The notes beneath the pieces were generated by a model. The model had not been told where the DNA came from. It saw only the letters and a list, made by a program, of their open reading frames with translations, and ran no database searches. Shown here in pieces: positions 1 through 64,000 of a DNA stretch of 64,000 nt. The DNA comes from Litorimonas taeanensis. GTDB lineage: Bacteria; Pseudomonadota; Alphaproteobacteria; Caulobacterales; Maricaulaceae. The stretch spans positions 186,001-250,000 of the forward strand of contig NZ_RBII01000001.1 of NCBI RefSeq assembly GCF_003634015.1, given 5' to 3'. Both the position numbers and the translations under genes were made by a program. The first letter of the stretch is position 1; every line of letters starts with the position of its first letter.

Positions 1-48
1 CACATGCATTTTTATTTGGTCTATTATTAAATAGAACGGAGCTCATTT

Positions 49-2004
49 ATGAAAAAAATTCTTCTTACATGTGTAGCAGCTTTAGGCATTCTTGCCGTGG
101 CACCAATTAGCGAAGCTGCGACTTCAGTAAAACCTTATCCTATGGATTATTGGGCGGCGCCTAATTTTATGGATAATGTGTCGCTCTCCCCAAATGGAAA
201 ATTTTTGGCGTTTCGTAAGGCTGATAGTCAAAAGGGCGATCACATAATTGAAGTCTATGAAGCTGACAATATGGCTAAAAAACCAAAACGTCTCGGCGCG
301 AAATCAATGAGAATTCGTGGGTTTAGCTGGGTCGGAGACGAAGAAATGGTTGTCTCTTTTAACAAGCAAGTCAGTAAGAAAATTAAAGGGTTTAATCGCG
401 GTGCATTTAAGAGCAAGCTTGCATTATACTCGCTTAGAACGAACAAATTTAATGAACTAAATGCGGATGATTTCAACCTTTCTCTAGTGAACGGGCTTGT
501 AAATGAACCAAATCATGTTCTTGTAAGATATTCTTTTTTCGACCGTTCAAAGAGCTTCCGTGCTCCAAGCTATTACAGATATAATTTGAAGACGGGCTCT
601 AAACAACTTGTTCTTAAGGGCAATGATGACATGTTCGGTTACCGTTTTGACGAGGACGGAAACCCCCGATTTGCGAATGAATTTGATGAAGGTTCTAAAG
701 AAACTGTCTTTCTCTATCGTGATATAGGGGGCAGTGGTTGGAATGAATATTACCGTCAAAGTCAAGATAGCTTTGAGACTTTCCAATATGGTGGAATCGT
801 AGACGGAACGTCTGACGAAATTTACGTCATCGCCCATAACGGCAATGATAAAGAAGGCCTTTGGAAGTATAATTTAAAGACCAAATCTTTCGGTGAGTTG
901 GTTTACCGCCGTAATGATGTCGACCTTGCTGGCACCGTACGTCATACGAATTCATGGAGTAATCCAGGGGTTGTGACGGGCGTGCGATACGGCAAAGACA
1001 AATATCATGTTAAGTATTTCGATAAATCCGAAGAAGCCATGATGAAGCAATTTGAGCAGGCGATTCCGAATGCACATTTATTGAGTGTGTCGAGTCGATC
1101 TCGTGACGGTGACGTATTAGTCATGCGTAACTCAGGGCCTCGGGATCCGGGGAGCTATTATCTCTTTAATAAAGGTAAGCTTTCTTTAGTCGGCAGCGTG
1201 AATGGTCTTCTAAAGGGTAAAGATCTCGCCGATGTTGAATATATCACTTATACGTCCCGCGATGGTAAAAAAATACCAGCCTATGTAACGCGGCCGCAAG
1301 GGAAGGGGCCTTTCCCGCTTATTGTTATGCCGCACGGTGGTCCCTTTGTGTCTGAAGTTGTTGGATGGGACGATTGGGGGCAGATGCTTGCCAATAATGG
1401 ATATATGGTTCTTCAACCACAATACCGTGGGTCACAAAATTATGGTCTAGAATATTATCAGTCTGCATTCATTAATGGCGGCGAAGGCGGCAAAAAGATG
1501 CAAGATGATAAAGATGATGGGGTTAAATACCTCATTTCTAAGGGTGATGTGGACCCAGACCGTGTAGCCATGTTTGGCTGGTCCTATGGCGGCTATGCCG
1601 CGCTGATTGCGGCTGCACGTGAGCCCAATATTTATCAATGTGTTATCGCTGGCGCCGCTGTGGCCGATAATTTGCAACAGGTAAATTATTACCGTGACCG
1701 TCTTGATGGTGCCCAAGAGGTAGAGCAAGTCAATTTCTGGGATGGCTCAATTAGTCCTATTGAGGAAACAGATAAGGTCAATGTCCCCATGCTGATTATT
1801 CATGGTTCTGTTGATCAACGTGTGCCTATCACACACAGTGATAAATATTCAAAGGCCCTCGATAAGTCAGGGAAGTCTTATGAGTATATAGCGCTCGAGA
1901 ATGCAGACCATTTCTCTAATACTTTGGATTATGACCATAAGATGAAAGCCTATCCGCGTATGATGAGTTTCCTCAAGAAAGATTGTGGTCCTGGCGGGCT
2001 GTAA
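49..2004 (+). CDS. Exported S9 family prolyl oligopeptidase / acylaminoacyl peptidase
   Basis: A 651-residue secreted serine peptidase. An N-terminal signal peptide (about residues 1-23, ending SEAA) is followed by a beta-propeller-like region to about residue 390 and a C-terminal alpha/beta hydrolase domain. The nucleophile motif GWSYGG places Ser512; Asp589 in HGSVDQR and His621 in NADHF complete the catalytic triad. Length and order fit the S9 peptidases abundant in marine proteobacteria, which trim peptides in the periplasm. The ATG is preceded by a GGAG ribosome site. It is convergent with sppA and shares a terminator with it. Family is certain; substrate is unknown. Confidence 0.93.
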   Translation: MKKILLTCVAALGILAVAPISEAATSVKPYPMDYWAAPNFMDNVSLSPNGKFLAFRKADSQKGDHIIEVYEADNMAKKPKRLGAKSMRIRGFSWVGDEEMVVSFNKQVSKKIKGFNRGAFKSKLALYSLRTNKFNELNADDFNLSLVNGLVNEPNHVLVRYSFFDRSKSFRAPSYYRYNLKTGSKQLVLKGNDDMFGYRFDEDGNPRFANEFDEGSKETVFLYRDIGGSGWNEYYRQSQDSFETFQYGGIVDGTSDEIYVIAHNGNDKEGLWKYNLKTKSFGELVYRRNDVDLAGTVRHTNSWSNPGVVTGVRYGKDKYHVKYFDKSEEAMMKQFEQAIPNAHLLSVSSRSRDGDVLVMRNSGPRDPGSYYLFNKGKLSLVGSVNGLLKGKDLADVEYITYTSRDGKKIPAYVTRPQGKGPFPLIVMPHGGPFVSEVVGWDDWGQMLANNGYMVLQPQYRGSQNYGLEYYQSAFINGGEGGKKMQDDKDDGVKYLISKGDVDPDRVAMFGWSYGGYAALIAAAREPNIYQCVIAGAAVADNLQQVNYYRDRLDGAQEVEQVNFWDGSISPIEETDKVNVPMLIIHGSVDQRVPITHSDKYSKALDKSGKSYEYIALENADHFSNTLDYDHKMKAYPRMMSFLKKDCGPGGL

Positions 2005-2032
2005 GCGTGAGGCTTCTTAGATAAATTAAATG

Positions 2033-2061
2033 AAAAAGCCTCTCAAATGAGAGGCTTTTTT
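2033..2061. terminator. Bidirectional intrinsic terminator between S9 peptidase and sppA
   Basis: GCCTCTC/GAGAGGC stem (2038-2044 with 2049-2055), a four-base AAAT loop, a T-run on the plus strand and an A-run on the other side. It can therefore end both convergent transcripts. Confidence 0.85.
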
Positions 2062-2106
2062 ATAGCGTTATATGGGCCCGTTACAGGGCTTCATTTCAGG
2101 CGAAGA

Positions 2107-3864
2107 TTATTCAACTGATGGAATATTTGCGTGTAGGGCTTCTCGCTTTTGCGCCGCGCGGTGGGCGCGTAGCGCAGCTTGTACTTCTGGAAGGGCCGTA
2201 ATGGCTTTGAGCGCCTCTATATCAGCTTTTGCTTGTTCTGCGCCGCTGAACAGATTTTGCAATTGTTCACCAGCGGTTGGAATGCGTGGGAAGCGTTTTA
2301 GGCGAACCTCTTTATCCGCATCAATTTCGGCAAGCTCTTTAGCGACGTCGACAGCTTTAAGAAAGCCGCCAAGTTCGTCCACGAGGCCGCGTTCTTTGGC
2401 TTGTTCCCCTGTCCAAACACGGCCTTTAGCAATGTCTTTGACTGTCTCTATTGGAAGGTCCCGGCCAGTTGAGACGCGATTGATAAAGTCTTCATAAATA
2501 TCGGTGAGCTGTCCTCGGAAGCCTTCTCGCTGGCTTTCGGTAAAGGGTGTGTCCGCAGATAAGGCACCAGCATAGTCTCCACCGATAGTAATGGCTTCAA
2601 TGTTATACCCAACCTTGGCAAATGTATCTTCAAAGGCGATTTTGCCGCCATAAACGCCAATCGAGCCAGTGATACTGGTTGGCATGGCTACAATTTTATC
2701 TGCGGTGGCAGAAACATAATAGCCGCCTGAAGCCGCGTATTTGCCCATCGATATAATGACGGGTTTACCGGCTTCTTGCGCTCTTTCTGCGGCGGCTAAG
2801 ATTTGATCCGACGCCGATGGTGATCCACCCGGCGAGCTAACACGGAAAACAATAGCCTTTACGGCTTTGTCTTTGGCCGCGTCATCAAAGGCTTTGGCTA
2901 GGGTATCACTCCCCATTGCTAGGTCGCCTCCGAATGGCCCACCATGGGAAGAATCGCCTGTAACGACAGCGCCTTCTCCGCCGATATAAGCAATGACAGG
3001 CGCGCCATAGTGCGAATCAATGGTGTAGTCACTTATGGCAAGCAATTCCGTGTCTTCGCCGCCAGCTTTCTCTTTTACATAATCTTTTGCAATTTCGATG
3101 AAGCCCATTTTGTCGACGAAACCTGCTGTCATAGCCTCTTCAGCACTATGAGGGGAGGCGTTGAGGAATTGTTTCACGCCGCTGACAGTCATTTCTCTGT
3201 CAGTGGCGATATGTGCGATGGCCGAATCGTACAGACTGGTCAGGAAGCTCGTGGTTGATTCTTTATGGGCCTCGGTAAATCCTTTTTCAGTGTAGGTGTT
3301 TACGGCGTTTTTATATTCGTAAAACTGTTCGAACTGTGGTTGCACATCAAATTTTTCCATTACGCCGCCAAAAAACTCTGTTTCGGAGTGAATGCCCGCT
3401 ACCGCGAAACCAGTTGTGTCTTGCATCCAGATCTCGTCGGCTGCAGCGATTGTCATATATGGAAATACACTCGGAGATTCGAAACCTTGTGCATGGGCTA
3501 CAACGAACTTCCCGCTTGTTTTGAAGTCCAAAATCGCGAGTCTCAACTCTTCAGCACTGGCTGGGGTGATTCCATATCGGTCTGCGCGAATAAAAAGACC
3601 TTTGACCCGGTCATCAGTTTTTGCCGCATTAAGGGCTCTTACAATATCCACAACCCCAGTACTTTCGGCAAAGAGTGTATCCCCCATACCCTGATCGGGC
3701 AGGGCGGCGCGCATATCAAAGCTGAGGACTTGATTGGGCTTAGGTTTCATGGAGGCAGAGAGGCTTCCAATAATTCCCAGCCCAAAAACAAAGACAAAAA
3801 TGAGAAAAAAGAAAGCAATGATGCCGACAACGACCCCAAAAACCGTAATTAAAAACTGACGCAT
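2107..3864 (-). CDS. sppA: Signal peptide peptidase SppA, 67 kDa type
   Basis: A 585-residue membrane-anchored serine protease that degrades cleaved signal peptides in the periplasm. One N-terminal transmembrane segment (about residues 5-33) precedes two tandem SppA/ClpP-fold domains. By analogy with E. coli SppA, the catalytic dyad is Lys185 in the YEYKNAV segment of the first domain and Ser379 in the ASGGYY motif of the second. Length matches the long (67K) family. An AAGG ribosome site precedes the ATG. Residues past about 545 are a Glu/Ala/Arg-rich tail. It stands alone and is convergent with the upstream S9 peptidase gene. Confidence 0.94.
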   Translation of the reverse strand: MRQFLITVFGVVVGIIAFFFLIFVFVFGLGIIGSLSASMKPKPNQVLSFDMRAALPDQGMGDTLFAESTGVVDIVRALNAAKTDDRVKGLFIRADRYGITPASAEELRLAILDFKTSGKFVVAHAQGFESPSVFPYMTIAAADEIWMQDTTGFAVAGIHSETEFFGGVMEKFDVQPQFEQFYEYKNAVNTYTEKGFTEAHKESTTSFLTSLYDSAIAHIATDREMTVSGVKQFLNASPHSAEEAMTAGFVDKMGFIEIAKDYVKEKAGGEDTELLAISDYTIDSHYGAPVIAYIGGEGAVVTGDSSHGGPFGGDLAMGSDTLAKAFDDAAKDKAVKAIVFRVSSPGGSPSASDQILAAAERAQEAGKPVIISMGKYAASGGYYVSATADKIVAMPTSITGSIGVYGGKIAFEDTFAKVGYNIEAITIGGDYAGALSADTPFTESQREGFRGQLTDIYEDFINRVSTGRDLPIETVKDIAKGRVWTGEQAKERGLVDELGGFLKAVDVAKELAEIDADKEVRLKRFPRIPTAGEQLQNLFSGAEQAKADIEALKAITALPEVQAALRAHRAAQKREALHANIPSVE

Positions 3865-4077
3865 AAGATGTGGCCTTGTAAATAAAGTAGGAATTCTCCT
3901 TCAATATAGTATGGGATGGATTAAAATGTCACGATATTTGCTGTTTTTCGATAAATTAATGCAGTTATGACCGACAGAAGAGCATTCAGGTGAAATTGGA
4001 TGAAGAAAGCATCAAAATCCCGTTGCATTCTGTTTGCGACCCTCTTAGAAGGCGCCTTCAAATCGGTAGGTCCACAA

Positions 4078-4151
4078 TGGGGCGTAGCCAAGCGGTAAGG
4101 CATCGGGTTTTGATCCCGTGATCGTTGGTTCGAATCCAGCCGCCCCAACCA
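4078..4151 (+). tRNA. tRNA-Gln (anticodon TTG)
   Basis: A 74-nucleotide cloverleaf. The acceptor stem TGGGGCG pairs with CGCCCCA. The anticodon loop TTTTGAT, closed by CGGG/CCCG, gives anticodon TTG for CAA codons. The T-arm has the GGTTCGAATCC motif, the discriminator is A, and CCA is encoded. Short reading frames across it are shadows. Confidence 0.97.
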
Positions 4152-4286
4152 CCGATTATAATGTACCTTATAAGTTAAATGTAATTTGGAACGTAATGTT
4201 CTGTCTGCGGGTTATGTAGTTGATATGTGACGCGGACTTGCTTGTGTTAGCGTTGTCATTTAACGAAATAATATTACAAGCAAATT

Positions 4287-4294
4287 ATGGTTAA
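4287..4294 (-). promoter_or_regulatory. Possible CtrA half-site upstream of the Ton operon
   Basis: The 300-base gap between the tRNA and the Ton operon is AT-rich and holds no gene. It contains ATGGTTAA, the reverse complement of the CtrA half-site TTAACCAT known in Caulobacter, about 160 bases upstream of the first Ton gene. An octamer in AT-rich DNA can occur by chance, so this is weak. Confidence 0.25.
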
Positions 4295-4450
4295 TATACA
4301 CAGGCTCCGTTAAAAAAAATTCAAAAAAAAATCGAATTTTCTCCCAATGTAATCATTGATTAAGGATTAATGCCCGTGTAAGCGAAAACCTTGAGAGTAT
4401 CCTAAGCCCCATAAAGAGGGCCGGATAAAGAGGATTGGAGGACGTTCCTA

Positions 4451-5260
4451 GTGACGATTAAAGCCACTCGTAAATTTATGTGTGTTAGTGCTTTGGCAGC
4501 TGTAATGGCTGGTTCCTTTGCTTTTAACGCGGTTAGCCAAGAGAGTGATCTTGAAGCCACTTATGCAAGTGTACTTCAGCAAATCGCTGATGTTCAGGCC
4601 GCCACAGATCAAAAGCGTTTATATTTGAAAAAGCAAGAGGAGCAGATTGCTTCATTGCAGAGCCAAATTGATTCTGCTGGTGAATTAAAAGCTTCCATTC
4701 GTCCTTTGGTTGTCGAGATGACAGCCGAGATTGAAAAGGAAATGATTAAGGATGTGCCTTTTCAGGCTTCTGAGCGATTCGCTCGCCTTGATCGCTTGAA
4801 AGAAGATTTAGATAAGCCGGATGCGCCTATCGCCTCCTTATTCCGTCAATCAATGAATATATTTGATACCGAAGTTGTCGCAGGGGTATCTGTGGCGTCT
4901 TATAATGGTAATAACCCAAAGAACCCAGGGACGCGTTTAGCGGCATGTGATGCCGACATCACGAGCACAGCTTGTGATTTGCCAAAATCGGTTAAAGATG
5001 CGTTGCCTGTCGGGGCTACAAAAATAGAAGGCGATTATCTTCGTGAGAGCGTGACGGATGGATATTATCTCCATTTTGGCCGCATGTCGCTTATCTATCT
5101 TCAGTTCGATAGTTCTGAAGCTTGGAAGTGGGATCAAGAGGCAAAAGATTGGGTCGAGATGAGCCGTTCTGATGTTCTGGATTCGCGGCGTGCTGTTCGC
5201 ATTGCTCGCGGTGAAAGTGCGCCTAATGTTGTACTCGCCCCCATTCGCGTTGGCGGATAA
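4451..5260 (+). CDS. DUF3450 family periplasmic protein, first copy
   Basis: A 269-residue exported protein opening the Ton operon. The signal peptide is about residues 1-29, followed by a predicted coiled coil over about 33-75 (regularly spaced Leu/Ile, Gln-rich). The C-terminal half carries the DUF3450 pattern, with a short beta-rich segment of the type HFGRMSLIYL and a terminal RRAVRIARGESAP motif. DUF3450 proteins lie first in TonB2-type operons of Vibrio and relatives; a role in the periplasm with the energising complex is inferred. The start is GTG, supported by a GGAGGAC site about 8 bases upstream. This copy has an extra insert around residues 150-200 with two Cys, absent from the next gene. 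Confidence 0.85.
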   Translation: MTIKATRKFMCVSALAAVMAGSFAFNAVSQESDLEATYASVLQQIADVQAATDQKRLYLKKQEEQIASLQSQIDSAGELKASIRPLVVEMTAEIEKEMIKDVPFQASERFARLDRLKEDLDKPDAPIASLFRQSMNIFDTEVVAGVSVASYNGNNPKNPGTRLAACDADITSTACDLPKSVKDALPVGATKIEGDYLRESVTDGYYLHFGRMSLIYLQFDSSEAWKWDQEAKDWVEMSRSDVLDSRRAVRIARGESAPNVVLAPIRVGG

Positions 5261-5329
5261 CCAATACTTACGCATTCAATCATTCTGTGATGATGGAATA
5301 ATATTTAAAAGCAGACTTGGAAGGACACC

Positions 5330-6088
5330 ATGTTAAAATCAAAAATAGTCAAGCCCTTGATGCTTGCCGGCGCGGCGGGGCTTTTATTTGCCGCTCCTGC
5401 CCATGCGCAATTGGAAAGTGCGCTTGCTGTCGCTAAATCCTCAACACAGGCTAGTGCTGCGTCTCAGCGGCAGGTCGAAGATGCAGATGATGCGGCGGAT
5501 ACTGCAGCTCGCGAATATCGCGCCGTTCTTCAGCAAACAGACAACATTGCTTTGTTCGTGGCTCAGCAAGACATCTACCTTCAGTCTCAAAAGTCTGAAA
5601 TTCAGTCATTGAACCGTCAATTGGGGACGGTTGAGCAAATCAAGCAGGGTATGAGCCCGATGATGTTGCGTATGGCTGTGGCTTTAGAAGATTCAATCAA
5701 TAGTGACTTGCCTTTCAATATGGCAGAGCGTCAGGCGCGTCTTGCAGACGTAAAGGCTGTATTGTCTGATCCGGATGTGTCCCCGGCAGAGCAATATCGC
5801 CGCGTACTGAATGCGTATAAGATTGAGGTTTCTTACGGGCAGGGTATTGATAGTTACGAAGGTGTGCATCCGACACGCCCGGGTAACGTCGTCAACTTTA
5901 TTCGTTTTGGTCGCACATCTCTTGTCTATGTGACTAAGGATGAGACAGAAGTTGCCAAATATAATTTAGCTACAAAATCTTGGGACGTTCTGGGCGGCGC
6001 TGATGCGCTTGCTATGCGTCAGGCCATTCGTATCGCCAAGGGCGAAGCGGCGCCTGCCATCGTTTACGCGCCCGTCATTACCAATTAA
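5330..6088 (+). CDS. DUF3450 family periplasmic protein, second copy
   Basis: A 252-residue paralogue of the preceding protein. The signal peptide ends in AHAQ at about residue 27, a coiled-coil segment covers about 45-105, and the C-terminus has the same FGRTSLVYV and RQAIRIAKGEAAP motifs. It lies 69 bases downstream of its paralogue, with an AAGGA ribosome site. Tandem duplication within the operon is the likely origin. Two copies may form a heteromeric assembly around the TtpC-like protein encoded next; that is inference. Confidence 0.85.
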   Translation: MLKSKIVKPLMLAGAAGLLFAAPAHAQLESALAVAKSSTQASAASQRQVEDADDAADTAAREYRAVLQQTDNIALFVAQQDIYLQSQKSEIQSLNRQLGTVEQIKQGMSPMMLRMAVALEDSINSDLPFNMAERQARLADVKAVLSDPDVSPAEQYRRVLNAYKIEVSYGQGIDSYEGVHPTRPGNVVNFIRFGRTSLVYVTKDETEVAKYNLATKSWDVLGGADALAMRQAIRIAKGEAAPAIVYAPVITN

Positions 6089-6111
6089 TTAGCCGAGGAC
6101 ATTAGAAGATC

Positions 6112-7506
6112 ATGAGAATGAAGATGAAATTTTTAACAAAAGCCACGGCGGCCGTCATCGGCTCTGCTGTTATGCTGTCAGCGCTTCCGGCGTCTGGTCA
6201 AATCAGTTCTGTTAACGAGTTGCTTAGCAAGGTTCGTCAGGACGCCGCTAAGGTTGAGCAGGAGAATCGTCAACGTGAAGCGGAATTCCGTCAGCGTAGA
6301 GATCAACAGCAAGCTCTATTAGCGAAAGCGCGTGCAGATTTAGGCGCACTTGAGCGTCAAGCGGCAAGTGTTGAGCGTACTTTTGCGGCAAACCGTAATA
6401 CTATTGATGGCTTGAAGGGTGAACTTCGTGCCGCTCAAGGTGATTTTGGTGAAGTGTTTGGTTTGGCTCGTAGTAAAGCTGGCGAATTCAAAGCTCTATT
6501 GGATAGCTCTTTGATTACGGCGGAATATCCTAACCGTACTGAGGTTCTTGGCCGCGTCGCAGAATCTGAAGCGCTTCCAAGCAGCGAAGATTTGAACGCA
6601 ATTTATGAGCGTATGCTTCAGGAAATCCGTGAGCAGCGTCTTGTGAAGGAATTCCAAGCTCCTGTTGCAAACGTTGATGATGGCGCCGTTCAGAGCGTAA
6701 CACGCGTTGGCCCATTTGCTGTCTTTACATCAGGCAGTGCAAACTTCTTGGGTTACTCTGCTCCAACAGGTGAAAGTGCTTCAGCGCCTTTACTTAAGCA
6801 GTTGCCGAAGCAGCCTGGCGGTCAAATTTCTGCTGCGGCTAGCGATGTAACAAAAGCCGGTTCTGGTGATTTGGTTTATGCTCCGATTGATCCGACGCGT
6901 GGTGCGCTTCTTGAATCATTTGAGCGTGTTCCAGATGTTAAAGAGCGTATTTCTTATGGTGGAACCATTGGTTACATTATCTTGCTTCTTCTTTTGATTG
7001 GTGGATTGTTCGGTCTTTTGAATATCGTTCGTTTGTTCCTTATCAAAACAGCCGTTTCTGGTCAGAAGCGTAAGGCTCAAGGGTCTAAATCTAACCCTCT
7101 TGGTCGCGTCATGTTGGCTTATGAAGGGGCTAAGTCCAAAGATGCTGACACGGTTGAGTTGAAACTTGACGAAGCTATTTTGAAAGAGTCACCAAAGCTA
7201 GAAGTTGGTTTGAACCTCTTGAAGCTCTTTGCCGGTATCGCACCGCTCTTGGGTCTATTGGGTACGGTTACAGGTATGATTAAAACCTTCCAAGCTATGA
7301 TGATCTACGGAACTGGTGATCCACAATTGATGGCTGGTGGTATTTCTGAAGCGCTTGTTACGACTATGTTGGGTCTGATTGCGGCTATCCCGCTTCTTAT
7401 TCTCCACAGCTTCTGTTCTTCATTGGCTCGCTCTGTTCAGGGTACGCTCGAAGAGCAAAGTGCAGGTATCGTGGCACGCCACGTAGAATCTCGCACAGGT
7501 GTCTAA
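6112..7506 (+). CDS. TtpC-like MotA/TolQ/ExbB proton channel family protein with periplasmic extension
   Basis: A 464-residue inner membrane protein. It has a signal-like segment (about 8-30), a long Gln/Arg/Glu-rich coiled coil in the periplasmic region (about 36-110), then three transmembrane segments (about 284-311, 367-395 and 412-435). The last two carry the ExbB/TolQ signature LLGLLGTVTGMI. This matches TtpC, the fourth component of the Vibrio TonB2 system, in length and layout. It is followed by ExbB, ExbD and TonB genes, as in Vibrio. Three in-frame ATGs (6112, 6118, 6124) could serve as start; a GAGGA site upstream favours one of the first two. The gene symbol ttpC is by analogy only. 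Confidence 0.88.
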   Translation: MRMKMKFLTKATAAVIGSAVMLSALPASGQISSVNELLSKVRQDAAKVEQENRQREAEFRQRRDQQQALLAKARADLGALERQAASVERTFAANRNTIDGLKGELRAAQGDFGEVFGLARSKAGEFKALLDSSLITAEYPNRTEVLGRVAESEALPSSEDLNAIYERMLQEIREQRLVKEFQAPVANVDDGAVQSVTRVGPFAVFTSGSANFLGYSAPTGESASAPLLKQLPKQPGGQISAAASDVTKAGSGDLVYAPIDPTRGALLESFERVPDVKERISYGGTIGYIILLLLLIGGLFGLLNIVRLFLIKTAVSGQKRKAQGSKSNPLGRVMLAYEGAKSKDADTVELKLDEAILKESPKLEVGLNLLKLFAGIAPLLGLLGTVTGMIKTFQAMMIYGTGDPQLMAGGISEALVTTMLGLIAAIPLLILHSFCSSLARSVQGTLEEQSAGIVARHVESRTGV

Positions 7507-7513
7507 TTTAAAT

Positions 7514-7534
7514 CTCTGAGGCAAAGCCTCAGAG
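7514..7534 (+). other. RNA hairpin in the ttpC-exbB spacer
   Basis: A perfect 9-bp stem CTCTGAGGC/GCCTCAGAG with an AAA loop, eight bases after the TtpC-like stop and with no T-run. A processing or mRNA-stability element fits better than a terminator. The 134-base spacer contains a second weaker inverted repeat (GGGCGT/ACGCCC near 7544-7565). Confidence 0.6.
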
Positions 7535-7640
7535 GATATTTGGCGGGCGTGTCAGTCTTGGTACGCCCCTTAAACAGCCAAATTTAGATTGAAACGCCTA
7601 AATAATTTGAAGCCTAAATAGATTTGTAAGGACGACAAAG

Positions 7641-8171
7641 ATGGAATGGTTAAACCCCGTCAATATTGTGAACGGATTGGTGAACTTCTTAAATACTGGC
7701 GGTAGCGTATTGCTCGTCATTGGTATTGTAACGCTCGTTCTCTGGACATTCATATTGGAACGCTTCGCGTATTACCTTTTTGCTCATAAGCCAATGAAAG
7801 TGCGTTTGAAAAATGAATGGGATGCCCGTTCTGATAAGCGCTCGTGGAAAGCTATGGCTATCCGTGATGAGATGGTCAGCCAAATCAAAGAGCGTACAGA
7901 TGCTAATGTTGGTTTGATTAAGACCTTTGTTGCACTTCTGCCTCTACTCGGCCTTTTGGGAACCGTGACAGGGATGATCCAAGTGTTTGATACAATGGCT
8001 CTGTCAGGCTCATCAAATGCACGCTTGATGGCGGGGGGTGTCTTTAAAGCGACCATTCCAACTATGGCGGGTATGACTGCCGCACTTTCTGGGCTTTACT
8101 TCTCGACGGTCATGCCGCGATGGAGTGCACGCGAAACAGCGACCTTCGCTGATGAACTTCAAATCGGTTAA
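7641..8171 (+). CDS. exbB: ExbB-type MotA/TolQ/ExbB proton channel subunit
   Basis: A 176-residue inner membrane protein with three transmembrane segments (about 19-40, 93-118 and 126-160). The diagnostic ExbB motif LLPLLGLLGTVTGMIQVF sits at the second segment, followed by MAGGVFKATIPTMAGM. Small size is typical of ExbB2-type proteins. ExbB pentamers form the proton channel that energises TonB. An AAGGA-type site precedes the ATG. It lies between the TtpC-like and first ExbD genes. Confidence 0.93.
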   Translation: MEWLNPVNIVNGLVNFLNTGGSVLLVIGIVTLVLWTFILERFAYYLFAHKPMKVRLKNEWDARSDKRSWKAMAIRDEMVSQIKERTDANVGLIKTFVALLPLLGLLGTVTGMIQVFDTMALSGSSNARLMAGGVFKATIPTMAGMTAALSGLYFSTVMPRWSARETATFADELQIG

Positions 8172-8195
8172 GGCACTGGAAAATAAGAGGACCTT

Positions 8196-8615
8196 ATGAG
8201 ACGCGGACGTAAAAATACTCAGGCTGATGAAGCCGATGTCGATATGACACCGATGCTAGACATCGTGTTTATCATGTTGATCTTCTTCATCGTTACTGCC
8301 ACTTTCTTGGATGAAACTGCGATTGACTTGACGCAGCCACCACCACCACCAGATACGCCTAATCCTCCGGATGCCCCGCGTGCTATTACTGTCTTTGTTG
8401 ACGCGCGCAATCAGTGCTCTGTTGATGAACGTCGTACAAACTGTGACCGTGTTACTCTTGCTGTAGAGCGCTTATTAGCGGACAAGCCTGGCGCCAGTGT
8501 TATTTTACGGTTGGATGAACGCGCGCAACATAAAATTCTTGTTGAGCTTAAAGATGGTCTTGATGCAGGTGGTCGTTCTACCAAGATCGAAATCATCAAA
8601 GCGGGAGAGGCATAA
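8196..8615 (+). CDS. exbD: ExbD biopolymer transport protein, first copy
   Basis: A 139-residue protein with one N-terminal transmembrane helix (about 22-44) preceded by the family motif DMTPMLDIVFI. Asp22 corresponds to the proton-carrying Asp of ExbD. A proline run (about 49-56) leads to a periplasmic domain with Cys41 and Cys48 of the folded part. It starts 24 bases after exbB with an AAGAGG site. It works inside the ExbB pentamer to couple proton flow to TonB. Confidence 0.93.
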   Translation: MRRGRKNTQADEADVDMTPMLDIVFIMLIFFIVTATFLDETAIDLTQPPPPPDTPNPPDAPRAITVFVDARNQCSVDERRTNCDRVTLAVERLLADKPGASVILRLDERAQHKILVELKDGLDAGGRSTKIEIIKAGEA

Positions 8616-8705
8616 GTCTCTCCATCCCCAAAGGTTCTTAGGGTAATGTGTGATGCAAATCTGTCGCACCTTGCTAATTCAGATAAAATGTGATAAGGTA
8701 ACATT

Positions 8706-9101
8706 ATGGCACGGCGTAGTAGAGTAAAACTTCCCGAAGAGGATACAGAACTCAATATGACACCCATGTTGGATGTTGTGTTTATCTTGTTGATCTTTTT
8801 CATCGTGACATCTGTCTTTGTTAAAACTCCAGGTATTGACCCTGTTGAGCCTGTTGCGAATACGGATGTTGAGTGGAAACCGACTATTCTGGTTGCCATC
8901 AATGCAACAAATGAAGTTTGGATCGACAAACGACCATATTCTCTCGAAGAAATTCGTCCTGTTATCACAGGTATTCGTGATGAAAGCCCGAAAGCGGTGG
9001 CAATTATTAAAGCCGATCGTGATGCAGAGGTAGGAACAGTTATGGCCGTTCAGGAATTAATGCAGGAACTCAGCATTGATGCCCGCGTTGGTACAGAATA
9101 A
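8706..9101 (+). CDS. exbD: ExbD biopolymer transport protein, second copy
   Basis: A 131-residue paralogue of the previous gene. It has the same NMTPMLDVVFI transmembrane entry with Asp23, then a periplasmic domain ending DARVGTE, but lacks the proline run and the two Cys. Two ExbD genes in one operon suggest a heterodimer within one ExbB ring, since ExbD acts as a dimer; that is inference. It is separated from the first copy by a 90-base spacer, with a TAAGG site before the ATG. Confidence 0.93.
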   Translation: MARRSRVKLPEEDTELNMTPMLDVVFILLIFFIVTSVFVKTPGIDPVEPVANTDVEWKPTILVAINATNEVWIDKRPYSLEEIRPVITGIRDESPKAVAIIKADRDAEVGTVMAVQELMQELSIDARVGTE

Positions 9102-9118
9102 AGATAAAGGATTTTATC

Positions 9119-9748
9119 ATGAGTACAGCAATTCGTTGGTTAATCGGTATCCCTGTCGCGGCTTTTGTAACCGTAGCGTTATTTGTCTTGATGACAGTCC
9201 TTATTTCAGCTGAATTCGAACCGCAGGATAAAGTGAAAACAGCTAGCTTTGAAATCAACCCAAAGGTTGAAGACATCAAGGTTATCGAACGTGAAACTAA
9301 GGTTGATAAAGTTCAAAAAGTTGTCACTCCACCGCCACCGCCTATGATTGAGCGGGCGAAAGCTGATAAGCCGACAGAAGCCATTGCTTCACTTGAGGGC
9401 GCTATCCCAGATTTTGAGACGCCAAAAATTGACCGTCAATCCTTCAAAATTGCGGTGTCTGATCGTGACGCACAACCATTAGTTCGTATTCCGCCTATTA
9501 TGCCAACACGTGCTGAGAAATCTGGCCACTGTACAGTTCGCTTTGACGTGAGCCCAGAGGGTGCACCTTTTAATGTGGTTGCGACTTATTGTACGCAAAG
9601 CCTGTTTGAGCGAGCATCCGTTAAGTCTGTTCAAAAGTGGAAATATAACCCGAAAATCGTTGATGGCCGTTCAGTAGCGCGTTCTGGCGTTGAAAGTAAA
9701 ATTTCATTCCGTCTATCTGACGAGCGTGGACGTATTATTCCTGAATAA
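9119..9748 (+). CDS. tonB: TonB energy transducer
   Basis: A 209-residue protein with an N-terminal signal-anchor helix (about 7-32), a short linker with PPPPP at about 72-76, and a C-terminal TonB domain (about 125-205). That domain has the typical pattern: VRFDVSPEG, then a Trp-Lys-Tyr-Asn-Pro segment, then a final KISFRL strand. Its small size is typical of TonB2-type proteins with a short periplasmic span. It spans the periplasm to push TonB-dependent outer membrane transporters; none is encoded in this window. An AAAGG site lies just before the ATG. Confidence 0.92.
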   Translation: MSTAIRWLIGIPVAAFVTVALFVLMTVLISAEFEPQDKVKTASFEINPKVEDIKVIERETKVDKVQKVVTPPPPPMIERAKADKPTEAIASLEGAIPDFETPKIDRQSFKIAVSDRDAQPLVRIPPIMPTRAEKSGHCTVRFDVSPEGAPFNVVATYCTQSLFERASVKSVQKWKYNPKIVDGRSVARSGVESKISFRLSDERGRIIPE

Positions 9749-9766
9749 TCAGTTCGCTGATTATTC
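9743..9766 (+). other. UUCG-tetraloop hairpin overlapping the tonB stop codon
   Basis: A perfect 10-bp stem GAATAATCAG/CTGATTATTC closed by TTCG. The tonB TAA stop lies inside the left arm. There is no T-run, so it probably stabilises or delimits the mRNA 3' end rather than terminating it. Confidence 0.65.
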
Positions 9767-9829
9767 CCGGGGCAGGGTTTCTTGTCCCAAACCTTCCCTT
9801 TGCCTGTAACATTCTGGGCAAAGTTTATG

Positions 9830-9848
9830 TCGAAATCGCTGATTTCGA
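9830..9848 (+). other. RNA hairpin upstream of the Ton-operon TPR gene
   Basis: A perfect 8-bp stem TCGAAATC/GATTTCGA with a three-base loop, 25 bases before the TPR gene start. It is the second strong hairpin in the 125-base tonB-TPR spacer. Confidence 0.5.
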
Positions 9849-9873
9849 ATTTGATGAATTCTAGGAGCCTGTG

Positions 9874-11358
9874 ATGACTTCACTGACCAAAATGATCCGC
9901 AACGGTTTAAGCGCAAGTGCATTCGTTCTGATGAGCGCTGCCTTTGTTAGTGTGCCAGTGACGGCCTATGCCCAAGATGATGCTCAAACTGAAGGCCGTC
10001 AATTCTCTGCAAAATCTGGTGAGATGGTGAGTGCTGCTAATGAAATGATGACAGCCAATCAATTTCAGGCTGCGGTCTCAAAATTGAACGAAGCCTTAGC
10101 CCTTCCTGATTTGAACGCCTATGAGCGCTCCATCATTTATCAAGTTCAAGGTACAGCCTATTATGAATTAAATAATTATGGTTCCGCTATCACGGCCTTT
10201 GAAAATGCCATTAGTGCTGGCGGTTTATTGCCGAATGAGGCGTCTAGCCTTCGCGTCAATATTGCTCAGCTATTAATCGGTAATGGTCAGTTCGCTGAAG
10301 GCGCGCAAATGCTTGAAAACTATCTTGCTCGTGGCGGCCAAGAAAAACCGAAATATGTTGAATATATTACACAAGCTTGGGTTCAGGCTGAAAACTATAA
10401 TCGAGCTCTGCCATGGGCTGAAAAATGGTTTAATGCCGCAAGTCCCAAAGAGCGTAAGCATTTTGACCTATTGAACTTTCTTTACAATAATTTGGGCATG
10501 CCTGGGAAACAGGCAGATATTGTAAAGCAGATGATTAATCGCTGGCCTGAAGAGAAGCAGCTATGGGAAGCTTGGGCTTCGATGCTTGCGAATGGTGGCC
10601 GTGAACAAGAAGCGTTTGAAGTTACTAAGATGCTTTATATTGGCGGCGCTTTGACAACTGAGCAGGACTTGATGAAAGTCGTTCAGTATTACAGCTTTTA
10701 CGATATGCCTTTCCAAGCCGCTGAAATTTTGGAGCGTGAAATGTCTAATGGACGTATTCCACGTGATTCTGAAAAGATGGTACAGTTGTCTAATTTATTC
10801 CGTCAGGCACGTGAATATAAGCGCGCTATTCCAATCCTAGAGCAAGCGGCGTCGAGCTCGAACCAAGCAAAGCTTTATGCTGATTTAGGCGAAGCCCTTT
10901 ACAATGAAGGCGAATGTCAACGTGCAGAAGCGGCCTTTAAAGGGGCGATTGATCGCGGTTATGATGCGGGTAAATCTTGGATGTTAATTGCGACATGTCG
11001 ATATGAGGCGACGCAAAACCAAGAAAGCCTTTCTTGTGAGATGTCACCAGATCAGATGGCGAATGCGCCAATTACAAAAACACGCGCTTCTGCGGTTGAG
11101 GCTTTTTCTCAAGTGCCCTCAACATCACGTGAAAACCGGAACGCTAAAAAATGGATTTCTTTCATTCGCGCTGAACGAGATGCGTTTGACCGTCGTTGTG
11201 AATTTGAGAAGAATATTGAACGTGAACTTTGCTATCAGATGATCAAAGGCGCTTATGACAATGAAATCTTCGAAGGCGAGTTTAAGCTTGAAGACGAGAA
11301 CTGTCAGAGATTTAAAGCCGATTACGATGCAGCCTATATTGTGAAGACAACAGGTTAA
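9874..11358 (+). CDS. Exported TPR-repeat protein of the TonB2-type operon
   Basis: A 494-residue periplasmic protein with a signal peptide (about 1-32, ending AYAQ). Tetratricopeptide-like helical repeats fill about 45-390; the clearest lie around the YERSIIYQVQGTAYY and KLYADLGEALYNEGE segments. The C-terminal 90 residues contain several Cys. TPR proteins close TonB2 operons in Vibrio and are thought to assist the Ton complex, but the mechanism is unclear. A GTG lies one codon earlier at 9871; ATG 9874 is preferred because its AGGAG site is 6 bases away rather than 3. Confidence 0.86.
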   Translation: MTSLTKMIRNGLSASAFVLMSAAFVSVPVTAYAQDDAQTEGRQFSAKSGEMVSAANEMMTANQFQAAVSKLNEALALPDLNAYERSIIYQVQGTAYYELNNYGSAITAFENAISAGGLLPNEASSLRVNIAQLLIGNGQFAEGAQMLENYLARGGQEKPKYVEYITQAWVQAENYNRALPWAEKWFNAASPKERKHFDLLNFLYNNLGMPGKQADIVKQMINRWPEEKQLWEAWASMLANGGREQEAFEVTKMLYIGGALTTEQDLMKVVQYYSFYDMPFQAAEILEREMSNGRIPRDSEKMVQLSNLFRQAREYKRAIPILEQAASSSNQAKLYADLGEALYNEGECQRAEAAFKGAIDRGYDAGKSWMLIATCRYEATQNQESLSCEMSPDQMANAPITKTRASAVEAFSQVPSTSRENRNAKKWISFIRAERDAFDRRCEFEKNIERELCYQMIKGAYDNEIFEGEFKLEDENCQRFKADYDAAYIVKTTG

Positions 11359-11380
11359 GTCGATTTTGATCTTAGGTTTA

Positions 11381-11407
11381 AAACCCGGCTCTATGCCGGG
11401 TTTTTTT
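11381..11407 (+). terminator. Intrinsic terminator of the Ton operon
   Basis: AAACCCGGC/GCCGGGTTT stem with a five-base loop and a run of T, starting 22 bases after the TPR stop. It marks the 3' end of the seven-gene operon. Confidence 0.9.
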
Positions 11408-11516
11408 ATGCCTAAATTTTGCTGTGGCCTTATTTTCGGACTGTTCTATGTCAATAATAGGGGCCAATAATGGGGTTGGATATAGCGCGCTGATCAGGGC
11501 GCTTGTTATGTATCGT

Positions 11517-11554
11517 CCGTAGCACGCTATGGATTATAACCTAGAGTGCTACGG
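11517..11554. repeat. 9-bp inverted repeat in the gap before ptrB
   Basis: CCGTAGCAC (11517-11525) is mirrored as GTGCTACGG (11546-11554) across 20 bases. The 300-base gap between the two convergent units has no gene. There is no T-run, so it is not a classical terminator. Function unknown. Confidence 0.4.
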
Positions 11555-11665
11555 CCTATAAGAATACAATCCTACTTTATAGACCTTCATTCTTATGAGT
11601 TTTAGATATGACGGCTTAATAGAACGACCATGCGCATATCTATGGAAGTACAGTCACAACCTATA

Positions 11666-13807
11666 TTAGATTGAGGCTAATCCGACAGCTGATAAGGCAA
11701 ACGCATATTCTAATGCTGTTTCTTTCAAGGAGTCGTAACGGCCCGACTCGCCCTGATGCCCCGCTTCCATATTTGTTTTCAGCAATATAGGGGCGTTCCC
11801 AGTTTGATTGTCACGGAGCTTAGCGGCCCATTTGGCGGGCTCCCAATAAGTCACACGGGGATCCGTTAAGCCCGCCGTAATTAAGGTCGCGGGATAAGCC
11901 TGTTCTATCACTTGGTCATAAGGAGAATAGCTGAGAATTTGGTCATAAGCCGCCTCATCCTCTAATGGATTACCCCATTCTGGCCATTCTGGCGGGGTGA
12001 GGGGCAAGGATGTATCCGACATTGTGTTGAGAACATCGACGAATGGTACAGCGGCGATAGCCCCCGCAAACAAGTCTGGTGCTTGGTTGATAGCCGCGCC
12101 GACAAGCAATCCTCCAGCGGAGCCGCCATGGCAGACGATATGACCTTTTCGCGTATAGCCTAGGTCGCAAAGGGCGCGGCCGGTATCTATAAAATCGTTA
12201 AATGTATTTGTTTTCTTCTCTAATTTTCCATCTAAATACCATTGATACCCTTTGGCCATACCGCCTCGGATGTGTGCAATGGCAAAGATGAAACCCCGGT
12301 CAATCAAGGATAATATCGTTGTTCGAAAGGCTGCAGGAATGGTTATGCCATAAGAGCCATATCCATAAAGCAAGACCGGCGCACTCCCGTCGATAGGGGT
12401 GTTCTCGCGCCGTAAAACTGTCACCGGAACGTCAGCGCCATCACGAGCTGTGATGGAAAGTCGTTCTGTTTTATAATGGGTGACGTCATGACCGCTAGGG
12501 ACTTCTTGAGTTTTAACTAAAACGCGCTCTCGTGTTTCCATATCGTAGGCAAATATCTGCGCGGGTGTGGTTGGCGATGCGTAAGAAAAATAAAGCTGGG
12601 TAGTGTCATATTCATAACCAGACACAAGTCCGAGAGAATAGGCAGGCTCTGTCATTTCAATCACATGTTCTTCGCCATCTCGCATATCACGAATAACCAA
12701 GCGAGGTAGAGCATTTTCGCGTTCCAATCTGACAAGAAAATGACGAAAGCTTTCAACGCCAATTATCAATGTGCCGGGTTTATGCGGAATGAAAGGTTTC
12801 CATTCTGAGGCCGAGGAAGGCCCGTCGGCGACCATAATTTGAAAATCAACCGCACCATGGGCGTTGGTCAGAACATAGCTACGCCCGCCTTGATCCTGTA
12901 GGCTATACTCTAAATTTGGTGTGCGTTTAGCGAAGCAAATAGCCGGTTTTTCTGGGGCTGCGGCGTCTATTCTCCATGTTTCAGATGTCGTGTGGTTATG
13001 GGCGCTGATTTCAATATAACGCATATCGTCTGATGTACCGACGCTGACGAAGAACCCAGGATTGTCTTCTTTGTACACACAGACGGCTTGGGATTTGTCA
13101 TCAAAAATGTCCTGACGCATTACAGCGTGTGGGCGTTGATTTTCATCTCTTTCCACCCAAAATAATGTTCTTGAATTCGCCGCCCAAACCAAAGCGCCTG
13201 CGGCGCTATCTATCTTAGTTTTAATTACCTCGTTTGTGCCGTTTAGAGCGCGTACGCTAACTTGATAATTCTCTGATCCCTGACCATCAACGCCATAGGC
13301 TACCCATTTGTGATCGGGGCTGTGAGAAACTGCGCCGAGGTCGAAATAGGCAGGGTAGTTTTGGGAGAGATCTTCGGCATCTAATACGGTCTCGCTTTCG
13401 GCTAACAAAGCTTCCGTTAGGCGTAGGGCTTTCTCTGACTGATTTTTTGGAACGCGCGCATAAACGCCATGCTGATCCCCAGTCCGATAATAGTGGAAAT
13501 AGGCCCAACCTCCATCGGGTAATGGGGTGCTGGCGGCTTCAGGCTCTATTCGGGCTTTCATTTCGTCAAAAAGAGTCTCTTTTAGGGTGTCTAAAGGTGA
13601 AAGAACGGCTTCTGTATAGGCGTTTTCTGCCTCTAAATGGGCGCGAATGGCGTTGTCCAATTTTGACGGGTCTTGCATGACCGCTTGCCAATTCTCATCT
13701 TTCATCCACGCATAATCATCATGCCTGACACGTGATAATTGTTCAGTCCTTAAGGGTTTCTTTTCGGCAAAAGGGGGCTGGGTATTAGTTTGAAATATAG
13801 ACGCCAT
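11666..13807 (-). CDS. ptrB: Oligopeptidase B (S9A family)
   Basis: A 713-residue serine peptidase that cleaves short peptides after Arg or Lys. The N-terminal beta-propeller (about 80-410) caps the C-terminal hydrolase domain. Catalytic residues are Ser563 in GGSAGG, Asp649 in TDPRVTYWEP and His684 in GHQGESGR, the exact oligopeptidase B pattern. No signal peptide, so cytoplasmic. A TTG three codons upstream (13816) is possible, but the ATG at 13807 is the better start. It is divergent from the DUF2336 gene. Confidence 0.93.
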   Translation of the reverse strand: MASIFQTNTQPPFAEKKPLRTEQLSRVRHDDYAWMKDENWQAVMQDPSKLDNAIRAHLEAENAYTEAVLSPLDTLKETLFDEMKARIEPEAASTPLPDGGWAYFHYYRTGDQHGVYARVPKNQSEKALRLTEALLAESETVLDAEDLSQNYPAYFDLGAVSHSPDHKWVAYGVDGQGSENYQVSVRALNGTNEVIKTKIDSAAGALVWAANSRTLFWVERDENQRPHAVMRQDIFDDKSQAVCVYKEDNPGFFVSVGTSDDMRYIEISAHNHTTSETWRIDAAAPEKPAICFAKRTPNLEYSLQDQGGRSYVLTNAHGAVDFQIMVADGPSSASEWKPFIPHKPGTLIIGVESFRHFLVRLERENALPRLVIRDMRDGEEHVIEMTEPAYSLGLVSGYEYDTTQLYFSYASPTTPAQIFAYDMETRERVLVKTQEVPSGHDVTHYKTERLSITARDGADVPVTVLRRENTPIDGSAPVLLYGYGSYGITIPAAFRTTILSLIDRGFIFAIAHIRGGMAKGYQWYLDGKLEKKTNTFNDFIDTGRALCDLGYTRKGHIVCHGGSAGGLLVGAAINQAPDLFAGAIAAVPFVDVLNTMSDTSLPLTPPEWPEWGNPLEDEAAYDQILSYSPYDQVIEQAYPATLITAGLTDPRVTYWEPAKWAAKLRDNQTGNAPILLKTNMEAGHQGESGRYDSLKETALEYAFALSAVGLASI

Positions 13808-14038
13808 GAATATCAACTTACTTTGGGCTAGGGCTACTGAACGGCCTAAACAATAGGGTGGGGGCCTTCAACTGACAAACAAGTGTCTGGCTGTCATTTT
13901 GTTTTCATCAATCTGGCCTTTGTGGACGAGATTGCGCGGAATTGAAATATTGCCAGTAAAAGTCACGCTTGGTTAACGCTCTTTGTTTAGATATTGCTGG
14001 AAACGGCCCCATTTGACGGAGCGAAGGAGCACGCCTTT

Positions 14039-15298
14039 ATGGTCGCAATGCCAGCACAATCAAGAAAAATGCGGGGCGAAGACCCGCTTCCCGCTCTTGA
14101 CCCTATCCTAGAGGATGACACTGTCGACAGTAGCGTGGCTACGCGCCGGCAATTGGTAAAGCGTTTGGCGGATGTGATTTGTATTCCATCAAGCCAACTT
14201 ACCCCCCAAGAGCGCCATATGGCGGGAGATGTTCTGGTCGAGCTGTTACGTGATGCAGATATAGAGTTACGTGAAGGCGTTGCCAAACGCATTGTCATGC
14301 TAAATGAGGCCCCGCGCACAATTTTGGTTATTTTGGCAAAAGATGATATTCGTGTCGCAAAACACATTCTTGAAAACTCTCTGTCTTTGACGGATTCTGA
14401 TTTGATACAGATTTCCAAGACAGTTTCGAGCGAGCATCGAAAAGTTATCGCACATAGACGAAAGCTCTCTGACTCGGTTGTCGATTCGCTCGTTCAGTTC
14501 TTAGAAGACGACGTAGTGACGGTTCTACTCAAAAATATGGGGGCGTCTTTCAGTGAAACAGCCTTGCAGAGAATTTTGACGATTTCGCGCAATGAAACAC
14601 ATTTCATTCCGTTGTTGAACCGCCGCGAAGAATTGCGGCCTTCACATGGCTTAACGATGTTTTGGTGGGCTGATGGCCCGACACGAAAGAAAATATTAGC
14701 CCGCTTTGGCGTGTCTCGTTCAGTACTGCAGGAGAGCTGCGCAGATTTATTCCCTCGCGCCGCGGCTGATGGGTGGCAAGATGCAGGGGTACGAAAAGCC
14801 TTGCAATTCGTCGAACGACGCCAACGCAACCGCGCCGCGATTGCGCGGAATGAACATGGCGGGTTAGAACAGGTAATCGAAGCCGCAGCCGAGAATGGCC
14901 TTGACCCACATCTAACCGAAGAAATTTCCTATATGTCGGGTGTTAAGCCTGCCACCGGCGCGCAAATTCTGACGGATGAGGGCGGAGAAGGTATTGCCGT
15001 TTTGTGTAAGTCTACGGGTTTAAAACGTGAAATGGTTGAGAAATTATGGGCGGCCCTACGTCGCCCTGCTATGGATGAGGCTGGCGAGGTGCACCCTTCA
15101 TTACGCCGAGTTATTGAAGCCTATGACTCAATTTCGACGGATAAAGCCCAGACGGTTTTAAGATATTGGAACTGGTCATTGACGTCATCTTTAAACAAAG
15201 ATGTGCTCCGTTATATTCGCGATGGCGTGATTCCTCGCGAGGAAGAACACGGCGCAGCGGCTATCACAGCAGCGCTTGTCTTTGGGCATCGTCGATAA
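14039..15298 (+). CDS. DUF2336 domain-containing protein
   Basis: A 419-residue protein of a family largely confined to alphaproteobacteria. The sequence is mostly helical with HEAT-like alternation: LVELLRDADIELREGVAKRI is a typical repeat, followed by EDDVVTVLLKN and similar. No catalytic motif or signal peptide is visible. The molecular role of DUF2336 is not established. I place the start at ATG 14039, with AAGGAG 9 bases upstream; an in-frame TTG at 13994 has no ribosome site. It is divergent from ptrB and 160 bases upstream of the Mrp operon on the same strand. Confidence 0.85.
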   Translation: MVAMPAQSRKMRGEDPLPALDPILEDDTVDSSVATRRQLVKRLADVICIPSSQLTPQERHMAGDVLVELLRDADIELREGVAKRIVMLNEAPRTILVILAKDDIRVAKHILENSLSLTDSDLIQISKTVSSEHRKVIAHRRKLSDSVVDSLVQFLEDDVVTVLLKNMGASFSETALQRILTISRNETHFIPLLNRREELRPSHGLTMFWWADGPTRKKILARFGVSRSVLQESCADLFPRAAADGWQDAGVRKALQFVERRQRNRAAIARNEHGGLEQVIEAAAENGLDPHLTEEISYMSGVKPATGAQILTDEGGEGIAVLCKSTGLKREMVEKLWAALRRPAMDEAGEVHPSLRRVIEAYDSISTDKAQTVLRYWNWSLTSSLNKDVLRYIRDGVIPREEEHGAAAITAALVFGHRR

Positions 15299-15460
15299 AC
15301 CTATCACCCAAGGGTTATTCTGCAATAATCCACAAAACATTTCGCCAAGATTTGGGGCTTTTACCTTTTAATACAGGGTTAAGCCCGTTATGACTTCTGC
15401 AAACAGCAATCTCTTCGCGTAAGACGAAGGATTCGAGAATTGGGTAGGAGCGTCAATCGC

Positions 15461-15985
15461 GTGTTACGATTTAGTCTCGTATTAGCTTTGGCATTAGCAG
15501 CGACGTGGTTGACCCTTTCTGGGTACTTCACTGGAATGCTATTGACCTTGGGTGTTATTTCCATCGTCTTTGTTTCGGCGATGTCTGCGCGTATGCGTCT
15601 CACCGATAATGAAACGGCCCCCTATCTGATGATCCCTCAAACTTTAGCCTATTTTGTCTGGCTTTTCGTGGAAATCGTTAAAGCGAATGTTCAGGTGGTG
15701 AAAGCTGTCTTGCGCCCAGATATGGAAGTGTCACCGACATTAACAAAAATTCCATTACCACAAAAAAATGATCTCAGCCGCGTTGTTTTTGCTAACTCCA
15801 TTACGCTGACGCCGGGGACAGTGAGTGTGATGATGGATGACGATCATATTTTAGTTCATGCTTTGCTGAATGAAATGAGTGCTCCTGAAGATTTTTCTGA
15901 AATGAGCGAGAGGGCGGCTTGGGCCGCGGGCGAAAATCTGCCTCCGTTGAGCGCCCCTAACTCAAGTGATGGAGCGACGTCATGA
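15461..15985 (+). CDS. mnhE: Na+/H+ antiporter subunit E (MrpE/MnhE)
   Basis: A 174-residue membrane protein and first gene of the Mrp-like operon. Two N-terminal transmembrane segments (about 4-45), then the MnhE signature YFVWLFVEIVKANVQVVKAVL and a cytoplasmic domain with NSITLTPGTVSV. MrpE supports complex assembly. The start is GTG 15461, with TAGGAG about 10 bases upstream; an in-frame TTG at 15440 lies upstream of that site. The stop overlaps the mnhF start by four bases, indicating translational coupling. Confidence 0.9.
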   Translation: MLRFSLVLALALAATWLTLSGYFTGMLLTLGVISIVFVSAMSARMRLTDNETAPYLMIPQTLAYFVWLFVEIVKANVQVVKAVLRPDMEVSPTLTKIPLPQKNDLSRVVFANSITLTPGTVSVMMDDDHILVHALLNEMSAPEDFSEMSERAAWAAGENLPPLSAPNSSDGATS

Positions 15986-16296
15986 GCGTGGCCTTGGGAT
16001 ATGTTTATCTAGGAACTGCCCTCTTAATAATCTTGTCTATGGTGTTTATGCTTGTGCGGTTAATTGGCGGTCCAACATTATATGACCGTCTATTGGCGGT
16101 GAATGCCTTTGGTACAAAAACTGTTTTGTTTTTATGTGTGTTCTGCTTCATCATTGATCGTCCTGACGGAGTAGATATTGCGATACTTTATGCTTTGATG
16201 AATTTTATCGCCACAATCGCGGTGCTGAAATTCTTTAATTACAAAGCTTTGAATGTCGGATTGATGCGTAAAGAGAGTGCGGAGGTTGAGAAATGA
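15982..16296 (+). CDS. mnhF: Na+/H+ antiporter subunit F (MrpF/MnhF)
   Basis: A 104-residue hydrophobic protein with three transmembrane segments and the family core RLIGGPTLYDRLLAVN plus an acidic DGVDIAILYALMNF helix. Overlaps of 4 bases at both ends show tight coupling. MrpF is a small membrane subunit of the hetero-oligomeric cation/proton antiporter. Confidence 0.93.
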   Translation: MSVALGYVYLGTALLIILSMVFMLVRLIGGPTLYDRLLAVNAFGTKTVLFLCVFCFIIDRPDGVDIAILYALMNFIATIAVLKFFNYKALNVGLMRKESAEVEK

Positions 16297-16709
16297 GCCT
16301 CTTTGTAACTATCATGGCAGCGGCCCCAGCTGCTGCAGAGCATTATGTTGCTTCGGGTCCAACAATTGATTGGTTGGCACTTTTGCGCTTTGTTGGAACG
16401 GTTCTTTCGCTTGCGGGAGGTTTGTTCTTTGTTATGGCGGGCACGATTGGCGTTATTCGCTTACCCGATTTTTATACACGCTTACATGCCGCAGGTATGA
16501 CCGATACATTAGGGGCTGAATTAATTCTTCTGGGCTTAATTATTCAAAGCGGATTTTCACAAATGTCGCTGAAGTTATTACTCGTGGCATTCTTCTTGTT
16601 AGTGACTAGTCCAACCGCGACACATGCAATTGCTCATGCGGCCTATAAAAGTGGGCTAGAGCCATTTTTAGGCAAGTTTAAAGCCCCTGATTTGGACGAG
16701 GAGGTCTAA
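16293..16709 (+). CDS. mnhG: Na+/H+ antiporter subunit G (MrpG/MnhG)
   Basis: A 138-residue protein with three transmembrane segments. The MrpG signature GTIGVIRLPDFYTRLHAAG is followed by DTLGAELILLGLI and a SPTATHAIAHAAY ending. The N-terminal 25 residues form an extra Ala-rich, periplasm-facing stretch. It overlaps mnhF by four bases and abuts the next gene directly. Confidence 0.93.
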   Translation: MSLFVTIMAAAPAAAEHYVASGPTIDWLALLRFVGTVLSLAGGLFFVMAGTIGVIRLPDFYTRLHAAGMTDTLGAELILLGLIIQSGFSQMSLKLLLVAFFLLVTSPTATHAIAHAAYKSGLEPFLGKFKAPDLDEEV

Positions 16710-17681
16710 ATGTTCGCCGCGTCTGCTTCCTTTATGCCCCCTACAATTTTGATTGATATTGCCCTGATGGCAATTCTTGTGATTGTGGCGTTTGCGATTG
16801 TTCGCATGCGAAGCCTCTTTGGCATCGTGATGCTACAAGGTGTTTATAGTCTCGTCTGTGCTGCGTGGTTTGTTAATCTCGATGCGGTTGATGTGGCCTT
16901 TACCGAAGCGGCGGTTGGCGCTGGCGTGTCGACGGTACTTATGCTGTCTGCCATGTTACTCGCGGATAGAAAATCTGCTCCTGTTCCGATTTCCCGGCAA
17001 TGGGGCCCTTTACTTGTTTGTATATTTGCAGGCGCCGCCATGTTTTATGCCATTGGTGATATGCCAGCTTATGGCGATGCCTATTCAGCGGCGAATAGCT
17101 ATGTTGGGATTGATTACATGGCCAAGACGGCGGAAGATATTAAGATCCCAAATGTCGTAACAGCTGTTTTAGCAAGCTTTCGTGGTTATGATACATTTGG
17201 CGAGGCTGTCGTGATTTTCTCTGCGGGGCTAGGTGTGCTTTTGCTCTTGGGCTTGAACGGCAATGCAGGCCGTTGGGTCGCGACCCCTAATGGTCAGAAA
17301 ATTTCAGATACGTCTGCCCCTGCGGCGCAAGTAGCAGAAAAAACCACTGTCGAAGCTGGCGCTCCCGAAGCCACTGTACAGAAAACGCCAACACCTCAGC
17401 CGGGACGTTTAATCAAAGATGTACCCGTATCTGTCGCCTCATCTGCGCCGGTAAAAAAAGTGGCTGTTAAGAAGCCCGCGGCCAAGCCAAGTGCAAAGAA
17501 AGCTACGGCGAAAAAGGCGGCTGTATCTAAGGCTCCTGCTAAATCTAAGGCTCCTGCTAAAAAGGCACCTGCCCAAAAAGCGGCTGTGAAAAAAACGGTC
17601 GCTAAGAAAGCGACAACGGCACCCGCTAAAAAGCGGGGGCGTCCGCCGAAAGCTAAACCAGAATCAGGAGGGAAAGCCTAA
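16710..17681 (+). CDS. DUF4040 antiporter subunit (MrpA C-terminal equivalent) with histone-H1-like tail
   Basis: A 323-residue protein. Residues 1-190 hold about six transmembrane segments of the DUF4040 and MrpB-like domains, including the FRGYDTFGEAVVIFSAGLG motif. This corresponds to the C-terminal part of a full-length MrpA, here a separate gene. Residues 200-323 form an Ala/Lys/Pro-rich low-complexity tail that ends with an AT-hook-like KRGRPPK. Such tails are typical of histone-H1-like DNA-binding proteins and unusual on a transporter. It abuts mnhG, and its TAA overlaps the next ATG (TAATG). The function of the tail is unknown. Confidence 0.88.
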   Translation: MFAASASFMPPTILIDIALMAILVIVAFAIVRMRSLFGIVMLQGVYSLVCAAWFVNLDAVDVAFTEAAVGAGVSTVLMLSAMLLADRKSAPVPISRQWGPLLVCIFAGAAMFYAIGDMPAYGDAYSAANSYVGIDYMAKTAEDIKIPNVVTAVLASFRGYDTFGEAVVIFSAGLGVLLLLGLNGNAGRWVATPNGQKISDTSAPAAQVAEKTTVEAGAPEATVQKTPTPQPGRLIKDVPVSVASSAPVKKVAVKKPAAKPSAKKATAKKAAVSKAPAKSKAPAKKAPAQKAAVKKTVAKKATTAPAKKRGRPPKAKPESGGKA

Positions 17682-18166
17682 TGCCTGATTTAAAATCGAA
17701 ACCAGAGCCGCAACATTTAAGCCGGGTTGGTGATCCCCACGTGGTTTTACGAGTTGTCTCTAAATTCTTGATACCACTTATCGCGCTATTTGCTCTATAT
17801 GTTCAGTTTCATGGGGATTATGGGCCCGGGGGGGGCTTTCAAGCAGGTGTCATTTTAGCGGCCTCTGTCATTTTATATGCGCTTATTTTTGGATTAGATG
17901 CAGCAAAAGCGGCTTTCCCGCCTTCATGGATTCGCATTGGCATGACCTTAGGTGTGCTGCTTTATGGCGGGACAGGCGTTGTGGCTTGGTTCTTGGGCGG
18001 TGAATTTTTAAATTACAGCGTATTGGCGCATGACCCAAGTCATGGTCAACATTACGGAATTTTGGTGATTGAATTGGGCGTTCTGGTAACTGTGACGACG
18101 GTTATGATTGCTATCTTCTATGCTTTTGGCTCCAGACAACCTGAAACATCGGAGGATGATTGGTAA
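17681..18166 (+). CDS. mnhB: Na+/H+ antiporter subunit B (MrpB/MnhB)
   Basis: A 161-residue membrane protein with four transmembrane segments. The MnhB signature FHGDYGPGGGFQAGVI is at about 46-61, followed by hydrophobic helices and a short acidic C-terminus. It starts and ends with TAATG overlaps, so it is translationally coupled to both neighbours. Confidence 0.93.
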   Translation: MPDLKSKPEPQHLSRVGDPHVVLRVVSKFLIPLIALFALYVQFHGDYGPGGGFQAGVILAASVILYALIFGLDAAKAAFPPSWIRIGMTLGVLLYGGTGVVAWFLGGEFLNYSVLAHDPSHGQHYGILVIELGVLVTVTTVMIAIFYAFGSRQPETSEDDW

Positions 18167-18663
18167 TGCTCGCCGATATTTTCCAGCAATATAATTATGC
18201 TATTGTTATTATCTTGATGATGACAGGGCTTTATACCGTGTTTTCATCACGAAATTTAATTAAGAAACTTGTCGGTTTGTCGATTTTTCAGACCTCTGTT
18301 TTCTTGCTTTATATCACAATTGGTAAAGTTGCGAATGGTCAGCCGCCAATCCTTGAACAAGCGCCAGGCGGCGGTCATGGTGAAGACCATGCCTATACAA
18401 CAAAAGTTATTGAGACCGTCCAGGTTGCGGCCGCGGGAGGCGGGGACTTCCTTACGGATATTCCGTATTCAAACCCCTTGCCGCATGTTTTAATTTTGAC
18501 TGCGATTGTTGTTGGTGTGGCAACGCTTGCGATTGGCTTGTCTTTGGTTGTGCGTATTCGCGAAGTTTATCAAACTATCGAAGAAGATAGAATTGACGCC
18601 TTAGATTATGCGTTCAACCTCGAAGGCACAGATACGCCCAAAAAGGCCGGAGCGAAAGCGTAA
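18166..18663 (+). CDS. mnhC: Na+/H+ antiporter subunit C (MrpC/MnhC, NuoK-like)
   Basis: A 165-residue protein related to NuoK. Three transmembrane segments: one at the N-terminus (YNYAIVIILMMTGLYTVF), a second with VGLSIFQTSVFLLYI, and a third near residues 105-130. A His-containing periplasmic loop (GGGHGEDH) and a C-terminal cytoplasmic extension follow. I use ATG 18166 at the TAATG junction; a TTG two codons earlier is unlikely. Confidence 0.92.
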   Translation: MLADIFQQYNYAIVIILMMTGLYTVFSSRNLIKKLVGLSIFQTSVFLLYITIGKVANGQPPILEQAPGGGHGEDHAYTTKVIETVQVAAAGGGDFLTDIPYSNPLPHVLILTAIVVGVATLAIGLSLVVRIREVYQTIEEDRIDALDYAFNLEGTDTPKKAGAKA

Positions 18664-20201
18664 TGGATATCACCCCTTATATGCCCGCTTGGCTGTTTGA
18701 ACATGGTGCAGGCTTCTTAATTGCTGTGCCCTTAATTTTGGCAGCGATTACCGCCATTCTACCTAATAGGAAACTCGCTTGGTGGTCCACAACGGCTATG
18801 ACTGTGATCTTAGTCATCGTGGCTGTGGCCTTGGCGCAATATGAGCAAATAAATGGACTCGATATTTACCGGATGGGGGGGTGGAATCCGCCTTACGGAA
18901 TTTCGCTTGTAGTAGATGCGCTCTCAGCGCCAATTCTTGTTCTGATTGCAGGAATGGCTGTGATGACGATGCTATATGCCATGCCAGCCACAGTGGCAGA
19001 GGTCGAGCCAAAGAAAAGAGCGCCATATTATGCGGCCTTTTTGCTCTGCATGGCGGGCCTTATGGGCATGGTCATTACGGGCGATGCGTTTAATGTTTTC
19101 GTGTTCCTCGAGGTCAGTTCTATCTCAACCTATGTCTTGGTCGCTATGGGTGCGAGCCGAGATCGACGCGCATTGGTCGCGGCCTATAATTATCTAATCC
19201 TTGGGTCTATCGGCGCGACTTTCTTCGTCATTGGGATTGGTTTCCTTTATATGGAAACAGGCACGCTCAACATGGCCGATATGGCGCGTATTTTGACTGA
19301 AATGGATGGCGGATCCCGCGTCTCTATGGTTGCTTTTGCCTTTATCATTGTTGGCCTAGGGTTGAAGCTAGCTATGTTCCCCTTACATACTTGGCTGCCA
19401 GGGGCTTATGCTTATGCGCCAACACAGGTTACAGCCTTTTTAGCTTCAACGGCTACAAAGGCTGCGCTTTACCTGTTGTTCCGCTTTACCTTTTTTGTCT
19501 TTAATCCTGAATTTGATTACGTTGCGGCGACTCTGACTTATCTTATTGTTGGGCTGGGCGTCGTGGGCATGATATTTGCTTCGGCACAGGCTATTTTCCA
19601 AACGGATATACGTCGTGCAATGGCTTTTTCTTCGGTGGCGCAAGTAGGCTATATGCTCCTTGGCCTCGGTATCGCGACGACAGCCAGTGTCGCTGCTGGT
19701 TATCTACATCTCATCAACCATGCCGTGATTAAGGGCGGGTTATTCCTTGCTGTGGGGGCAATCTGGTATCGCTATGGCATTACGCGATCCGTAGATTTTA
19801 GAGGGCTCTCGAAAACAATGCCTTGGACGATGGGGGCGTTTACGCTTTGCGGTTTCTCATTGATTGGCGTACCGTTCACAGCAGGCTTTGTATCTAAAGT
19901 AGCCCTTGCGGATGCTGCGGCGGAGCAAGGGTATTGGTGGGCGGTTGGATTTATTATGCTCAGCTCCATCTTGGCTATTTTCTATGTTGGGCGTGTCTTA
20001 ATGATTGCATATTTCCAAGACCCACCCATTGTTGACGGTAAGACGGTTGCCAAAAATGAAGCGCCTTTGATGATGCTTATCCCTATGTGGATATTGGCGC
20101 TGACATCTATTGCTATTGGTATGAATATATTTGGCGCGTCAGATATAATTGTGGGCGCGTCAGAACGGGCGGCCGAAGTCTTATTATCGGCGGGGGGATA
20201 G
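18663..20201 (+). CDS. mnhD: Proton-translocating antiporter subunit, MrpD/NuoN-like, first of three
   Basis: A 512-residue polytopic protein with about 14 transmembrane segments and the proton-conducting domain shared with complex I. The conserved Glu in FVFLEVSSIS and Lys in GLKLAMFPLHTWLPGAY are both present, matching residues essential in Mrp and Nuo antiporter subunits. The best family match is MrpD. Its start overlaps the mnhC stop, and three bases separate it from the next antiporter subunit. Confidence 0.92.
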   Translation: MDITPYMPAWLFEHGAGFLIAVPLILAAITAILPNRKLAWWSTTAMTVILVIVAVALAQYEQINGLDIYRMGGWNPPYGISLVVDALSAPILVLIAGMAVMTMLYAMPATVAEVEPKKRAPYYAAFLLCMAGLMGMVITGDAFNVFVFLEVSSISTYVLVAMGASRDRRALVAAYNYLILGSIGATFFVIGIGFLYMETGTLNMADMARILTEMDGGSRVSMVAFAFIIVGLGLKLAMFPLHTWLPGAYAYAPTQVTAFLASTATKAALYLLFRFTFFVFNPEFDYVAATLTYLIVGLGVVGMIFASAQAIFQTDIRRAMAFSSVAQVGYMLLGLGIATTASVAAGYLHLINHAVIKGGLFLAVGAIWYRYGITRSVDFRGLSKTMPWTMGAFTLCGFSLIGVPFTAGFVSKVALADAAAEQGYWWAVGFIMLSSILAIFYVGRVLMIAYFQDPPIVDGKTVAKNEAPLMMLIPMWILALTSIAIGMNIFGASDIIVGASERAAEVLLSAGG

Positions 20202-20204
20202 GAC

Positions 20205-21692
20205 ATGTCATTCACGCCTGAGCTTGCGCTTGCACTCTTACTTATTATTCCGATGGTTGCGGCCATTCTTATTCCGCTCGCTGGAAAACAGCCCAATATA
20301 CGTGAAACCATTACGCTTGCGGCTGGCGGTGCCTTATTGGCGACTGTTATCTATCTTTGCAAAGAAGTAGCCGCCGGTGGCCGCCCTGAATTACTGCTCG
20401 GTACTTTTGCTGGGAATTTTGAAGTTAAGTTCAAACTGGAGCCTTTGGGGGCGACTTTCGCCGCTATTGCGAGCTCGCTCTGGATTGTAAACTCTGTCTT
20501 CACGCTTGGCTATATGCGCGGAAATAAGGAAAAAAACCAAACCCGGTTTTATACCTTTGTAGCCATAGCTATTGCATCCGCCATGGGGATTGCGGCGTCG
20601 GCTAATCTTATTACTCTGTTTATTTTCTATGAAGCTCTGACGATTTCGACCTTTCCGCTTGTGTCTCATAAAGGTGATGCCAAAGCCCGCCGCGGTTTAA
20701 CTATCTATGCCTTAGTGCTCATGGGGACGTCATTGGCGCTCTTATTGCCGGCTATCATTGGTACTCATGTCATTGCAGGCACAACAGAATTCCAAGTCGG
20801 CGGTGTTTTCCCGCCAGGGACGTCGCTTCTGGCAACCTCAATCTTATTATTCCTCTTTGCTTTTGGTATTGCTAAGGCGGCTTTGATGCCAACCCACCCT
20901 TGGCTGCCCAATGCCATGGTCGCCCCAACACCTGTTTCAGCTTTGTTACATGCTGTGGCTGTGGTGAAGGCTGGTGTTTTCACAATGTTAAAAGTTGTCG
21001 TTTTTACATTCGGCCCAGCGCTGACGGCTGAAACACCTGCCTCTACAACGATATCTTGGATTGCGGCCATTTCGATCGTCTTGGCTTCAGTTATTGCTCT
21101 GCGCCAAGATAATTTGAAAGCCCGTCTTGCATATTCAACTGTGTCTCAACTGTCTTATATTACGCTGGGGGCTATGCTCGCAGCGCCAGCGGCAATTATT
21201 GGCGGTGGCCTCCAAATCGTTATGCATGCTTGGGGTAAAATCACGCTCTTTATGTGTGCCGGTGCAATTTATACGGTGGCGCATCGTGCTGAAATTAGCA
21301 AACTTGATGGGCTTGGCCGCACGATGCCATGGGTGTTTGGCGCGTTTCTTATTGGCTCAATTTCAATTATTGGTATTCCGCCATTTGGCGGCTCTTGGCC
21401 TAAATTCTTCCTAATGGCTGGGGCGCTAGAAAGCGGTAAGGGCATATTAATTGCGGCGCTTATTGCCTCTTCTATTTTGAATATTATTTATCTTATTCCG
21501 GTAGCCATTAGAGGCTTTATGAAACCTCCTGCAGATGCGGCGGCAGATGCAGCTATTGCTATTGAACGTAAGAAACATATTTGGGTTATCGTCCCGCCTG
21601 TCTTTACGGCGGCGGGAACGCTTGTTCTCTTCTTCTATGCAGGCGGTATTATTGACTTCCTGAAACCTATTCTTCCGGGAGGGTTGTCATGA
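20205..21692 (+). CDS. Proton-translocating antiporter subunit, NuoM/MrpD-like, second of three
   Basis: A 495-residue homologue of the preceding subunit with about 14 transmembrane segments. The key Glu in FIFYEALTIS and Lys in AKAALMPTHPWLPNAM are retained, so it should conduct protons. This gene and the third copy probably replace the antiporter module of MrpA, which has no full-length gene here. Overlap of four bases with the following small membrane gene. Confidence 0.9.
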   Translation: MSFTPELALALLLIIPMVAAILIPLAGKQPNIRETITLAAGGALLATVIYLCKEVAAGGRPELLLGTFAGNFEVKFKLEPLGATFAAIASSLWIVNSVFTLGYMRGNKEKNQTRFYTFVAIAIASAMGIAASANLITLFIFYEALTISTFPLVSHKGDAKARRGLTIYALVLMGTSLALLLPAIIGTHVIAGTTEFQVGGVFPPGTSLLATSILLFLFAFGIAKAALMPTHPWLPNAMVAPTPVSALLHAVAVVKAGVFTMLKVVVFTFGPALTAETPASTTISWIAAISIVLASVIALRQDNLKARLAYSTVSQLSYITLGAMLAAPAAIIGGGLQIVMHAWGKITLFMCAGAIYTVAHRAEISKLDGLGRTMPWVFGAFLIGSISIIGIPPFGGSWPKFFLMAGALESGKGILIAALIASSILNIIYLIPVAIRGFMKPPADAAADAAIAIERKKHIWVIVPPVFTAAGTLVLFFYAGGIIDFLKPILPGGLS

Positions 21693-22048
21693 GCGAGATT
21701 GATAAAGTCGCCGAAATAGACGCGCATAAAGCTGAAGATATTCACCCCGCGGCGAAACCTTTCCTGTTCTTAGGCGAGGAAAAAGTTAAACGCGGATTTA
21801 TAGTGCTCCCCTTTGTCGGCATGATAATCACCATAATTTTAGGCATGATTTATCCGTTAAAGCATCCTGCACCATGGGAAGTATTCCCAGGGTCTTGGGC
21901 TGTCTTTGGGTTTATTGCTTATTCTCTGATTGTTTTCGCGGCCAAACCCCTATTCAAACTCTTGGCACGAGACGAAACTTATTATGGGGAGGGCGGTTTG
22001 CCTGATCCTTTCTACTCGACGGAACATACACATGAGGGAGAGCACTAA
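21689..22048 (+). CDS. Small two-helix membrane protein of the Mrp-like operon
   Basis: A 119-residue protein I do not recognise. The N-terminus is acidic and cytosol-like, two transmembrane segments cover about 37-57 and 68-88, and the His/Glu-rich C-terminus ends THEGEH. It overlaps both neighbouring antiporter genes (by four bases and one base), so it is a true operon member and probably a subunit or assembly factor. Not MrpA, B, C, E, F or G. Confidence 0.8.
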   Translation: MSEIDKVAEIDAHKAEDIHPAAKPFLFLGEEKVKRGFIVLPFVGMIITIILGMIYPLKHPAPWEVFPGSWAVFGFIAYSLIVFAAKPLFKLLARDETYYGEGGLPDPFYSTEHTHEGEH

Positions 22049-23799
22049 TGTTTGATCTCATGAATATTAACCCTGGGCTTTGGGTGATTTTGGCGGGCTT
22101 CGTCTGCGCGCTTATACCAAAATCAGAGGCCACATATTATGTGCGGAAGTTGATTTTAATTGCCGCCCCTATTTTTTCAGCTTGGCTAATCTTTACGATC
22201 AAAACTGAGCCCTCAGTTTTGGGAGGTTTTCTAACGGTTGGACCTGTTGAACTGACTACTATGCGAATTGATAACCTCTCAGTTGTTTGGGGTTATTTAT
22301 TCTGTCTCGCAGGTCTGATTAATGGAATTTACGGTCTTCATGAAAAATGCCGCATTACGGATAGCGCTGCCTTAATCTATACGGGTTCAGCTATTGCGGG
22401 TGTTCTGGCCGGCGATATGATTACGCTCTTTATCATGTGGGAAATCACGGCGATTTCATCTGTCTTCCTTGTGTGGAAAGGCGGAGACCGCGCTTATGCG
22501 GCGGGTATGCGTTATTTGGCTGTGCAAGTGCTTTCTGGCGTTATGCTTTTGGGCGGGGCGGTCATGGTGGCTGAGAGCCGCGGTGGAGACTTCATGTTCA
22601 ACTATGTCGGCCTCGATACGCCCGGGGGTTGGCTCATGCTCATTGCGATGGGGATTAAATGCGGCTTTCCATTGCTTCATAACTGGATGCAAGATGCCTA
22701 TCCAAAAGCTTCTATAACAGGCACAGTCATATTGGCATCTTTCACAACGAAATTTGCGATTTACGCCTTAGCGCGTGCATTCCCCGGCACGGATATTCTT
22801 ATCTGGATTGGCGCCGTGATGACCTGTTTCCCTGTTTTCTTTGCGGTTGTCGAAAACGACTTGCGCCGAGTCTTGGCTTATTCTCTGAACAACCAATTAG
22901 GTTTCATGGTTTGCGGTATAGGTATTGGATCAGCCCTCGCTATGAACGGCGTTGTCGGGCAAGTCTTTGTTCATGTTATCTTTAAGGGCCTTCTCTTTAT
23001 GTCCATCGGCGCGGTGATGTATCGCACGGGCACGGCGAAAGCCTCAGAGCTAGGCGGACTATTCCGCTCCATGCCTTATACAACCGTACTTTGCCTGATT
23101 GGGGCTGGGTCTATCGCGGCCTTCCCATTACTCGCCGCCTTTGTGACTAAGGCCATGATTTTAGCGGCAGCGCTTGAAAATCATCTCTGGGTGCCTTTTG
23201 CTATGATGCTCTTTGCATCTGCTGGTGTGATGGAACATTCAGGCATTAAGGTGCCGCATTTTACTTTCTTTGCGCATGATAGCGGAAGACGAGTTAAAGA
23301 AGCGCCTTGGAATATGCTCCTCGCCATGAGCCTTGCAGCTATTCTCTGCATCTATTTGGCCTTGCCAATTCCTGGGGGTGGGTATCATCTGCTTTATTCA
23401 TTGATGCCGTTTGAAATGGAATATGCGTATAAGCCTTATACTTGGGATCATGTTGTCTTCCAATTACAGCTTTTATTCGCCGCGATTTTCGCTTTCACGC
23501 TTCTCAAGCGCTATAAACTCTACCCTGCCGAAAGACGGGCCGAGATTGTTGACTCTGATTGGCTCTACCGCCGCGTTGGCTTTGGCGCTGTGAAATGGAT
23601 TTCAGCGATGTGGGATCGCGCCAATATTCACGTCTCACGCTACCGCACACGCGTTTTTGACCGTGTTGGTAGTCGCCTTTATCAGGCCTTCAGCCCCGCA
23701 GGTTCAATGAGCAAAGCGGCGCCCTCAGGACTAGCAGCAGGCCTTACGGGCGGTATGCTCTTGCTGACGCTGTTGGTCATATATGTTTTGGGCGCGTAA
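22048..23799 (+). CDS. Proton-translocating antiporter subunit, MrpD-like, third of three
   Basis: A 583-residue polytopic protein ending the operon. The conserved Glu in FIMWEITAIS and Lys in MGIKCGFPLLHNW are present, along with VENDLRRVLAYSLNNQLGF, typical of proton-translocating subunits. An extended C-terminus (about 480-583) carries an additional terminal transmembrane segment. The stop is only 9 bases before the mucR start. Confidence 0.9.
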   Translation: MFDLMNINPGLWVILAGFVCALIPKSEATYYVRKLILIAAPIFSAWLIFTIKTEPSVLGGFLTVGPVELTTMRIDNLSVVWGYLFCLAGLINGIYGLHEKCRITDSAALIYTGSAIAGVLAGDMITLFIMWEITAISSVFLVWKGGDRAYAAGMRYLAVQVLSGVMLLGGAVMVAESRGGDFMFNYVGLDTPGGWLMLIAMGIKCGFPLLHNWMQDAYPKASITGTVILASFTTKFAIYALARAFPGTDILIWIGAVMTCFPVFFAVVENDLRRVLAYSLNNQLGFMVCGIGIGSALAMNGVVGQVFVHVIFKGLLFMSIGAVMYRTGTAKASELGGLFRSMPYTTVLCLIGAGSIAAFPLLAAFVTKAMILAAALENHLWVPFAMMLFASAGVMEHSGIKVPHFTFFAHDSGRRVKEAPWNMLLAMSLAAILCIYLALPIPGGGYHLLYSLMPFEMEYAYKPYTWDHVVFQLQLLFAAIFAFTLLKRYKLYPAERRAEIVDSDWLYRRVGFGAVKWISAMWDRANIHVSRYRTRVFDRVGSRLYQAFSPAGSMSKAAPSGLAAGLTGGMLLLTLLVIYVLGA

Positions 23800-23808
23800 C
23801 TTTCGCGT

Positions 23809-24237
23809 GTGAGTGATAATACGCCGATACCGTCTAAGGAGTCTGAGGCGCTTTTGGCGCATGTGACTCAGATTGCATCGGCCTATTTATCGCGAAACAA
23901 AGTACCCGCGGAATCAATCCCTGAGCTTTTGACCACAATCTATGATGGGCTTGTGTTGGCAGTATCTGATCGTAAAGACACGGCTGATGAAAATGAATTA
24001 GTACCCGCTGTTCCGATAGAAGACTCGTTGAGTGATGATGCGATTATATGCCTAGAAGACGGATTGTCTTTTCAATCCTTAAAGCGACATTTGCGCGTAA
24101 AATATGATATGACGCCAGAAGCTTATCGGAAAAAATGGGGCCTGCCTTTAGATTACCCCATGGTCGCCCCAAACTATGCCAAACGCCGTTCAGAGCTCGC
24201 AAAACGTACAGGGCTAGGGAAACATCGTACTGATTAA
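23809..24237 (+). CDS. MucR/Ros family transcriptional regulator
   Basis: A 142-residue protein with the MucR domain at about 75-140: an ICLEDG turn, a SLKRHL recognition segment, the MTPEAYRKKW helix and the family ending PMVAPNYAKRRSELAKRTGLG. MucR proteins are alphaproteobacterial regulators that bind AT-rich DNA and also act in the Caulobacter cell cycle. The position of the second zinc-ligand His (HLRTHY in Ros) is Lys here (HLRVKY), so zinc binding may be altered or lost. The start is GTG with no clear ribosome site, 9 bases after the antiporter gene. An overlapping GTG two bases earlier is out of frame. Confidence 0.88.
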   Translation: MSDNTPIPSKESEALLAHVTQIASAYLSRNKVPAESIPELLTTIYDGLVLAVSDRKDTADENELVPAVPIEDSLSDDAIICLEDGLSFQSLKRHLRVKYDMTPEAYRKKWGLPLDYPMVAPNYAKRRSELAKRTGLGKHRTD

Positions 24238-24245
24238 TTGTTGTC

Positions 24246-24274
24246 CTGAATCTTTTGCTGATTCAGATTCTCTT
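24246..24274 (+). terminator. Possible terminator after mucR
   Basis: A 7-bp stem CTGAATC/GATTCAG with a seven-base loop starts 9 bases after the mucR stop and is followed by ATTCTCTT. The T-tract is imperfect, so termination is uncertain. Confidence 0.35.
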
Positions 24275-24433
24275 AAGAATTAGAACGAATCGATGGTGGT
24301 TTTGAGCCATTCCAGAAATTTCATAACCAAACTGCCTTGAAACCTCATTGAAAAGCCCCGTTTCAGACCAAGAGATTGCCGTTCCACAAGAGAATGAATC
24401 GGAAGCGATTCAAATAATCGTACCTTTTCGAAT

Positions 24434-24465
24434 GAAATGATAATTTATGGTTAACAAATCATTTC
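24434..24465. promoter_or_regulatory. Inverted repeat enclosing a CtrA half-site upstream of the PAS gene
   Basis: GAAATGAT and ATCATTTC (8 bp each) flank 16 bases that contain ATGGTTAA at 24447-24454, the reverse complement of the CtrA half-site. It lies about 70 bases upstream of the preferred PAS-gene start. This suggests the ATG at 24447 is regulatory DNA rather than a start codon. Binding is inferred. Confidence 0.35.
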
Positions 24466-24533
24466 GAATATGCGCCCCAATGAGGCATCAAGGTTACACG
24501 CTGATTGGGACAGCGCGTAATGGGGGGGTTAAA

Positions 24534-25037
24534 ATGATTGAGGGGAACGCATTGCGGCATCAGATGGTGCTACCGCAGCAGCAAAAGATTTATGATTATT
24601 GGCGTTCAAAATGTAGCGCAGATAAGTTTCCTTCACGTCACGAAATTTTCCCTGAAGATATTGGTAAGCAGCTTCCGACAACCACATTGACAGAAGTTGT
24701 TGCTGAAACAGGTCGCTATCGTATCCGCCTTGCTGGTACAGGGTTTTGGAATTTATTTGATAGCGAAATTCAAGGTCGCCATATTGATGAACTGCCTATG
24801 GGCTGTCGAAATGACTATTGGAAAAATGTCCTTGATAATGTGGTGAAGCACCGCCGCCCTTATGCGGGTGTCACGCGACCTGGCACACCTAATGGTTCGC
24901 ATTTAGCGCAATTCTGGATTCGCCTACCATTGGCGGATATCGGCAAGAACGTCACAATGATCCTCGGCTATGACCATTTTGTGAAAATGGAAGCTCAATC
25001 ATCAGATAGCTCGGTTTCTGATAAACTTTACGCCTAA
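24534..25037 (+). CDS. PAS_5-type PAS domain protein
   Basis: A 167-residue protein of the alphaproteobacterial PAS_5 type. The domain spans about 15-155: an N-terminal DYWRSKC helix, then the RLAGTGFWNLFDSEIQGR segment and the terminal PLADIGKNVTMILGYD strand. No output domain is present. Proteins of this type are often small stand-alone regulators. ATG 24534 follows a G-rich stretch; an in-frame ATG at 24447 would add 29 residues but overlaps an operator-like repeat and has no ribosome site. Ligand unknown. Confidence 0.8.
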   Translation: MIEGNALRHQMVLPQQQKIYDYWRSKCSADKFPSRHEIFPEDIGKQLPTTTLTEVVAETGRYRIRLAGTGFWNLFDSEIQGRHIDELPMGCRNDYWKNVLDNVVKHRRPYAGVTRPGTPNGSHLAQFWIRLPLADIGKNVTMILGYDHFVKMEAQSSDSSVSDKLYA

Positions 25038-25172
25038 ATTCATAGCTTTAGCCATCTTCTGCCCATATAGTCATCGGATGCATGTTGACTTTTTGTTCTC
25101 TTTTATAGGAATATAATCCTCACCACTCTGTGCGGCGCTATCATGCCTTCAGATATTATCGGAGGATTAATG

Positions 25173-25568
25173 ATGCCGCACAAACAGCCCTTAATTTATT
25201 GCCGCGATACACAAGCATTCGCTGTGCAGTCTCATCAAGCAAATTTGGCCATAGCCGCCGTTTCACTAGAGTTCGGTTTGACTGAGCTCGATATGAAAAA
25301 CCCAGAACGTCAAAACCGTCAGCTCCGTTTTGCCCGTCAGGTTGCCATGTATTTAGCGCATGTGGTGTATGAGTTGAACCATACGCATTTAGGGCGAATT
25401 TTTGCCAAAGATCGTTCGACCATAAGCCATGCCTGCAAAGTGGTGGAAGAAAGCCGCGATGATGGTGTGTTTGACCTGAAACTCATTCGGTTAGAGAATT
25501 TCCTGCGCCAAGCTCCCAAACCCGTCACGCCCGCGCTTGTGTCCCTGAATGGAGGGATGGCGACTTAG
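25173..25568 (+). CDS. DnaA-like helix-turn-helix protein; GafY-like GTA activator candidate
   Basis: A 131-residue protein with a DNA-binding domain resembling DnaA domain IV at about residues 45-105. The RQVAMYLAHVVY helix is followed by the FAKDRSTISHACKVVEE recognition motif. No ATPase domain is present, so it is not DnaA. Rhodobacter GafA has a DnaA-like half followed by a second half; Caulobacter splits this into GafY and GafZ. This gene directly precedes a DUF6456 gene and then the GTA genes, fitting GafY. Start at ATG 25173 (GGAGG 7 bases upstream); ATG 25170 is also possible. Identity as GafY is inference. Confidence 0.75.
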   Translation: MPHKQPLIYCRDTQAFAVQSHQANLAIAAVSLEFGLTELDMKNPERQNRQLRFARQVAMYLAHVVYELNHTHLGRIFAKDRSTISHACKVVEESRDDGVFDLKLIRLENFLRQAPKPVTPALVSLNGGMAT

Positions 25569-26348
25569 ATGATTACATTTGAACAACAGCAAATTTTACG
25601 ACGTCTCATTCATCATAAAGCCGTTATCAGCGTTGCTAGCGGCTGTGATGCCTTTCCCGCTCATCCTCATGGGGACAGGCGAAGGCGCCCTGCTTTTTGG
25701 GTTCCGGTAAAAGATATGCAGGCATTAAAGGCAGAGGGGGCTTTGGAAATGGGGGCATCAGGATATCGTGTTGTGCCCAGCGTCAAACGGCGACTACAAA
25801 ATGGCAAAGAGGCAAGTGCCTTAAATCAACATTATGACCTGCGGGAGCGAGATGTCTATGTAACGGGCGGCGTACAACGCAAAGCGCGCGTTAACACACG
25901 GCTCTCGGCGCTTGACCGATTGGCGCATCAGACCGACTCTGAAGGTCGGCCCTTGCTTGAGAGTAGTTTGATTGAAGCCGGAAAACGCATTGCTCAGGAT
26001 TATCATGCCTCTGGTCATGGGTTGGCGACCACACAGCGTTATGATGGGGCGGGTGTTTCGTCTGATACCAATAGTGTCGAAGATCGTTTCATTCATAGAG
26101 CAGATGCTAAAGCCAGACTCCAATCAGCGCGCGAAGCAATGGGGGCCGGGCTCGATACAGCTGTTATCGCAATATGCTGTTTAGACCAATCTTTGGACGC
26201 TGTAGAGTCTGCCGAACGCTGGGCGGCAGGAAGTGGATTAACGGTTCTGACTCTGGGACTGACGCGGCTTAGCGAGCATTACGGCACGATTGCGGGAGAA
26301 AAAAACCAATCTGTAAAGATACATCCACGGCAAGCAAAGTCGGCTTAA
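25569..26348 (+). CDS. DUF6456 protein; GafZ-like GTA activator or antiterminator candidate
   Basis: A 259-residue protein. The N-terminal 110 residues are basic with a winged-helix-like feel. Residues about 115-250 match DUF6456: LDRLAHQTDSEGRPLLE, a Ala/Gly/Arg-rich AGKRIAQDYHASG helix, then AICCLDQSLDAVESAERW and LGLTRLSEHYG. It starts immediately after the stop of the DnaA-like gene, so the two are cotranscribed. In Caulobacter, GafZ acts with GafY and as an antiterminator of the GTA cluster. The order GafY-like then GafZ-like is kept here, but linked to the structural genes. Assignment is by domain and context only. Confidence 0.75.
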   Translation: MITFEQQQILRRLIHHKAVISVASGCDAFPAHPHGDRRRRPAFWVPVKDMQALKAEGALEMGASGYRVVPSVKRRLQNGKEASALNQHYDLRERDVYVTGGVQRKARVNTRLSALDRLAHQTDSEGRPLLESSLIEAGKRIAQDYHASGHGLATTQRYDGAGVSSDTNSVEDRFIHRADAKARLQSAREAMGAGLDTAVIAICCLDQSLDAVESAERWAAGSGLTVLTLGLTRLSEHYGTIAGEKNQSVKIHPRQAKSA

Positions 26349-26357
26349 TTTTCTTCT

Positions 26358-26738
26358 ATGAAGATGAACACGACCGCCAAACTTTATAATATTCACTCAG
26401 TCGAAATCTTACTCCACAATCTTATTGACGCGATGGAAGGGCATGAAACGGCCCCTTTCACCAATGAAAACATAAGCAGCATAACAAGCGAAATCGCGAG
26501 CGTTGAGAAATTTATTCGTTGCGGAATGAACCTGCTGAAATTTATCGAGGCTTTGACCACACAGAATGAAAAACATATGGCGGCGAATGCTGAAAAGGCT
26601 GAAATCCGATATGAAGACCTCCCACCCCTTAACGCCGAAGATCTCCTCGCATTGCGGCGGCGATTCACTCATCTTGCAAACGCAACGTCGATTGGGGCCG
26701 GCTTGGGCGAATTTTATCCAGAACCTGAGTTCAAATGA
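26358..26738 (+). CDS. GTA g1-position protein, candidate small terminase
   Basis: A 126-residue, mostly helical protein nine bases after the DUF6456 gene and overlapping the terminase gene. In Rhodobacter capsulatus the corresponding gene g1 encodes the small terminase. The sequence shows no motif I can assign, but the position, size and acidic helical content agree. Residues 40-95 could form a coiled coil as in small terminases. No strong ribosome site is visible; ATG 26364 is an alternative. Identity is inferred from synteny. Confidence 0.6.
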   Translation: MKMNTTAKLYNIHSVEILLHNLIDAMEGHETAPFTNENISSITSEIASVEKFIRCGMNLLKFIEALTTQNEKHMAANAEKAEIRYEDLPPLNAEDLLALRRRFTHLANATSIGAGLGEFYPEPEFK

Positions 26739-27960
26739 TTATGCGGCCATTGGCGACTATTGGGATTTTACAGCGCGTCCAGACCAGAAGCCTCCCAGTA
26801 TAGACTGGCTTGTTTGGATTTTGCTCGGGGGGCGCGGCTGCGGAAAAACGCGTACAGGGGCCGAGTGGATATCAAGGCGCGCCGAAACGGTCGGCCGTAT
26901 TGCTTTAATCGCACCGAACCTAAATGATGCCAGAGAGGTGATGTTAGAGGGGGAGAGCGGACTGCTGAATATAGGCTTCCCGCGTAAGCGCCCACGATAC
27001 ATTGCCTCTCGACGACGGCTCGAATGGCCGAATGGCGCTTTGGGGTATTTATTTTCTGCAGAAGATCCAGATAGCCTGCGCGGCCCGCAATTTAACGCCG
27101 CATGGGCAGATGAGTTTTGCGCGTGGGCGTACCCAGAGGCGGCTCTGGCAAATTTACGACTAGGGTTAAGGTTAGGGGATAAACCCCAATTGGTTATGAC
27201 AACCACGCCCCGTCCAATACCCGCTTTGATAAAGCTCATGCAGGCAAAATCCACAATCGTCTATCGGGCGAAAACCCAAGATAATTATACCAACCTCTCT
27301 CCGGCTTTCTTGTCGATGATGGAGGATACTTACGGGGGCACACGCCTAGGGCGTCAAGAGTTATCGGGTGAAATTCTATTAGATCAGGCGCATGCACTCT
27401 GGTCATATGCTATGATAGAGGCTTGCCAGTACCGAGAAGATATACCCGCATTGGACCGTATTGTCATTAGCCTCGACCCGCCGGTCACCTCTGGAGAGAA
27501 GTCAGATCATTGCGGTATCATCGTGGCAGGAAGACAAGGGCAGGGCCGAACGGCCAAGGCTTTCGTTTTGCAAGATGCAAGCATACAAGGCGTTTCGCCA
27601 GAACGATGGGCTCGTACCGCCATTGATCTGTTTAAGGCGTGGGAGGCGGATGAGCTCTTGGTCGAAGTGAATCAGGGTGGAGATTTGGTGAAAACGGTCA
27701 TTGGCTCGATTGACCCTAACATCCCGGTCAAAACTGTATTCGCTACGAAAAGTAAAAAGGCCAGAGCGGAACCCGTAGCGGCGTTTTATGAACAGGGCCG
27801 CGTTGTCCATGCCGCGCGATTAGAGGCGCTGGAGAGCGAGCTTTTAACCCTTGGAACATCGGCGCAGAAGGGCAGTCCCGACCGTGCAGACGCCTTGGTT
27901 TGGGCCGTGACACATCTGTTAACGCAAGGCGGGCTACCGCCCAAAATTCGGTCAATATAG
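26611..27960 (+). CDS. GTA large terminase (g2, TerL)
   Basis: Phage-type packaging motor with an N-terminal ATPase and a C-terminal nuclease. The Walker A motif LLGGRGCGKTRTGAEW is followed by a Walker-B-like NAAWADEFCAW. The nuclease part contains ISLDPPVTSGEKSDHCGI and ends with PDRADALVWAVTHL, all typical of GTA terminases. The true start is unclear: ATG 26611 gives 449 residues, ATG 26566 is 15 codons longer, and TTG 26674 or 26692 gives an N-terminus closer to that of relatives. All overlap the g1-position gene. First of the capsid-packaging genes of the GTA. Confidence 0.9.
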   Translation: MKTSHPLTPKISSHCGGDSLILQTQRRLGPAWANFIQNLSSNDYAAIGDYWDFTARPDQKPPSIDWLVWILLGGRGCGKTRTGAEWISRRAETVGRIALIAPNLNDAREVMLEGESGLLNIGFPRKRPRYIASRRRLEWPNGALGYLFSAEDPDSLRGPQFNAAWADEFCAWAYPEAALANLRLGLRLGDKPQLVMTTTPRPIPALIKLMQAKSTIVYRAKTQDNYTNLSPAFLSMMEDTYGGTRLGRQELSGEILLDQAHALWSYAMIEACQYREDIPALDRIVISLDPPVTSGEKSDHCGIIVAGRQGQGRTAKAFVLQDASIQGVSPERWARTAIDLFKAWEADELLVEVNQGGDLVKTVIGSIDPNIPVKTVFATKSKKARAEPVAAFYEQGRVVHAARLEALESELLTLGTSAQKGSPDRADALVWAVTHLLTQGGLPPKIRSI

Positions 27961-27989
27961 TCTCTTTAAGGCTCTGTTAACCCTAAGTT

Positions 27990-28005
27990 TTAAAGCAGAA
28001 TTAAC
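27990..28005. promoter_or_regulatory. Full CtrA box (TTAA-N7-TTAAC) inside the GTA cluster
   Basis: TTAA at 27990-27993, seven bases, then TTAAC at 28001-28005: an exact match to the Caulobacter CtrA consensus. It lies 61 bases upstream of the inserted 145-residue gene, in the 106-base gap after the terminase gene. A GTTAAC sits just upstream at 27976-27981. CtrA binding is inferred from sequence. Confidence 0.6.
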
Positions 28006-28066
28006 CTCAATATCGCAAGGGTGTCCCACGAATATACACCTTAGGATCAGGTTTCGGAGATGTGGA

Positions 28067-28504
28067 ATGCTTAAATTTGGACAGAATAAGTTAAAGAATG
28101 AACTTGAACAAAAACTTGCTGAAACAGACGCAGAATTGGCTGAGCTGAACAAATCACTAGCTGACAAGATGACACGTCTGGCCGAACAGACAGGGGATAC
28201 TGCGCCCTTAATCCAAGCGGTAGACGCTCTTCATAAAGCCAAAAAATATTACAGCGTTGAAACGGCGCCCAAAGAAACGCTGGATGTACATGAAGCCTTG
28301 GCGGACACATTGCTGCTTTTGGGCCGCGAAAATAAAGACCGCGAAGCCTTGGAAAATTCTGTGAAAGCCTATCGCAATGCCATTACAATGGCGTCATTGA
28401 TTGGCGATGAAGATCGCCGACAGGATCTGAAAATTAATTATAAACTGGCGCTAACATTTTTAGGGCAGCATCAAGAAACTCCATCCTTGTTTAAGGTGGC
28501 GTAA
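28067..28504 (+). CDS. 145-residue helical (TPR-like) protein inserted between terminase and portal
   Basis: No family recognised. The first 45 residues are a Leu/Glu/Lys coiled coil. The remainder looks like TPR-type helix pairs (TAPLIQAVDALHKAKKYY, then TLDVHEALADTLLLLG, then ALENSVKAYRNAITMA). Not part of the standard GTA gene set. It has its own 106-base upstream region with a CtrA box and a GGAG site 7 bases from the ATG, and a 162-base gap behind it. It may be a cell-cycle-linked accessory or regulator of the GTA, or an unrelated insertion. Confidence 0.78.
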   Translation: MLKFGQNKLKNELEQKLAETDAELAELNKSLADKMTRLAEQTGDTAPLIQAVDALHKAKKYYSVETAPKETLDVHEALADTLLLLGRENKDREALENSVKAYRNAITMASLIGDEDRRQDLKINYKLALTFLGQHQETPSLFKVA

Positions 28505-28555
28505 AAACACATTAAATCAGTAGGTTAAAACGAAATCATAGAGAATATTCCGCAC

Positions 28556-28569
28556 CTGACCTAGGTCAG
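28556..28569. promoter_or_regulatory. 14-bp perfect palindrome upstream of the portal gene
   Basis: CTGACCTAGGTCAG is a perfect palindrome in the 162-base gap between the inserted gene and the portal gene, 98 bases before the portal start. It resembles an operator for a dimeric regulator. No T-run follows, so it is not a terminator. Confidence 0.4.
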
Positions 28570-28666
28570 CCTATAAACAGCTTATCGACGAAATTGGGCC
28601 GAAAATTATGAGGCTTAATTCATTGGACGGCGCTTCGGCCATCCGTGTCAAAAGGATAAGCCTTAT

Positions 28667-29839
28667 ATGTTTGAATTTTTAAAGCCGCCTGCCTCTCGCA
28701 GCGCGGCTCTTTCTTTGCCTAATGCTGGCCCAGAAGACATTAAATCTGCGGCTCCGCTAATCGCCCTGCAACTAGGACAAAGCGCCCATTGGACCCCGCA
28801 AAGTTTTAATGCGCTTTGCCGCGAAGGTTATGGGCGAAACCCTATTGTTTATCGCTGTGTAAGATTGATTTCAGAAGCCGCGGCAAGCGTACCTTTGACG
28901 ATATTAGAGAGTCCAGATGCAGATGCTTTTTTAAATCGCGCCTCTCTATCTCAAACTTTGACGCAAACTCTAGAGGCCTTTTACGGCTATCTTCAACTGT
29001 CAGGCGAGGCTTATTTAGAAGCCATATCTGTTAATGCCTTACCTTATACGCTCGGTGTAATCTGCCCCGATACTGTTACGCCTCTCGCAGCCAGGTCAGG
29101 GGGAATAACGGGGTGGGAAATAGTCGCACCGCAAAATGCTCCTCGGCAATTACAGATGCATATAGCTTCGGGCCGTTCCCCTATATTTCACATGAGTTTG
29201 TTCAGTCCAAAAGGCACAGTCTCACCATTAAATGCCTGCGCTCAAGCCGTTGACCTTCATAATGAGGGTGGGCACTGGGCAAAGGCGCTCTTGGAAAACT
29301 CAGCGCGTCCGAGCGGGGCACTGATTTACAAAGGGGTCAATGGGGCAGAGCATTTAACAGATGAGCAGTTCGAACGCTTGAAAAGAGAGTTCGAAACGGG
29401 CCACACTGGGGCGCGCCATGCGGGACGGCCTTTGGTGCTAGAGGGCGGCCTTGATTGGAAGTCAATGAGCCTTTCCCCCGCGGATATGGATTTCATCGAA
29501 GCCCGCCGCGAAGCCGCTCGTGAAATTGCTTTGGCCTTTGGCGTGCCGCCAATGCTTTTGGGTCTGCCGGGCGATAATACTTATGCAAATTATCGCGAAG
29601 CGAACCAAGCCTTTTGGCGGCAGACGGTTTTACCGCTCGTGCAAAAGACGGCAGCGGGTTTACAAAATTGGCTCCGTCCATGGTTTGACGATGCGCTCAG
29701 GATAAGGCCCGATTTTGAACAAGTCCCAGCGTTAGCAGAAGACAGAAATCGTCTTTGGCAGCGCTTATCAGGGGCAGATTTCCTATCAAACGCCGAGAAA
29801 AGAGCGTTGGCAGGCTTAACGCCAGAAAGCGAGGGCTGA
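28667..29839 (+). CDS. GTA portal protein, HK97 type (g3)
   Basis: A 390-residue phage portal protein. The N-terminal region carries NPIVYRCVRLISEAAASVPL. The core has LLENSARPSGALIYKG, MDFIEARREAAREIALAFGVPP and GLPGDNTYANYREANQAFWRQ, all diagnostic for HK97-family GTA portals. It forms the dodecameric channel at the capsid vertex through which DNA is packaged by the terminase. Its TGA overlaps the ATG of the next gene (ATGA). Confidence 0.95.
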   Translation: MFEFLKPPASRSAALSLPNAGPEDIKSAAPLIALQLGQSAHWTPQSFNALCREGYGRNPIVYRCVRLISEAAASVPLTILESPDADAFLNRASLSQTLTQTLEAFYGYLQLSGEAYLEAISVNALPYTLGVICPDTVTPLAARSGGITGWEIVAPQNAPRQLQMHIASGRSPIFHMSLFSPKGTVSPLNACAQAVDLHNEGGHWAKALLENSARPSGALIYKGVNGAEHLTDEQFERLKREFETGHTGARHAGRPLVLEGGLDWKSMSLSPADMDFIEARREAAREIALAFGVPPMLLGLPGDNTYANYREANQAFWRQTVLPLVQKTAAGLQNWLRPWFDDALRIRPDFEQVPALAEDRNRLWQRLSGADFLSNAEKRALAGLTPESEG

Positions 29840-30108
29840 TGCGGTCTCAAGATAAAGTTTTCACATTCAACCGAACCATTGGTTTTGGATTGTTGCTGAC
29901 ATTATCCGTGCAAACGGCCAGCGGATTAATCTGGGCGGGGGCTGCTGAAGCGCGGTTAAAGGCCGCTGAAATTCAGCTTTCTGAACGGGCCCCCGCCCTT
30001 GAACGTCTTGCCGTTATGGAAGGGCAAATGACGATGATTTTACTGAGTCTGGACAGGATAGAGCGGCAAGTCATGGCCAATGCGCTCGAAGCGGAAAGAC
30101 GACCATGA
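29839..30108 (+). CDS. GTA g3.5-position small membrane/coiled-coil protein
   Basis: An 89-residue protein with one transmembrane segment (about 13-34) followed by a coiled coil (about 40-80). The position between portal and prohead protease is that of g3.5 in Rhodobacter. The function of g3.5 is not known to me. I place the start at the ATG overlapping the portal stop; a longer reading frame from 29755 would overlap the portal gene and is unlikely. It overlaps the protease start by four bases. Confidence 0.8.
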   Translation: MRSQDKVFTFNRTIGFGLLLTLSVQTASGLIWAGAAEARLKAAEIQLSERAPALERLAVMEGQMTMILLSLDRIERQVMANALEAERRP

Positions 30109-30587
30109 GTGAAAAAGCGGCAGACGCTCTCCTCAGAATTTCAGGCTATGCGAGCCGATTTGGACAAGTAGATTTATCAGGCGATCAAGTCGTAAAGGGC
30201 GCTTTTTCTGCGTCTATATTGAGTTTGCGAAACGGACGTTTACCGATGTTGATTGGGCATGATGCATCCGAGCCTATTGGTGTTTGGGATAGAATTCTTG
30301 AAGATAAAACGGGGTTGTTTCTCTCAGGTAGACTTTTGCTAGGGGCAAAAAAATCTGAACGGGCGGCGCGATTGATTAAAGAGGGGGCCATTTCAGGCTT
30401 ATCCATTGGATACCGCGTGCGCCGCAGCATGAAAACGCAATCGGGCCGACTTTTGACTGAACTCGACCTTTGGGAGGTCTCGGTCGTGGCCTTCCCCATG
30501 CTCCGTTCTGCACGGATTACGCAGATTGACGACCCGACACTTTCAAATCGTTTAAACACACAAAAAGGACTAAAAGCCTATGGCTAA
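30105..30587 (+). CDS. GTA prohead protease, HK97 family (g4)
   Basis: A 160-residue serine protease that matures the capsid. The start RISGYASRFGQVDLSGDQV, the active-site His in LIGHDASEPIG and the Ser in ISGLSIGYRVR are in the right order for the HK97 prohead protease family. The small size is typical of GTA proteases. It overlaps the capsid gene start by eight bases. Confidence 0.93.
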   Translation: MSEKAADALLRISGYASRFGQVDLSGDQVVKGAFSASILSLRNGRLPMLIGHDASEPIGVWDRILEDKTGLFLSGRLLLGAKKSERAARLIKEGAISGLSIGYRVRRSMKTQSGRLLTELDLWEVSVVAFPMLRSARITQIDDPTLSNRLNTQKGLKAYG

Positions 30588-31782
30588 TATTGAAACAAAG
30601 CATCTGAATATGAAAGAAGCTCAGGCTGATTTTGCGCAAACCTTTGCCGCTTTCAAAGCCGCAAATGATGATCGTTTAGCGGCGCTTGAGCAAAAGTCTA
30701 CGGATGTTCTTCTCGATGATAAGGTTGCAAGATTGAATGCCGCGCTCGACACGCAATCCAAGCAAATTGAGAACCTATCCCTGAGCTTATCTCGCCCAAA
30801 TCTGGAGAGGCGCGTTAATACAGAGGCCAAATCCGCGTGGTCGAGTTTCATCAGGACAGGCGATGCAAATGCTTTGGCAGACTTAGAAGGCAAATCTCTT
30901 TCGAGCGTAGATGCAGAGGGCGGTTATGTGGCGCCAATAGAGACTGAGAGCCGTATTGATAAGGCCTTATCAGAAAGCTCACCCTTTCGTTCTTTGGCCA
31001 CGATACGCCGTATTGGGTCAGGATTGTTCAAAAAACCTGTCAGCGCTTCCGGCGCGGCGTCGGGTTGGGCCGGTGAAACAGAGGCCAGAATTGAAACGCA
31101 AGCGCCGCAGCTTGAACTTCTCGATTTTCCAGCGGGGGAGCTTTATGCCATGCCCGCCGCGACACAGGCCTTATTGGATGATGGGGTCGCCGATGTTGAC
31201 CAATGGCTAGCCGATGAGGTTCATGATATTTTCGCGGCGCAGGAAACGGCGGCCTTTGTTGGGGGTGACGGGGTGAATAAACCGCGCGGTCTATTAGATT
31301 ACATCCAAGCCGAGAACGGAACGCAGAGCTTTGGCGAACTAGGTGTCGTTTCTACGGGTACGGCAGGAGCATTTGACAGCGCGGCGCCGACGGATGCGCT
31401 ATTGGATCTTATTTATGCGGGCAAGAGTCGTTACCGCGCGGGCTCCAGCTTTGTCATGAACCGCCGCACAATCAACGACATTCGTAAATTTAAGGACGCC
31501 GATGGGCATTATATTTGGCAACCTTCTAATGAGGCAGGGCAGCCGAGTACTTTACTGGGCTATCCTTTAATTGAAGTCGAAGACATGCCGGATGTGAGTT
31601 CAGGCAATGCGTTTACAGCGTTTGGTGATTTCCGTCGCGGCTATCTTATTGTTGATCGTCAAGGCGTACGCGTCTTGCGCGACCCTTATTCAGCCAAGCC
31701 TTATGTCTTGTTTTATACAACCAAACGCGTGGGTGGGGGCGTACAAGATTTCGACGCGATTAAGCTGCTAAAGGCGGCGTAA
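30580..31782 (+). CDS. GTA major capsid protein, HK97 fold (g5)
   Basis: A 400-residue HK97-fold capsid protein. The N-terminal 100 residues form a coiled-coil delta domain that is probably removed by the g4 protease. The mature part begins near SLSSVDAEGGYVAPIE, and holds the DQWLADEVHDIFAAQE helix and the YRAGSSFVMNRRTINDIRK and LGYPLIEVEDMP motifs. Followed after 34 bases by an intrinsic terminator. Confidence 0.95.
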   Translation: MANIETKHLNMKEAQADFAQTFAAFKAANDDRLAALEQKSTDVLLDDKVARLNAALDTQSKQIENLSLSLSRPNLERRVNTEAKSAWSSFIRTGDANALADLEGKSLSSVDAEGGYVAPIETESRIDKALSESSPFRSLATIRRIGSGLFKKPVSASGAASGWAGETEARIETQAPQLELLDFPAGELYAMPAATQALLDDGVADVDQWLADEVHDIFAAQETAAFVGGDGVNKPRGLLDYIQAENGTQSFGELGVVSTGTAGAFDSAAPTDALLDLIYAGKSRYRAGSSFVMNRRTINDIRKFKDADGHYIWQPSNEAGQPSTLLGYPLIEVEDMPDVSSGNAFTAFGDFRRGYLIVDRQGVRVLRDPYSAKPYVLFYTTKRVGGGVQDFDAIKLLKAA

Positions 31783-31816
31783 ACAAACCCTCATTTCCCC
31801 CTCAATAAACAACCAA

Positions 31817-31840
31817 GCCGCGAGTTTCGCGGCTTTTTTT
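31817..31840 (+). terminator. Intrinsic terminator inside the GTA cluster
   Basis: A perfect 7-bp stem GCCGCGA/TCGCGGC with a three-base loop and seven T. It lies between the capsid gene and the connector gene, where readthrough is needed to express the tail. Caulobacter GafZ is reported to carry RNA polymerase past terminators inside its GTA cluster. Confidence 0.88.
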
Positions 31841-31866
31841 ATGCAGTAAACTCAAAGGAGGCCTCT

Positions 31867-32430
31867 GTGCTCACAGATATAAACCTGCCAGGCATAGAGC
31901 CTGTTACCTTAGACGCGGCTAAGCTTTTCTTGCGTATCGATCATGATGATGAAGATGCCCTGATTACAGAGCTTATACAAAGCGCGCGTGAAAGGCTTGA
32001 GAGCCTTTGCCGTACAACATTAATTATGCGGGCGCAGCGCTTGACACTATTGCCGCCCTTTCATCGTAAGCTAGCCTTATCTATCCATCCCATCCAATCC
32101 GTCACAGGGGTGACGTTGCATTTGCAAGAGGGCGGAGAGGAGAGCGTCGATATAAAAACGCTCTGTATTAATCTACGCTCGACGCCCGCAACGATAGAGC
32201 CAACTAAGCTTGGTCTTTGGGGATGGCATAACCGCCAAGACGTATCCGCGCTAACGGTAGATGTTGTTGCGGGATATGGCGAGGCCATCAATGACATTCC
32301 CATGCCCTTACGCCAAGCGATGATGCTTTTGGTTGGTCAGGGTTATGAAAACCGTTCTGGCCGCGAAGTGCCATCCGTTCCTATGCTCGTTGACGCGCTG
32401 ATAATGCCCTATCGGAGCTTGAAAATATGA
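31867..32430 (+). CDS. GTA head-tail connector protein (g6)
   Basis: A 187-residue connector of the gp6-like family. The opening PVTLDAAKLFLRIDHDDEDALITELIQSARERLE is the standard signature, given here in abridged form as LDAAKLFLRID and ALITELIQSARERLE. The C-terminus has LRQAMMLLVGQGYENR. It forms the ring below the portal. GTG start with AGGAGG five bases upstream. Overlaps the next gene by four bases. Confidence 0.9.
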   Translation: MLTDINLPGIEPVTLDAAKLFLRIDHDDEDALITELIQSARERLESLCRTTLIMRAQRLTLLPPFHRKLALSIHPIQSVTGVTLHLQEGGEESVDIKTLCINLRSTPATIEPTKLGLWGWHNRQDVSALTVDVVAGYGEAINDIPMPLRQAMMLLVGQGYENRSGREVPSVPMLVDALIMPYRSLKI

Positions 32431-32744
32431 TTGGCGATCTGAGAAGCCGTCTAGGGCTCTATATCCCCATAGTACAAGCCGATGAATTTGGCGGTACAAA
32501 GACACAATGGAATTTCCACAGCGCCTTTTGGGGCGCTGTTACGCCTAAAACCGTGACGGAACGTCAAGAAAATGGCCGCCTAGCCGTCACGCAAAGTTAC
32601 CGCGTCACCCTGCATTACCAACCGAATTTCCCTGAGAGGGCACGGATACTGTGGGGAGAGCGGATATTACGCGTCATAACATCGTCGGACCCCGATAATC
32701 GGCGCGAACGGCTTCATCTAATTTGCGAGGAGGAACAGCAATGA
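32427..32744 (+). CDS. GTA head closure protein (g7)
   Basis: A 105-residue beta-rich head closure protein (SPP1 gp16 type). It begins GDLRSRLGLYIP and continues with ERQENGRLAVTQSYRVTLHY, the pattern of phage head-tail adaptors. It plugs the connector until the tail attaches. Coupled to g6 (4-base overlap) and g8. Confidence 0.88.
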   Translation: MIGDLRSRLGLYIPIVQADEFGGTKTQWNFHSAFWGAVTPKTVTERQENGRLAVTQSYRVTLHYQPNFPERARILWGERILRVITSSDPDNRRERLHLICEEEQQ

Positions 32745-33151
32745 ACGCGTCTATTGCAAAAGCGGTGCACCAGCTTTTGGCGACGAATAGCCTTATCCAA
32801 GACAATCTTGGCACGCCGCCTCGGTTATATGATGCCGCGCCAGAAGATCCAGTTTTCCCTTATCTAAGTTATGGTAACTTAAGGAGCGAAGATATTGGAG
32901 GCGATGAGACACACTTAACGTCTCATCAAATGACTTTGCATCTTTGGTCTCGCTATTCGGGGCGGTCAGAAATTTTGACCCTCATAACCGTCCTAAAACA
33001 GGTTTTGGCTGATAAAACAGGACTGGCTGTGGCGTTAGAGACTGGCTCTGTCATCAGCAGCGCCGTGTTATTCACCGATATATTACGGGCGGCTGATGGC
33101 CGCACACATCATGGATTGCTGCGCCTCTCCGTGCTGACAGAAACCACATAA
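32741..33151 (+). CDS. GTA DUF3168 tail terminator-like protein (g8)
   Basis: A 136-residue DUF3168 protein with PRLYDAAPEDPVFPYLSYG and LTSHQMTLHLWSR motifs. The family is thought to cap or join the tail to the head in phages. A GAGGAGG ribosome site 7 bases upstream decides for ATG 32741 over an upstream in-frame codon at 32723. Overlaps g7 by four bases. Confidence 0.9.
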   Translation: MNASIAKAVHQLLATNSLIQDNLGTPPRLYDAAPEDPVFPYLSYGNLRSEDIGGDETHLTSHQMTLHLWSRYSGRSEILTLITVLKQVLADKTGLAVALETGSVISSAVLFTDILRAADGRTHHGLLRLSVLTETT

Positions 33152-33168
33152 GCAGAATAGGGGAGAAT

Positions 33169-33579
33169 ATGAGCGCACAAAGCGGCCGCGACTTGCTCGT
33201 TAAAATGAAAAAACCGGATGAGAGCTATCAGACATTGGCGGGGCTTCGCAGTAAAACCATACGGTTTAATGCCCGCCCGATAGACATAACGCATGCAGAT
33301 TCCGCACAGGGATGGAAAGAGCTATTGCCCCATGCTGGGATAAAATCGGCGGAAGTGTCAGGCGTAGGGATATTTAAAACCGAAGAGAGCGCCGCTTTGG
33401 TGCGGCAAGCTTTCTTTGATCAAACCCTGTTAAATCTACGTTTGATATTGCCAAGTTTCGGGCAAATAGAGGGCCCCTTTTTGATAGGTTCACTAACCTA
33501 TAGCGGAAGTTTTCAAGGCGAAGCACGCTTTGAAGTAACGCTTTTTAGTGCGGGCCAACCGGTCTTTTTGCCGATATGA
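33169..33579 (+). CDS. GTA major tail tube protein, TP901-1 family (g9)
   Basis: A 136-residue tail tube protein: SAQSGRDLLVKM near the start, a core QTLAGLRSKTIRFNARPID, then IEGPFLIGSLTYSGSFQGEA and LFSAGQPVFL at the end. These match the TP901-1-type tail tube proteins of GTAs. It stacks in rings around the tape measure. It overlaps the chaperone gene by four bases. Confidence 0.94.
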   Translation: MSAQSGRDLLVKMKKPDESYQTLAGLRSKTIRFNARPIDITHADSAQGWKELLPHAGIKSAEVSGVGIFKTEESAALVRQAFFDQTLLNLRLILPSFGQIEGPFLIGSLTYSGSFQGEARFEVTLFSAGQPVFLPI

Positions 33580-33869
33580 AACGCCATCCTTTAGACCGCA
33601 TTATATGCGTTGATGAGGCATCGCCGCACCCTGTGATAACCTTGCGATTTTCAATGAAAGCTTTGGCCAAAATGAGCCGGGATTTACAGGTCGATACCCC
33701 ATTGGAATTAGCGCAAAAACTTCGCGCCAATGACTCTAAAACCCAAGAGGAAATCCTAAGGGTGTTGTTCCAGTCTTTGTGTTTAAAACCACAGCCTGAA
33801 CCCGGCCGCAAAACCTTGCTCAGAGCTTTGCCGATTATGTCCAAATTAATTGAGGAGGGCTTTGCATGA
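33576..33869 (+). CDS. GTA tail assembly chaperone (g10, gene transfer agent family)
   Basis: A 97-residue protein carrying the GTA-family motif LRFSMKALAKMSRDLQVD near the start. It lies between the tail tube and tape measure genes, the usual slot of the tail assembly chaperone. It overlaps both neighbours by four bases. Probably binds the tape measure before tube polymerisation. Confidence 0.82.
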   Translation: MKRHPLDRIICVDEASPHPVITLRFSMKALAKMSRDLQVDTPLELAQKLRANDSKTQEEILRVLFQSLCLKPQPEPGRKTLLRALPIMSKLIEEGFA

Positions 33870-34051
33870 ACCCACATAAATGGCCCTTTCAGGCTTGGTT
33901 CCGTCTGGCTGTATTACACATGAAACTCTCTCCTGACGCCTTTTGGGATATGCCAGTCCGTGACTGGTTATGGCTCTGTCAAAACCGTGATGAAGCCCCT
34001 CTGACAGCGCATGATTTTACCCCCTTATTTGAGGCCTTTCCAGATGAATGA
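33866..34051 (+). CDS. GTA small tail assembly chaperone (g10.1, rcc01693-like)
   Basis: A 61-residue protein with WFRLAVLHMKLSPDAFWDMPVRDW, here seen as FRLAVLHMKLSPDAFWDM, the hallmark of rcc01693-type phage tail assembly chaperones. It overlaps the g10 stop and the tape measure start. In lambdoid phages the equivalent is made by frameshift; here two reading frames are used. Confidence 0.86.
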   Translation: MNPHKWPFQAWFRLAVLHMKLSPDAFWDMPVRDWLWLCQNRDEAPLTAHDFTPLFEAFPDE

Positions 34052-34454
34052 AACTCAGAATGCGGCCCATCAGCTTGAGCGTTTTAATATTGAAGAGGCT
34101 GAACAATCAGCAGAGGCCATGGCCCAAGCCTTTGAACAGGCGAGTGAGCGTATCGCAGGCGCGCTACAACGAGCCGCGAGTTCAGGGGAAGTATCCTTCT
34201 CACAAATGGCGGAATCTATCTCTCAGGATATGGCAAGAATAGCCGTTCAAGAGCTGATTGCAGATCCGCTTGAAAGCGTTTTCCAATCCCTCTTATCTTC
34301 TGTCGCGGGACAGTCCAGTACAGCTAAAACAGCCCCGCTAAACCTGACGCTGAATTTGTCTGGGCAAGCCGCAGGCGCTGGCAAGACAAAATCTGACACA
34401 CAGATTGCGGCGAATATAGCGCGAGCTTTATCGCGTGGGCGAAAGCTTACTTAA
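34044..34454 (+). CDS. GTA tape measure protein, unusually short (g11)
   Basis: A 136-residue helical protein in the tape measure position. It shows a heptad-like pattern (QLERFNIEEAEQSAEAMAQ, then EQASERIAGALQRAAS) and a Gly/Ala-rich middle, with the TAPLNLTLNLSGQAAG segment and RALSRGRKLT ending seen in GTA tape measures. Rhodobacter g11 is about 219 residues, so this one is clearly shorter. The ATG overlaps the g10.1 stop, with GAGG about 10 bases upstream; the in-frame ATG at 34011 is embedded in g10.1. Confidence 0.8.
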   Translation: MNETQNAAHQLERFNIEEAEQSAEAMAQAFEQASERIAGALQRAASSGEVSFSQMAESISQDMARIAVQELIADPLESVFQSLLSSVAGQSSTAKTAPLNLTLNLSGQAAGAGKTKSDTQIAANIARALSRGRKLT

Positions 34455-34473
34455 TCAAAACAAAGAGAATTAA

Positions 34474-35103
34474 ATGATAGAATTTCATAATGTTCGTTTC
34501 CCGTCTGGGTTGGCATTTGGAACATTTGGCGGTCCCGAGTTTAAGACTGAGGTGACTACCCTTGCGAATGGACACGAGTATAGAAACACGCCATATGCGC
34601 ATCCGAGGAGACGTTTTGAGATAAACGCAGGGATTAAGACTAGTCAGCAAATATCTGAATTAAATGAATTTTTTATATCAAGAAAAGGTCGTTTGCATAG
34701 TTTTCGGTTCAAAGACCCTTTTGATTGTCTATCTTGTGATTTAAATAAATCGCCATCTGCTTTGGATCAAATCATTGGGTATGGCGATGGAGTTGAGAGG
34801 TCTTTTCAACTCATCAAAACCTATGATGACCAAACTTCTCCTCGGTTAATTAAGAAGCCGCAAGAGGGTTCTGTCCTGATAGCCATTGGTGGCGCTGAGG
34901 TTGAACAACCGGAATTCTCTGTTGATCTGATGGCCGGTGTTGTGATGTTTACGACGGCGCCCGCGCTTGGGGCCGAAATTACGGCGGGGTATATTTTTGA
35001 TATCGTCGTGCGCTTTGATACGGATAGCCTCGACATGACGCTGGAAGATTACGGCGCCGGCGTTCTGCAATCCATACCTTTGGTGGAGGTGCTTCATGCG
35101 TGA
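34474..35103 (+). CDS. GTA distal tail protein, DUF2460 (g12)
   Basis: A 209-residue DUF2460 protein with the typical start FHNVRFPSGLAFGTFGGPEF, a FFISRKGRLHSFRFKDPFD segment and a C-terminal FDTDSLDMTLEDYGAG. In the Rhodobacter particle structure, g12 is the distal tail protein that joins tube and baseplate. AAGAG ribosome site; its stop overlaps the g13 start by eight bases. Confidence 0.93.
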   Translation: MIEFHNVRFPSGLAFGTFGGPEFKTEVTTLANGHEYRNTPYAHPRRRFEINAGIKTSQQISELNEFFISRKGRLHSFRFKDPFDCLSCDLNKSPSALDQIIGYGDGVERSFQLIKTYDDQTSPRLIKKPQEGSVLIAIGGAEVEQPEFSVDLMAGVVMFTTAPALGAEITAGYIFDIVVRFDTDSLDMTLEDYGAGVLQSIPLVEVLHA

Positions 35104-35755
35104 AATACAAGCGCCGCTTCAATCGCACCTTTCCGAGCCTGTAACGACTTTATGTACTGCGTGGAAACTTGAGTTATCTGATGGCCGTGTATTTGGATTT
35201 ACTGAACATGATGAAAATTTGGAAGTTGACGGGGTTTTATATTCGGCCCGGTCGAGCCAGACACAATCAGAGACAGAAAGCCGACTAGGCTTCTCCGCAG
35301 ATAATGGCAGTATCCAAGGCGTATTAGAAAGCCTCGTAATTTCGTCTGCCGATATTGACGATGGGGTTCTGAGAGGCGCGAAATTATCACACTTAAAAAT
35401 CAACTGGACGGCCCCTTCGCAATATGTGGTTCTCTCAGTTGGGGAGGTCGGACAGGTCACAACCCAAGGCGAATATTTCGAGGTGGAGTGGCTTGGCTTT
35501 TCGGCGAAATTAAATCGTTCTACGGGACGGGTTTTTTCTAAAAAATGTGACGCGAAATTTGGCGATGAGCGGTGCGGATTACTTGCGTCAAATTATGGCT
35601 CTGATGTGATATGCCCCAAGACATTTACGGCTTGTCGTGACCAATTTCATAACGCTGAAAATTTCCGTGGTTTTCCATATCTATTAGGCGCCGATGCTCT
35701 GCTGGCTGCCCCTCAATTGGGCGAGCTTAAAGATGGTGGTTCACGTTACCGATGA
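35096..35755 (+). CDS. GTA baseplate hub protein, DUF2163 (g13)
   Basis: A 219-residue DUF2163 protein. TLCTAWKLELSDGRVFGFTEH opens the domain. The C-terminal part has four Cys, in CDAKFGDERC and then CPKTFTAC, ahead of the FRGFPYLLGADAL ending. The Rhodobacter hub carries an iron-sulfur cluster, and these four Cys are the likely ligands. It overlaps g14 by four bases. Somewhat shorter than many family members. Confidence 0.9.
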   Translation: MREIQAPLQSHLSEPVTTLCTAWKLELSDGRVFGFTEHDENLEVDGVLYSARSSQTQSETESRLGFSADNGSIQGVLESLVISSADIDDGVLRGAKLSHLKINWTAPSQYVVLSVGEVGQVTTQGEYFEVEWLGFSAKLNRSTGRVFSKKCDAKFGDERCGLLASNYGSDVICPKTFTACRDQFHNAENFRGFPYLLGADALLAAPQLGELKDGGSRYR

Positions 35756-36198
35756 CAGCTCTTCGCGCGCGCGTAATTTCGGAAACGCGTCTTTGGCTTG
35801 ATACGCCCTATCAACATCAAGCCAGTGAGCGCGGCGCAGGCAGTGACTGTCTCGGCTTAATCCGCGGTGTCTATCGATCGCTTTACGGCTCAGAGCCAAT
35901 AGCTGTTCCGCCTTACACTCCTGATTGGGCAGAAAGATCTGGGAAGGAAACCTTGCTTGAGGCGGCGAAAATTTACCTAAAGGAAATTCCCTTACATCGC
36001 ACACAGCCAGGGGATGTTTTAATTTTCCGAATGCATCCGGGCGCTTTATGTAAACACATGGCGATACTGACTTCGCCGAACATGATTACCCATGCCTATT
36101 GGGGGCGCGCTGTCGTGGATAGCTATTTCGTGCCCTATTGGAATCGACGCTGGGTGAGCAGTTTTGCCTTTCCTGAAATAGAAAAGAAAACCCTATGA
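35752..36198 (+). CDS. GTA NlpC/P60 cell wall peptidase (g14)
   Basis: A 148-residue NlpC/P60 peptidase with the nucleophile Cys in GAGSDCLGLIRGVYR and the His in LCKHMAIL, about 60 residues later. In the Rhodobacter particle g14 sits in the baseplate and opens the host peptidoglycan for DNA entry. Overlaps g13 and g15 by four bases each. Confidence 0.92.
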   Translation: MTALRARVISETRLWLDTPYQHQASERGAGSDCLGLIRGVYRSLYGSEPIAVPPYTPDWAERSGKETLLEAAKIYLKEIPLHRTQPGDVLIFRMHPGALCKHMAILTSPNMITHAYWGRAVVDSYFVPYWNRRWVSSFAFPEIEKKTL

Positions 36199-39100
36199 CA
36201 ACACTGGCTATCAGTGCGGCGAATTTCGCGGCGTCTACTGTCACGCAAACAGCGACTCAATTTGCGCTTTCCGCAGCAAATTCAGCCATTTCTAATATAT
36301 TCGACAATCGGACGTACGAAGGGCCGAGACTAGAGAGCTTTGAACTACAAACATCCCAAGATGGCGCACCTATGCCAAAAGTCTATGGCCGCATGCGGTT
36401 GGCTGGTCAGGTGATTTGGGCCTCGCGATTGCGAGAAATACAGACAGAGGAGGACGTGAGCACAGGCAAAGGCGGCGGGCCAACGCAGACGCAATATCGA
36501 TACTATATCAGCTTTGCCATAGGCCTTTGCGAAGGCGAAATTTTAGGCATCGATAGGCTATGGGCCAATGGAAGCCCATTACAGGAACAGGGCCTTACGA
36601 TGCGAGTCTATAAAGGCACGGAGGGGCAATTGCCTGACCCTATTATTCAGGCCGTCGAAGGTAACGCCGTTCCTGCCTTTCGTAATACGGCATATATTGT
36701 TTTTGAAGATTTCCCATTAGAGGGTTTCGGAGCGCGTTTGCCGCAGATTAATGCTGAGGTTATACGGATTCCGCCTTCCATAGATGCCAAGGCACCCGAT
36801 AAAATGGAACAGCTCATCAAATCTGTGAACCTTTTGCCCGCGACGGGAGAGTTCGCCTATGCTACTGATATCGTAGAGGAAACCCCAGAACCAGGCGTTT
36901 CGCGGCCAATCAACATGAACAACCTTTCTGGTCAAGCCGATATAATGCTGGCGTTAGATCAGCTCGAAGATCAACTGCCCAATTGTCAGCACGTATCAAT
37001 TATTACGGCATGGTTTGGTACAGCATTAGCTTGTAAGGATTGTGAAATCCATCCAGGTGTTGAACGTAGAGACAGAATTCTACCCTATCACAGTTGGACG
37101 GTTGCCGGTGAGACGCGCGGGACAGCTTATTTGGTGTCAATGGATGCCGAAGGACGCCCCAATTTCGGCGGAACGCCGTCGGATGAGAGTATAAAACAAA
37201 CGATAATTGAACTGAAAAGGCGAGGGTATAAAGTCACTCTATACCCCTTTCTCTTAATGGATATTCCATCAGGCACCAATCCTTTCCCGTGGCGAGGGCG
37301 GATAAGTGGTGATGAAGGGGCAAGTGCTGTGTCCCAAGTGGCAACGTTTTTTAATCGCGACAAAGGCTTCAAGAATTATATCCTGCATTACGCCCAATTA
37401 GCGCAAAACGTAGGCGGGGTGGACGCGTTTGTTATTGGGTCTGAAATGCGCGGGCTGACAACTTTGCGCGGGCCAAGAATTAACGGTGTCTCAACTTATC
37501 CTGCTGTGCCGCATTTTGTGGCATTGGCGCAAGATGTGAAGGCTGTTTTAGGGCCGAGTTGCGCCGTAACCTATGCCGCTGATTGGAGTGAGTATTTTGG
37601 CCACCATCCCCAAGATGGTAGCGGAGATGTCAACTTTCATCTTGATCCGCTTTGGGCCTCTAGCGCGATTGATGTCATTGGAATCGATGGTTACTTTCCT
37701 TTATCGGATTGGCGGGACGGCCCGCACCTAGATACAGATTTGGCACCCGATATTTATGACAAAGCCTATCTGCAATCGCAAATCGAAGGCGGTGAGGGCT
37801 ATGATTATTTTTATGATTCAGATGCTGATAGACAGGCACAAAACCGTACAGAAGTCACAGATGGAACGGCGAATAAGCCGTGGGTGTTTCGCTATAAGGA
37901 CCTTAGAAACTGGTGGTCAAATACACATTATAACAGAGTAAATGGGGTTGAAACAGGCGCCCCAACAAGGTGGCAGCCACAGTCAAAGCCAATTTGCTTT
38001 CTGGAAATTGGCTGTCCAGCGGTTCGGTTTGGAGCGAACCAACCCAATCTCTTTTATGATTCAAAAAGCGGGGAGAGCGCCCGTCCTCATTTCTCGGATG
38101 GGTCTCGGGATGATTTGATGCAGCGCCGCTACATAGAGGCCTTCATCTCTTATTGGGATAACCCTGAAAACAACCTGCTATCCTCTGATTATTCTGGCCG
38201 TATGATTCAGACAGACCAAATGAGCGTCTGGGCGTGGGATGCGCGGCCTTTTCCTGATTTTCCAGCGCGAGAGAGCGTTTGGGCTGATGGCGAGGCTTGG
38301 CAATCTGGGCATTGGATATCGGGGCGTATAGGGCTTGTCCCGATTGCCGACATAGTCCGTGAACTTGCGGCACAGTCTGGGTTGATGTCAATTGATACGT
38401 CACAACTCAACGGCGTCGTGCAAGGCTTTAAAATTGACCGCCCGATGAGCGCACGGGCGGCTCTTTCCACCTTAAGTCAAATCTATAGTTTTAGTTTGGC
38501 GGAACAAGGAGGTGTGGTGTCATTCTTTTCACTCGGTCAAGGTGATGTCTCTGCTATCCCCCTCTCGGCCATAACCGAAAACATAAAGGGGGTTGTGCGC
38601 CATATTCACTCTGACCCCGCAGAGGCGCTTCGAGATGTGCGTTTGCATTTTATCGATGCGGGCGCGGATTATCAAAATGGCCTTGCCTCTAGCCAAGACC
38701 GAGCGTCAGAGACAGAAAATATCCTAGATATAGCGGCGCCTTTGGTTCTGGATAGATATTTTGCGGGCTATCTTTGCGACAACCTGTTTGAGAGGTTGGA
38801 AAAACAGAATGAAGAACTTCACCTTTCACTTTCGCCTCGGGCTTTGGAAATCGAAGTCGGGGATCGTGTGACCTTGCCCGATATAGTAGGGATTTGGCGG
38901 ATAGAAACAATTGAAGAGTCAGATGTTAGGAAAATCATTGCGGTACCCGATGGGGCTGCGCCTTTGAGTCTCGTAAATGGCGCCATACCAGAGACTTCCA
39001 CAAATATTGTTTGGCCGAGCCGTCCTGTACCCTTGGCCCTAGACCTCCCTGCACCTTATTCAGGTCTTGGGGTTGGCGTGGTGATGCACCCATTTGCACC

Positions 39101-39857
39101 GTCTCGTATAGTTTCAGGTGATTCAGAGGTCAGCACATCTCAGGCCCTACATGTAGGTGCTGTGCTAAGCGATATTCCTGCGGGGCCAACAGCCTATTTT
39201 GATAGACAGGCAACATTCGAGTTTGAATTGCGCGGGCTCACACTTAGTCGCCATGACGAGGCCGCTGTTCTGAATGGGGCAAATCGCTTTGCCATAGAAA
39301 CCCCTATGGGATGGGACATTATGCAGGCCGCCTCTGTTACGCTTATTGGCGTAAACCGTTATCGCGCCTCCATTCTATTAAGGGGTGTAGGTAGCGAAGG
39401 CTATTCTAGAGACGGCGTGGCGGCGGGAGCGCGGCTCGTCTGGTTGAATGCAGGTGTTCAAGTTTTGGATGTGTCTCCCGAACTTTTGGGTGAGACCATA
39501 GCCCTGACCGCCGAAGTGGCAGGGCGGCAGAGCCTACCAACTAATCATATATTCAAAGCCAGCCACCTTCGCCCGTTAAGCCCAGTGCATTTACGCGCTG
39601 TGCCGAATGATACGGGGCTAAATATAAGCTGGATACGCCGTTCGCGCGAGGATGCTGACAGCTGGGTCGGCGAAATACCGCTTGGCGAGGCGGAGGAACG
39701 CTATCGCCTCCGTCTGTGGAGTCATAATAATTTAGTTCAAACTACAGAAACGACCGCGCCAAATTACTTCACGACAGTACAAGGCTTGACCAAAATCGAT
39801 GTGGCTCAAGGTTCTGATGCTTATGGATGGGGGGAAATCACGACAATCGAGTTTTAA
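36195..39857 (+). CDS. GTA megatron: TIM-barrel-like and tail tip protein (g15)
   Basis: A 1220-residue baseplate protein closing the GTA cluster. An N-terminal alpha/beta tail hub (about 40-230) carries PMPKVYGRMRLAGQVIWASR. A glycoside-hydrolase TIM-barrel-like domain (about 290-660) has LKRRGYKVTLYPFLLMDIPSG and IDVIGIDGYFPLSDW. After about 700, phage tail and C-terminal beta domains follow. In Rhodobacter g15 forms the tip that contacts the recipient. Length is close to known family members, and no stop or frameshift is seen. Confidence 0.95.
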   Translation: MTTLAISAANFAASTVTQTATQFALSAANSAISNIFDNRTYEGPRLESFELQTSQDGAPMPKVYGRMRLAGQVIWASRLREIQTEEDVSTGKGGGPTQTQYRYYISFAIGLCEGEILGIDRLWANGSPLQEQGLTMRVYKGTEGQLPDPIIQAVEGNAVPAFRNTAYIVFEDFPLEGFGARLPQINAEVIRIPPSIDAKAPDKMEQLIKSVNLLPATGEFAYATDIVEETPEPGVSRPINMNNLSGQADIMLALDQLEDQLPNCQHVSIITAWFGTALACKDCEIHPGVERRDRILPYHSWTVAGETRGTAYLVSMDAEGRPNFGGTPSDESIKQTIIELKRRGYKVTLYPFLLMDIPSGTNPFPWRGRISGDEGASAVSQVATFFNRDKGFKNYILHYAQLAQNVGGVDAFVIGSEMRGLTTLRGPRINGVSTYPAVPHFVALAQDVKAVLGPSCAVTYAADWSEYFGHHPQDGSGDVNFHLDPLWASSAIDVIGIDGYFPLSDWRDGPHLDTDLAPDIYDKAYLQSQIEGGEGYDYFYDSDADRQAQNRTEVTDGTANKPWVFRYKDLRNWWSNTHYNRVNGVETGAPTRWQPQSKPICFLEIGCPAVRFGANQPNLFYDSKSGESARPHFSDGSRDDLMQRRYIEAFISYWDNPENNLLSSDYSGRMIQTDQMSVWAWDARPFPDFPARESVWADGEAWQSGHWISGRIGLVPIADIVRELAAQSGLMSIDTSQLNGVVQGFKIDRPMSARAALSTLSQIYSFSLAEQGGVVSFFSLGQGDVSAIPLSAITENIKGVVRHIHSDPAEALRDVRLHFIDAGADYQNGLASSQDRASETENILDIAAPLVLDRYFAGYLCDNLFERLEKQNEELHLSLSPRALEIEVGDRVTLPDIVGIWRIETIEESDVRKIIAVPDGAAPLSLVNGAIPETSTNIVWPSRPVPLALDLPAPYSGLGVGVVMHPFAPSRIVSGDSEVSTSQALHVGAVLSDIPAGPTAYFDRQATFEFELRGLTLSRHDEAAVLNGANRFAIETPMGWDIMQAASVTLIGVNRYRASILLRGVGSEGYSRDGVAAGARLVWLNAGVQVLDVSPELLGETIALTAEVAGRQSLPTNHIFKASHLRPLSPVHLRAVPNDTGLNISWIRRSREDADSWVGEIPLGEAEERYRLRLWSHNNLVQTTETTAPNYFTTVQGLTKIDVAQGSDAYGWGEITTIEF

Positions 39858-39858
39858 A

Positions 39859-39890
39859 GCGGTTTCTTGTTCTTAACCCATTGAAACCGC
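39859..39890. repeat. Inverted repeat after the GTA cluster
   Basis: GCGGTTTC (39859-39866) and GAAACCGC (39883-39890) flank 16 bases directly behind the g15 stop. It could act as an RNA hairpin ending the GTA transcript, but no T-run follows. Confidence 0.4.
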
Positions 39891-39914
39891 GGTTATTCCA
39901 CTTACATTCCTATC

Positions 39915-40835
39915 ATGGCAAAGAACCCTTATACATTACTGGGCGTGAAGGCTGGCGCGACGAAGGACGAAATTAAAAAAGCTTATCGTACGCTTGCCAA
40001 GAAACTTCACCCCGACGTCAATAAAAACGACCCCAAAGTGGCGGAACGCTTCAAAGAAGTCACGGCGGCCTATAGTTTGCTTTCGGATGATAAAATGCGC
40101 GCTCAATATGACAGCGGGCAAGTCGATGCATCTGGGCAGCAACAAAACCCTTTTGCAGGGGGGAACCCCTATGGTGGGCGTGGCCCGCAAACAGGTTTTG
40201 GCGGCTTTGGTGGATTTAATCGCGGCTCTGCGGGTGGGCAGGACGATATGGCCGATTTGTTTTCCTCGCTTTTCGGTATGAATATGGGCGGTATGCGCGG
40301 CGGTATGGATCGTCCGCCGATGAACGCGCAAAAAGGCGCAGATGTGCGATATAAAATGCAGCTACCCTTGGTGACGGCTCTGAAAGGCGGGACTAAGTCT
40401 TTGCAAGGCGGGCTGAATGTCAAATTACCTGCGGGTGTGAAGGATGGTCAGACTTTACGCCTTCGCGGCAAAGGGCGCCCAGGTGTCAATGGCGGCCCAG
40501 CTGGCGATGCAAAAATAGAAATTACGATTAAGCCGCATAAATATCTGCGGCGAGAGGAGGACGACCTCTTTTTGAACCTGCCTATTACGTTATCTGAGGC
40601 GGCCAAAGGTGCCAAAGTTGACATTCCGATGCCGGCGGGGACAGTAAAACTGAACATCCCTGAAGGTACAAATTCAGGGAAACGGTTCCGTTTGACAGGG
40701 AAAGGCGTCAATGGCGGTGATTTATACGTCACTATTCAAATAAAACTTTCGGATACAGAGCTGTCAGCTCTGCCGAGTTTGGCGAAAAACTGGCCAGACA
40801 TGGGAGAGCATGATATACGCCGAGGACTACTGTAA
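39915..40835 (+). CDS. DnaJ/CbpA-type J-domain co-chaperone
   Basis: A 306-residue class B J-protein. J domain at 1-70 with the essential HPD at 32-34, a Gly/Phe-rich linker (about 74-125), then two C-terminal beta domains (about 130-295), without the zinc-finger of DnaJ. It stimulates Hsp70. No dnaK nearby. It starts 57 bases after g15; a job in GTA assembly is possible but nothing supports it beyond position. Confidence 0.9.
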   Translation: MAKNPYTLLGVKAGATKDEIKKAYRTLAKKLHPDVNKNDPKVAERFKEVTAAYSLLSDDKMRAQYDSGQVDASGQQQNPFAGGNPYGGRGPQTGFGGFGGFNRGSAGGQDDMADLFSSLFGMNMGGMRGGMDRPPMNAQKGADVRYKMQLPLVTALKGGTKSLQGGLNVKLPAGVKDGQTLRLRGKGRPGVNGGPAGDAKIEITIKPHKYLRREEDDLFLNLPITLSEAAKGAKVDIPMPAGTVKLNIPEGTNSGKRFRLTGKGVNGGDLYVTIQIKLSDTELSALPSLAKNWPDMGEHDIRRGLL

Positions 40836-40855
40836 CCACACCCAATCTGAACTCT

Positions 40856-40876
40856 CTATTCAGGGACTATTCAGGG
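40856..40876 (+). promoter_or_regulatory. Direct repeat with 11-bp period, OmpR/PhoP-type operator candidate
   Basis: CTATTCAGGG occurs twice (40856-40865 and 40867-40876) with an 11-base repeat period, the spacing used by OmpR/PhoB-family dimers on one helix face. It is 21 bases before the first gene of the PepSY-regulator-kinase operon. This suggests autoregulation by the regulator encoded at 41324. Binding is inferred. Confidence 0.5.
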
Positions 40877-40897
40877 TTACTTTGTTAGACGGGGCAG

Positions 40898-41242
40898 ATG
40901 ATGAGAATAATCTCTATACGAACGGGCGTAATGGCTCTGTTTTTCTCACTCTTTCTGAGTGCAGGCTCGGCTATGGCCGCAACACATATTGATATTTCTC
41001 CAAAGAGTATCTCTATTGAAATGCCATATAAAACAGACAGTTATGCACTGACACCCACGCAAAAATTTGCACAAAAGCAAATTTCACCAGCCAAGGCAAA
41101 ATCGATTGCTCTGTCACGTGTACGCGGCGGTGAATATGTGGACCTGCGCAAAACAGGTAATTTTTACATTGTGCGTGTTCGTACACGGGACGGACGTATC
41201 GTTGATATTAAGATTGACGCGACGACTGGACGTGTGAAGTAA
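40898..41242 (+). CDS. Exported PepSY domain protein
   Basis: A 114-residue exported protein with a signal peptide (about 1-27, ending AMAA). The C-terminal half (about 60-114) is a PepSY-type fold, with ISPAKAKSIALSRVRGGEYVDLRK and DGRIVDIKIDATTGRVK. PepSY proteins next to sensor kinases are common and may sense or inhibit proteases in the periplasm. First gene of a probable three-gene operon with the regulator and kinase that follow. Start at the first of two adjacent ATGs, behind a GGGG stretch. Confidence 0.88.
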   Translation: MMRIISIRTGVMALFFSLFLSAGSAMAATHIDISPKSISIEMPYKTDSYALTPTQKFAQKQISPAKAKSIALSRVRGGEYVDLRKTGNFYIVRVRTRDGRIVDIKIDATTGRVK

Positions 41243-41323
41243 GACAAGTAAATTCACGTGTGAATCACGCTCACGCCTTAAACGATAACGAAACCGATAC
41301 ATCCACCAAAATGAAGGATTTTC

Positions 41324-42007
41324 ATGCGTATTTTGATTGTAGAAGATGATCCTGATCTATCCCGCCAGTTACGCGCGGCACTAAAAGATATCGGTTATGC
41401 AGTCGATGTAGCCGAAGATGGCGAAGAAGGGCACTTCCTTGGCGATACAGAGCCTTATGATGCTGTTATCTTGGATCTGGGTCTGCCATTGATTGATGGT
41501 GTATCCGTTTTGCAAAAATGGCGCTCTGACGGTAAGAAATTCCCTGTCATGATTTTGACGGCACGTGACCAATGGAGTGAAAAAGTTGCAGGTTTTGATG
41601 CTGGCGCTGATGATTACCTGACGAAACCCTTCCATACCGAGGAATTATTGGCAAGATTGCGCGCACTTCTGCGTCGCGCCTCTGGCCATACGACAGACAC
41701 AATCGATCTGGGGGAGTTATCCGTAGATAATCGTTCAGCACGAGCCTTTGTGAACGGCATGGCGATTAAATTGACCAGCCATGAATTTCGTCTCTTGTCG
41801 TATATGGCTGCCCATCAAGGCCGCGTAATTTCGCGGACTGAATTGGTCGAGCATATTTATGAACAAGATTATGATCGAGACTCCAATACGATTGAAGTTT
41901 TTGTGGGACGTCTGCGCCGAAAAATCGGCACAAACCGTATCGAGACGGTGCGCGGTCTGGGCTATCGTTTGATTGACCCAGATGCGGATGAACCTGGCGA
42001 AAAATAA
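41324..42007 (+). CDS. OmpR/PhoP-family response regulator
   Basis: A 227-residue two-domain regulator. The receiver domain (1-115) has the acidic pair EDDPD near the start, phospho-acceptor Asp51 in ILDLGLP and the Lys in YLTKPF. The winged-helix output domain (about 128-220) carries SNTIEVFVGRLRRKIG and TVRGLGYRL. It resembles PhoP-type regulators. It follows the PepSY gene after 81 bases, a gap that includes an inverted repeat ATTCAC/GTGAAT at 41252-41265. Partner kinase starts 14 bases downstream. Confidence 0.94.
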   Translation: MRILIVEDDPDLSRQLRAALKDIGYAVDVAEDGEEGHFLGDTEPYDAVILDLGLPLIDGVSVLQKWRSDGKKFPVMILTARDQWSEKVAGFDAGADDYLTKPFHTEELLARLRALLRRASGHTTDTIDLGELSVDNRSARAFVNGMAIKLTSHEFRLLSYMAAHQGRVISRTELVEHIYEQDYDRDSNTIEVFVGRLRRKIGTNRIETVRGLGYRLIDPDADEPGEK

Positions 42008-42021
42008 TCGAGAAGACCGAC

Positions 42022-43455
42022 GTGTCACCACTTACGGCTCCCCCAGCAAAGACCGCACATCAAACGCGGTCTCTTGTCGTTTCTTTGGTACGCAGTGCGG
42101 CTCTTTGGACTTTACCCCTACTTATCATTTCGGCGATTGTGCTGACATGGCTCTATCGTAACACGACATATAGGATTTTTGACGATCCGCTGGAAAGCGC
42201 GGTGACGTCTTTAATGGCTTCGGTCAATATTGATGAACATGGGGATTTGGTCTTGTCGCGCGAACCGCTTGACCCGCGTTATCAACAAGCACTTTCTGGT
42301 CGGTATTGGCTCGTAGGGCAGGAAAAAATTGAAGCGAATTACCCGCTAAAAATACTGGCATCTTCTCGCTCTCTATATGGGGGGAGTCTTGTTCTCAGTC
42401 AGGATATGCTCTCAAATTTAAACGCCAATATGGGAGAGAAAGTAAGCGGTTCGACCGCTGGACCTGATGAAGATGAGACCTTACGCGTTGTTGCGCGGCA
42501 GGTGATTTTACCGGGCTCTGAAAATCGCGTTATTGTCTTGGCTGGGGCGGATATACGTCCAGCGACGCGAGATATTCAGCGTTTCGCGATGACAGCATTT
42601 GGGTTGATGGGTTTACTCTGTCTGGGCTTGGTTCTGGCTATGTTTATGCAGGTTCGATTGGGGTTACGGCCTTTATTTTCATTACGTGATCGCGTGGTAG
42701 AAGTGAGAGAAGGTAAGGCTCCCCAAGTGGAAGGCCATTATCCGCCCGAAATTGCGCCCTTGGCTAATGAACTGAACAGTCTCATTAGTCATAATAAAGA
42801 TATCGTAGAACGCGCCCGAACTCATGTCGGTAATTTGGCTCACGCCTTGAAAACCCCCATTGCGGTTTTGAAAAACGAAGCTGAGCTTGGCGAAAAAACG
42901 GCGTCTGAGCTGGTCGCAAAACAGACCGAGATTATGGCTCAACAGGTTGACCATCACTTGCGCCGCGCTCGGGCCGCTGCGCGGGGACAATCTATAGGTG
43001 TTTCGACGGATTTAGCCGAGGTCGTCGAGCCGCTTGTTCGAACGCTCCCCCGTATTTATCGAGATAAAGACTTGTTTATTGATACGGATTTGGAGGCGGG
43101 TCTTGTCTTTCGCGGCGCAAAGCGTGACCTCGAAGACATGGTTGGTAACCTTATGGATAATGCCGCTAAATGGACGCAAAGTGAGATACGGTTGACGGCC
43201 AAAACAGATAATGACCAATCTGAATTTATGCGTGTGACTATCGAAGATAATGGCGCTGGATTGACGCCTGATGAATATAAAGAAGCTGTCAAACGCGGCG
43301 CCAGACTAGACGAAGCCACGCCAGGCAGTGGGCTAGGCCTTGCTATCGTTGATGATTTGGCGCGGGCTTATAAGGGAGAATTTAAGCTGGCTCGCTCTCC
43401 GCTGGGTGGATTGCAGGCCATGTTAAAACTCCCTAAACAAGGCCCAAGCACCTAA
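42022..43455 (+). CDS. PhoQ-like sensor histidine kinase
   Basis: A 477-residue membrane kinase. Two transmembrane segments (about 24-44 and 190-212) enclose a periplasmic sensor. Then come a HAMP-like linker, the phospho-acceptor His in VGNLAHALKTPIAVLKNEAEL, and an ATPase domain with the N-box NLMDNAAKW and the GSGLGLAIVDDLARAY segment. GTG start. The HALKTPI variant of the H-box is typical of PhoQ-type kinases. Partner of the preceding regulator; the stimulus is unknown but could come from the exported PepSY protein. Confidence 0.92.
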   Translation: MSPLTAPPAKTAHQTRSLVVSLVRSAALWTLPLLIISAIVLTWLYRNTTYRIFDDPLESAVTSLMASVNIDEHGDLVLSREPLDPRYQQALSGRYWLVGQEKIEANYPLKILASSRSLYGGSLVLSQDMLSNLNANMGEKVSGSTAGPDEDETLRVVARQVILPGSENRVIVLAGADIRPATRDIQRFAMTAFGLMGLLCLGLVLAMFMQVRLGLRPLFSLRDRVVEVREGKAPQVEGHYPPEIAPLANELNSLISHNKDIVERARTHVGNLAHALKTPIAVLKNEAELGEKTASELVAKQTEIMAQQVDHHLRRARAAARGQSIGVSTDLAEVVEPLVRTLPRIYRDKDLFIDTDLEAGLVFRGAKRDLEDMVGNLMDNAAKWTQSEIRLTAKTDNDQSEFMRVTIEDNGAGLTPDEYKEAVKRGARLDEATPGSGLGLAIVDDLARAYKGEFKLARSPLGGLQAMLKLPKQGPST

Positions 43456-43488
43456 GTATCAAAAAACCTCACACAAGAAAGATAGCAT

Positions 43489-44127
43489 ATGACGTCTCAG
43501 CCAATTGCATTGGAAGAACGAAAAATCGAAGGTTTACGCCGATTTTCTCCTTCATCTGGACGGAATAAAGCGGACATAGCGGCGCAATTAAAATCGCTCT
43601 TACCTCGCGATGCGCATGTATTGGAAATAGCCTCTGGGACAGGTGAACATGGCGTTGAAATCTGCAAGCTTAGATATGATATTTCATGGCAATATTCAGA
43701 CCCCGATGCAGAGTCGCGCCTAAGCCAAGCTGATTGGCGTCAGGATAACCCTATGCAGCTTCGCCCGCCTTTACCCTTGGATATGACGGCCTTTGAATGG
43801 TGGGGTGGATTGCCAAATTATTCGGCTATTTTTTCGGCGAATATGATTCACATTGCTCCAATTGAGGCGTGTGAAGGGATAGCGATTGGCGCCGCACATC
43901 TATTAGGCGACGGCGGAAAAGTTATCCTATATGGCCCGTTTTTAGAGGGCGCAGCCTCTGCCCCTTCCAATTTAGAGTTTGATAAGAGCTTAAAGTCCAG
44001 AAATCCAGCTTGGGGCGTCAGAGAGCAAGAGATTGTTAAGCATATATTTGCAAAGGCAGGGTTTAATAACGCAACCCTGATTGCGATGCCTAAAAACAAT
44101 CATATTTTTGTTTTTTCACGCGATTAG
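43489..44127 (+). CDS. DUF938 SAM-dependent methyltransferase
   Basis: A 212-residue cytosolic protein of the DUF938 family. The SAM site is VLEIASGTGEHGVEICK, followed by QYSDPDAESR, and the family motif FSANMIHIAPIEACEGI at about 120. The substrate of DUF938 is not established. An AAGAAAG site precedes the ATG. It lies between the kinase gene and degP on the same strand. Confidence 0.9.
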   Translation: MTSQPIALEERKIEGLRRFSPSSGRNKADIAAQLKSLLPRDAHVLEIASGTGEHGVEICKLRYDISWQYSDPDAESRLSQADWRQDNPMQLRPPLPLDMTAFEWWGGLPNYSAIFSANMIHIAPIEACEGIAIGAAHLLGDGGKVILYGPFLEGAASAPSNLEFDKSLKSRNPAWGVREQEIVKHIFAKAGFNNATLIAMPKNNHIFVFSRD

Positions 44128-44151
44128 GCTGGGCAGAAGGCATTAATTTCC

Positions 44152-44178
44152 AAACATGACTCTCTTGTCATGTTTTGG
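44152..44178 (+). terminator. Possible terminator after the DUF938 gene
   Basis: AAACATGAC/GTCATGTTT, a perfect 9-bp inverted repeat with a six-base loop, is followed by a short T-run TTTT that overlaps the right arm. The short tail makes terminator activity uncertain; it could also be an operator for degP. Confidence 0.45.
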
Positions 44179-44235
44179 ACAGGTTCCTGATAGCCAAGTG
44201 CCGTCATTGTGACAGCCAAGTTAAGGAGTCGCCAC

Positions 44236-45783
44236 GTGCCATTGCACTCAAGTTACATTTCTAAGAAGGCTTTATTTTGCCTCTCTGCATGTCTGGTTTC
44301 CAGCCTGACATTAGGGGCAGTGCCTTTTGTAGCGCAGGCCCAAACTCAGGTTCAAAATTCAGAGCCAGATACAATTATTCCGGCGATCAATGATCAGGCC
44401 ACTTCAACACCTTTGCGTGAACAAGCCGCCAAAGCCATAGAGAACGCTGTCGGGAAAGTCAGTAGTCGTAAGTCTAATCTGATGGATATGCCGGTTTCGG
44501 CGCTGCCCTCTATCGCGGATTTAGTTGAGCGGGTAAGCCCCTCTGTGGTCAATATTGTTGTGACAACAGAAACCGGTGAAACAACATCCGAAGGGCAAGG
44601 ATCGGGCTTTGTAATCTCGAACAAGAATGAAGTTGTCACGAATTACCACGTGATTGACGGCGGGACGAACATTGAAATTGAATTTAACGATGGGCGCCGT
44701 TATCCGGCGCGCATATTGGGAACAGATGAGGAAACCGATCTGGCGTTATTGCAAATCAAAACGCTTGAAGTCATTCCCCACGTTTCTTTTCAGGCGCAAA
44801 ACGACCTCCGCATTGGAGATTGGGTTGTGGCGATTGGTAATCCATTTGGTATTGGCCAATCAACAAGCCTTGGCGTGATATCTGCGATTGGCCGCGAAAG
44901 GGTCGAGAGCGGGTCTTATGTGGATTACATCCAAACTGACGCCACGATTAACCGCGGAAACTCTGGTGGGCCTTTGTTTAATCTTGATGGTGAAGTGGTT
45001 GGGGTGAACTCTGCGATTTATTCACCCACGGGCGCCAGTGTCGGTATTGCATTTGTTATTCCTCATCATACAGCCGAGGATGTTGTGTCATCATTGCGCG
45101 CTTATGGCCGCGTAAGACGCGGATTTCTTGGCGCTGGTTTGCGCGATGCAGAATATTCACTTGAGGGCGAAAGTACGGCCTTTAAAGTTGGGGCCTTGGT
45201 CAATGCTATCGTTCCGAATAGCCCTGCTGCCCGTTATGGCCTGCAAGTAGATGATATCATTTTGCAAGTGAATGATGAAAAGGTTGCCAATTCGGTAGAT
45301 GCGACCCGATTAATTGGTAAGCTTCGCCCTGGGGATGTCGCGCGTTTGGTTTATGAACGCGAAGAAGAACCCTATGCGATTAACGTGTCTATTGGGGAGC
45401 GTCCGGATAAGCATGGTGTTGATACAGCGCGGGCAACGAGCCAAGGTTTGCCGCCCCCACCACCCAAAGAGCCTGCCCGCCCTCCGATAAATATTGATAC
45501 GGGTTTACAGGTGTTAGATATTTCATCTGAGTTCCGTTCCGCCATTAAAATGCGCTCAGATCAGGTCGGAATTTATGTTGAATCTGTCACGCCAGGCAGT
45601 GAAGCCGCTCGGGGTGGATTTAAATCAGGGATGGTTCTTCTCGAAGCCGACGGAACCCCGCTAGCCGAAACAGATGTTCTGCGAACCGTAGTTCTTAATG
45701 CTAAACTAAAAGAGAAATCCAGTATTCAAATTAAAGTCAGATTGCAAAATGGGCGCGAGACCCAGATGCGTTTGCCGCTTTAA
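44236..45783 (+). CDS. degP: Do-like periplasmic serine protease with two PDZ domains (DegP/HtrA)
   Basis: A 515-residue periplasmic protease and chaperone. Signal peptide about 1-35 (ending AQAQ). The trypsin-like domain has His138 in TNYHVIDG, Asp168 in EETDLAL and Ser243 in RGNSGGPL. PDZ1 covers about 300-385, PDZ2 about 425-510. I use GTG 44236, which is 7 bases after AAGGAG; an in-frame GTG at 44209 has no ribosome site. It is followed by a regulator-kinase pair, a layout known for envelope-stress modules. Confidence 0.93.
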   Translation: MPLHSSYISKKALFCLSACLVSSLTLGAVPFVAQAQTQVQNSEPDTIIPAINDQATSTPLREQAAKAIENAVGKVSSRKSNLMDMPVSALPSIADLVERVSPSVVNIVVTTETGETTSEGQGSGFVISNKNEVVTNYHVIDGGTNIEIEFNDGRRYPARILGTDEETDLALLQIKTLEVIPHVSFQAQNDLRIGDWVVAIGNPFGIGQSTSLGVISAIGRERVESGSYVDYIQTDATINRGNSGGPLFNLDGEVVGVNSAIYSPTGASVGIAFVIPHHTAEDVVSSLRAYGRVRRGFLGAGLRDAEYSLEGESTAFKVGALVNAIVPNSPAARYGLQVDDIILQVNDEKVANSVDATRLIGKLRPGDVARLVYEREEEPYAINVSIGERPDKHGVDTARATSQGLPPPPPKEPARPPINIDTGLQVLDISSEFRSAIKMRSDQVGIYVESVTPGSEAARGGFKSGMVLLEADGTPLAETDVLRTVVLNAKLKEKSSIQIKVRLQNGRETQMRLPL

Positions 45784-45845
45784 TGCCACATTTAATTGTA
45801 AACTAAACGAAAGTGAAATGTCTGGGGGGACAGTTGGAGAAAAAA

Positions 45846-46517
45846 ATGAGATTACTAGTAGTAGAAGACGATGAAGTCGCTGCGGAATATGTCCGAAAAG
45901 GCTTAATGGAAGCTGGGCATGTGGTTGACCTCGCGCCTGACGGAGATTTGGGGTTAGAAATGGCCCGCGCTGCAGATTATGACGCGCTGATATTGGACAG
46001 AATGCTGCCTAAGCTAGATGGACTTGAGTTGTTATCTAATCTTCGTGAAGATGGCGATGCTACGCCCGTTCTTATCCTCTCTGCCCTAGGTGAAGTCGAT
46101 CACAAGGTTGAAGGGCTGCGTGCAGGCGGAGATGATTACCTTGCGAAACCTTATTCCTTTACAGAGCTTTTAGCCCGCGTCGAAGCGATTGGGCGGCGAT
46201 CCGACCCGAATGCCGCGGTCACAAAGTTAAAGGTAGGGGATCTCGAAATGGATCTTTTAGCCCGTACGGTTCGCCGTGCAGGACTAAAAATCCTGCTTCA
46301 ACCGCGTGAATTCAGATTGCTTGAATGTCTCATGCGCAATGCTGGCCGCGTGGTGACACGCACCATGTTGCTCGAAAAAGTTTGGGATTACCACTTTGAC
46401 CCCCAAACCAATGTCATTGATGTCCATATTTCTCGTTTACGCGGCAAAATTGACAAAGAGTTCGATGAGCCACTCCTTCACACTGTTCGGGGTGCGGGAT
46501 ATCGCTTGCAGCTCTAA
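45846..46517 (+). CDS. OmpR-family response regulator downstream of degP
   Basis: A 223-residue regulator. Receiver domain with EDDEVAAEYV, Asp51 in LILDRMLPKLDG and Lys in YLAKPY, and a winged-helix domain (about 125-220) with TNVIDVHISRLRGKI and VRGAGYRL. The pattern LDRMLPKLDG resembles heavy-metal and QseB/CusR-type regulators. ATG 45846 follows GGAG by 6 bases. The gene starts 62 bases after degP and precedes its kinase partner by 51 bases. Confidence 0.93.
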   Translation: MRLLVVEDDEVAAEYVRKGLMEAGHVVDLAPDGDLGLEMARAADYDALILDRMLPKLDGLELLSNLREDGDATPVLILSALGEVDHKVEGLRAGGDDYLAKPYSFTELLARVEAIGRRSDPNAAVTKLKVGDLEMDLLARTVRRAGLKILLQPREFRLLECLMRNAGRVVTRTMLLEKVWDYHFDPQTNVIDVHISRLRGKIDKEFDEPLLHTVRGAGYRLQL

Positions 46518-46568
46518 GAGGCTCTCCCTAAAGCCTCATTTAAATGGGGCGAGGTATAATAAACCGTG

Positions 46569-48122
46569 ATGGATGCTATTAAAAAATTGATGCGGAACAC
46601 AATGTTCCGCCTCTCATTGCTGGGTGCGATGTTGACGATGGTCAGTGTCGCAGCGGCTCTCGGTCTTGTTTATTATTCAATGATTGAAACTGAGCTTGGC
46701 CGTGTTGAACAGGCCAATATCAACGAAATTGCAGAGTTACAAAATCTGTATGATGAAGCGGGATTAGCCCGCGTAAAGGCCGCTATGGATGCGGGGCTTG
46801 TTCCGCCCACGCTCTCTAGTGAAGCCCCTGAGTATAAACAACTTTTTGATGCGGGCGGAATTGCCGCTGTAGAACGTGCCGTAACGGTGCGCGGTGCGAG
46901 TTATGAGGCGTTATATTTTCTTCAAACACGTCGTGTCGTTCGCGGAAATATTTTGGGGCAGGGTGACCTGATAACCAGTGAAAATATTGACCAAAGCGAA
47001 GATGGAGGAAAGGGATATTCTAAAATAAACTTTCTCTATTCTGATCCGAATTCTGACTCCGAAGATTTTATCGACAGGCGCGCCAGAGGGATTGTCGGTA
47101 ATCTAAGGCTCGGCGAAGACCGTGTCGCCGCGATTATTGTCGGACGCGATGTCGAGGCGATTTCTCGAACGGGTGATCGGATACGTTCGACCTTACCGCC
47201 GGCTTTGGCATTGGCGGCCATTTTGGGTCTTATCTCTTCTTGGTTTGTGTCTCGTAGTTTTGCGGCTCGAGTAGAGGCCTTTAACCGTTTGGCCACTGAT
47301 GTCCGGGCAGGGAATTTGGATCGGCGCGCGCCTAGAAACCATTCTGAAGATGAGATGGATTTACTGGCCGAGCATTTGAACGACATGCTTGATCATATTG
47401 ATAGGCTCATGCAGGCCATGCGGTATGCAGGGGATTCTATTGCGCATGACTTACGCTCGCCTTTAACACGGCTTAGAACCCGCCTTGAGAGTGCCGCCGT
47501 AGAATTGGGGGATACGCCTGAGGCTGATGTTTTGTTTTCTGCAGCTGAAGATGCAAGTGAGCTTCTGACCACTTTTGATGGTGTCTTACGAATTGCGCGG
47601 CTAGAGGCTGGAGAGCGGCGCGAGCTGTTACAGCCGACGGATCCAAAACCATTACTGGATGATTTGGCTGAACTATATGAGCCTGCTTGCGAAGATGCAG
47701 GCTTAGCCTTTACAGCTGATATTAGCAAAGGCACGGACATTTTAGCAGATAGAGGGCTGCTCTCTCAGGCTGTCTCTAACCTTGTGGAAAATGCGATTAA
47801 ATATACGCCCAAAGGCGGCCGTATTCACCTAGAGCTTCGTAAAACGAGAAATGGTCGGGTGCTGATTTCGGTAACAGATAATGGCCCAGGCATTCCTGCC
47901 GAGGATAGAGACCGCGTAAAAGAGCGCTTCGTCCGTTTAGATAAGAGCCGCACCTTACCCGGTAGCGGTTTGGGTCTGGCACTTGTAGACGCTGTGGCTG
48001 ATTTACACCGAGCTGAATTTACAATGGAAGATGGTTTTAATGACCGTGATACATTGGGATTAAAGGCAAATATCATTCTGCCTCGTCGCCGTCCGGGTGT
48101 GAAACCAGACGAGAAAAAATAA
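46569..48122 (+). CDS. Sensor histidine kinase, partner of the degP-linked regulator
   Basis: A 517-residue inner membrane kinase. Transmembrane segments at about 15-40 and 210-230 enclose a periplasmic domain. HAMP region near RSFAARVEAFNRLATDVRAG. The H-box is DSIAHDLRSPLTRLRTRLE, the N-box NLVENAIKYT, and the G-box GSGLGLALVDAVADLH. Start at ATG 46569; a GTG directly before it is also possible. Convergent with the large PAS kinase gene. Together with degP it looks like an envelope-stress unit. Confidence 0.92.
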   Translation: MDAIKKLMRNTMFRLSLLGAMLTMVSVAAALGLVYYSMIETELGRVEQANINEIAELQNLYDEAGLARVKAAMDAGLVPPTLSSEAPEYKQLFDAGGIAAVERAVTVRGASYEALYFLQTRRVVRGNILGQGDLITSENIDQSEDGGKGYSKINFLYSDPNSDSEDFIDRRARGIVGNLRLGEDRVAAIIVGRDVEAISRTGDRIRSTLPPALALAAILGLISSWFVSRSFAARVEAFNRLATDVRAGNLDRRAPRNHSEDEMDLLAEHLNDMLDHIDRLMQAMRYAGDSIAHDLRSPLTRLRTRLESAAVELGDTPEADVLFSAAEDASELLTTFDGVLRIARLEAGERRELLQPTDPKPLLDDLAELYEPACEDAGLAFTADISKGTDILADRGLLSQAVSNLVENAIKYTPKGGRIHLELRKTRNGRVLISVTDNGPGIPAEDRDRVKERFVRLDKSRTLPGSGLGLALVDAVADLHRAEFTMEDGFNDRDTLGLKANIILPRRRPGVKPDEKK

Positions 48123-48227
48123 AGCCAATACAGCACGTTTTGTTTGGGGGTTACGGGGCCGAAATCGACTACGCCGTAGGAGTATACAATCCGTTATCTG
48201 GGCAGGGTTTAACGCCAAATAGCCTAA

Positions 48228-51485
<3,258 letters not shown>

Positions 51486-51587
51486 CTCCAAAAGGTTAGA
51501 GACATGATTGATTCAAGTCGAACAAAACGTCGTTAATAAATCATTTATTTTGCTTAAAAACCCATGAAATTACGCGGATTTATCTGG

Positions 51588-52349
51588 TTATATTCGTGTT
51601 TCGATTTCTGGTCGTCCAATCGCATAGCCTTGGGCGGCGTCAAATCCGAGTTTTAATACGAAATCTTTGATCTCATCGGTTTCAACGCCTTCAGCGATAA
51701 ATCGCACATCCAGAGACTCACGTAGAGATAAAAGAGCTTTCAAAATGGCACGGTCGCGCATGGAATTCAGGCTTGCCGCCACAAAGCCGCCGTCAATCTT
51801 TAACCAATTTGCCGGCAGGGCGCGTAAATACCGAATAGAAGCGGCGCCGGCTCCAACATCATCAAGGCAGACTGGATGCCCTTTGGCCTTTAACTCTGTC
51901 AGTAAAGTTTCGGCAAAGGCCAAATTCTCCATGTCCCAACTTTCAGTAAGCTCCATAACGAGCTTAGTTGGAGAGGCCTCCAAAGCCGTGAGGCAGGCCA
52001 TAACTGATTTTCTGAAATTGGCTTTGTCGACAGAGGCCCCTGACAAATTGATAGCAATGCCAGTATCTTGGGGGTTGTCGTTAAGAACTAAAATCGCTTG
52101 CGCCAGCATAGACAAATCTAAATCCCGGATAACGCCGCTTATTTCAGAAGAACGAATGATGCCTTCAAGATGTTTGTCATGATCAAAACGCACCAGCCAT
52201 TCATGATGATGAATTCGTCCGCTGGCCAAATCTACGATAGGTTGGCGCATGACTTTGAAACGCTGTTCAGAGACATGCTCCCGAAAGCCTTGAATGGTAC
52301 GAAGCTCTGAAATCTTTGAACCATCGGATATGCTTGAAATATTAGTCAC
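51588..52349 (-). CDS. EAL domain protein, putative c-di-GMP phosphodiesterase
   Basis: A 253-residue stand-alone EAL domain. The signature is EWLVRF instead of EALLRW, keeping the metal-binding Glu. The other ligands appear intact: Asn in INLSGAS, Glu in ELTES, Asp-Asp in DDVGAG (canonically DDFGTG), Lys in LKIDGGFV, Glu in GVE and Gln in QGYAIGRP. It could therefore hydrolyse c-di-GMP, but the altered loop 6 is often seen in weak or inactive members. GTG start, weak ribosome site. Same strand as the PAS kinase upstream of which it lies. Confidence 0.85.
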   Translation of the reverse strand: MTNISSISDGSKISELRTIQGFREHVSEQRFKVMRQPIVDLASGRIHHHEWLVRFDHDKHLEGIIRSSEISGVIRDLDLSMLAQAILVLNDNPQDTGIAINLSGASVDKANFRKSVMACLTALEASPTKLVMELTESWDMENLAFAETLLTELKAKGHPVCLDDVGAGAASIRYLRALPANWLKIDGGFVAASLNSMRDRAILKALLSLRESLDVRFIAEGVETDEIKDFVLKLGFDAAQGYAIGRPEIETRI

Positions 52350-52471
52350 GCCGCAATCTAACTCAAAGCCCCTAAGACAGTCTTACTAAAATACAAAATA
52401 ATCGTCTTGAGAGTTTGGCTATATTTTCATCATAAATGCCTGTTTCCTTACATTTGTACTCTCTGAGTGTT

Positions 52472-55099
52472 TTATTCTCCGAGAGTCTTGTTCGCGATTT
52501 CCATAACATTCTTTGAAGGGGCAGCGCCTATGACATGTCGCAATTGCGCTTTAATCAAACCTTGCCGTTTGGCGTCGAGTTTCCGCCAAACTTCATAGGC
52601 TCCTAATAGGCGTGCAGCCACTTGCGGGTTACGGCTATCCATATCGAGGACTTGCTGAGTGAAAAACGCATATCCACTACCATCTACAGCATGGAACATA
52701 TGTGGATTGGCCATGGCAAAAGATCCAATAAGAGAACGTACGCGGTTAGGGTTGCGCGGATCATAGGCAGAATGATTGACGAGCGCTTCAATGGCTTCAA
52801 TGCCTGAATCATGTTTACGCATGCCTTGGACGGAAAACCATTTATCGATGACAAGTGGGTTGTTTTTCCATTTCTCGAAAAATTCTGTCATTGATGTTTC
52901 GACTCTTTTCCCGCCCAGCTTAGTGAGGGTCATCAGGGCCGCGAGTTCGTCGGTCATATTCGTGGCGGTGCCAAGTTGCTCTATGGCCAATCCTGCAACG
53001 ACAGGGTCTTGCCGCGAAGCCAGTAGAGAGAGGCAGCGATTGCGCAAAGCTCGGCGTCCAGCAGAATGCGCATCAGGACTGAACGTCCCTTCATCTGAAA
53101 GGGCGTGATAGAGATTTAATAAGTCTTCATGCAGTGTATCTCCGATTGCGCGAGATAACCATTCGCCTGCAAGTGATACCGCAATAGGGTCAGATGTTTC
53201 AGAGGCTTGAATGATTTCTGTTGCGGCGGGCGGAGTAAGCGCTAGGGCTTTGAAACTACTGTTGAAATTGACGTCGTCGAGTGTCTTCCCTAGGGCCTGA
53301 CAATAACCACGAAGAGCCTTGTTGACCTTAGGCATTTGGCCGCTTTCAATCGCTTTTGCTTGCGTGCCAATAAGCTCACGAGCCAGTGTTTGCCCCGCTT
53401 CCCATCGCTTAAAAGCATTTGGGTCTTGTCCCATAAGGCGCAAATGGTCTTTGGATGTTTGCCGCGTTTTCAATATGACAGGCGCACTAAAGTCTTGCAA
53501 AATCGAGAGCGAGAAGTCTTCGCCCATATCTGGCAAAGACACAGCATTTTCCTTTGATTTCAATAGGGTAAGCTGAGGCTCTGTAATCGGGCCGGTATCC
53601 CCAATAGCTTGCCAACGAATAGGGATGATGACCGGTTGTTTATCGGCTTGCCCTGAAGCGGGTGAGAATTTCTGAGTAAAGGTTATCTTTGTCAATGATA
53701 CCGGCATGTTAACCGGACTTTCTACCTCAACCGAGAGTTCTGGCGTACCCGCTTGCTCATACCACCGCATAAATTGCGAGAGGTCTCTACCCGTTGCAAT
53801 TTCAAAGCTCTCAAGGAATTGCTCAACCGTTGCTGCCGTGCCGTCAAGACGTTCGAAATAAACGTCACTGCCTTTTCGGAAATCGTCTTCGCCAAGCATG
53901 GTTTTGAGCATGCGAATAAGCTCAGCGCCTTTTTCGTAAATTGTCGCTGTATAAAAATTGTCAATTTTCATATATTCAGAAGGCCGAACAGGGTGTGATA
54001 GAGGGCCTGCATCTTCGGCGAATTGACGCATTCGGAGCGCCTTAACATCTTTAATTCGCTGCACAGCGCGGTCACGCTGGTCGGCTGAAAATTCTTGATC
54101 TCGGAAGACTGTAAAACCTTCTTTGAGGCAGAGTTGGAACCAATCACGGCAAGTAATGCGGTTGCCAGTCCAATTGTGGAAATACTCATGTGCGACCACA
54201 GATTCAATGCGCTCAAAATTCATATCTGTCGCTGTGGCGGCATCCGCCAAAAGAAGGGAGGAATTGAAAATATTTAGACCTTTATTTTCCATTGCTCCGA
54301 AATTGAAATCGCGAACAGCGACAATCATGAAGCGGTCTAAGTCATATTCTCGGCCAAAAACCTCTTCATCCCACTTCATAGACCGCTTTAGGCTATCCAT
54401 GGCATATTCTGCGCGAGAGGCGTCACCCGGGTCGACATAAATTGTCAGCGGGATGTCACGGCCCGTCATTGTTGTGAAACTATCTTCTAGAATGTCAAAC
54501 TCACCCGCGACAAGGGCGAAAAGATAGGCAGGTTTAGGGAAGGGGTCTTCCCAAATAGCGTAATGGCGCTGACCTCCGTCTAGGGCACCAGATTCGACCA
54601 TATTCCCATTGGCCAATAAATAAGGATAGTCTTTCAAATCGGCCTGCAGGCGAACACGGAACACAGACAAGACATCGGGCCGATCCGGGTAATAGGTTAT
54701 GCGGCGGAAACCTTCCGCTTCACATTGTGTACAAAACCGTCCGCCAGAAACGTATAGACCCATAAGTGTTGAATTTTCGGATGGGTTACAGACCGTTTCG
54801 ATTTCGATTAAAGAGCGTTCTGGCAAATCCTTTAATATCAATTGTGTTTGAGTAAGTGAGTAATCACTTCGTTTTAAAGTTTTGCCATCAAGGCTAACGG
54901 ATTTCAGAGTGATGTCTTCGCCATCAAGCACGAGCGGGCCCGGTGCGAGCCGCGTTACGGTCAGTTGACTACGTATTGTCGTCTCTTTGGGGTTTAGATC
55001 GAAATCTAGTGAGACAGCCTCAATATTGAAATTCGGCGGAGTGTAGTCGGCAAGGCGGGTTGGGGTCTGTTTTTGCTTTGGGGCTGTATCAGTTTTCAT
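52472..55099 (-). CDS. pepN: Aminopeptidase N (M1 family, PepN)
   Basis: An 875-residue zinc aminopeptidase. The exopeptidase motif GAMENKG is at 268-274. The zinc site is HEYFH (304-308) plus Glu327 in KEGFT. The N-terminal beta domain, the catalytic domain and the long C-terminal helical domain are complete. Length is that of E. coli PepN. No signal peptide; cytoplasmic peptide recycling. ATG start. A 494-base gap with a pseudogene fragment separates it from the divergent typA. Confidence 0.95.
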   Translation of the reverse strand: MKTDTAPKQKQTPTRLADYTPPNFNIEAVSLDFDLNPKETTIRSQLTVTRLAPGPLVLDGEDITLKSVSLDGKTLKRSDYSLTQTQLILKDLPERSLIEIETVCNPSENSTLMGLYVSGGRFCTQCEAEGFRRITYYPDRPDVLSVFRVRLQADLKDYPYLLANGNMVESGALDGGQRHYAIWEDPFPKPAYLFALVAGEFDILEDSFTTMTGRDIPLTIYVDPGDASRAEYAMDSLKRSMKWDEEVFGREYDLDRFMIVAVRDFNFGAMENKGLNIFNSSLLLADAATATDMNFERIESVVAHEYFHNWTGNRITCRDWFQLCLKEGFTVFRDQEFSADQRDRAVQRIKDVKALRMRQFAEDAGPLSHPVRPSEYMKIDNFYTATIYEKGAELIRMLKTMLGEDDFRKGSDVYFERLDGTAATVEQFLESFEIATGRDLSQFMRWYEQAGTPELSVEVESPVNMPVSLTKITFTQKFSPASGQADKQPVIIPIRWQAIGDTGPITEPQLTLLKSKENAVSLPDMGEDFSLSILQDFSAPVILKTRQTSKDHLRLMGQDPNAFKRWEAGQTLARELIGTQAKAIESGQMPKVNKALRGYCQALGKTLDDVNFNSSFKALALTPPAATEIIQASETSDPIAVSLAGEWLSRAIGDTLHEDLLNLYHALSDEGTFSPDAHSAGRRALRNRCLSLLASRQDPVVAGLAIEQLGTATNMTDELAALMTLTKLGGKRVETSMTEFFEKWKNNPLVIDKWFSVQGMRKHDSGIEAIEALVNHSAYDPRNPNRVRSLIGSFAMANPHMFHAVDGSGYAFFTQQVLDMDSRNPQVAARLLGAYEVWRKLDAKRQGLIKAQLRHVIGAAPSKNVMEIANKTLGE

Positions 55100-55300
55100 C
55101 GAAGTCTTTCATCAAGCCATCACATTAGTGTTTCTGTTGATGTGGCAAGTGAAGGGAGGAGATGCAAGCGTGCGCAGGTGTTTTTGTTAGTGGGGATGTG
55201 GCACGCTCTGTAAATTACATATGCCATGGCCGAAATTTGGCTGTGCGTTGATTTGCTCTTGATAAATTTCGTTTGAATTCTCTTTGAAACGGAGCATCTC

Positions 55301-55369
55301 ATAGAAATAAAAGGAAAAGTGGCCATCATTACGGGGGCAAGTAGCGGCATTGGACAAGTAGTGGGATAG
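55301..55369 (+). pseudogene. Remnant of a short-chain dehydrogenase (SDR) N-terminus
   Basis: Read in one frame, these bases encode the beginning of an SDR Rossmann fold: EIKGKVAIITGASSGIGQ, including the cofactor motif TGxxxGIG. The first codon is ATA where ATG would be expected, eight bases after a CGGAG ribosome-like site, and a TAG stops it after 22 codons. The only other SDR-like text I see is weak: an open stretch at 55397-55525 with a SDWGASF segment. The remaining 494-base pepN-typA gap holds no intact gene. Confidence 0.7.
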
Positions 55370-55593
55370 GATATGTGACCATTCCCGCTAAACTTTAGTC
55401 TGACAGCTATATCAAATGTGATTGAGACAAGCGATTGGGGGGCATCATTTAAGCAATGGTGTATAATTAGACTGCCAAAAGGCCTAATTTTTACCCCTGC
55501 GGTCATTCTAAAAGCTATCCCCTGAAATCCCTACTAGACTTTGACCCTTATTCGGGTATGGAGCGCCCAAATATTGAATAAGTGGCTCTATAT

Positions 55594-57453
55594 ATGTCTG
55601 ACTCGATTAAACACCTGCGCAACGTCGCGATTGTGGCTCACGTTGACCACGGAAAAACGACCTTGGTTGATAAACTTCTTCGTCAATCAGGGACATTGGA
55701 AGAGCGCGGCGAAGCCGCAGAACGGGTCATGGACTCAAACGATATCGAAAAAGAACGCGGTATCACAATTTTGGCAAAGAACACGGCCATCCGCTGGACG
55801 GACCCTTCTGGACAAGAATGGCGCATTAACATTGTCGACACACCGGGACATGCGGACTTTGGTGGAGAGGTCGAACGTGTTTTGTCTATGGTTGATTCCG
55901 TTGTATTGCTTGTTGATGCGGCAGAAGGTCCAATGCCGCAAACATCCTTTGTTACGAAAAAAGCACTCGGACATGGGTTAAAACCAATCGTCGTGGTCAA
56001 CAAAGTTGACCGGACTGGTGCACGCCCTGATTGGGCTGTTGATCAAACATTTGATTTATTCGACCGCCTCGGCGCAACGGATGAGCAAATGGATTTCCCT
56101 GTTGTATATGCCTCAGCGTTAAATGGCTGGGCGTCTGACACAGTCGATACTGTTGGCGAAGATATGACGCCATTATTCGAAGCCATCGTCAAAAATGTAC
56201 CTGTTCCTGATGTGGACCCTGATGGTCCGCTACAGCTCCAAGTTTCTGCACTTGATTACAATAGCTATGTTGGTGTTATCGGCATTGGCCGTGTTGTTCG
56301 GGGTACAATTAAAAAGAACCAACAGGTCATTGTGGCGACACCCGATGGAAAAGAACGAAAAGCCAAAGTCTTATTGCTTTATGGGTTTATGGGGCTTGAT
56401 CGCGTTGAGACGGATGCTGTTTCAGCTGGGGATATTTGTTGTTTTACCGGGATTGATAATCTTGGCATTTCAGACATGATTTGTGACCCTGATAAGGTCG
56501 AATTGTTACCAGCTCTCACCGTAGATGAACCGACAATTTCGATGACGTTCCAAGTGAACGACTCGCCTTTTGCAGGCCGTGAAGGTAAATATGTAACCTC
56601 GCGTAATATTAATGACCGTCTCCAGAAAGAGCTCATTCACAATGTGGCGCTTCGCGTGGAGCAATTAGAAGAAGCTGATAAATTCCGTGTTTCTGGCCGT
56701 GGTGAATTGCATCTCTCTATTCTTATCGAAAACATGCGCAGAGAGGGATATGAACTCGCGATTTCGCGCCCTCAAGTTATAAATAAGGAAATTGATGGCG
56801 TCATGTGCGAACCGTGGGAAAATCTTACGGTTGATGTGGAATCTGATCACCAAGGATCCATTATGGAAAAGCTTGGTGAGCGTAAAGGTAATTTGCAAGA
56901 CATGGTCCCCGATGGGCAGGGTCGTGTGCGTTTAGATTATCAAATCCCGACGCGCGGTTTAATCGGCTTCCGTTCTGAATTCCTAACTCTCACATCGGGT
57001 ACAGGACTGCTTTATCATAACTTTGACGCCTATAAGCCACGTACCAAGTCAACGATTGGCGGTCGTCCGAAGGGCGTTTTGGTCTCTAACGGCGCCGGTA
57101 AGGCTGCTGGCTTTGCCCTTTGGAACCTACAGGCCCGCGGTACAATGTTCATCGGTCACGCTGTCGAAGTTTATGAAGGAATGATTATCGGTATTAATGC
57201 CCGCGATAATGATTTGGTTGTAAACGTCTTGAAGGGAAAACAGCTAACCAATGTTCGGGCCTCAGGAACTGACGAAGCCGTTGTTCTTACGCCGCCGATT
57301 CCTGTGACGCTTGAATATGCTCTTGAATTTATCAATGATGATGAATTGGTCGAAGTAACGCCAGAGAATATCCGTATCCGAAAGCGCTATTTGCTAGAAC
57401 ATGAGCGCAAGAAAGAAAGTCGCCGCCGCGACGCGATGGAAGCGAATTCGTAA
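55594..57453 (+). CDS. typA: Translational GTPase TypA/BipA
   Basis: A 619-residue ribosome-binding GTPase. G1 is AHVDHGKTTL (15-24), G2 has ERGITILAKN, G3 DTPGHADFGGEVERVL, G4 VNKVDR. EF-Tu-like domain 2, EF-G-like domains 3 and 5 and the BipA C-terminal domain follow (KGKQLTNVRASGTDEA). It helps ribosome assembly and stress adaptation. I use ATG 55594 rather than the GTG four codons upstream, because the sequence MSDSIKHLRN matches the usual BipA start. Confidence 0.96.
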   Translation: MSDSIKHLRNVAIVAHVDHGKTTLVDKLLRQSGTLEERGEAAERVMDSNDIEKERGITILAKNTAIRWTDPSGQEWRINIVDTPGHADFGGEVERVLSMVDSVVLLVDAAEGPMPQTSFVTKKALGHGLKPIVVVNKVDRTGARPDWAVDQTFDLFDRLGATDEQMDFPVVYASALNGWASDTVDTVGEDMTPLFEAIVKNVPVPDVDPDGPLQLQVSALDYNSYVGVIGIGRVVRGTIKKNQQVIVATPDGKERKAKVLLLYGFMGLDRVETDAVSAGDICCFTGIDNLGISDMICDPDKVELLPALTVDEPTISMTFQVNDSPFAGREGKYVTSRNINDRLQKELIHNVALRVEQLEEADKFRVSGRGELHLSILIENMRREGYELAISRPQVINKEIDGVMCEPWENLTVDVESDHQGSIMEKLGERKGNLQDMVPDGQGRVRLDYQIPTRGLIGFRSEFLTLTSGTGLLYHNFDAYKPRTKSTIGGRPKGVLVSNGAGKAAGFALWNLQARGTMFIGHAVEVYEGMIIGINARDNDLVVNVLKGKQLTNVRASGTDEAVVLTPPIPVTLEYALEFINDDELVEVTPENIRIRKRYLLEHERKKESRRRDAMEANS

Positions 57454-57461
57454 AATAAGAG

Positions 57462-57495
57462 GGCAGGGTAAGAAATTACTCTGCCTTTAATTTTT
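57462..57495 (+). terminator. Intrinsic terminator of typA
   Basis: GGCAGGGTAA/TTACTCTGCC, a 10-bp stem with one G-T pair and a GAAA tetraloop, then TTTAATTTTT. It starts 8 bases after the stop. Confidence 0.8.
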
Positions 57496-57623
57496 GAAAA
57501 AGCGTAGAATTTAGCGCCATGTCAAATTGAGCGCCTTTTGCGGTTTCTGACGCCATGCAATGTATGTTTGATAGCGGAGCTTATGTCACTCGATAGCTAA
57601 TCTCTAGCTTGCGACGTGTGAAT

Positions 57624-58031
57624 TTATTTCTTTGTTACTTTGATAGGGGGGCGTTGAAAGCCCCAAATGTTCGCGGCGGAGCGAATTAATTCACTCTCAT
57701 CAATATGAAATTCTTTGTCACTGACCGAGATAGCCACCATCGCGTCAAAAACATTTTCAATTTCAATGTCTTCTTTGAAACGGGTTAATACGCGTAAGAT
57801 ATAGGTGTTTTTGCGAGAGCTTGATAACTTCTTTTTCATCTCGTCGGCATGCTCAAAATACCAATTTTTCAAGTCTTTAGGCTTTAGCCCTTTAATGCCA
57901 AATAGCTCTGCTAACCCCAAGCCCTGCTCAATAAAAGACCACATTTCAGGGTCTGGAACTTTCTCATCGATGATAACGGTAATCGCCAATGGGGTCAGAA
58001 TATCGTCTAATGTTAACTTAGGCATTTTCAT
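57624..58031 (-). CDS. Small TerB-like domain protein
   Basis: About 135 residues, cytosolic, helical. The C-terminal 70 residues (NVFDAMVAISVSDKEFHIDESELIRSAANIWGF) have the alpha-helical pattern of TerB-like domains, with acidic residues ending the loop DKEFHIDESE; the N-terminal part has MWSFIEQGLGLAELFGIKGL. TerB-like domains occur in tellurite resistance and membrane-surveillance systems, but nothing here points to a specific role. ATG 58031 and 58025 both follow an AAAGAG stretch; ATG 58070 would add 13 residues. Confidence 0.72.
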   Translation of the reverse strand: MKMPKLTLDDILTPLAITVIIDEKVPDPEMWSFIEQGLGLAELFGIKGLKPKDLKNWYFEHADEMKKKLSSSRKNTYILRVLTRFKEDIEIENVFDAMVAISVSDKEFHIDESELIRSAANIWGFQRPPIKVTKK

Positions 58032-58180
58032 GTCTCTTTTACGCGTATTCTGCCCAATACACGTCTTCATTCTCCATCTGTAAACATTAATGTCACAGTC
58101 AGCTTAGATTTGCTATGCTTTTTAAACTATCTGCAAAGATGCGCAAATTTATTGTCAAAAGATTGGCTTCGGAGATTGAA

Positions 58181-58678
58181 ATGAAGAAACTTTTTATATC
58201 TGGCCTAATGGCCCTTTCGCTTGCCGCTTGTGCGACGGGGCCTTCTGCATATGGACCAGCTTCAGCCTCTGGAGAGTTAGGGTTTGAGACAACTAAAATT
58301 GAGAATGATCGCTTTCGGATTAATTATATTGGCCGATCCGATGTAGAAGCACAGGATTATGCGTTATTGCGAGCCGCAGAAATTACTCAGGCTGAGGGTT
58401 ACTCTCATTTTCGAGTACTTGGTGGGCATACATCAGATATGACACGAAGAGGTTCAGGTGTTTCCTCAAGCGTAGGCGTCAGTAGTGGTCGTGGGTATTA
58501 TGGTCGCGGAACTTCTGTTGGGGTCGGTATTAGTTTGAATGATTTAGGGCGTAGCCTGAGCGGCAACAAAGTTGAGCATAATATTGAAATACGCTTGCTA
58601 AAATCAGGGTCCAATGATGCGAATGTATATAGCGCGTCGGGTGTGATAAATAACATCAAACCAGAGCTGTTTAAATAA
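58181..58678 (+). CDS. CC0125/CC1285-type lipoprotein
   Basis: A 165-residue lipoprotein. The lipobox LAAC places the modified Cys at residue 17. The mature part has FRINYIGRSDVEAQDYALLRAAEIT, here seen in part as YIGRSDVEAQDYALLRAAE, typical of the CC0125/CC1285 family found in Caulobacter and relatives, then a Gly/Ser/Arg-rich loop and HNIEIRLLK. Function unknown; in the envelope. A GGAGATTG site decides for ATG 58181. Convergent with the fumarylacetoacetase-family gene. Confidence 0.88.
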   Translation: MKKLFISGLMALSLAACATGPSAYGPASASGELGFETTKIENDRFRINYIGRSDVEAQDYALLRAAEITQAEGYSHFRVLGGHTSDMTRRGSGVSSSVGVSSGRGYYGRGTSVGVGISLNDLGRSLSGNKVEHNIEIRLLKSGSNDANVYSASGVINNIKPELFK

Positions 58679-58691
58679 GTGCCTAAGGGCG

Positions 58692-59375
58692 TTAAAAGAA
58701 ACGAACGGTAATCCGCTCAAGCCCTTCAGCTCCGCCGGATAGCTCATCCCCGCGTGTGACAGGCCCTACGCCTGAAGGCGTGCCAGTATAGATTAAATCA
58801 CCCGCCTTTAGATCCATATCGGATTTCAAATGCGCAATAATCTCGTCTATGTTCCAAATCATGTCGGACAAAGCTGCTTGTTGAACGATATCCCCATTTT
58901 TGCGTAATACGATATGAGCCTTGGTCAGGTCGACATCCTTTGCCAAGGTTAGCTCAGAGCAGGGGGCCGAATGGCTGAAGTTCTTAGCCCGATCCCATGG
59001 GCCGCCTTTCGTCTTTGCCGAAGCCTGTAAGTCTCTGCGGGTCATATCAATACCTACGCCATAGGCAAAAATTTCTACATCCCCATCATCTGAAGGTCCC
59101 ATTGCCACGACAAGTTCTACTTCATGATGCAAGTTTTCAGTATTGGGCGGGTAGGGGATGTCCACGCCGCTTTCGACCAAAGTTTCAGCGGCTTTCGTAA
59201 AGAAAACAGGTTCGCTACGTCCTGATTTAGCGGCCTCTACATCACCGCCCATTTCAGAAACATGATCTAAATAGTTTTTACCGACGCAATATATACGTCG
59301 AACAGGGAAACGCTCCGTTTGCCCTAAAATGGGGAGGCTCACTGGTTTGGCAGGCGGAAAAGCGTAGTCAGTCAT
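58692..59375 (-). CDS. Fumarylacetoacetate hydrolase family protein
   Basis: A 227-residue enzyme of the FAH superfamily, small single-domain type. Motifs: IYCVGKNYLDHVSEMGG, a metal-binding HHEVELVVAMG, and the closing TGTPSGVGPVTRGDEL. Relatives hydrolyse acylpyruvates or decarboxylate oxaloacetate in aromatic or C4 metabolism. No pathway neighbours are present, so the substrate cannot be given. Confidence 0.92.
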   Translation of the reverse strand: MTDYAFPPAKPVSLPILGQTERFPVRRIYCVGKNYLDHVSEMGGDVEAAKSGRSEPVFFTKAAETLVESGVDIPYPPNTENLHHEVELVVAMGPSDDGDVEIFAYGVGIDMTRRDLQASAKTKGGPWDRAKNFSHSAPCSELTLAKDVDLTKAHIVLRKNGDIVQQAALSDMIWNIDEIIAHLKSDMDLKAGDLIYTGTPSGVGPVTRGDELSGGAEGLERITVRFF

Positions 59376-59461
59376 AATTTTGTTCTCATTCCGCTTGGGC
59401 GGTCTATAGTGTTGTGACTTACTATCAAACTTCGGGACAAATTTCTAAGGAAAAGGCCTGT

Positions 59462-59707
59462 ATGCGCATTGTAGATATACCTCTGGACAAGATTTATGTT
59501 CCAGCCGCAAAGAAAAAGACTTTGGATTTAGAAAAAGTCGAAACACTAGCTGAAGATATTCTCGAAAATGGATTGCAACGGCCGATTTATGTAAGATTAG
59601 GCAAAGATAGATATGTCTTACAAGAAGGCCTTCACCGTGTTGAAGCCATGAAATTGCTAGGAGAAACCCTTATAGAGGGGCATATTGTGCAGGCACAGCG
59701 TCATTGA
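59462..59707 (+). CDS. Small ParB N-terminal domain protein
   Basis: An 81-residue protein consisting only of a ParB/sulfiredoxin-like N-terminal domain: IPLDKIYVPAAKKKTLD, the ILENGLQRPIYVR segment and the GLHRVEAMKLLGE box that in ParB binds CTP. No helix-turn-helix follows, so it is not a chromosome-partitioning ParB. ATG 59462 lies behind AAGGAAAAGG; an in-frame codon at 59414 is upstream of that site. Function unknown. Confidence 0.83.
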   Translation: MRIVDIPLDKIYVPAAKKKTLDLEKVETLAEDILENGLQRPIYVRLGKDRYVLQEGLHRVEAMKLLGETLIEGHIVQAQRH

Positions 59708-59831
59708 AAAACGAAAAGAAATAGACGTTTCTTCCATCGGCCGTTGAAAAAGGGCTGATGAAAAGGATTGCACATGTAGTTCTTCTGTATTTATGGGTTG
59801 GTTAACAAAAATCGATTAAATAAGGGGCGTT

Positions 59832-60413
59832 ATGCGTTTTTTGTTAATTTTGGTAATGGCAACCCTTTGGGCCCCGTCTGCCGTGGCTTTTACATCAGAA
59901 GCTGTGGTGGATGCAGCACGTGAACGCACGCGGGCGTCTGTGAGATATGATCCGGCCTATGTTAAACTCAGCTACCCCTTCGGAGATGTTCCGGCAGATA
60001 CAGGCGTTTGCACAGATGTGATTATCCGCACATATCGAAACGCTTTTGGCTTTGACTTTCAAAAGGCCGTACATGAAGATATGCGAGCAAATTTCAGTGC
60101 TTACCCGCAAAGTTGGGGACTAAAGCGGGCGGATAAGAATATAGATCATCGCCGTGTACCAAATTTAGAGGTCTTCTTAAAACGGCAAGGCGCGGCGGTA
60201 CCTATCACAAAAAATCCAGATGATTATTTGCCTGGAGATATTGTGAGTTGGCGTTTAGGGGGTCGATTACCGCATATCGGGATTGTTTCCGATAAAAAAT
60301 CCGCCTGGGGTACGCCCCTTATTATTCATAATGTCGGCGCGGGCCCCGTCGAAGATGACCTTCTTTTCAATACAGATATTAATGGGCACTTTCGTTTCTT
60401 ACCCCAAGAATAA
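59832..60413 (+). CDS. Exported DUF1287 protein
   Basis: A 193-residue exported protein. Signal peptide about 1-19. The mature part has the DUF1287 layout: YDPAYVKLSYPFGDVPADTGVCTD (here shortened as YPFGDVPADTGVCTDV), RRVPNLEVFLKRQG, a LPGDIVSWRLGG segment and HIGIVSDKKS. The family has an NlpC/P60-like arrangement with Cys in GVCTD and His in PHIGIV, which fits a cell-wall hydrolase; this is inference. AAGGGG ribosome site. It faces a Tae4-like amidase gene across 16 bases. Confidence 0.87.
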   Translation: MRFLLILVMATLWAPSAVAFTSEAVVDAARERTRASVRYDPAYVKLSYPFGDVPADTGVCTDVIIRTYRNAFGFDFQKAVHEDMRANFSAYPQSWGLKRADKNIDHRRVPNLEVFLKRQGAAVPITKNPDDYLPGDIVSWRLGGRLPHIGIVSDKKSAWGTPLIIHNVGAGPVEDDLLFNTDINGHFRFLPQE

Positions 60414-60429
60414 GGGTGAAAAATAAGGG

Positions 60430-61155
60430 CTAAGGCATAAGACCCGAATTATTAGGCTCTAAAGCAGCGATAGGCGTCTCATTGCGTTCAGCGGGGATGA
60501 AGCAAGGTAGCTCCCAAAATAGAACGCGGTAACCACCAATTTCAGCGCCGTCGACAGTCCCCGCGCCGTTCCAAATTGTGATATGTCCCGTGTAAGACCC
60601 GTTCGGGAAATCCATCAAAACAATGCCGGCTTTATCAGGTAAATCAAAACTATTCGCGCTGCCGTCTGTGATGGCAATTTCTGGCTCGCCATAAGTCTTC
60701 TTTAGATAGGCCTCTATATCTGTGACGCGGTAGTAATATTGGTCTTTATTGCCACCACTGACTGTTTTCTTACGCTCACGAGGGATTTTGTGCCCTGCTT
60801 TATTGAGCATATGCGAAAGCCGCACGGTACAAGCATTTGTCCAGCGTCCTTGATCGAAGGGAAGGTTGCCATTGATTTCAACATATCCACCAATTTCGCC
60901 CCAAATGCCTTCTGGGCGGTCATAGAGGTAATTTTCCCACATGACCTGCGCATTGGGCCTATCTTTCAAGTCACCTTCTGCGGGCTGGCTATGACCGCAA
61001 ACAAGGGGCTTGGGTGTGCCGTAGACGAGCTTTTCATATTTTGGAGTTTCTGGAGCCGATGGCTCTGTAACGGTCACAGGAGGCGTAGTTTTGGTCGTGG
61101 CACAGGCGCTAAGCGTCGCGGCGGTTAAGGCGATGGCTATCGTTACATGTTTCAT
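60430..61155 (-). CDS. Tae4-like peptidoglycan amidase lipoprotein
   Basis: A 241-residue lipoprotein; lipobox LSAC with Cys18. The mature part resembles Tae4 amidases: GRWTNACTVRLSHMLNKAG with the catalytic Cys, YYYRVTDIEAYLKKTYG, and the catalytic His in YTGHITIWNG, then RVLFWELPCF. Tae4 enzymes are type VI effectors that cleave peptidoglycan, but this one has a secretion signal, no immunity gene and no type VI genes in view. A role in the cell's own wall turnover or in defence is possible. ATG 61155 follows GGGGGAA. Confidence 0.8.
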   Translation of the reverse strand: MKHVTIAIALTAATLSACATTKTTPPVTVTEPSAPETPKYEKLVYGTPKPLVCGHSQPAEGDLKDRPNAQVMWENYLYDRPEGIWGEIGGYVEINGNLPFDQGRWTNACTVRLSHMLNKAGHKIPRERKKTVSGGNKDQYYYRVTDIEAYLKKTYGEPEIAITDGSANSFDLPDKAGIVLMDFPNGSYTGHITIWNGAGTVDGAEIGGYRVLFWELPCFIPAERNETPIAALEPNNSGLMP

Positions 61156-61267
61156 AAATTCCCCCAAATCATGCGATGTCTCGATGATGTTAAGGACAAT
61201 TAGGGCGGCTGGTAATAAAATCCAATGAAAAATTTAAATATCACTCGGCATGAGATATGGGTGTTTC

Positions 61268-61294
61268 AAAAAAAAGGCCCGCCATAAGGCGGGC
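61268..61294 (-). terminator. Intrinsic terminator after the low-complexity protein gene
   Basis: On the minus strand GCCCGCC/GGCGGGC, a perfect 7-bp stem with a four-base loop, is followed by eight T. It ends the gene at 61332-61958. Confidence 0.88.
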
Positions 61295-61331
61295 AAGTTA
61301 TATTGGCTGGGAGCAATATTATTGTGAGGCT

Positions 61332-61958
61332 TTAGTAATATTCTTCTAGAATAGCCTCTATTTCGTTATCTGGATTGGAAATCGAGTAATAGGATTTCAC
61401 AATGTCTGTATATTCGGAGGAGACTTCGCTTTCTTGTGGTATGGCTTGCACAAGGCTGGTTGAGTCTATGGGTTCGAACAGAGACAGAATGTTTGATGAC
61501 GGGCTGAACAAACTCCCAGTGGGAGACGAAGCGTTCTGACGCAGCTCTGCTTCTGATATATCGAGCTGTACGGATGTCGTTGACGGCTCTGCAGCGGCCA
61601 AAGCGAGTTCTCCGGAAAAGGCTTGTGTCGTATCCGAGGCCGCAAAACGCACAACGGATTCTGAGACGGGCTCCGAACTTTCAGAAGCAGGGGCCGAATT
61701 CGCGCTGTCCTCTGCAGAGGCTTGGCCGGAGTGGGTTTCTGTGCCTGATTGTGTCTCTTGTGCAGGGGCTGTCTGGGTGGTTTCTGTCGTCTGACCCGTC
61801 TCAGTCGTTTGAGAACTCTCCCCCGTTTCAGAGGACGTATTTGTGCCTGAACCATTTTGGGTTTGTTCGGTTTCCTCATTTGCCGGCGGCGGCGGGGGAG
61901 GAGGCGGCGATGGCGGCGGCGTTGAACCCCCACCAAATATTGCTGAGATGAAACTCAT
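61332..61958 (-). CDS. Low-complexity Ser/Thr/Glu/Gln-rich protein, function unknown
   Basis: A 208-residue protein I do not recognise. It starts MSFISAIFGGG, then a proline run (about 14-25), a Thr/Glu/Ser/Gln-rich region (about 27-100) and a more ordinary acidic C-terminal part ending EAILEEYY. No signal peptide or domain visible. An AAAGGAT ribosome site and its own terminator support that it is real. The composition suggests a disordered, possibly surface or scaffolding protein. Confidence 0.7.
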   Translation of the reverse strand: MSFISAIFGGGSTPPPSPPPPPPPPANEETEQTQNGSGTNTSSETGESSQTTETGQTTETTQTAPAQETQSGTETHSGQASAEDSANSAPASESSEPVSESVVRFAASDTTQAFSGELALAAAEPSTTSVQLDISEAELRQNASSPTGSLFSPSSNILSLFEPIDSTSLVQAIPQESEVSSEYTDIVKSYYSISNPDNEIEAILEEYY

Positions 61959-62104
61959 TATTTCGTATCCTTTGTTATAGTCCTATCCTAGGCAAGGCAT
62001 GTGTAACAAAGAGTCTTTACTGGGCTTCTAAGCTTTAGACTGAAAGATTTACAAAGTTATAATGTTTATAAAAGGTTAATCGCGGGCGTGGACGGATTTT
62101 CCAT

Positions 62105-62132
62105 AAAAAAAACCCCGCTTAAAGGCGGGGTT
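62105..62132 (-). terminator. Intrinsic terminator of the rpsF-rpsR-rplI operon
   Basis: Minus strand CCCCGC/GCGGGG stem (extended by A-T pairs) with a six-base loop, followed by eight T, 24 bases after the rplI stop. Confidence 0.88.
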
Positions 62133-62156
62133 CGAATTTAATTAAGAAGAGGCGTT

Positions 62157-62789
62157 TTACGCTTCAGTCGTATCTTCCGTCGCAGGTTCAGCGTCTGTTT
62201 CTGGGGCAACAAATTCATCCGGCGCATCGCCTTCGAACATGTTAACCGCAGTTGCAGCGCGTTCAGCAGCACTTTCAGCCGCATCAGCTTTGGCTTCTTC
62301 TTGCTCAAGAGCAATAACGTCTTCGCCTTTTTCTTGGCGCTCAGCTTCGTCTTCTGAACGGGCCACATTGACAGTGATGCCAACAGAGACTTCAGGGTGA
62401 AGGCGAAGCGTAACGTCATGCACGCCGAGAGTTTTGATAGGTGTTTCAAGGACAACCATGTTGCGCTTTACACCTTTATCAGCAAGCTCTTCTGCGATGT
62501 CGCGTGCAGAAACAGAACCATAAAGATTGCCTGTATCACCCGCTTTGCGGATAAGGACAACTTTCTGACCTTCAAGGCTTTTGCCTTCGTCAGCGGCTTT
62601 CTGCTTTGTTTCCTCATTGCGTTGCTCAAGATATTCACGCTCGGCTTCGAAACGGGCCAAATTGGCTTTCGTCGCGCGAAGAGCTTTTTCTTGTGGCAAT
62701 AAGAAGTTACGGCCATAACCAGGCTTTACAGTGACAACGTCACCCATAGCGCCGAGCTTTTCAATACGTTCAAGTAGAATGACTTCCAT
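62157..62789 (-). CDS. rplI: Ribosomal protein bL9 with acidic C-terminal extension
   Basis: A 210-residue bL9. The N-terminal rRNA-binding domain begins MEVILLERIEKLGAMGDVV (partial: LERIEKLGAMGDVVTVKPG) with the NFLLPQEKALRAT helix start; the C-terminal domain ends ISVGITVNVARS-like at about residue 150. A further 60 residues, rich in Ala and Glu, extend the tail; E. coli bL9 has about 149 residues. Long tails are known in other alphaproteobacteria. Last gene of the operon. Confidence 0.95.
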   Translation of the reverse strand: MEVILLERIEKLGAMGDVVTVKPGYGRNFLLPQEKALRATKANLARFEAEREYLEQRNEETKQKAADEGKSLEGQKVVLIRKAGDTGNLYGSVSARDIAEELADKGVKRNMVVLETPIKTLGVHDVTLRLHPEVSVGITVNVARSEDEAERQEKGEDVIALEQEEAKADAAESAAERAATAVNMFEGDAPDEFVAPETDAEPATEDTTEA

Positions 62790-62800
62790 GAGTATTCTCC

Positions 62801-63061
62801 TTACTTAACTTCATAGGGCAATAGGCCCAAGAAACGTGCACGCTTGATGGCGCGAGCCAATTCGCGTTGCTTTTTACCCGAAACCGCAGTGATGCGTGAC
62901 GGCGCGATTTTGCCTTTTTCAGACATATAGCGCTGTAGTAATTTTGGGTCTTTATAATCGATTGTCAGGCCGTTATCGCCAGAAAATGGACATACTTTGC
63001 GGCGACGGCGGAAGCTCGTGCGGCTCGGTAGGTTTTCGATTTTGATTTGGTCTTTCGCCAT
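62801..63061 (-). CDS. rpsR: Ribosomal protein bS18
   Basis: An 86-residue bS18 with the conserved VCPFSGDN start, [19 protein letters not shown] and the ending [10 protein letters not shown]. It binds 16S rRNA next to bS6 on the platform. Three bases downstream of rpsF. Confidence 0.97.
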
Positions 63062-63064
63062 GAT

Positions 63065-63418
63065 CTAGTCCTCCCGTGAGCGGCGCTTGCGCTCTTCGCG
63101 TTTTTTCATGATCGGAGAAGGCTCATCAGAGAATTCTTCGACACGGATAGACATATAACGCAAAACATCTTCGTTGATGCGGTGTTGACGTTCAATTTCG
63201 TGAACAACATCAGAATGTGCGTTTACTTTAAGCAGTGAATAATGTGCCTTACGGTTTTTATTCATGCGGTAAGCCAAATTGCGAAGACCCCAATATTCAG
63301 CACCTTCAACAGTGCCGCCGGCATTTTCGATTTTTTTGGCGAGGTTTTGAACAAATTCTTCGACTTGACCCGAAGAGATGTCCGGACGTGAGATAACCAC
63401 GTGCTCGTACAGAGACAT
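63065..63418 (-). CDS. rpsF: Ribosomal protein bS6
   Basis: A 117-residue bS6 with YEHVVISRPDIS, GLRNLAYRMNKNRKAHYSLL and the basic tail KKREERKRRSRED. AAGGA ribosome site. First gene of the rpsF-rpsR-rplI operon, the usual order. Confidence 0.97.
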   Translation of the reverse strand: MSLYEHVVISRPDISSGQVEEFVQNLAKKIENAGGTVEGAEYWGLRNLAYRMNKNRKAHYSLLKVNAHSDVVHEIERQHRINEDVLRYMSIRVEEFSDEPSPIMKKREERKRRSRED

Positions 63419-63548
63419 AATAGTCCTTCAATGTTTTGGACGCGGCGCTAAGCAATTCCGTGAAGGCGGACCCTTAACGATGGCTCTGATTGCGTGTTTG
63501 ACCCCATGCCAAACAGTAAACAAACAGACCGCACCCGGTGAAGCGCGC

Positions 63549-63576
63549 CTTATAGTCTCGACGACGTAAAGTGCAA
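63549..63576 (-). promoter_or_regulatory. Candidate promoter of the rpsF operon
   Basis: On the minus strand TTGCAC and TATAAG are separated by 16 bases, a near-consensus housekeeping promoter. Transcription would begin near 63541, giving a leader of about 120 bases before rpsF. The leader is long enough for an S6:S18-type feedback structure, though I cannot confirm one. Confidence 0.5.
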
Positions 63577-64000
63577 GCGGTTAAATCATCAAGATGTTAA
63601 ATCATCATGAGGCCCCAAGCGTTTTCTCCAACTCGCCATCGGGGGCCGAGCCAATGAGAGAAATCCAATAAAGTGGACATGCCCGCGGGGCGGTTTCCTT
63701 ACCGGAGACCGTATGTATAAGTGTTTCGTAAGGCCATACCCCACGGCAGCAGTTTTTGATGAAGCGGCCGTGGTATCGACCCCACAGTACGTCACCTGCG
63801 AATTAGTTGTTTAGAAATCTAAACAACGACCTAGGCAACGGTGGTAATGCACACGCTCCAAAAGACCCGGCACAGTCGCCCTGTCAAAAGCGATGCTCAA
63901 TCCCGCTGTCTCATACTCCAGAAGGTGACGTCTTCCTGTCCATGAGCAAAAGAACAAGTTTGAAACTAAGAGGATATAGAGAAACGGGGATGCGATTTTT
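63577..64000. other. Gene-free region with several inverted repeats
   Basis: No reading frame with a believable product. On the minus strand I see two adjacent stem-loops: CGGTCTCC/GGAAACCG (about 63693-63713) and a larger one joining CCACGGC with GCCGTGG (about 63735-63775). The palindrome listed separately is also here. Could be a structured RNA, an intergenic regulatory region for a gene beyond the window, or decayed DNA. An ATG at 63990 near the edge may start a further gene but only three codons are visible. Confidence 0.35.
63806..63827. promoter_or_regulatory. 22-bp operator-like palindrome
   Basis: GTTGTTTAGA and TCTAAACAAC, perfect 10-bp arms separated by AA. AT-rich palindromes like this are typical operators for TetR, MarR or GntR-type dimers. 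Its regulator is not identified; a gene to the right of the window is the likely target. Confidence 0.55.

Follow-up and report, generated by a model that had tools for sequence, protein, structure and literature searches.

Does the direct contact between a pair of putative activator genes and a gene transfer agent (GTA) cluster in Litorimonas taeanensis preserve an ancestral, prophage-like order, or did it arise later by loss of intervening genes, and how does it bear on control of the cluster? The window, the 64,000-nucleotide stretch analysed here, carries a gafY-like gene (25170-25568, plus strand) encoding a DnaA domain IV HTH (PF08299 Bac_DnaA_C, E=3.6e-14, 53 bits against a cut-off of 31.5 bits), which stands directly before a gafZ-like DUF6456 gene (25569-26348, plus strand; PF20057, E=7e-28), a profile also matched by Caulobacter vibrioides. 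Alternative gafY starts at 25143, 25170 and 25173 all end at 25568; 25170 or 25173 is best, with GGAGG at 25161-25165, and the ATG at 25143 overlaps the proposed -10 of the gafY promoter, PgafY. The ORF coordinates, the start at 25173 (or 25170) and the position of both genes directly upstream of the cluster bear out the first-pass annotation. To the left lie mucR (23809-24237, plus strand; ROS/MUCR regulator, PF05443, E=5e-42), also the left neighbour of gafYZ in relatives, and, in the mucR/gafY interval, a PAS_5-domain gene (24447-25037, plus strand; PF07310, E=1.2e-13) whose position is kept in many family genomes.

BLAST matches of GafA carry DUF6456 or HTH annotations, most of those in Hyphomicrobiales are preceded by a small DnaA-like gene, and the published split-gafA synteny runs mucR (or an HTH gene), DnaA-like gene, gafA-like gene, sufE (Sherlock and Fogg 2022, PMC9638019). 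GafZ homologs number 759, 494 of them with an adjacent GafY, in 1,331 genomes (PMC9632790). The match of the window pair to the GafY/GafZ halves, proposed earlier, is supported by domain, order and left neighbour. A second gafA elsewhere in the genome was considered and rejected: the profile search found one DUF6456 gene in the assembly, which is 99.95% complete. The structure model of the gafZ product (pLDDT 72.1, pTM 0.49) has sigma-28 as its best PDB match, at a probability of 0.97 and an E of 0.19, with none at E 0.001; a PDB sequence search with the GafZ-like protein gave no match.

Nine bases separate the gafZ stop codon from the ATG of the first cluster gene, a small-terminase candidate (terS/gtaT/g1; 26358-26738, plus strand) assigned by position, which has no family match above cut-off in profile searches and is 30-38% identical to an ORF that some relatives carry. 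The remaining genes, all on the plus strand, comprise the large terminase TerL (26566-27960; PF03237, E=3.8e-28; PF17289, E=9.5e-18), whose true start is probably near 26710 rather than 26566; W28 (28067-28504), an extra 145-aa gene between TerL and portal that has no family above its cut-off in profile searches and occurs in 25 loci (24 distinct); portal (28667-29839; PF04860, E=2.8e-70); S78 prohead protease (30105-30587; PF04586, E=1.5e-27); HK97 major capsid protein (30580-31782; PF05065, E=2.8e-86); a run of connector, head completion, gp17-like, tail tube, small tail ORFs, tape-measure C-domain, DUF2460, hub and NlpC/P60 genes (31867-36198; PF05135, PF05521, PF11367, PF06199, PF09718, PF09343, PF09931, PF00877; TIGR02215); and a 1220-aa GTA_TIM tail protein, g15-like (36195-39857; PF13547, E=7.3e-137). 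Two full CtrA sites, TTAA-N7-TTAA, are predicted by motif match at 27966-28004 (27966-27980 and 27990-28004, plus strand), and a dnaJ-like gene (39915-40835, plus strand; PF01556, PF00226) is the right neighbour conserved in synteny.

The gene names g1-g15 are those of the RcGTA scheme, and the head and tail genes stand in what we take to be the RcGTA order. All cluster genes are open. The earlier claim that every standard GTA gene is present in order and open thus holds by family match for most of the set, and by position for 26358-26738, 29755-30108, 33576-33869 and 33866-34051. ORFs 29755-30108 and 33576-33869 have no match above cut-off in profile searches, 33866-34051 has a sub-threshold match to the rcc01693 family only, and the RcGTA tape measure family NF058675 reaches 23 bits against a cut-off of 220, over residues 106-145 only. 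By gene content the locus is a gene transfer agent cluster of RcGTA type.

Contact is a minority arrangement. The GTDB family survey covered 137 genomes including that of the window, of which 111 carry DUF6456, 108 a GTA terminase and 103 both. Distances were taken from the best terminase match per genome; one genome with a weak terminase fragment (G002) was excluded, and one (G012), in which a terminase fragment lies 2.2 kb past gafZ where the contig ends, was counted under different contigs. With gafZ upstream on the same strand, 16/103 genomes show contact (<1 kb), one a distance of 3.5 kb (partial gafZ), 23 a distance of 10-30 kb, three 30-60 kb and three >60 kb; the two genes lie on different contigs in 48 and are arranged otherwise in the remaining nine. 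The 16 contact genomes belong to the window's genus (12) and to Hellea (genus g12; four), with none elsewhere in the family.

In a 212-genome sample of the class, 26 genomes besides the window carry both genes, some by weak DUF6456 matches. On the same contig, seven of these (families f82, f11, f48 and f8) have them at 10.0-29 kb, one at 51 kb and one at 422 kb; contact is found in a single genome of another family (G308, 761 bp), seven are otherwise arranged on one contig and nine are split between contigs. Among the best 80 named terminase loci, 63 of which extend upstream by 8.9 kb or more, gafZ lies upstream in five: two Hellea, UBA11222 (not one of the 63), a Hyphomicrobiales MAG and Methylobacterium sp. 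J-088. The MAG UBA11222 is also in the contact state. Across five families, that of the window among them, gafYZ is found on the terL strand at ~10-30 kb upstream, a vicinity that is widespread and may be old.

The genes between activators and cluster point to the direction of change. In G034 the gafZ-terL interval, its key genes named by Pfam, holds sufE, a kinase-like gene, prfC, a class A PBP gene and a CxxCxxCC gene, and the order gafZ-sufE-HK-prfC-PBP-UPF0260-terL recurs in G022, G024, G026, G030 and G134. The other four families retain a partial block: G280 is without prfC and kinase, G166 and G317 without kinase, G361 without prfC, and G250 without sufE and the CxxCxxCC gene. Both outer flanks persist in Hellea and the window's genus wherever the sequence read extends far enough, mnh-mucR-PAS on the left and dnaJ on the right. 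prfC and the CxxCxxCC/UPF0260 gene occur elsewhere, apart or on different contigs, in 8/8 linked genomes tested, and are 47 kb apart in that of the window. From this synteny we infer that the neighbourhood is old and direct contact derived, via one block loss: a host block of ~12-19 kb, from sufE to the CxxCxxCC/UPF0260 gene, would have been lost in the common ancestor that Hellea shares with the window's genus. Two Hellea genomes, G075 and G076, have the terminase at a distance from gafYZ and next to a gene whose place in the window is left of the mnh operon; in these two the activators appear to have left the cluster again.

The opposite polarity, in which contact is the ancestral, prophage-like order and other lineages later separated the parts by inserting host genes, draws on the same-strand neighbourhood within ~30 kb in five families including the window's, on the contact state of G308 and UBA11222, which group on the TerL tree, and on the report of phages carrying GafA plus GTA-like structural genes (Fogg 2019, PMC6363796). 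It would require the same block genes to have entered in the same order, partial outside the window's family, in all five families, and because identical repeated insertion is implausible, ancestral contact is disfavoured. Nor do the surroundings resemble a prophage: the 10 flanking genes scanned are all host genes, with no integrase, lysogeny or replication genes among them.

The two trees bear on this unequally. The host-gene tree, built from mnh and MucR proteins (20 rows, 19 genomes, with L146 and G070, the same contig, both counted here as in the W28 and wider-pattern tallies), groups the 13 linked rows, which represent 12 genomes, as a single clade (100/99) and separates it from G024 and G026; G024 and G006 have long branches, and the linked G003, G013, G069 and G072 and the moved Hellea G075 and G076 are omitted. 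On the TerL tree (38 rows) the linked state needs three changes, linked rows are basal within their clade, as an ancestral contact would have it, and holding the window's genus together is rejected (p-AU 0.024). We weighed the host-gene tree above the TerL tree since its alignment is longer; species may have exchanged GTA genes, or the block may have been lost more than once. Given the block in outgroup families, the single host-tree clade and the host genes in the flanks, the ancestral arrangement put forward in the first-pass annotation is not supported for the direct contact, and we regard it as very unlikely.

Control of the activators may follow the Caulobacter design. A probable RogA-type operator, TAGGAATATAATCCTC (GGAA-TATA-ATCC; 25106-25121, plus strand), contains in its right half the -35 ATCC (25116-25119) of the predicted PgafY core, ATCC-N19-TATCAT (25116-25144, plus strand), and this exact 16-mer occurs once in the genome. 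Caulobacter RogA sites consist of two GGAA-N4-TTCC repeats in PgafYZ (PMC9632790); the window has a single repeat, one base off the published form, and G018 carries the exact form, GGAAAATATTCC. GGA-N6-TCC precedes gafY in 23/24 distinct family genomes inspected, mostly as GGAATATAATCC, and is absent in G026. Outside the family it is present in G250, G041, G057, G058, L220 and L224 (the L224 copy far from the promoter) and absent in G280, G166, G361, G317, G308, G240, G037 and L222; with only 6/14 outside loci, the palindrome is not class-wide.

As for the repressor, the genome encodes a 208-aa HTH+S24 protein (G000:C2:1067648). Its gene has GGCTTTTTTTCC before the start in the window genome and G015, and relatives in G028 and G018 have GGAATATTTACC or GGAATATTTCCC; the G034 relative has no such upstream site by the pattern used. 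RogA combines an HTH with an S24-like domain in which key catalytic residues are missing (PMC9632790). The serine and lysine of the candidate look present by eye, so it may not be the RogA ortholog. Near-matches of the operator at other sites point to a conjugative-element-like region in L133, L135 and L141 rather than to rogA.

The 19-base spacer of PgafY is shared by gafY upstream regions: ATCC with spacing 19 occurs in 13/19, related sequences and hence not independent events, and any other spacing between 12 and 26 in 0-3. CtrA control of gafY was considered and dropped, as the scan of gafY upstream regions gave no TTAA-N7-TTAA. A second promoter built like PgafY, the probable PgtaT (ATCC-N19-TAATTT; 26323-26351, plus strand), overlaps the gafZ 3' end and stop codon and ends 6 bases before the terS ATG. 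Upstream of terS the narrower pattern shows spacing 19 in 9/20 and 0-4 at other spacings. The wider pattern, whose -10 alternatives were partly chosen after seeing the sequences, lies just before the ATG in 20/31 loci (one contig counted twice) versus 18/1963 ATG ORF starts, a control that still included terS and gafY starts. Across 79 of the best 80 named loci, ATCC-N19-TAnnnT occurs in six at spacing 19 and five at spacing 20; the corresponding counts for a control stretch are 0 and 4 of 70. Beyond Caulobacterales the signature is not a general one. General scans of 24900-29000 gave six sigma-70 promoter-like sites versus 4.5 in shuffles and four terminator-like sites versus 4.9, with no terminator-like site in the gafZ-terS interval.

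The PgtaT signature bears directly on whether gafYZ and the cluster form one plain operon driven by PgafY only, with the second signature a chance occurrence or decayed. The 9-base gap leaves no intergenic room, G015, G003 and G006 lack the signature despite near-complete clusters, and H. balneolensis (G028) and G017 show, as read by eye, a Shine-Dalgarno-like stretch before terS in its place. These five are, however, the only ones of 15 linked genomes without it; the other 10 carry it at the same position as unlinked genomes, and the pattern is found at ~1% of other ORF starts. A plain operon is accordingly unlikely in our estimation.

Contact might also be a neutral gene order without regulatory effect, possibly in a decaying GTA. 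The clusters of the linked genomes G028, G017 and G014 are broken, for a cause other than masked bases, G014 while retaining the PgtaT signature, so linkage may not mean use; the moved terminase of the two Hellea genomes fits as well. Decay nevertheless sits poorly with the open genes of the window, with homologs of all cluster genes, or of all but the small ORF 33576-33869, in G015, G001, G003, G006, G009, G013 and G072, and with the conserved operator and promoters. We consider neutrality possible, though clearly short of probable.

In Caulobacter the GafZ palindrome sits between the -35 and -10 of PgtaT (PMC11150451), and GafY and IHF act at PgafYZ (PMC13236601). These reports, with the shared promoter design, suggest an activator loop. 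A RogA-like repressor on the palindrome covering the -35 would hold PgafY off; its release would yield GafY and GafZ, which would activate PgtaT, and, as in the Caulobacter reports, GafZ would allow polymerase to traverse the cluster. Contact would add read-through of the cluster from PgafY to this surviving two-step switch. The reading as a whole, a single loss of the host block leading to contact, with the two-step switch kept and read-through added, is our favoured one, at a probability of roughly 0.65. The description of the locus as a more self-contained unit is overstated, given that a second probable promoter belongs to the cluster itself. A bolder version, in which the order gafYZ-host block-GTA would be a fossil of the founding provirus re-fused in the Hellea lineage, under a single RogA-type switch, with PgafY both starting the loop and reading into the structural genes and an inserted CtrA-boxed gene providing cell-cycle input, is one we hold as rather doubtful.

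The locus resembles the Rhodobacter capsulatus RcGTA in structural gene set, presumably in gene order, and in its two activator halves. In Rhodobacter, GafA is a single protein encoded by a gene that lipA and gua1 usually flank (PMC6363796), whereas the window has two genes. The likeness to Caulobacter crescentus CcGTA covers the split activator pair (DnaA-like plus GafA-C-terminus-like), the cluster type and the RogA-type palindrome at the gafYZ promoter. As the first-pass annotation held, the Caulobacter activators lie elsewhere, gafYZ (CCNA_01111/01112) standing apart by locus number from the cluster (CCNA_02880-02861; PMC9632790), whereas the window pair touches it; and the Caulobacter gtaT start codon is at +251 from the start site (PMC11150451), unlike the window ATG 6 bases after the proposed -10. 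Split gafA loci of Hyphomicrobiales share mucR and the gene pair, followed there by sufE (PMC9638019) and in the window by the GTA cluster. Neither the joining of gafYZ to a GTA cluster nor a 10-30 kb neighbourhood was found described in the available text of the open-licence literature without supplements, including PMC9836097 and PMC10688885.

In both studied systems the activators and their target cluster are separate. A clade with the two in contact, whose close relatives have them spaced, offers a natural experiment on linkage in a lethal gene-transfer switch. The shared 19-base-spacer design gives such promoters in Caulobacterales a signature that can be searched for. To judge by the order gafYZ-sufE-...-GTA, several alphaproteobacterial families seem to have kept activator and structural genes as neighbours, and so lasting a neighbourhood would bear on how the founding phage was domesticated.

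The 145-amino-acid gene W28 is located within the RcGTA-type cluster, flanked by terminase on one side and portal on the other, and together with its CtrA sites spans positions 27966-28504 of the window. Perfect TTAA-N7-TTAA CtrA sites are present 49-104 bases before this gene in 21 of 25 W28 loci (20 of 24 distinct loci), versus an expectation of 0.011 sites per region, calculated from the density across all fetched stretches. The four W28 loci lacking perfect sites, from genomes G005, G006, G014, and G017, make up a single subclade of the terminase tree.

The terminase/W28 interval of genome G034 contains a DUF2726 gene (stretch L062, positions 6686-7201), with similar genes found in G009, G013, G018, G022, H. 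balneolensis (G028), and G032. The cluster has therefore acquired host-like genes at that position.

Head or tail genes inside the GTA clusters of H. balneolensis (L078), G017, and G014 (L088 and L082) have been lost, and the sequence at those places contains no masked bases; these reduced clusters are nonetheless still joined to their activators.

UBA11222 and G308, neighbors on the terminase tree, display a gafZ-terminase distance of ~0.8 kb, and a profile search of their loci (L224:1-2212, L259, and L267) found no gafY. Upstream in L224, a divergent stretch of XRE-like character can be read by eye, as can a palindrome of the form AGG-N8-CCT. TAGGAATATAGTCCTT-like sites, close in sequence to the probable gafY operator, occur around position 1500 in L133 and L135 and position 1308 in L141, in a region that by eye resembles a conjugative element, with a small AlpA-like gene downstream in L133 and L141.

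The gafZ-terminase locus of Methylobacterium sp. J-088 (L222:3836-10000), in which 2.6 kb separates the two genes and sufE lies in between, is a compact form of the wider gafYZ-sufE-host genes-terminase order observed in several alphaproteobacterial families.
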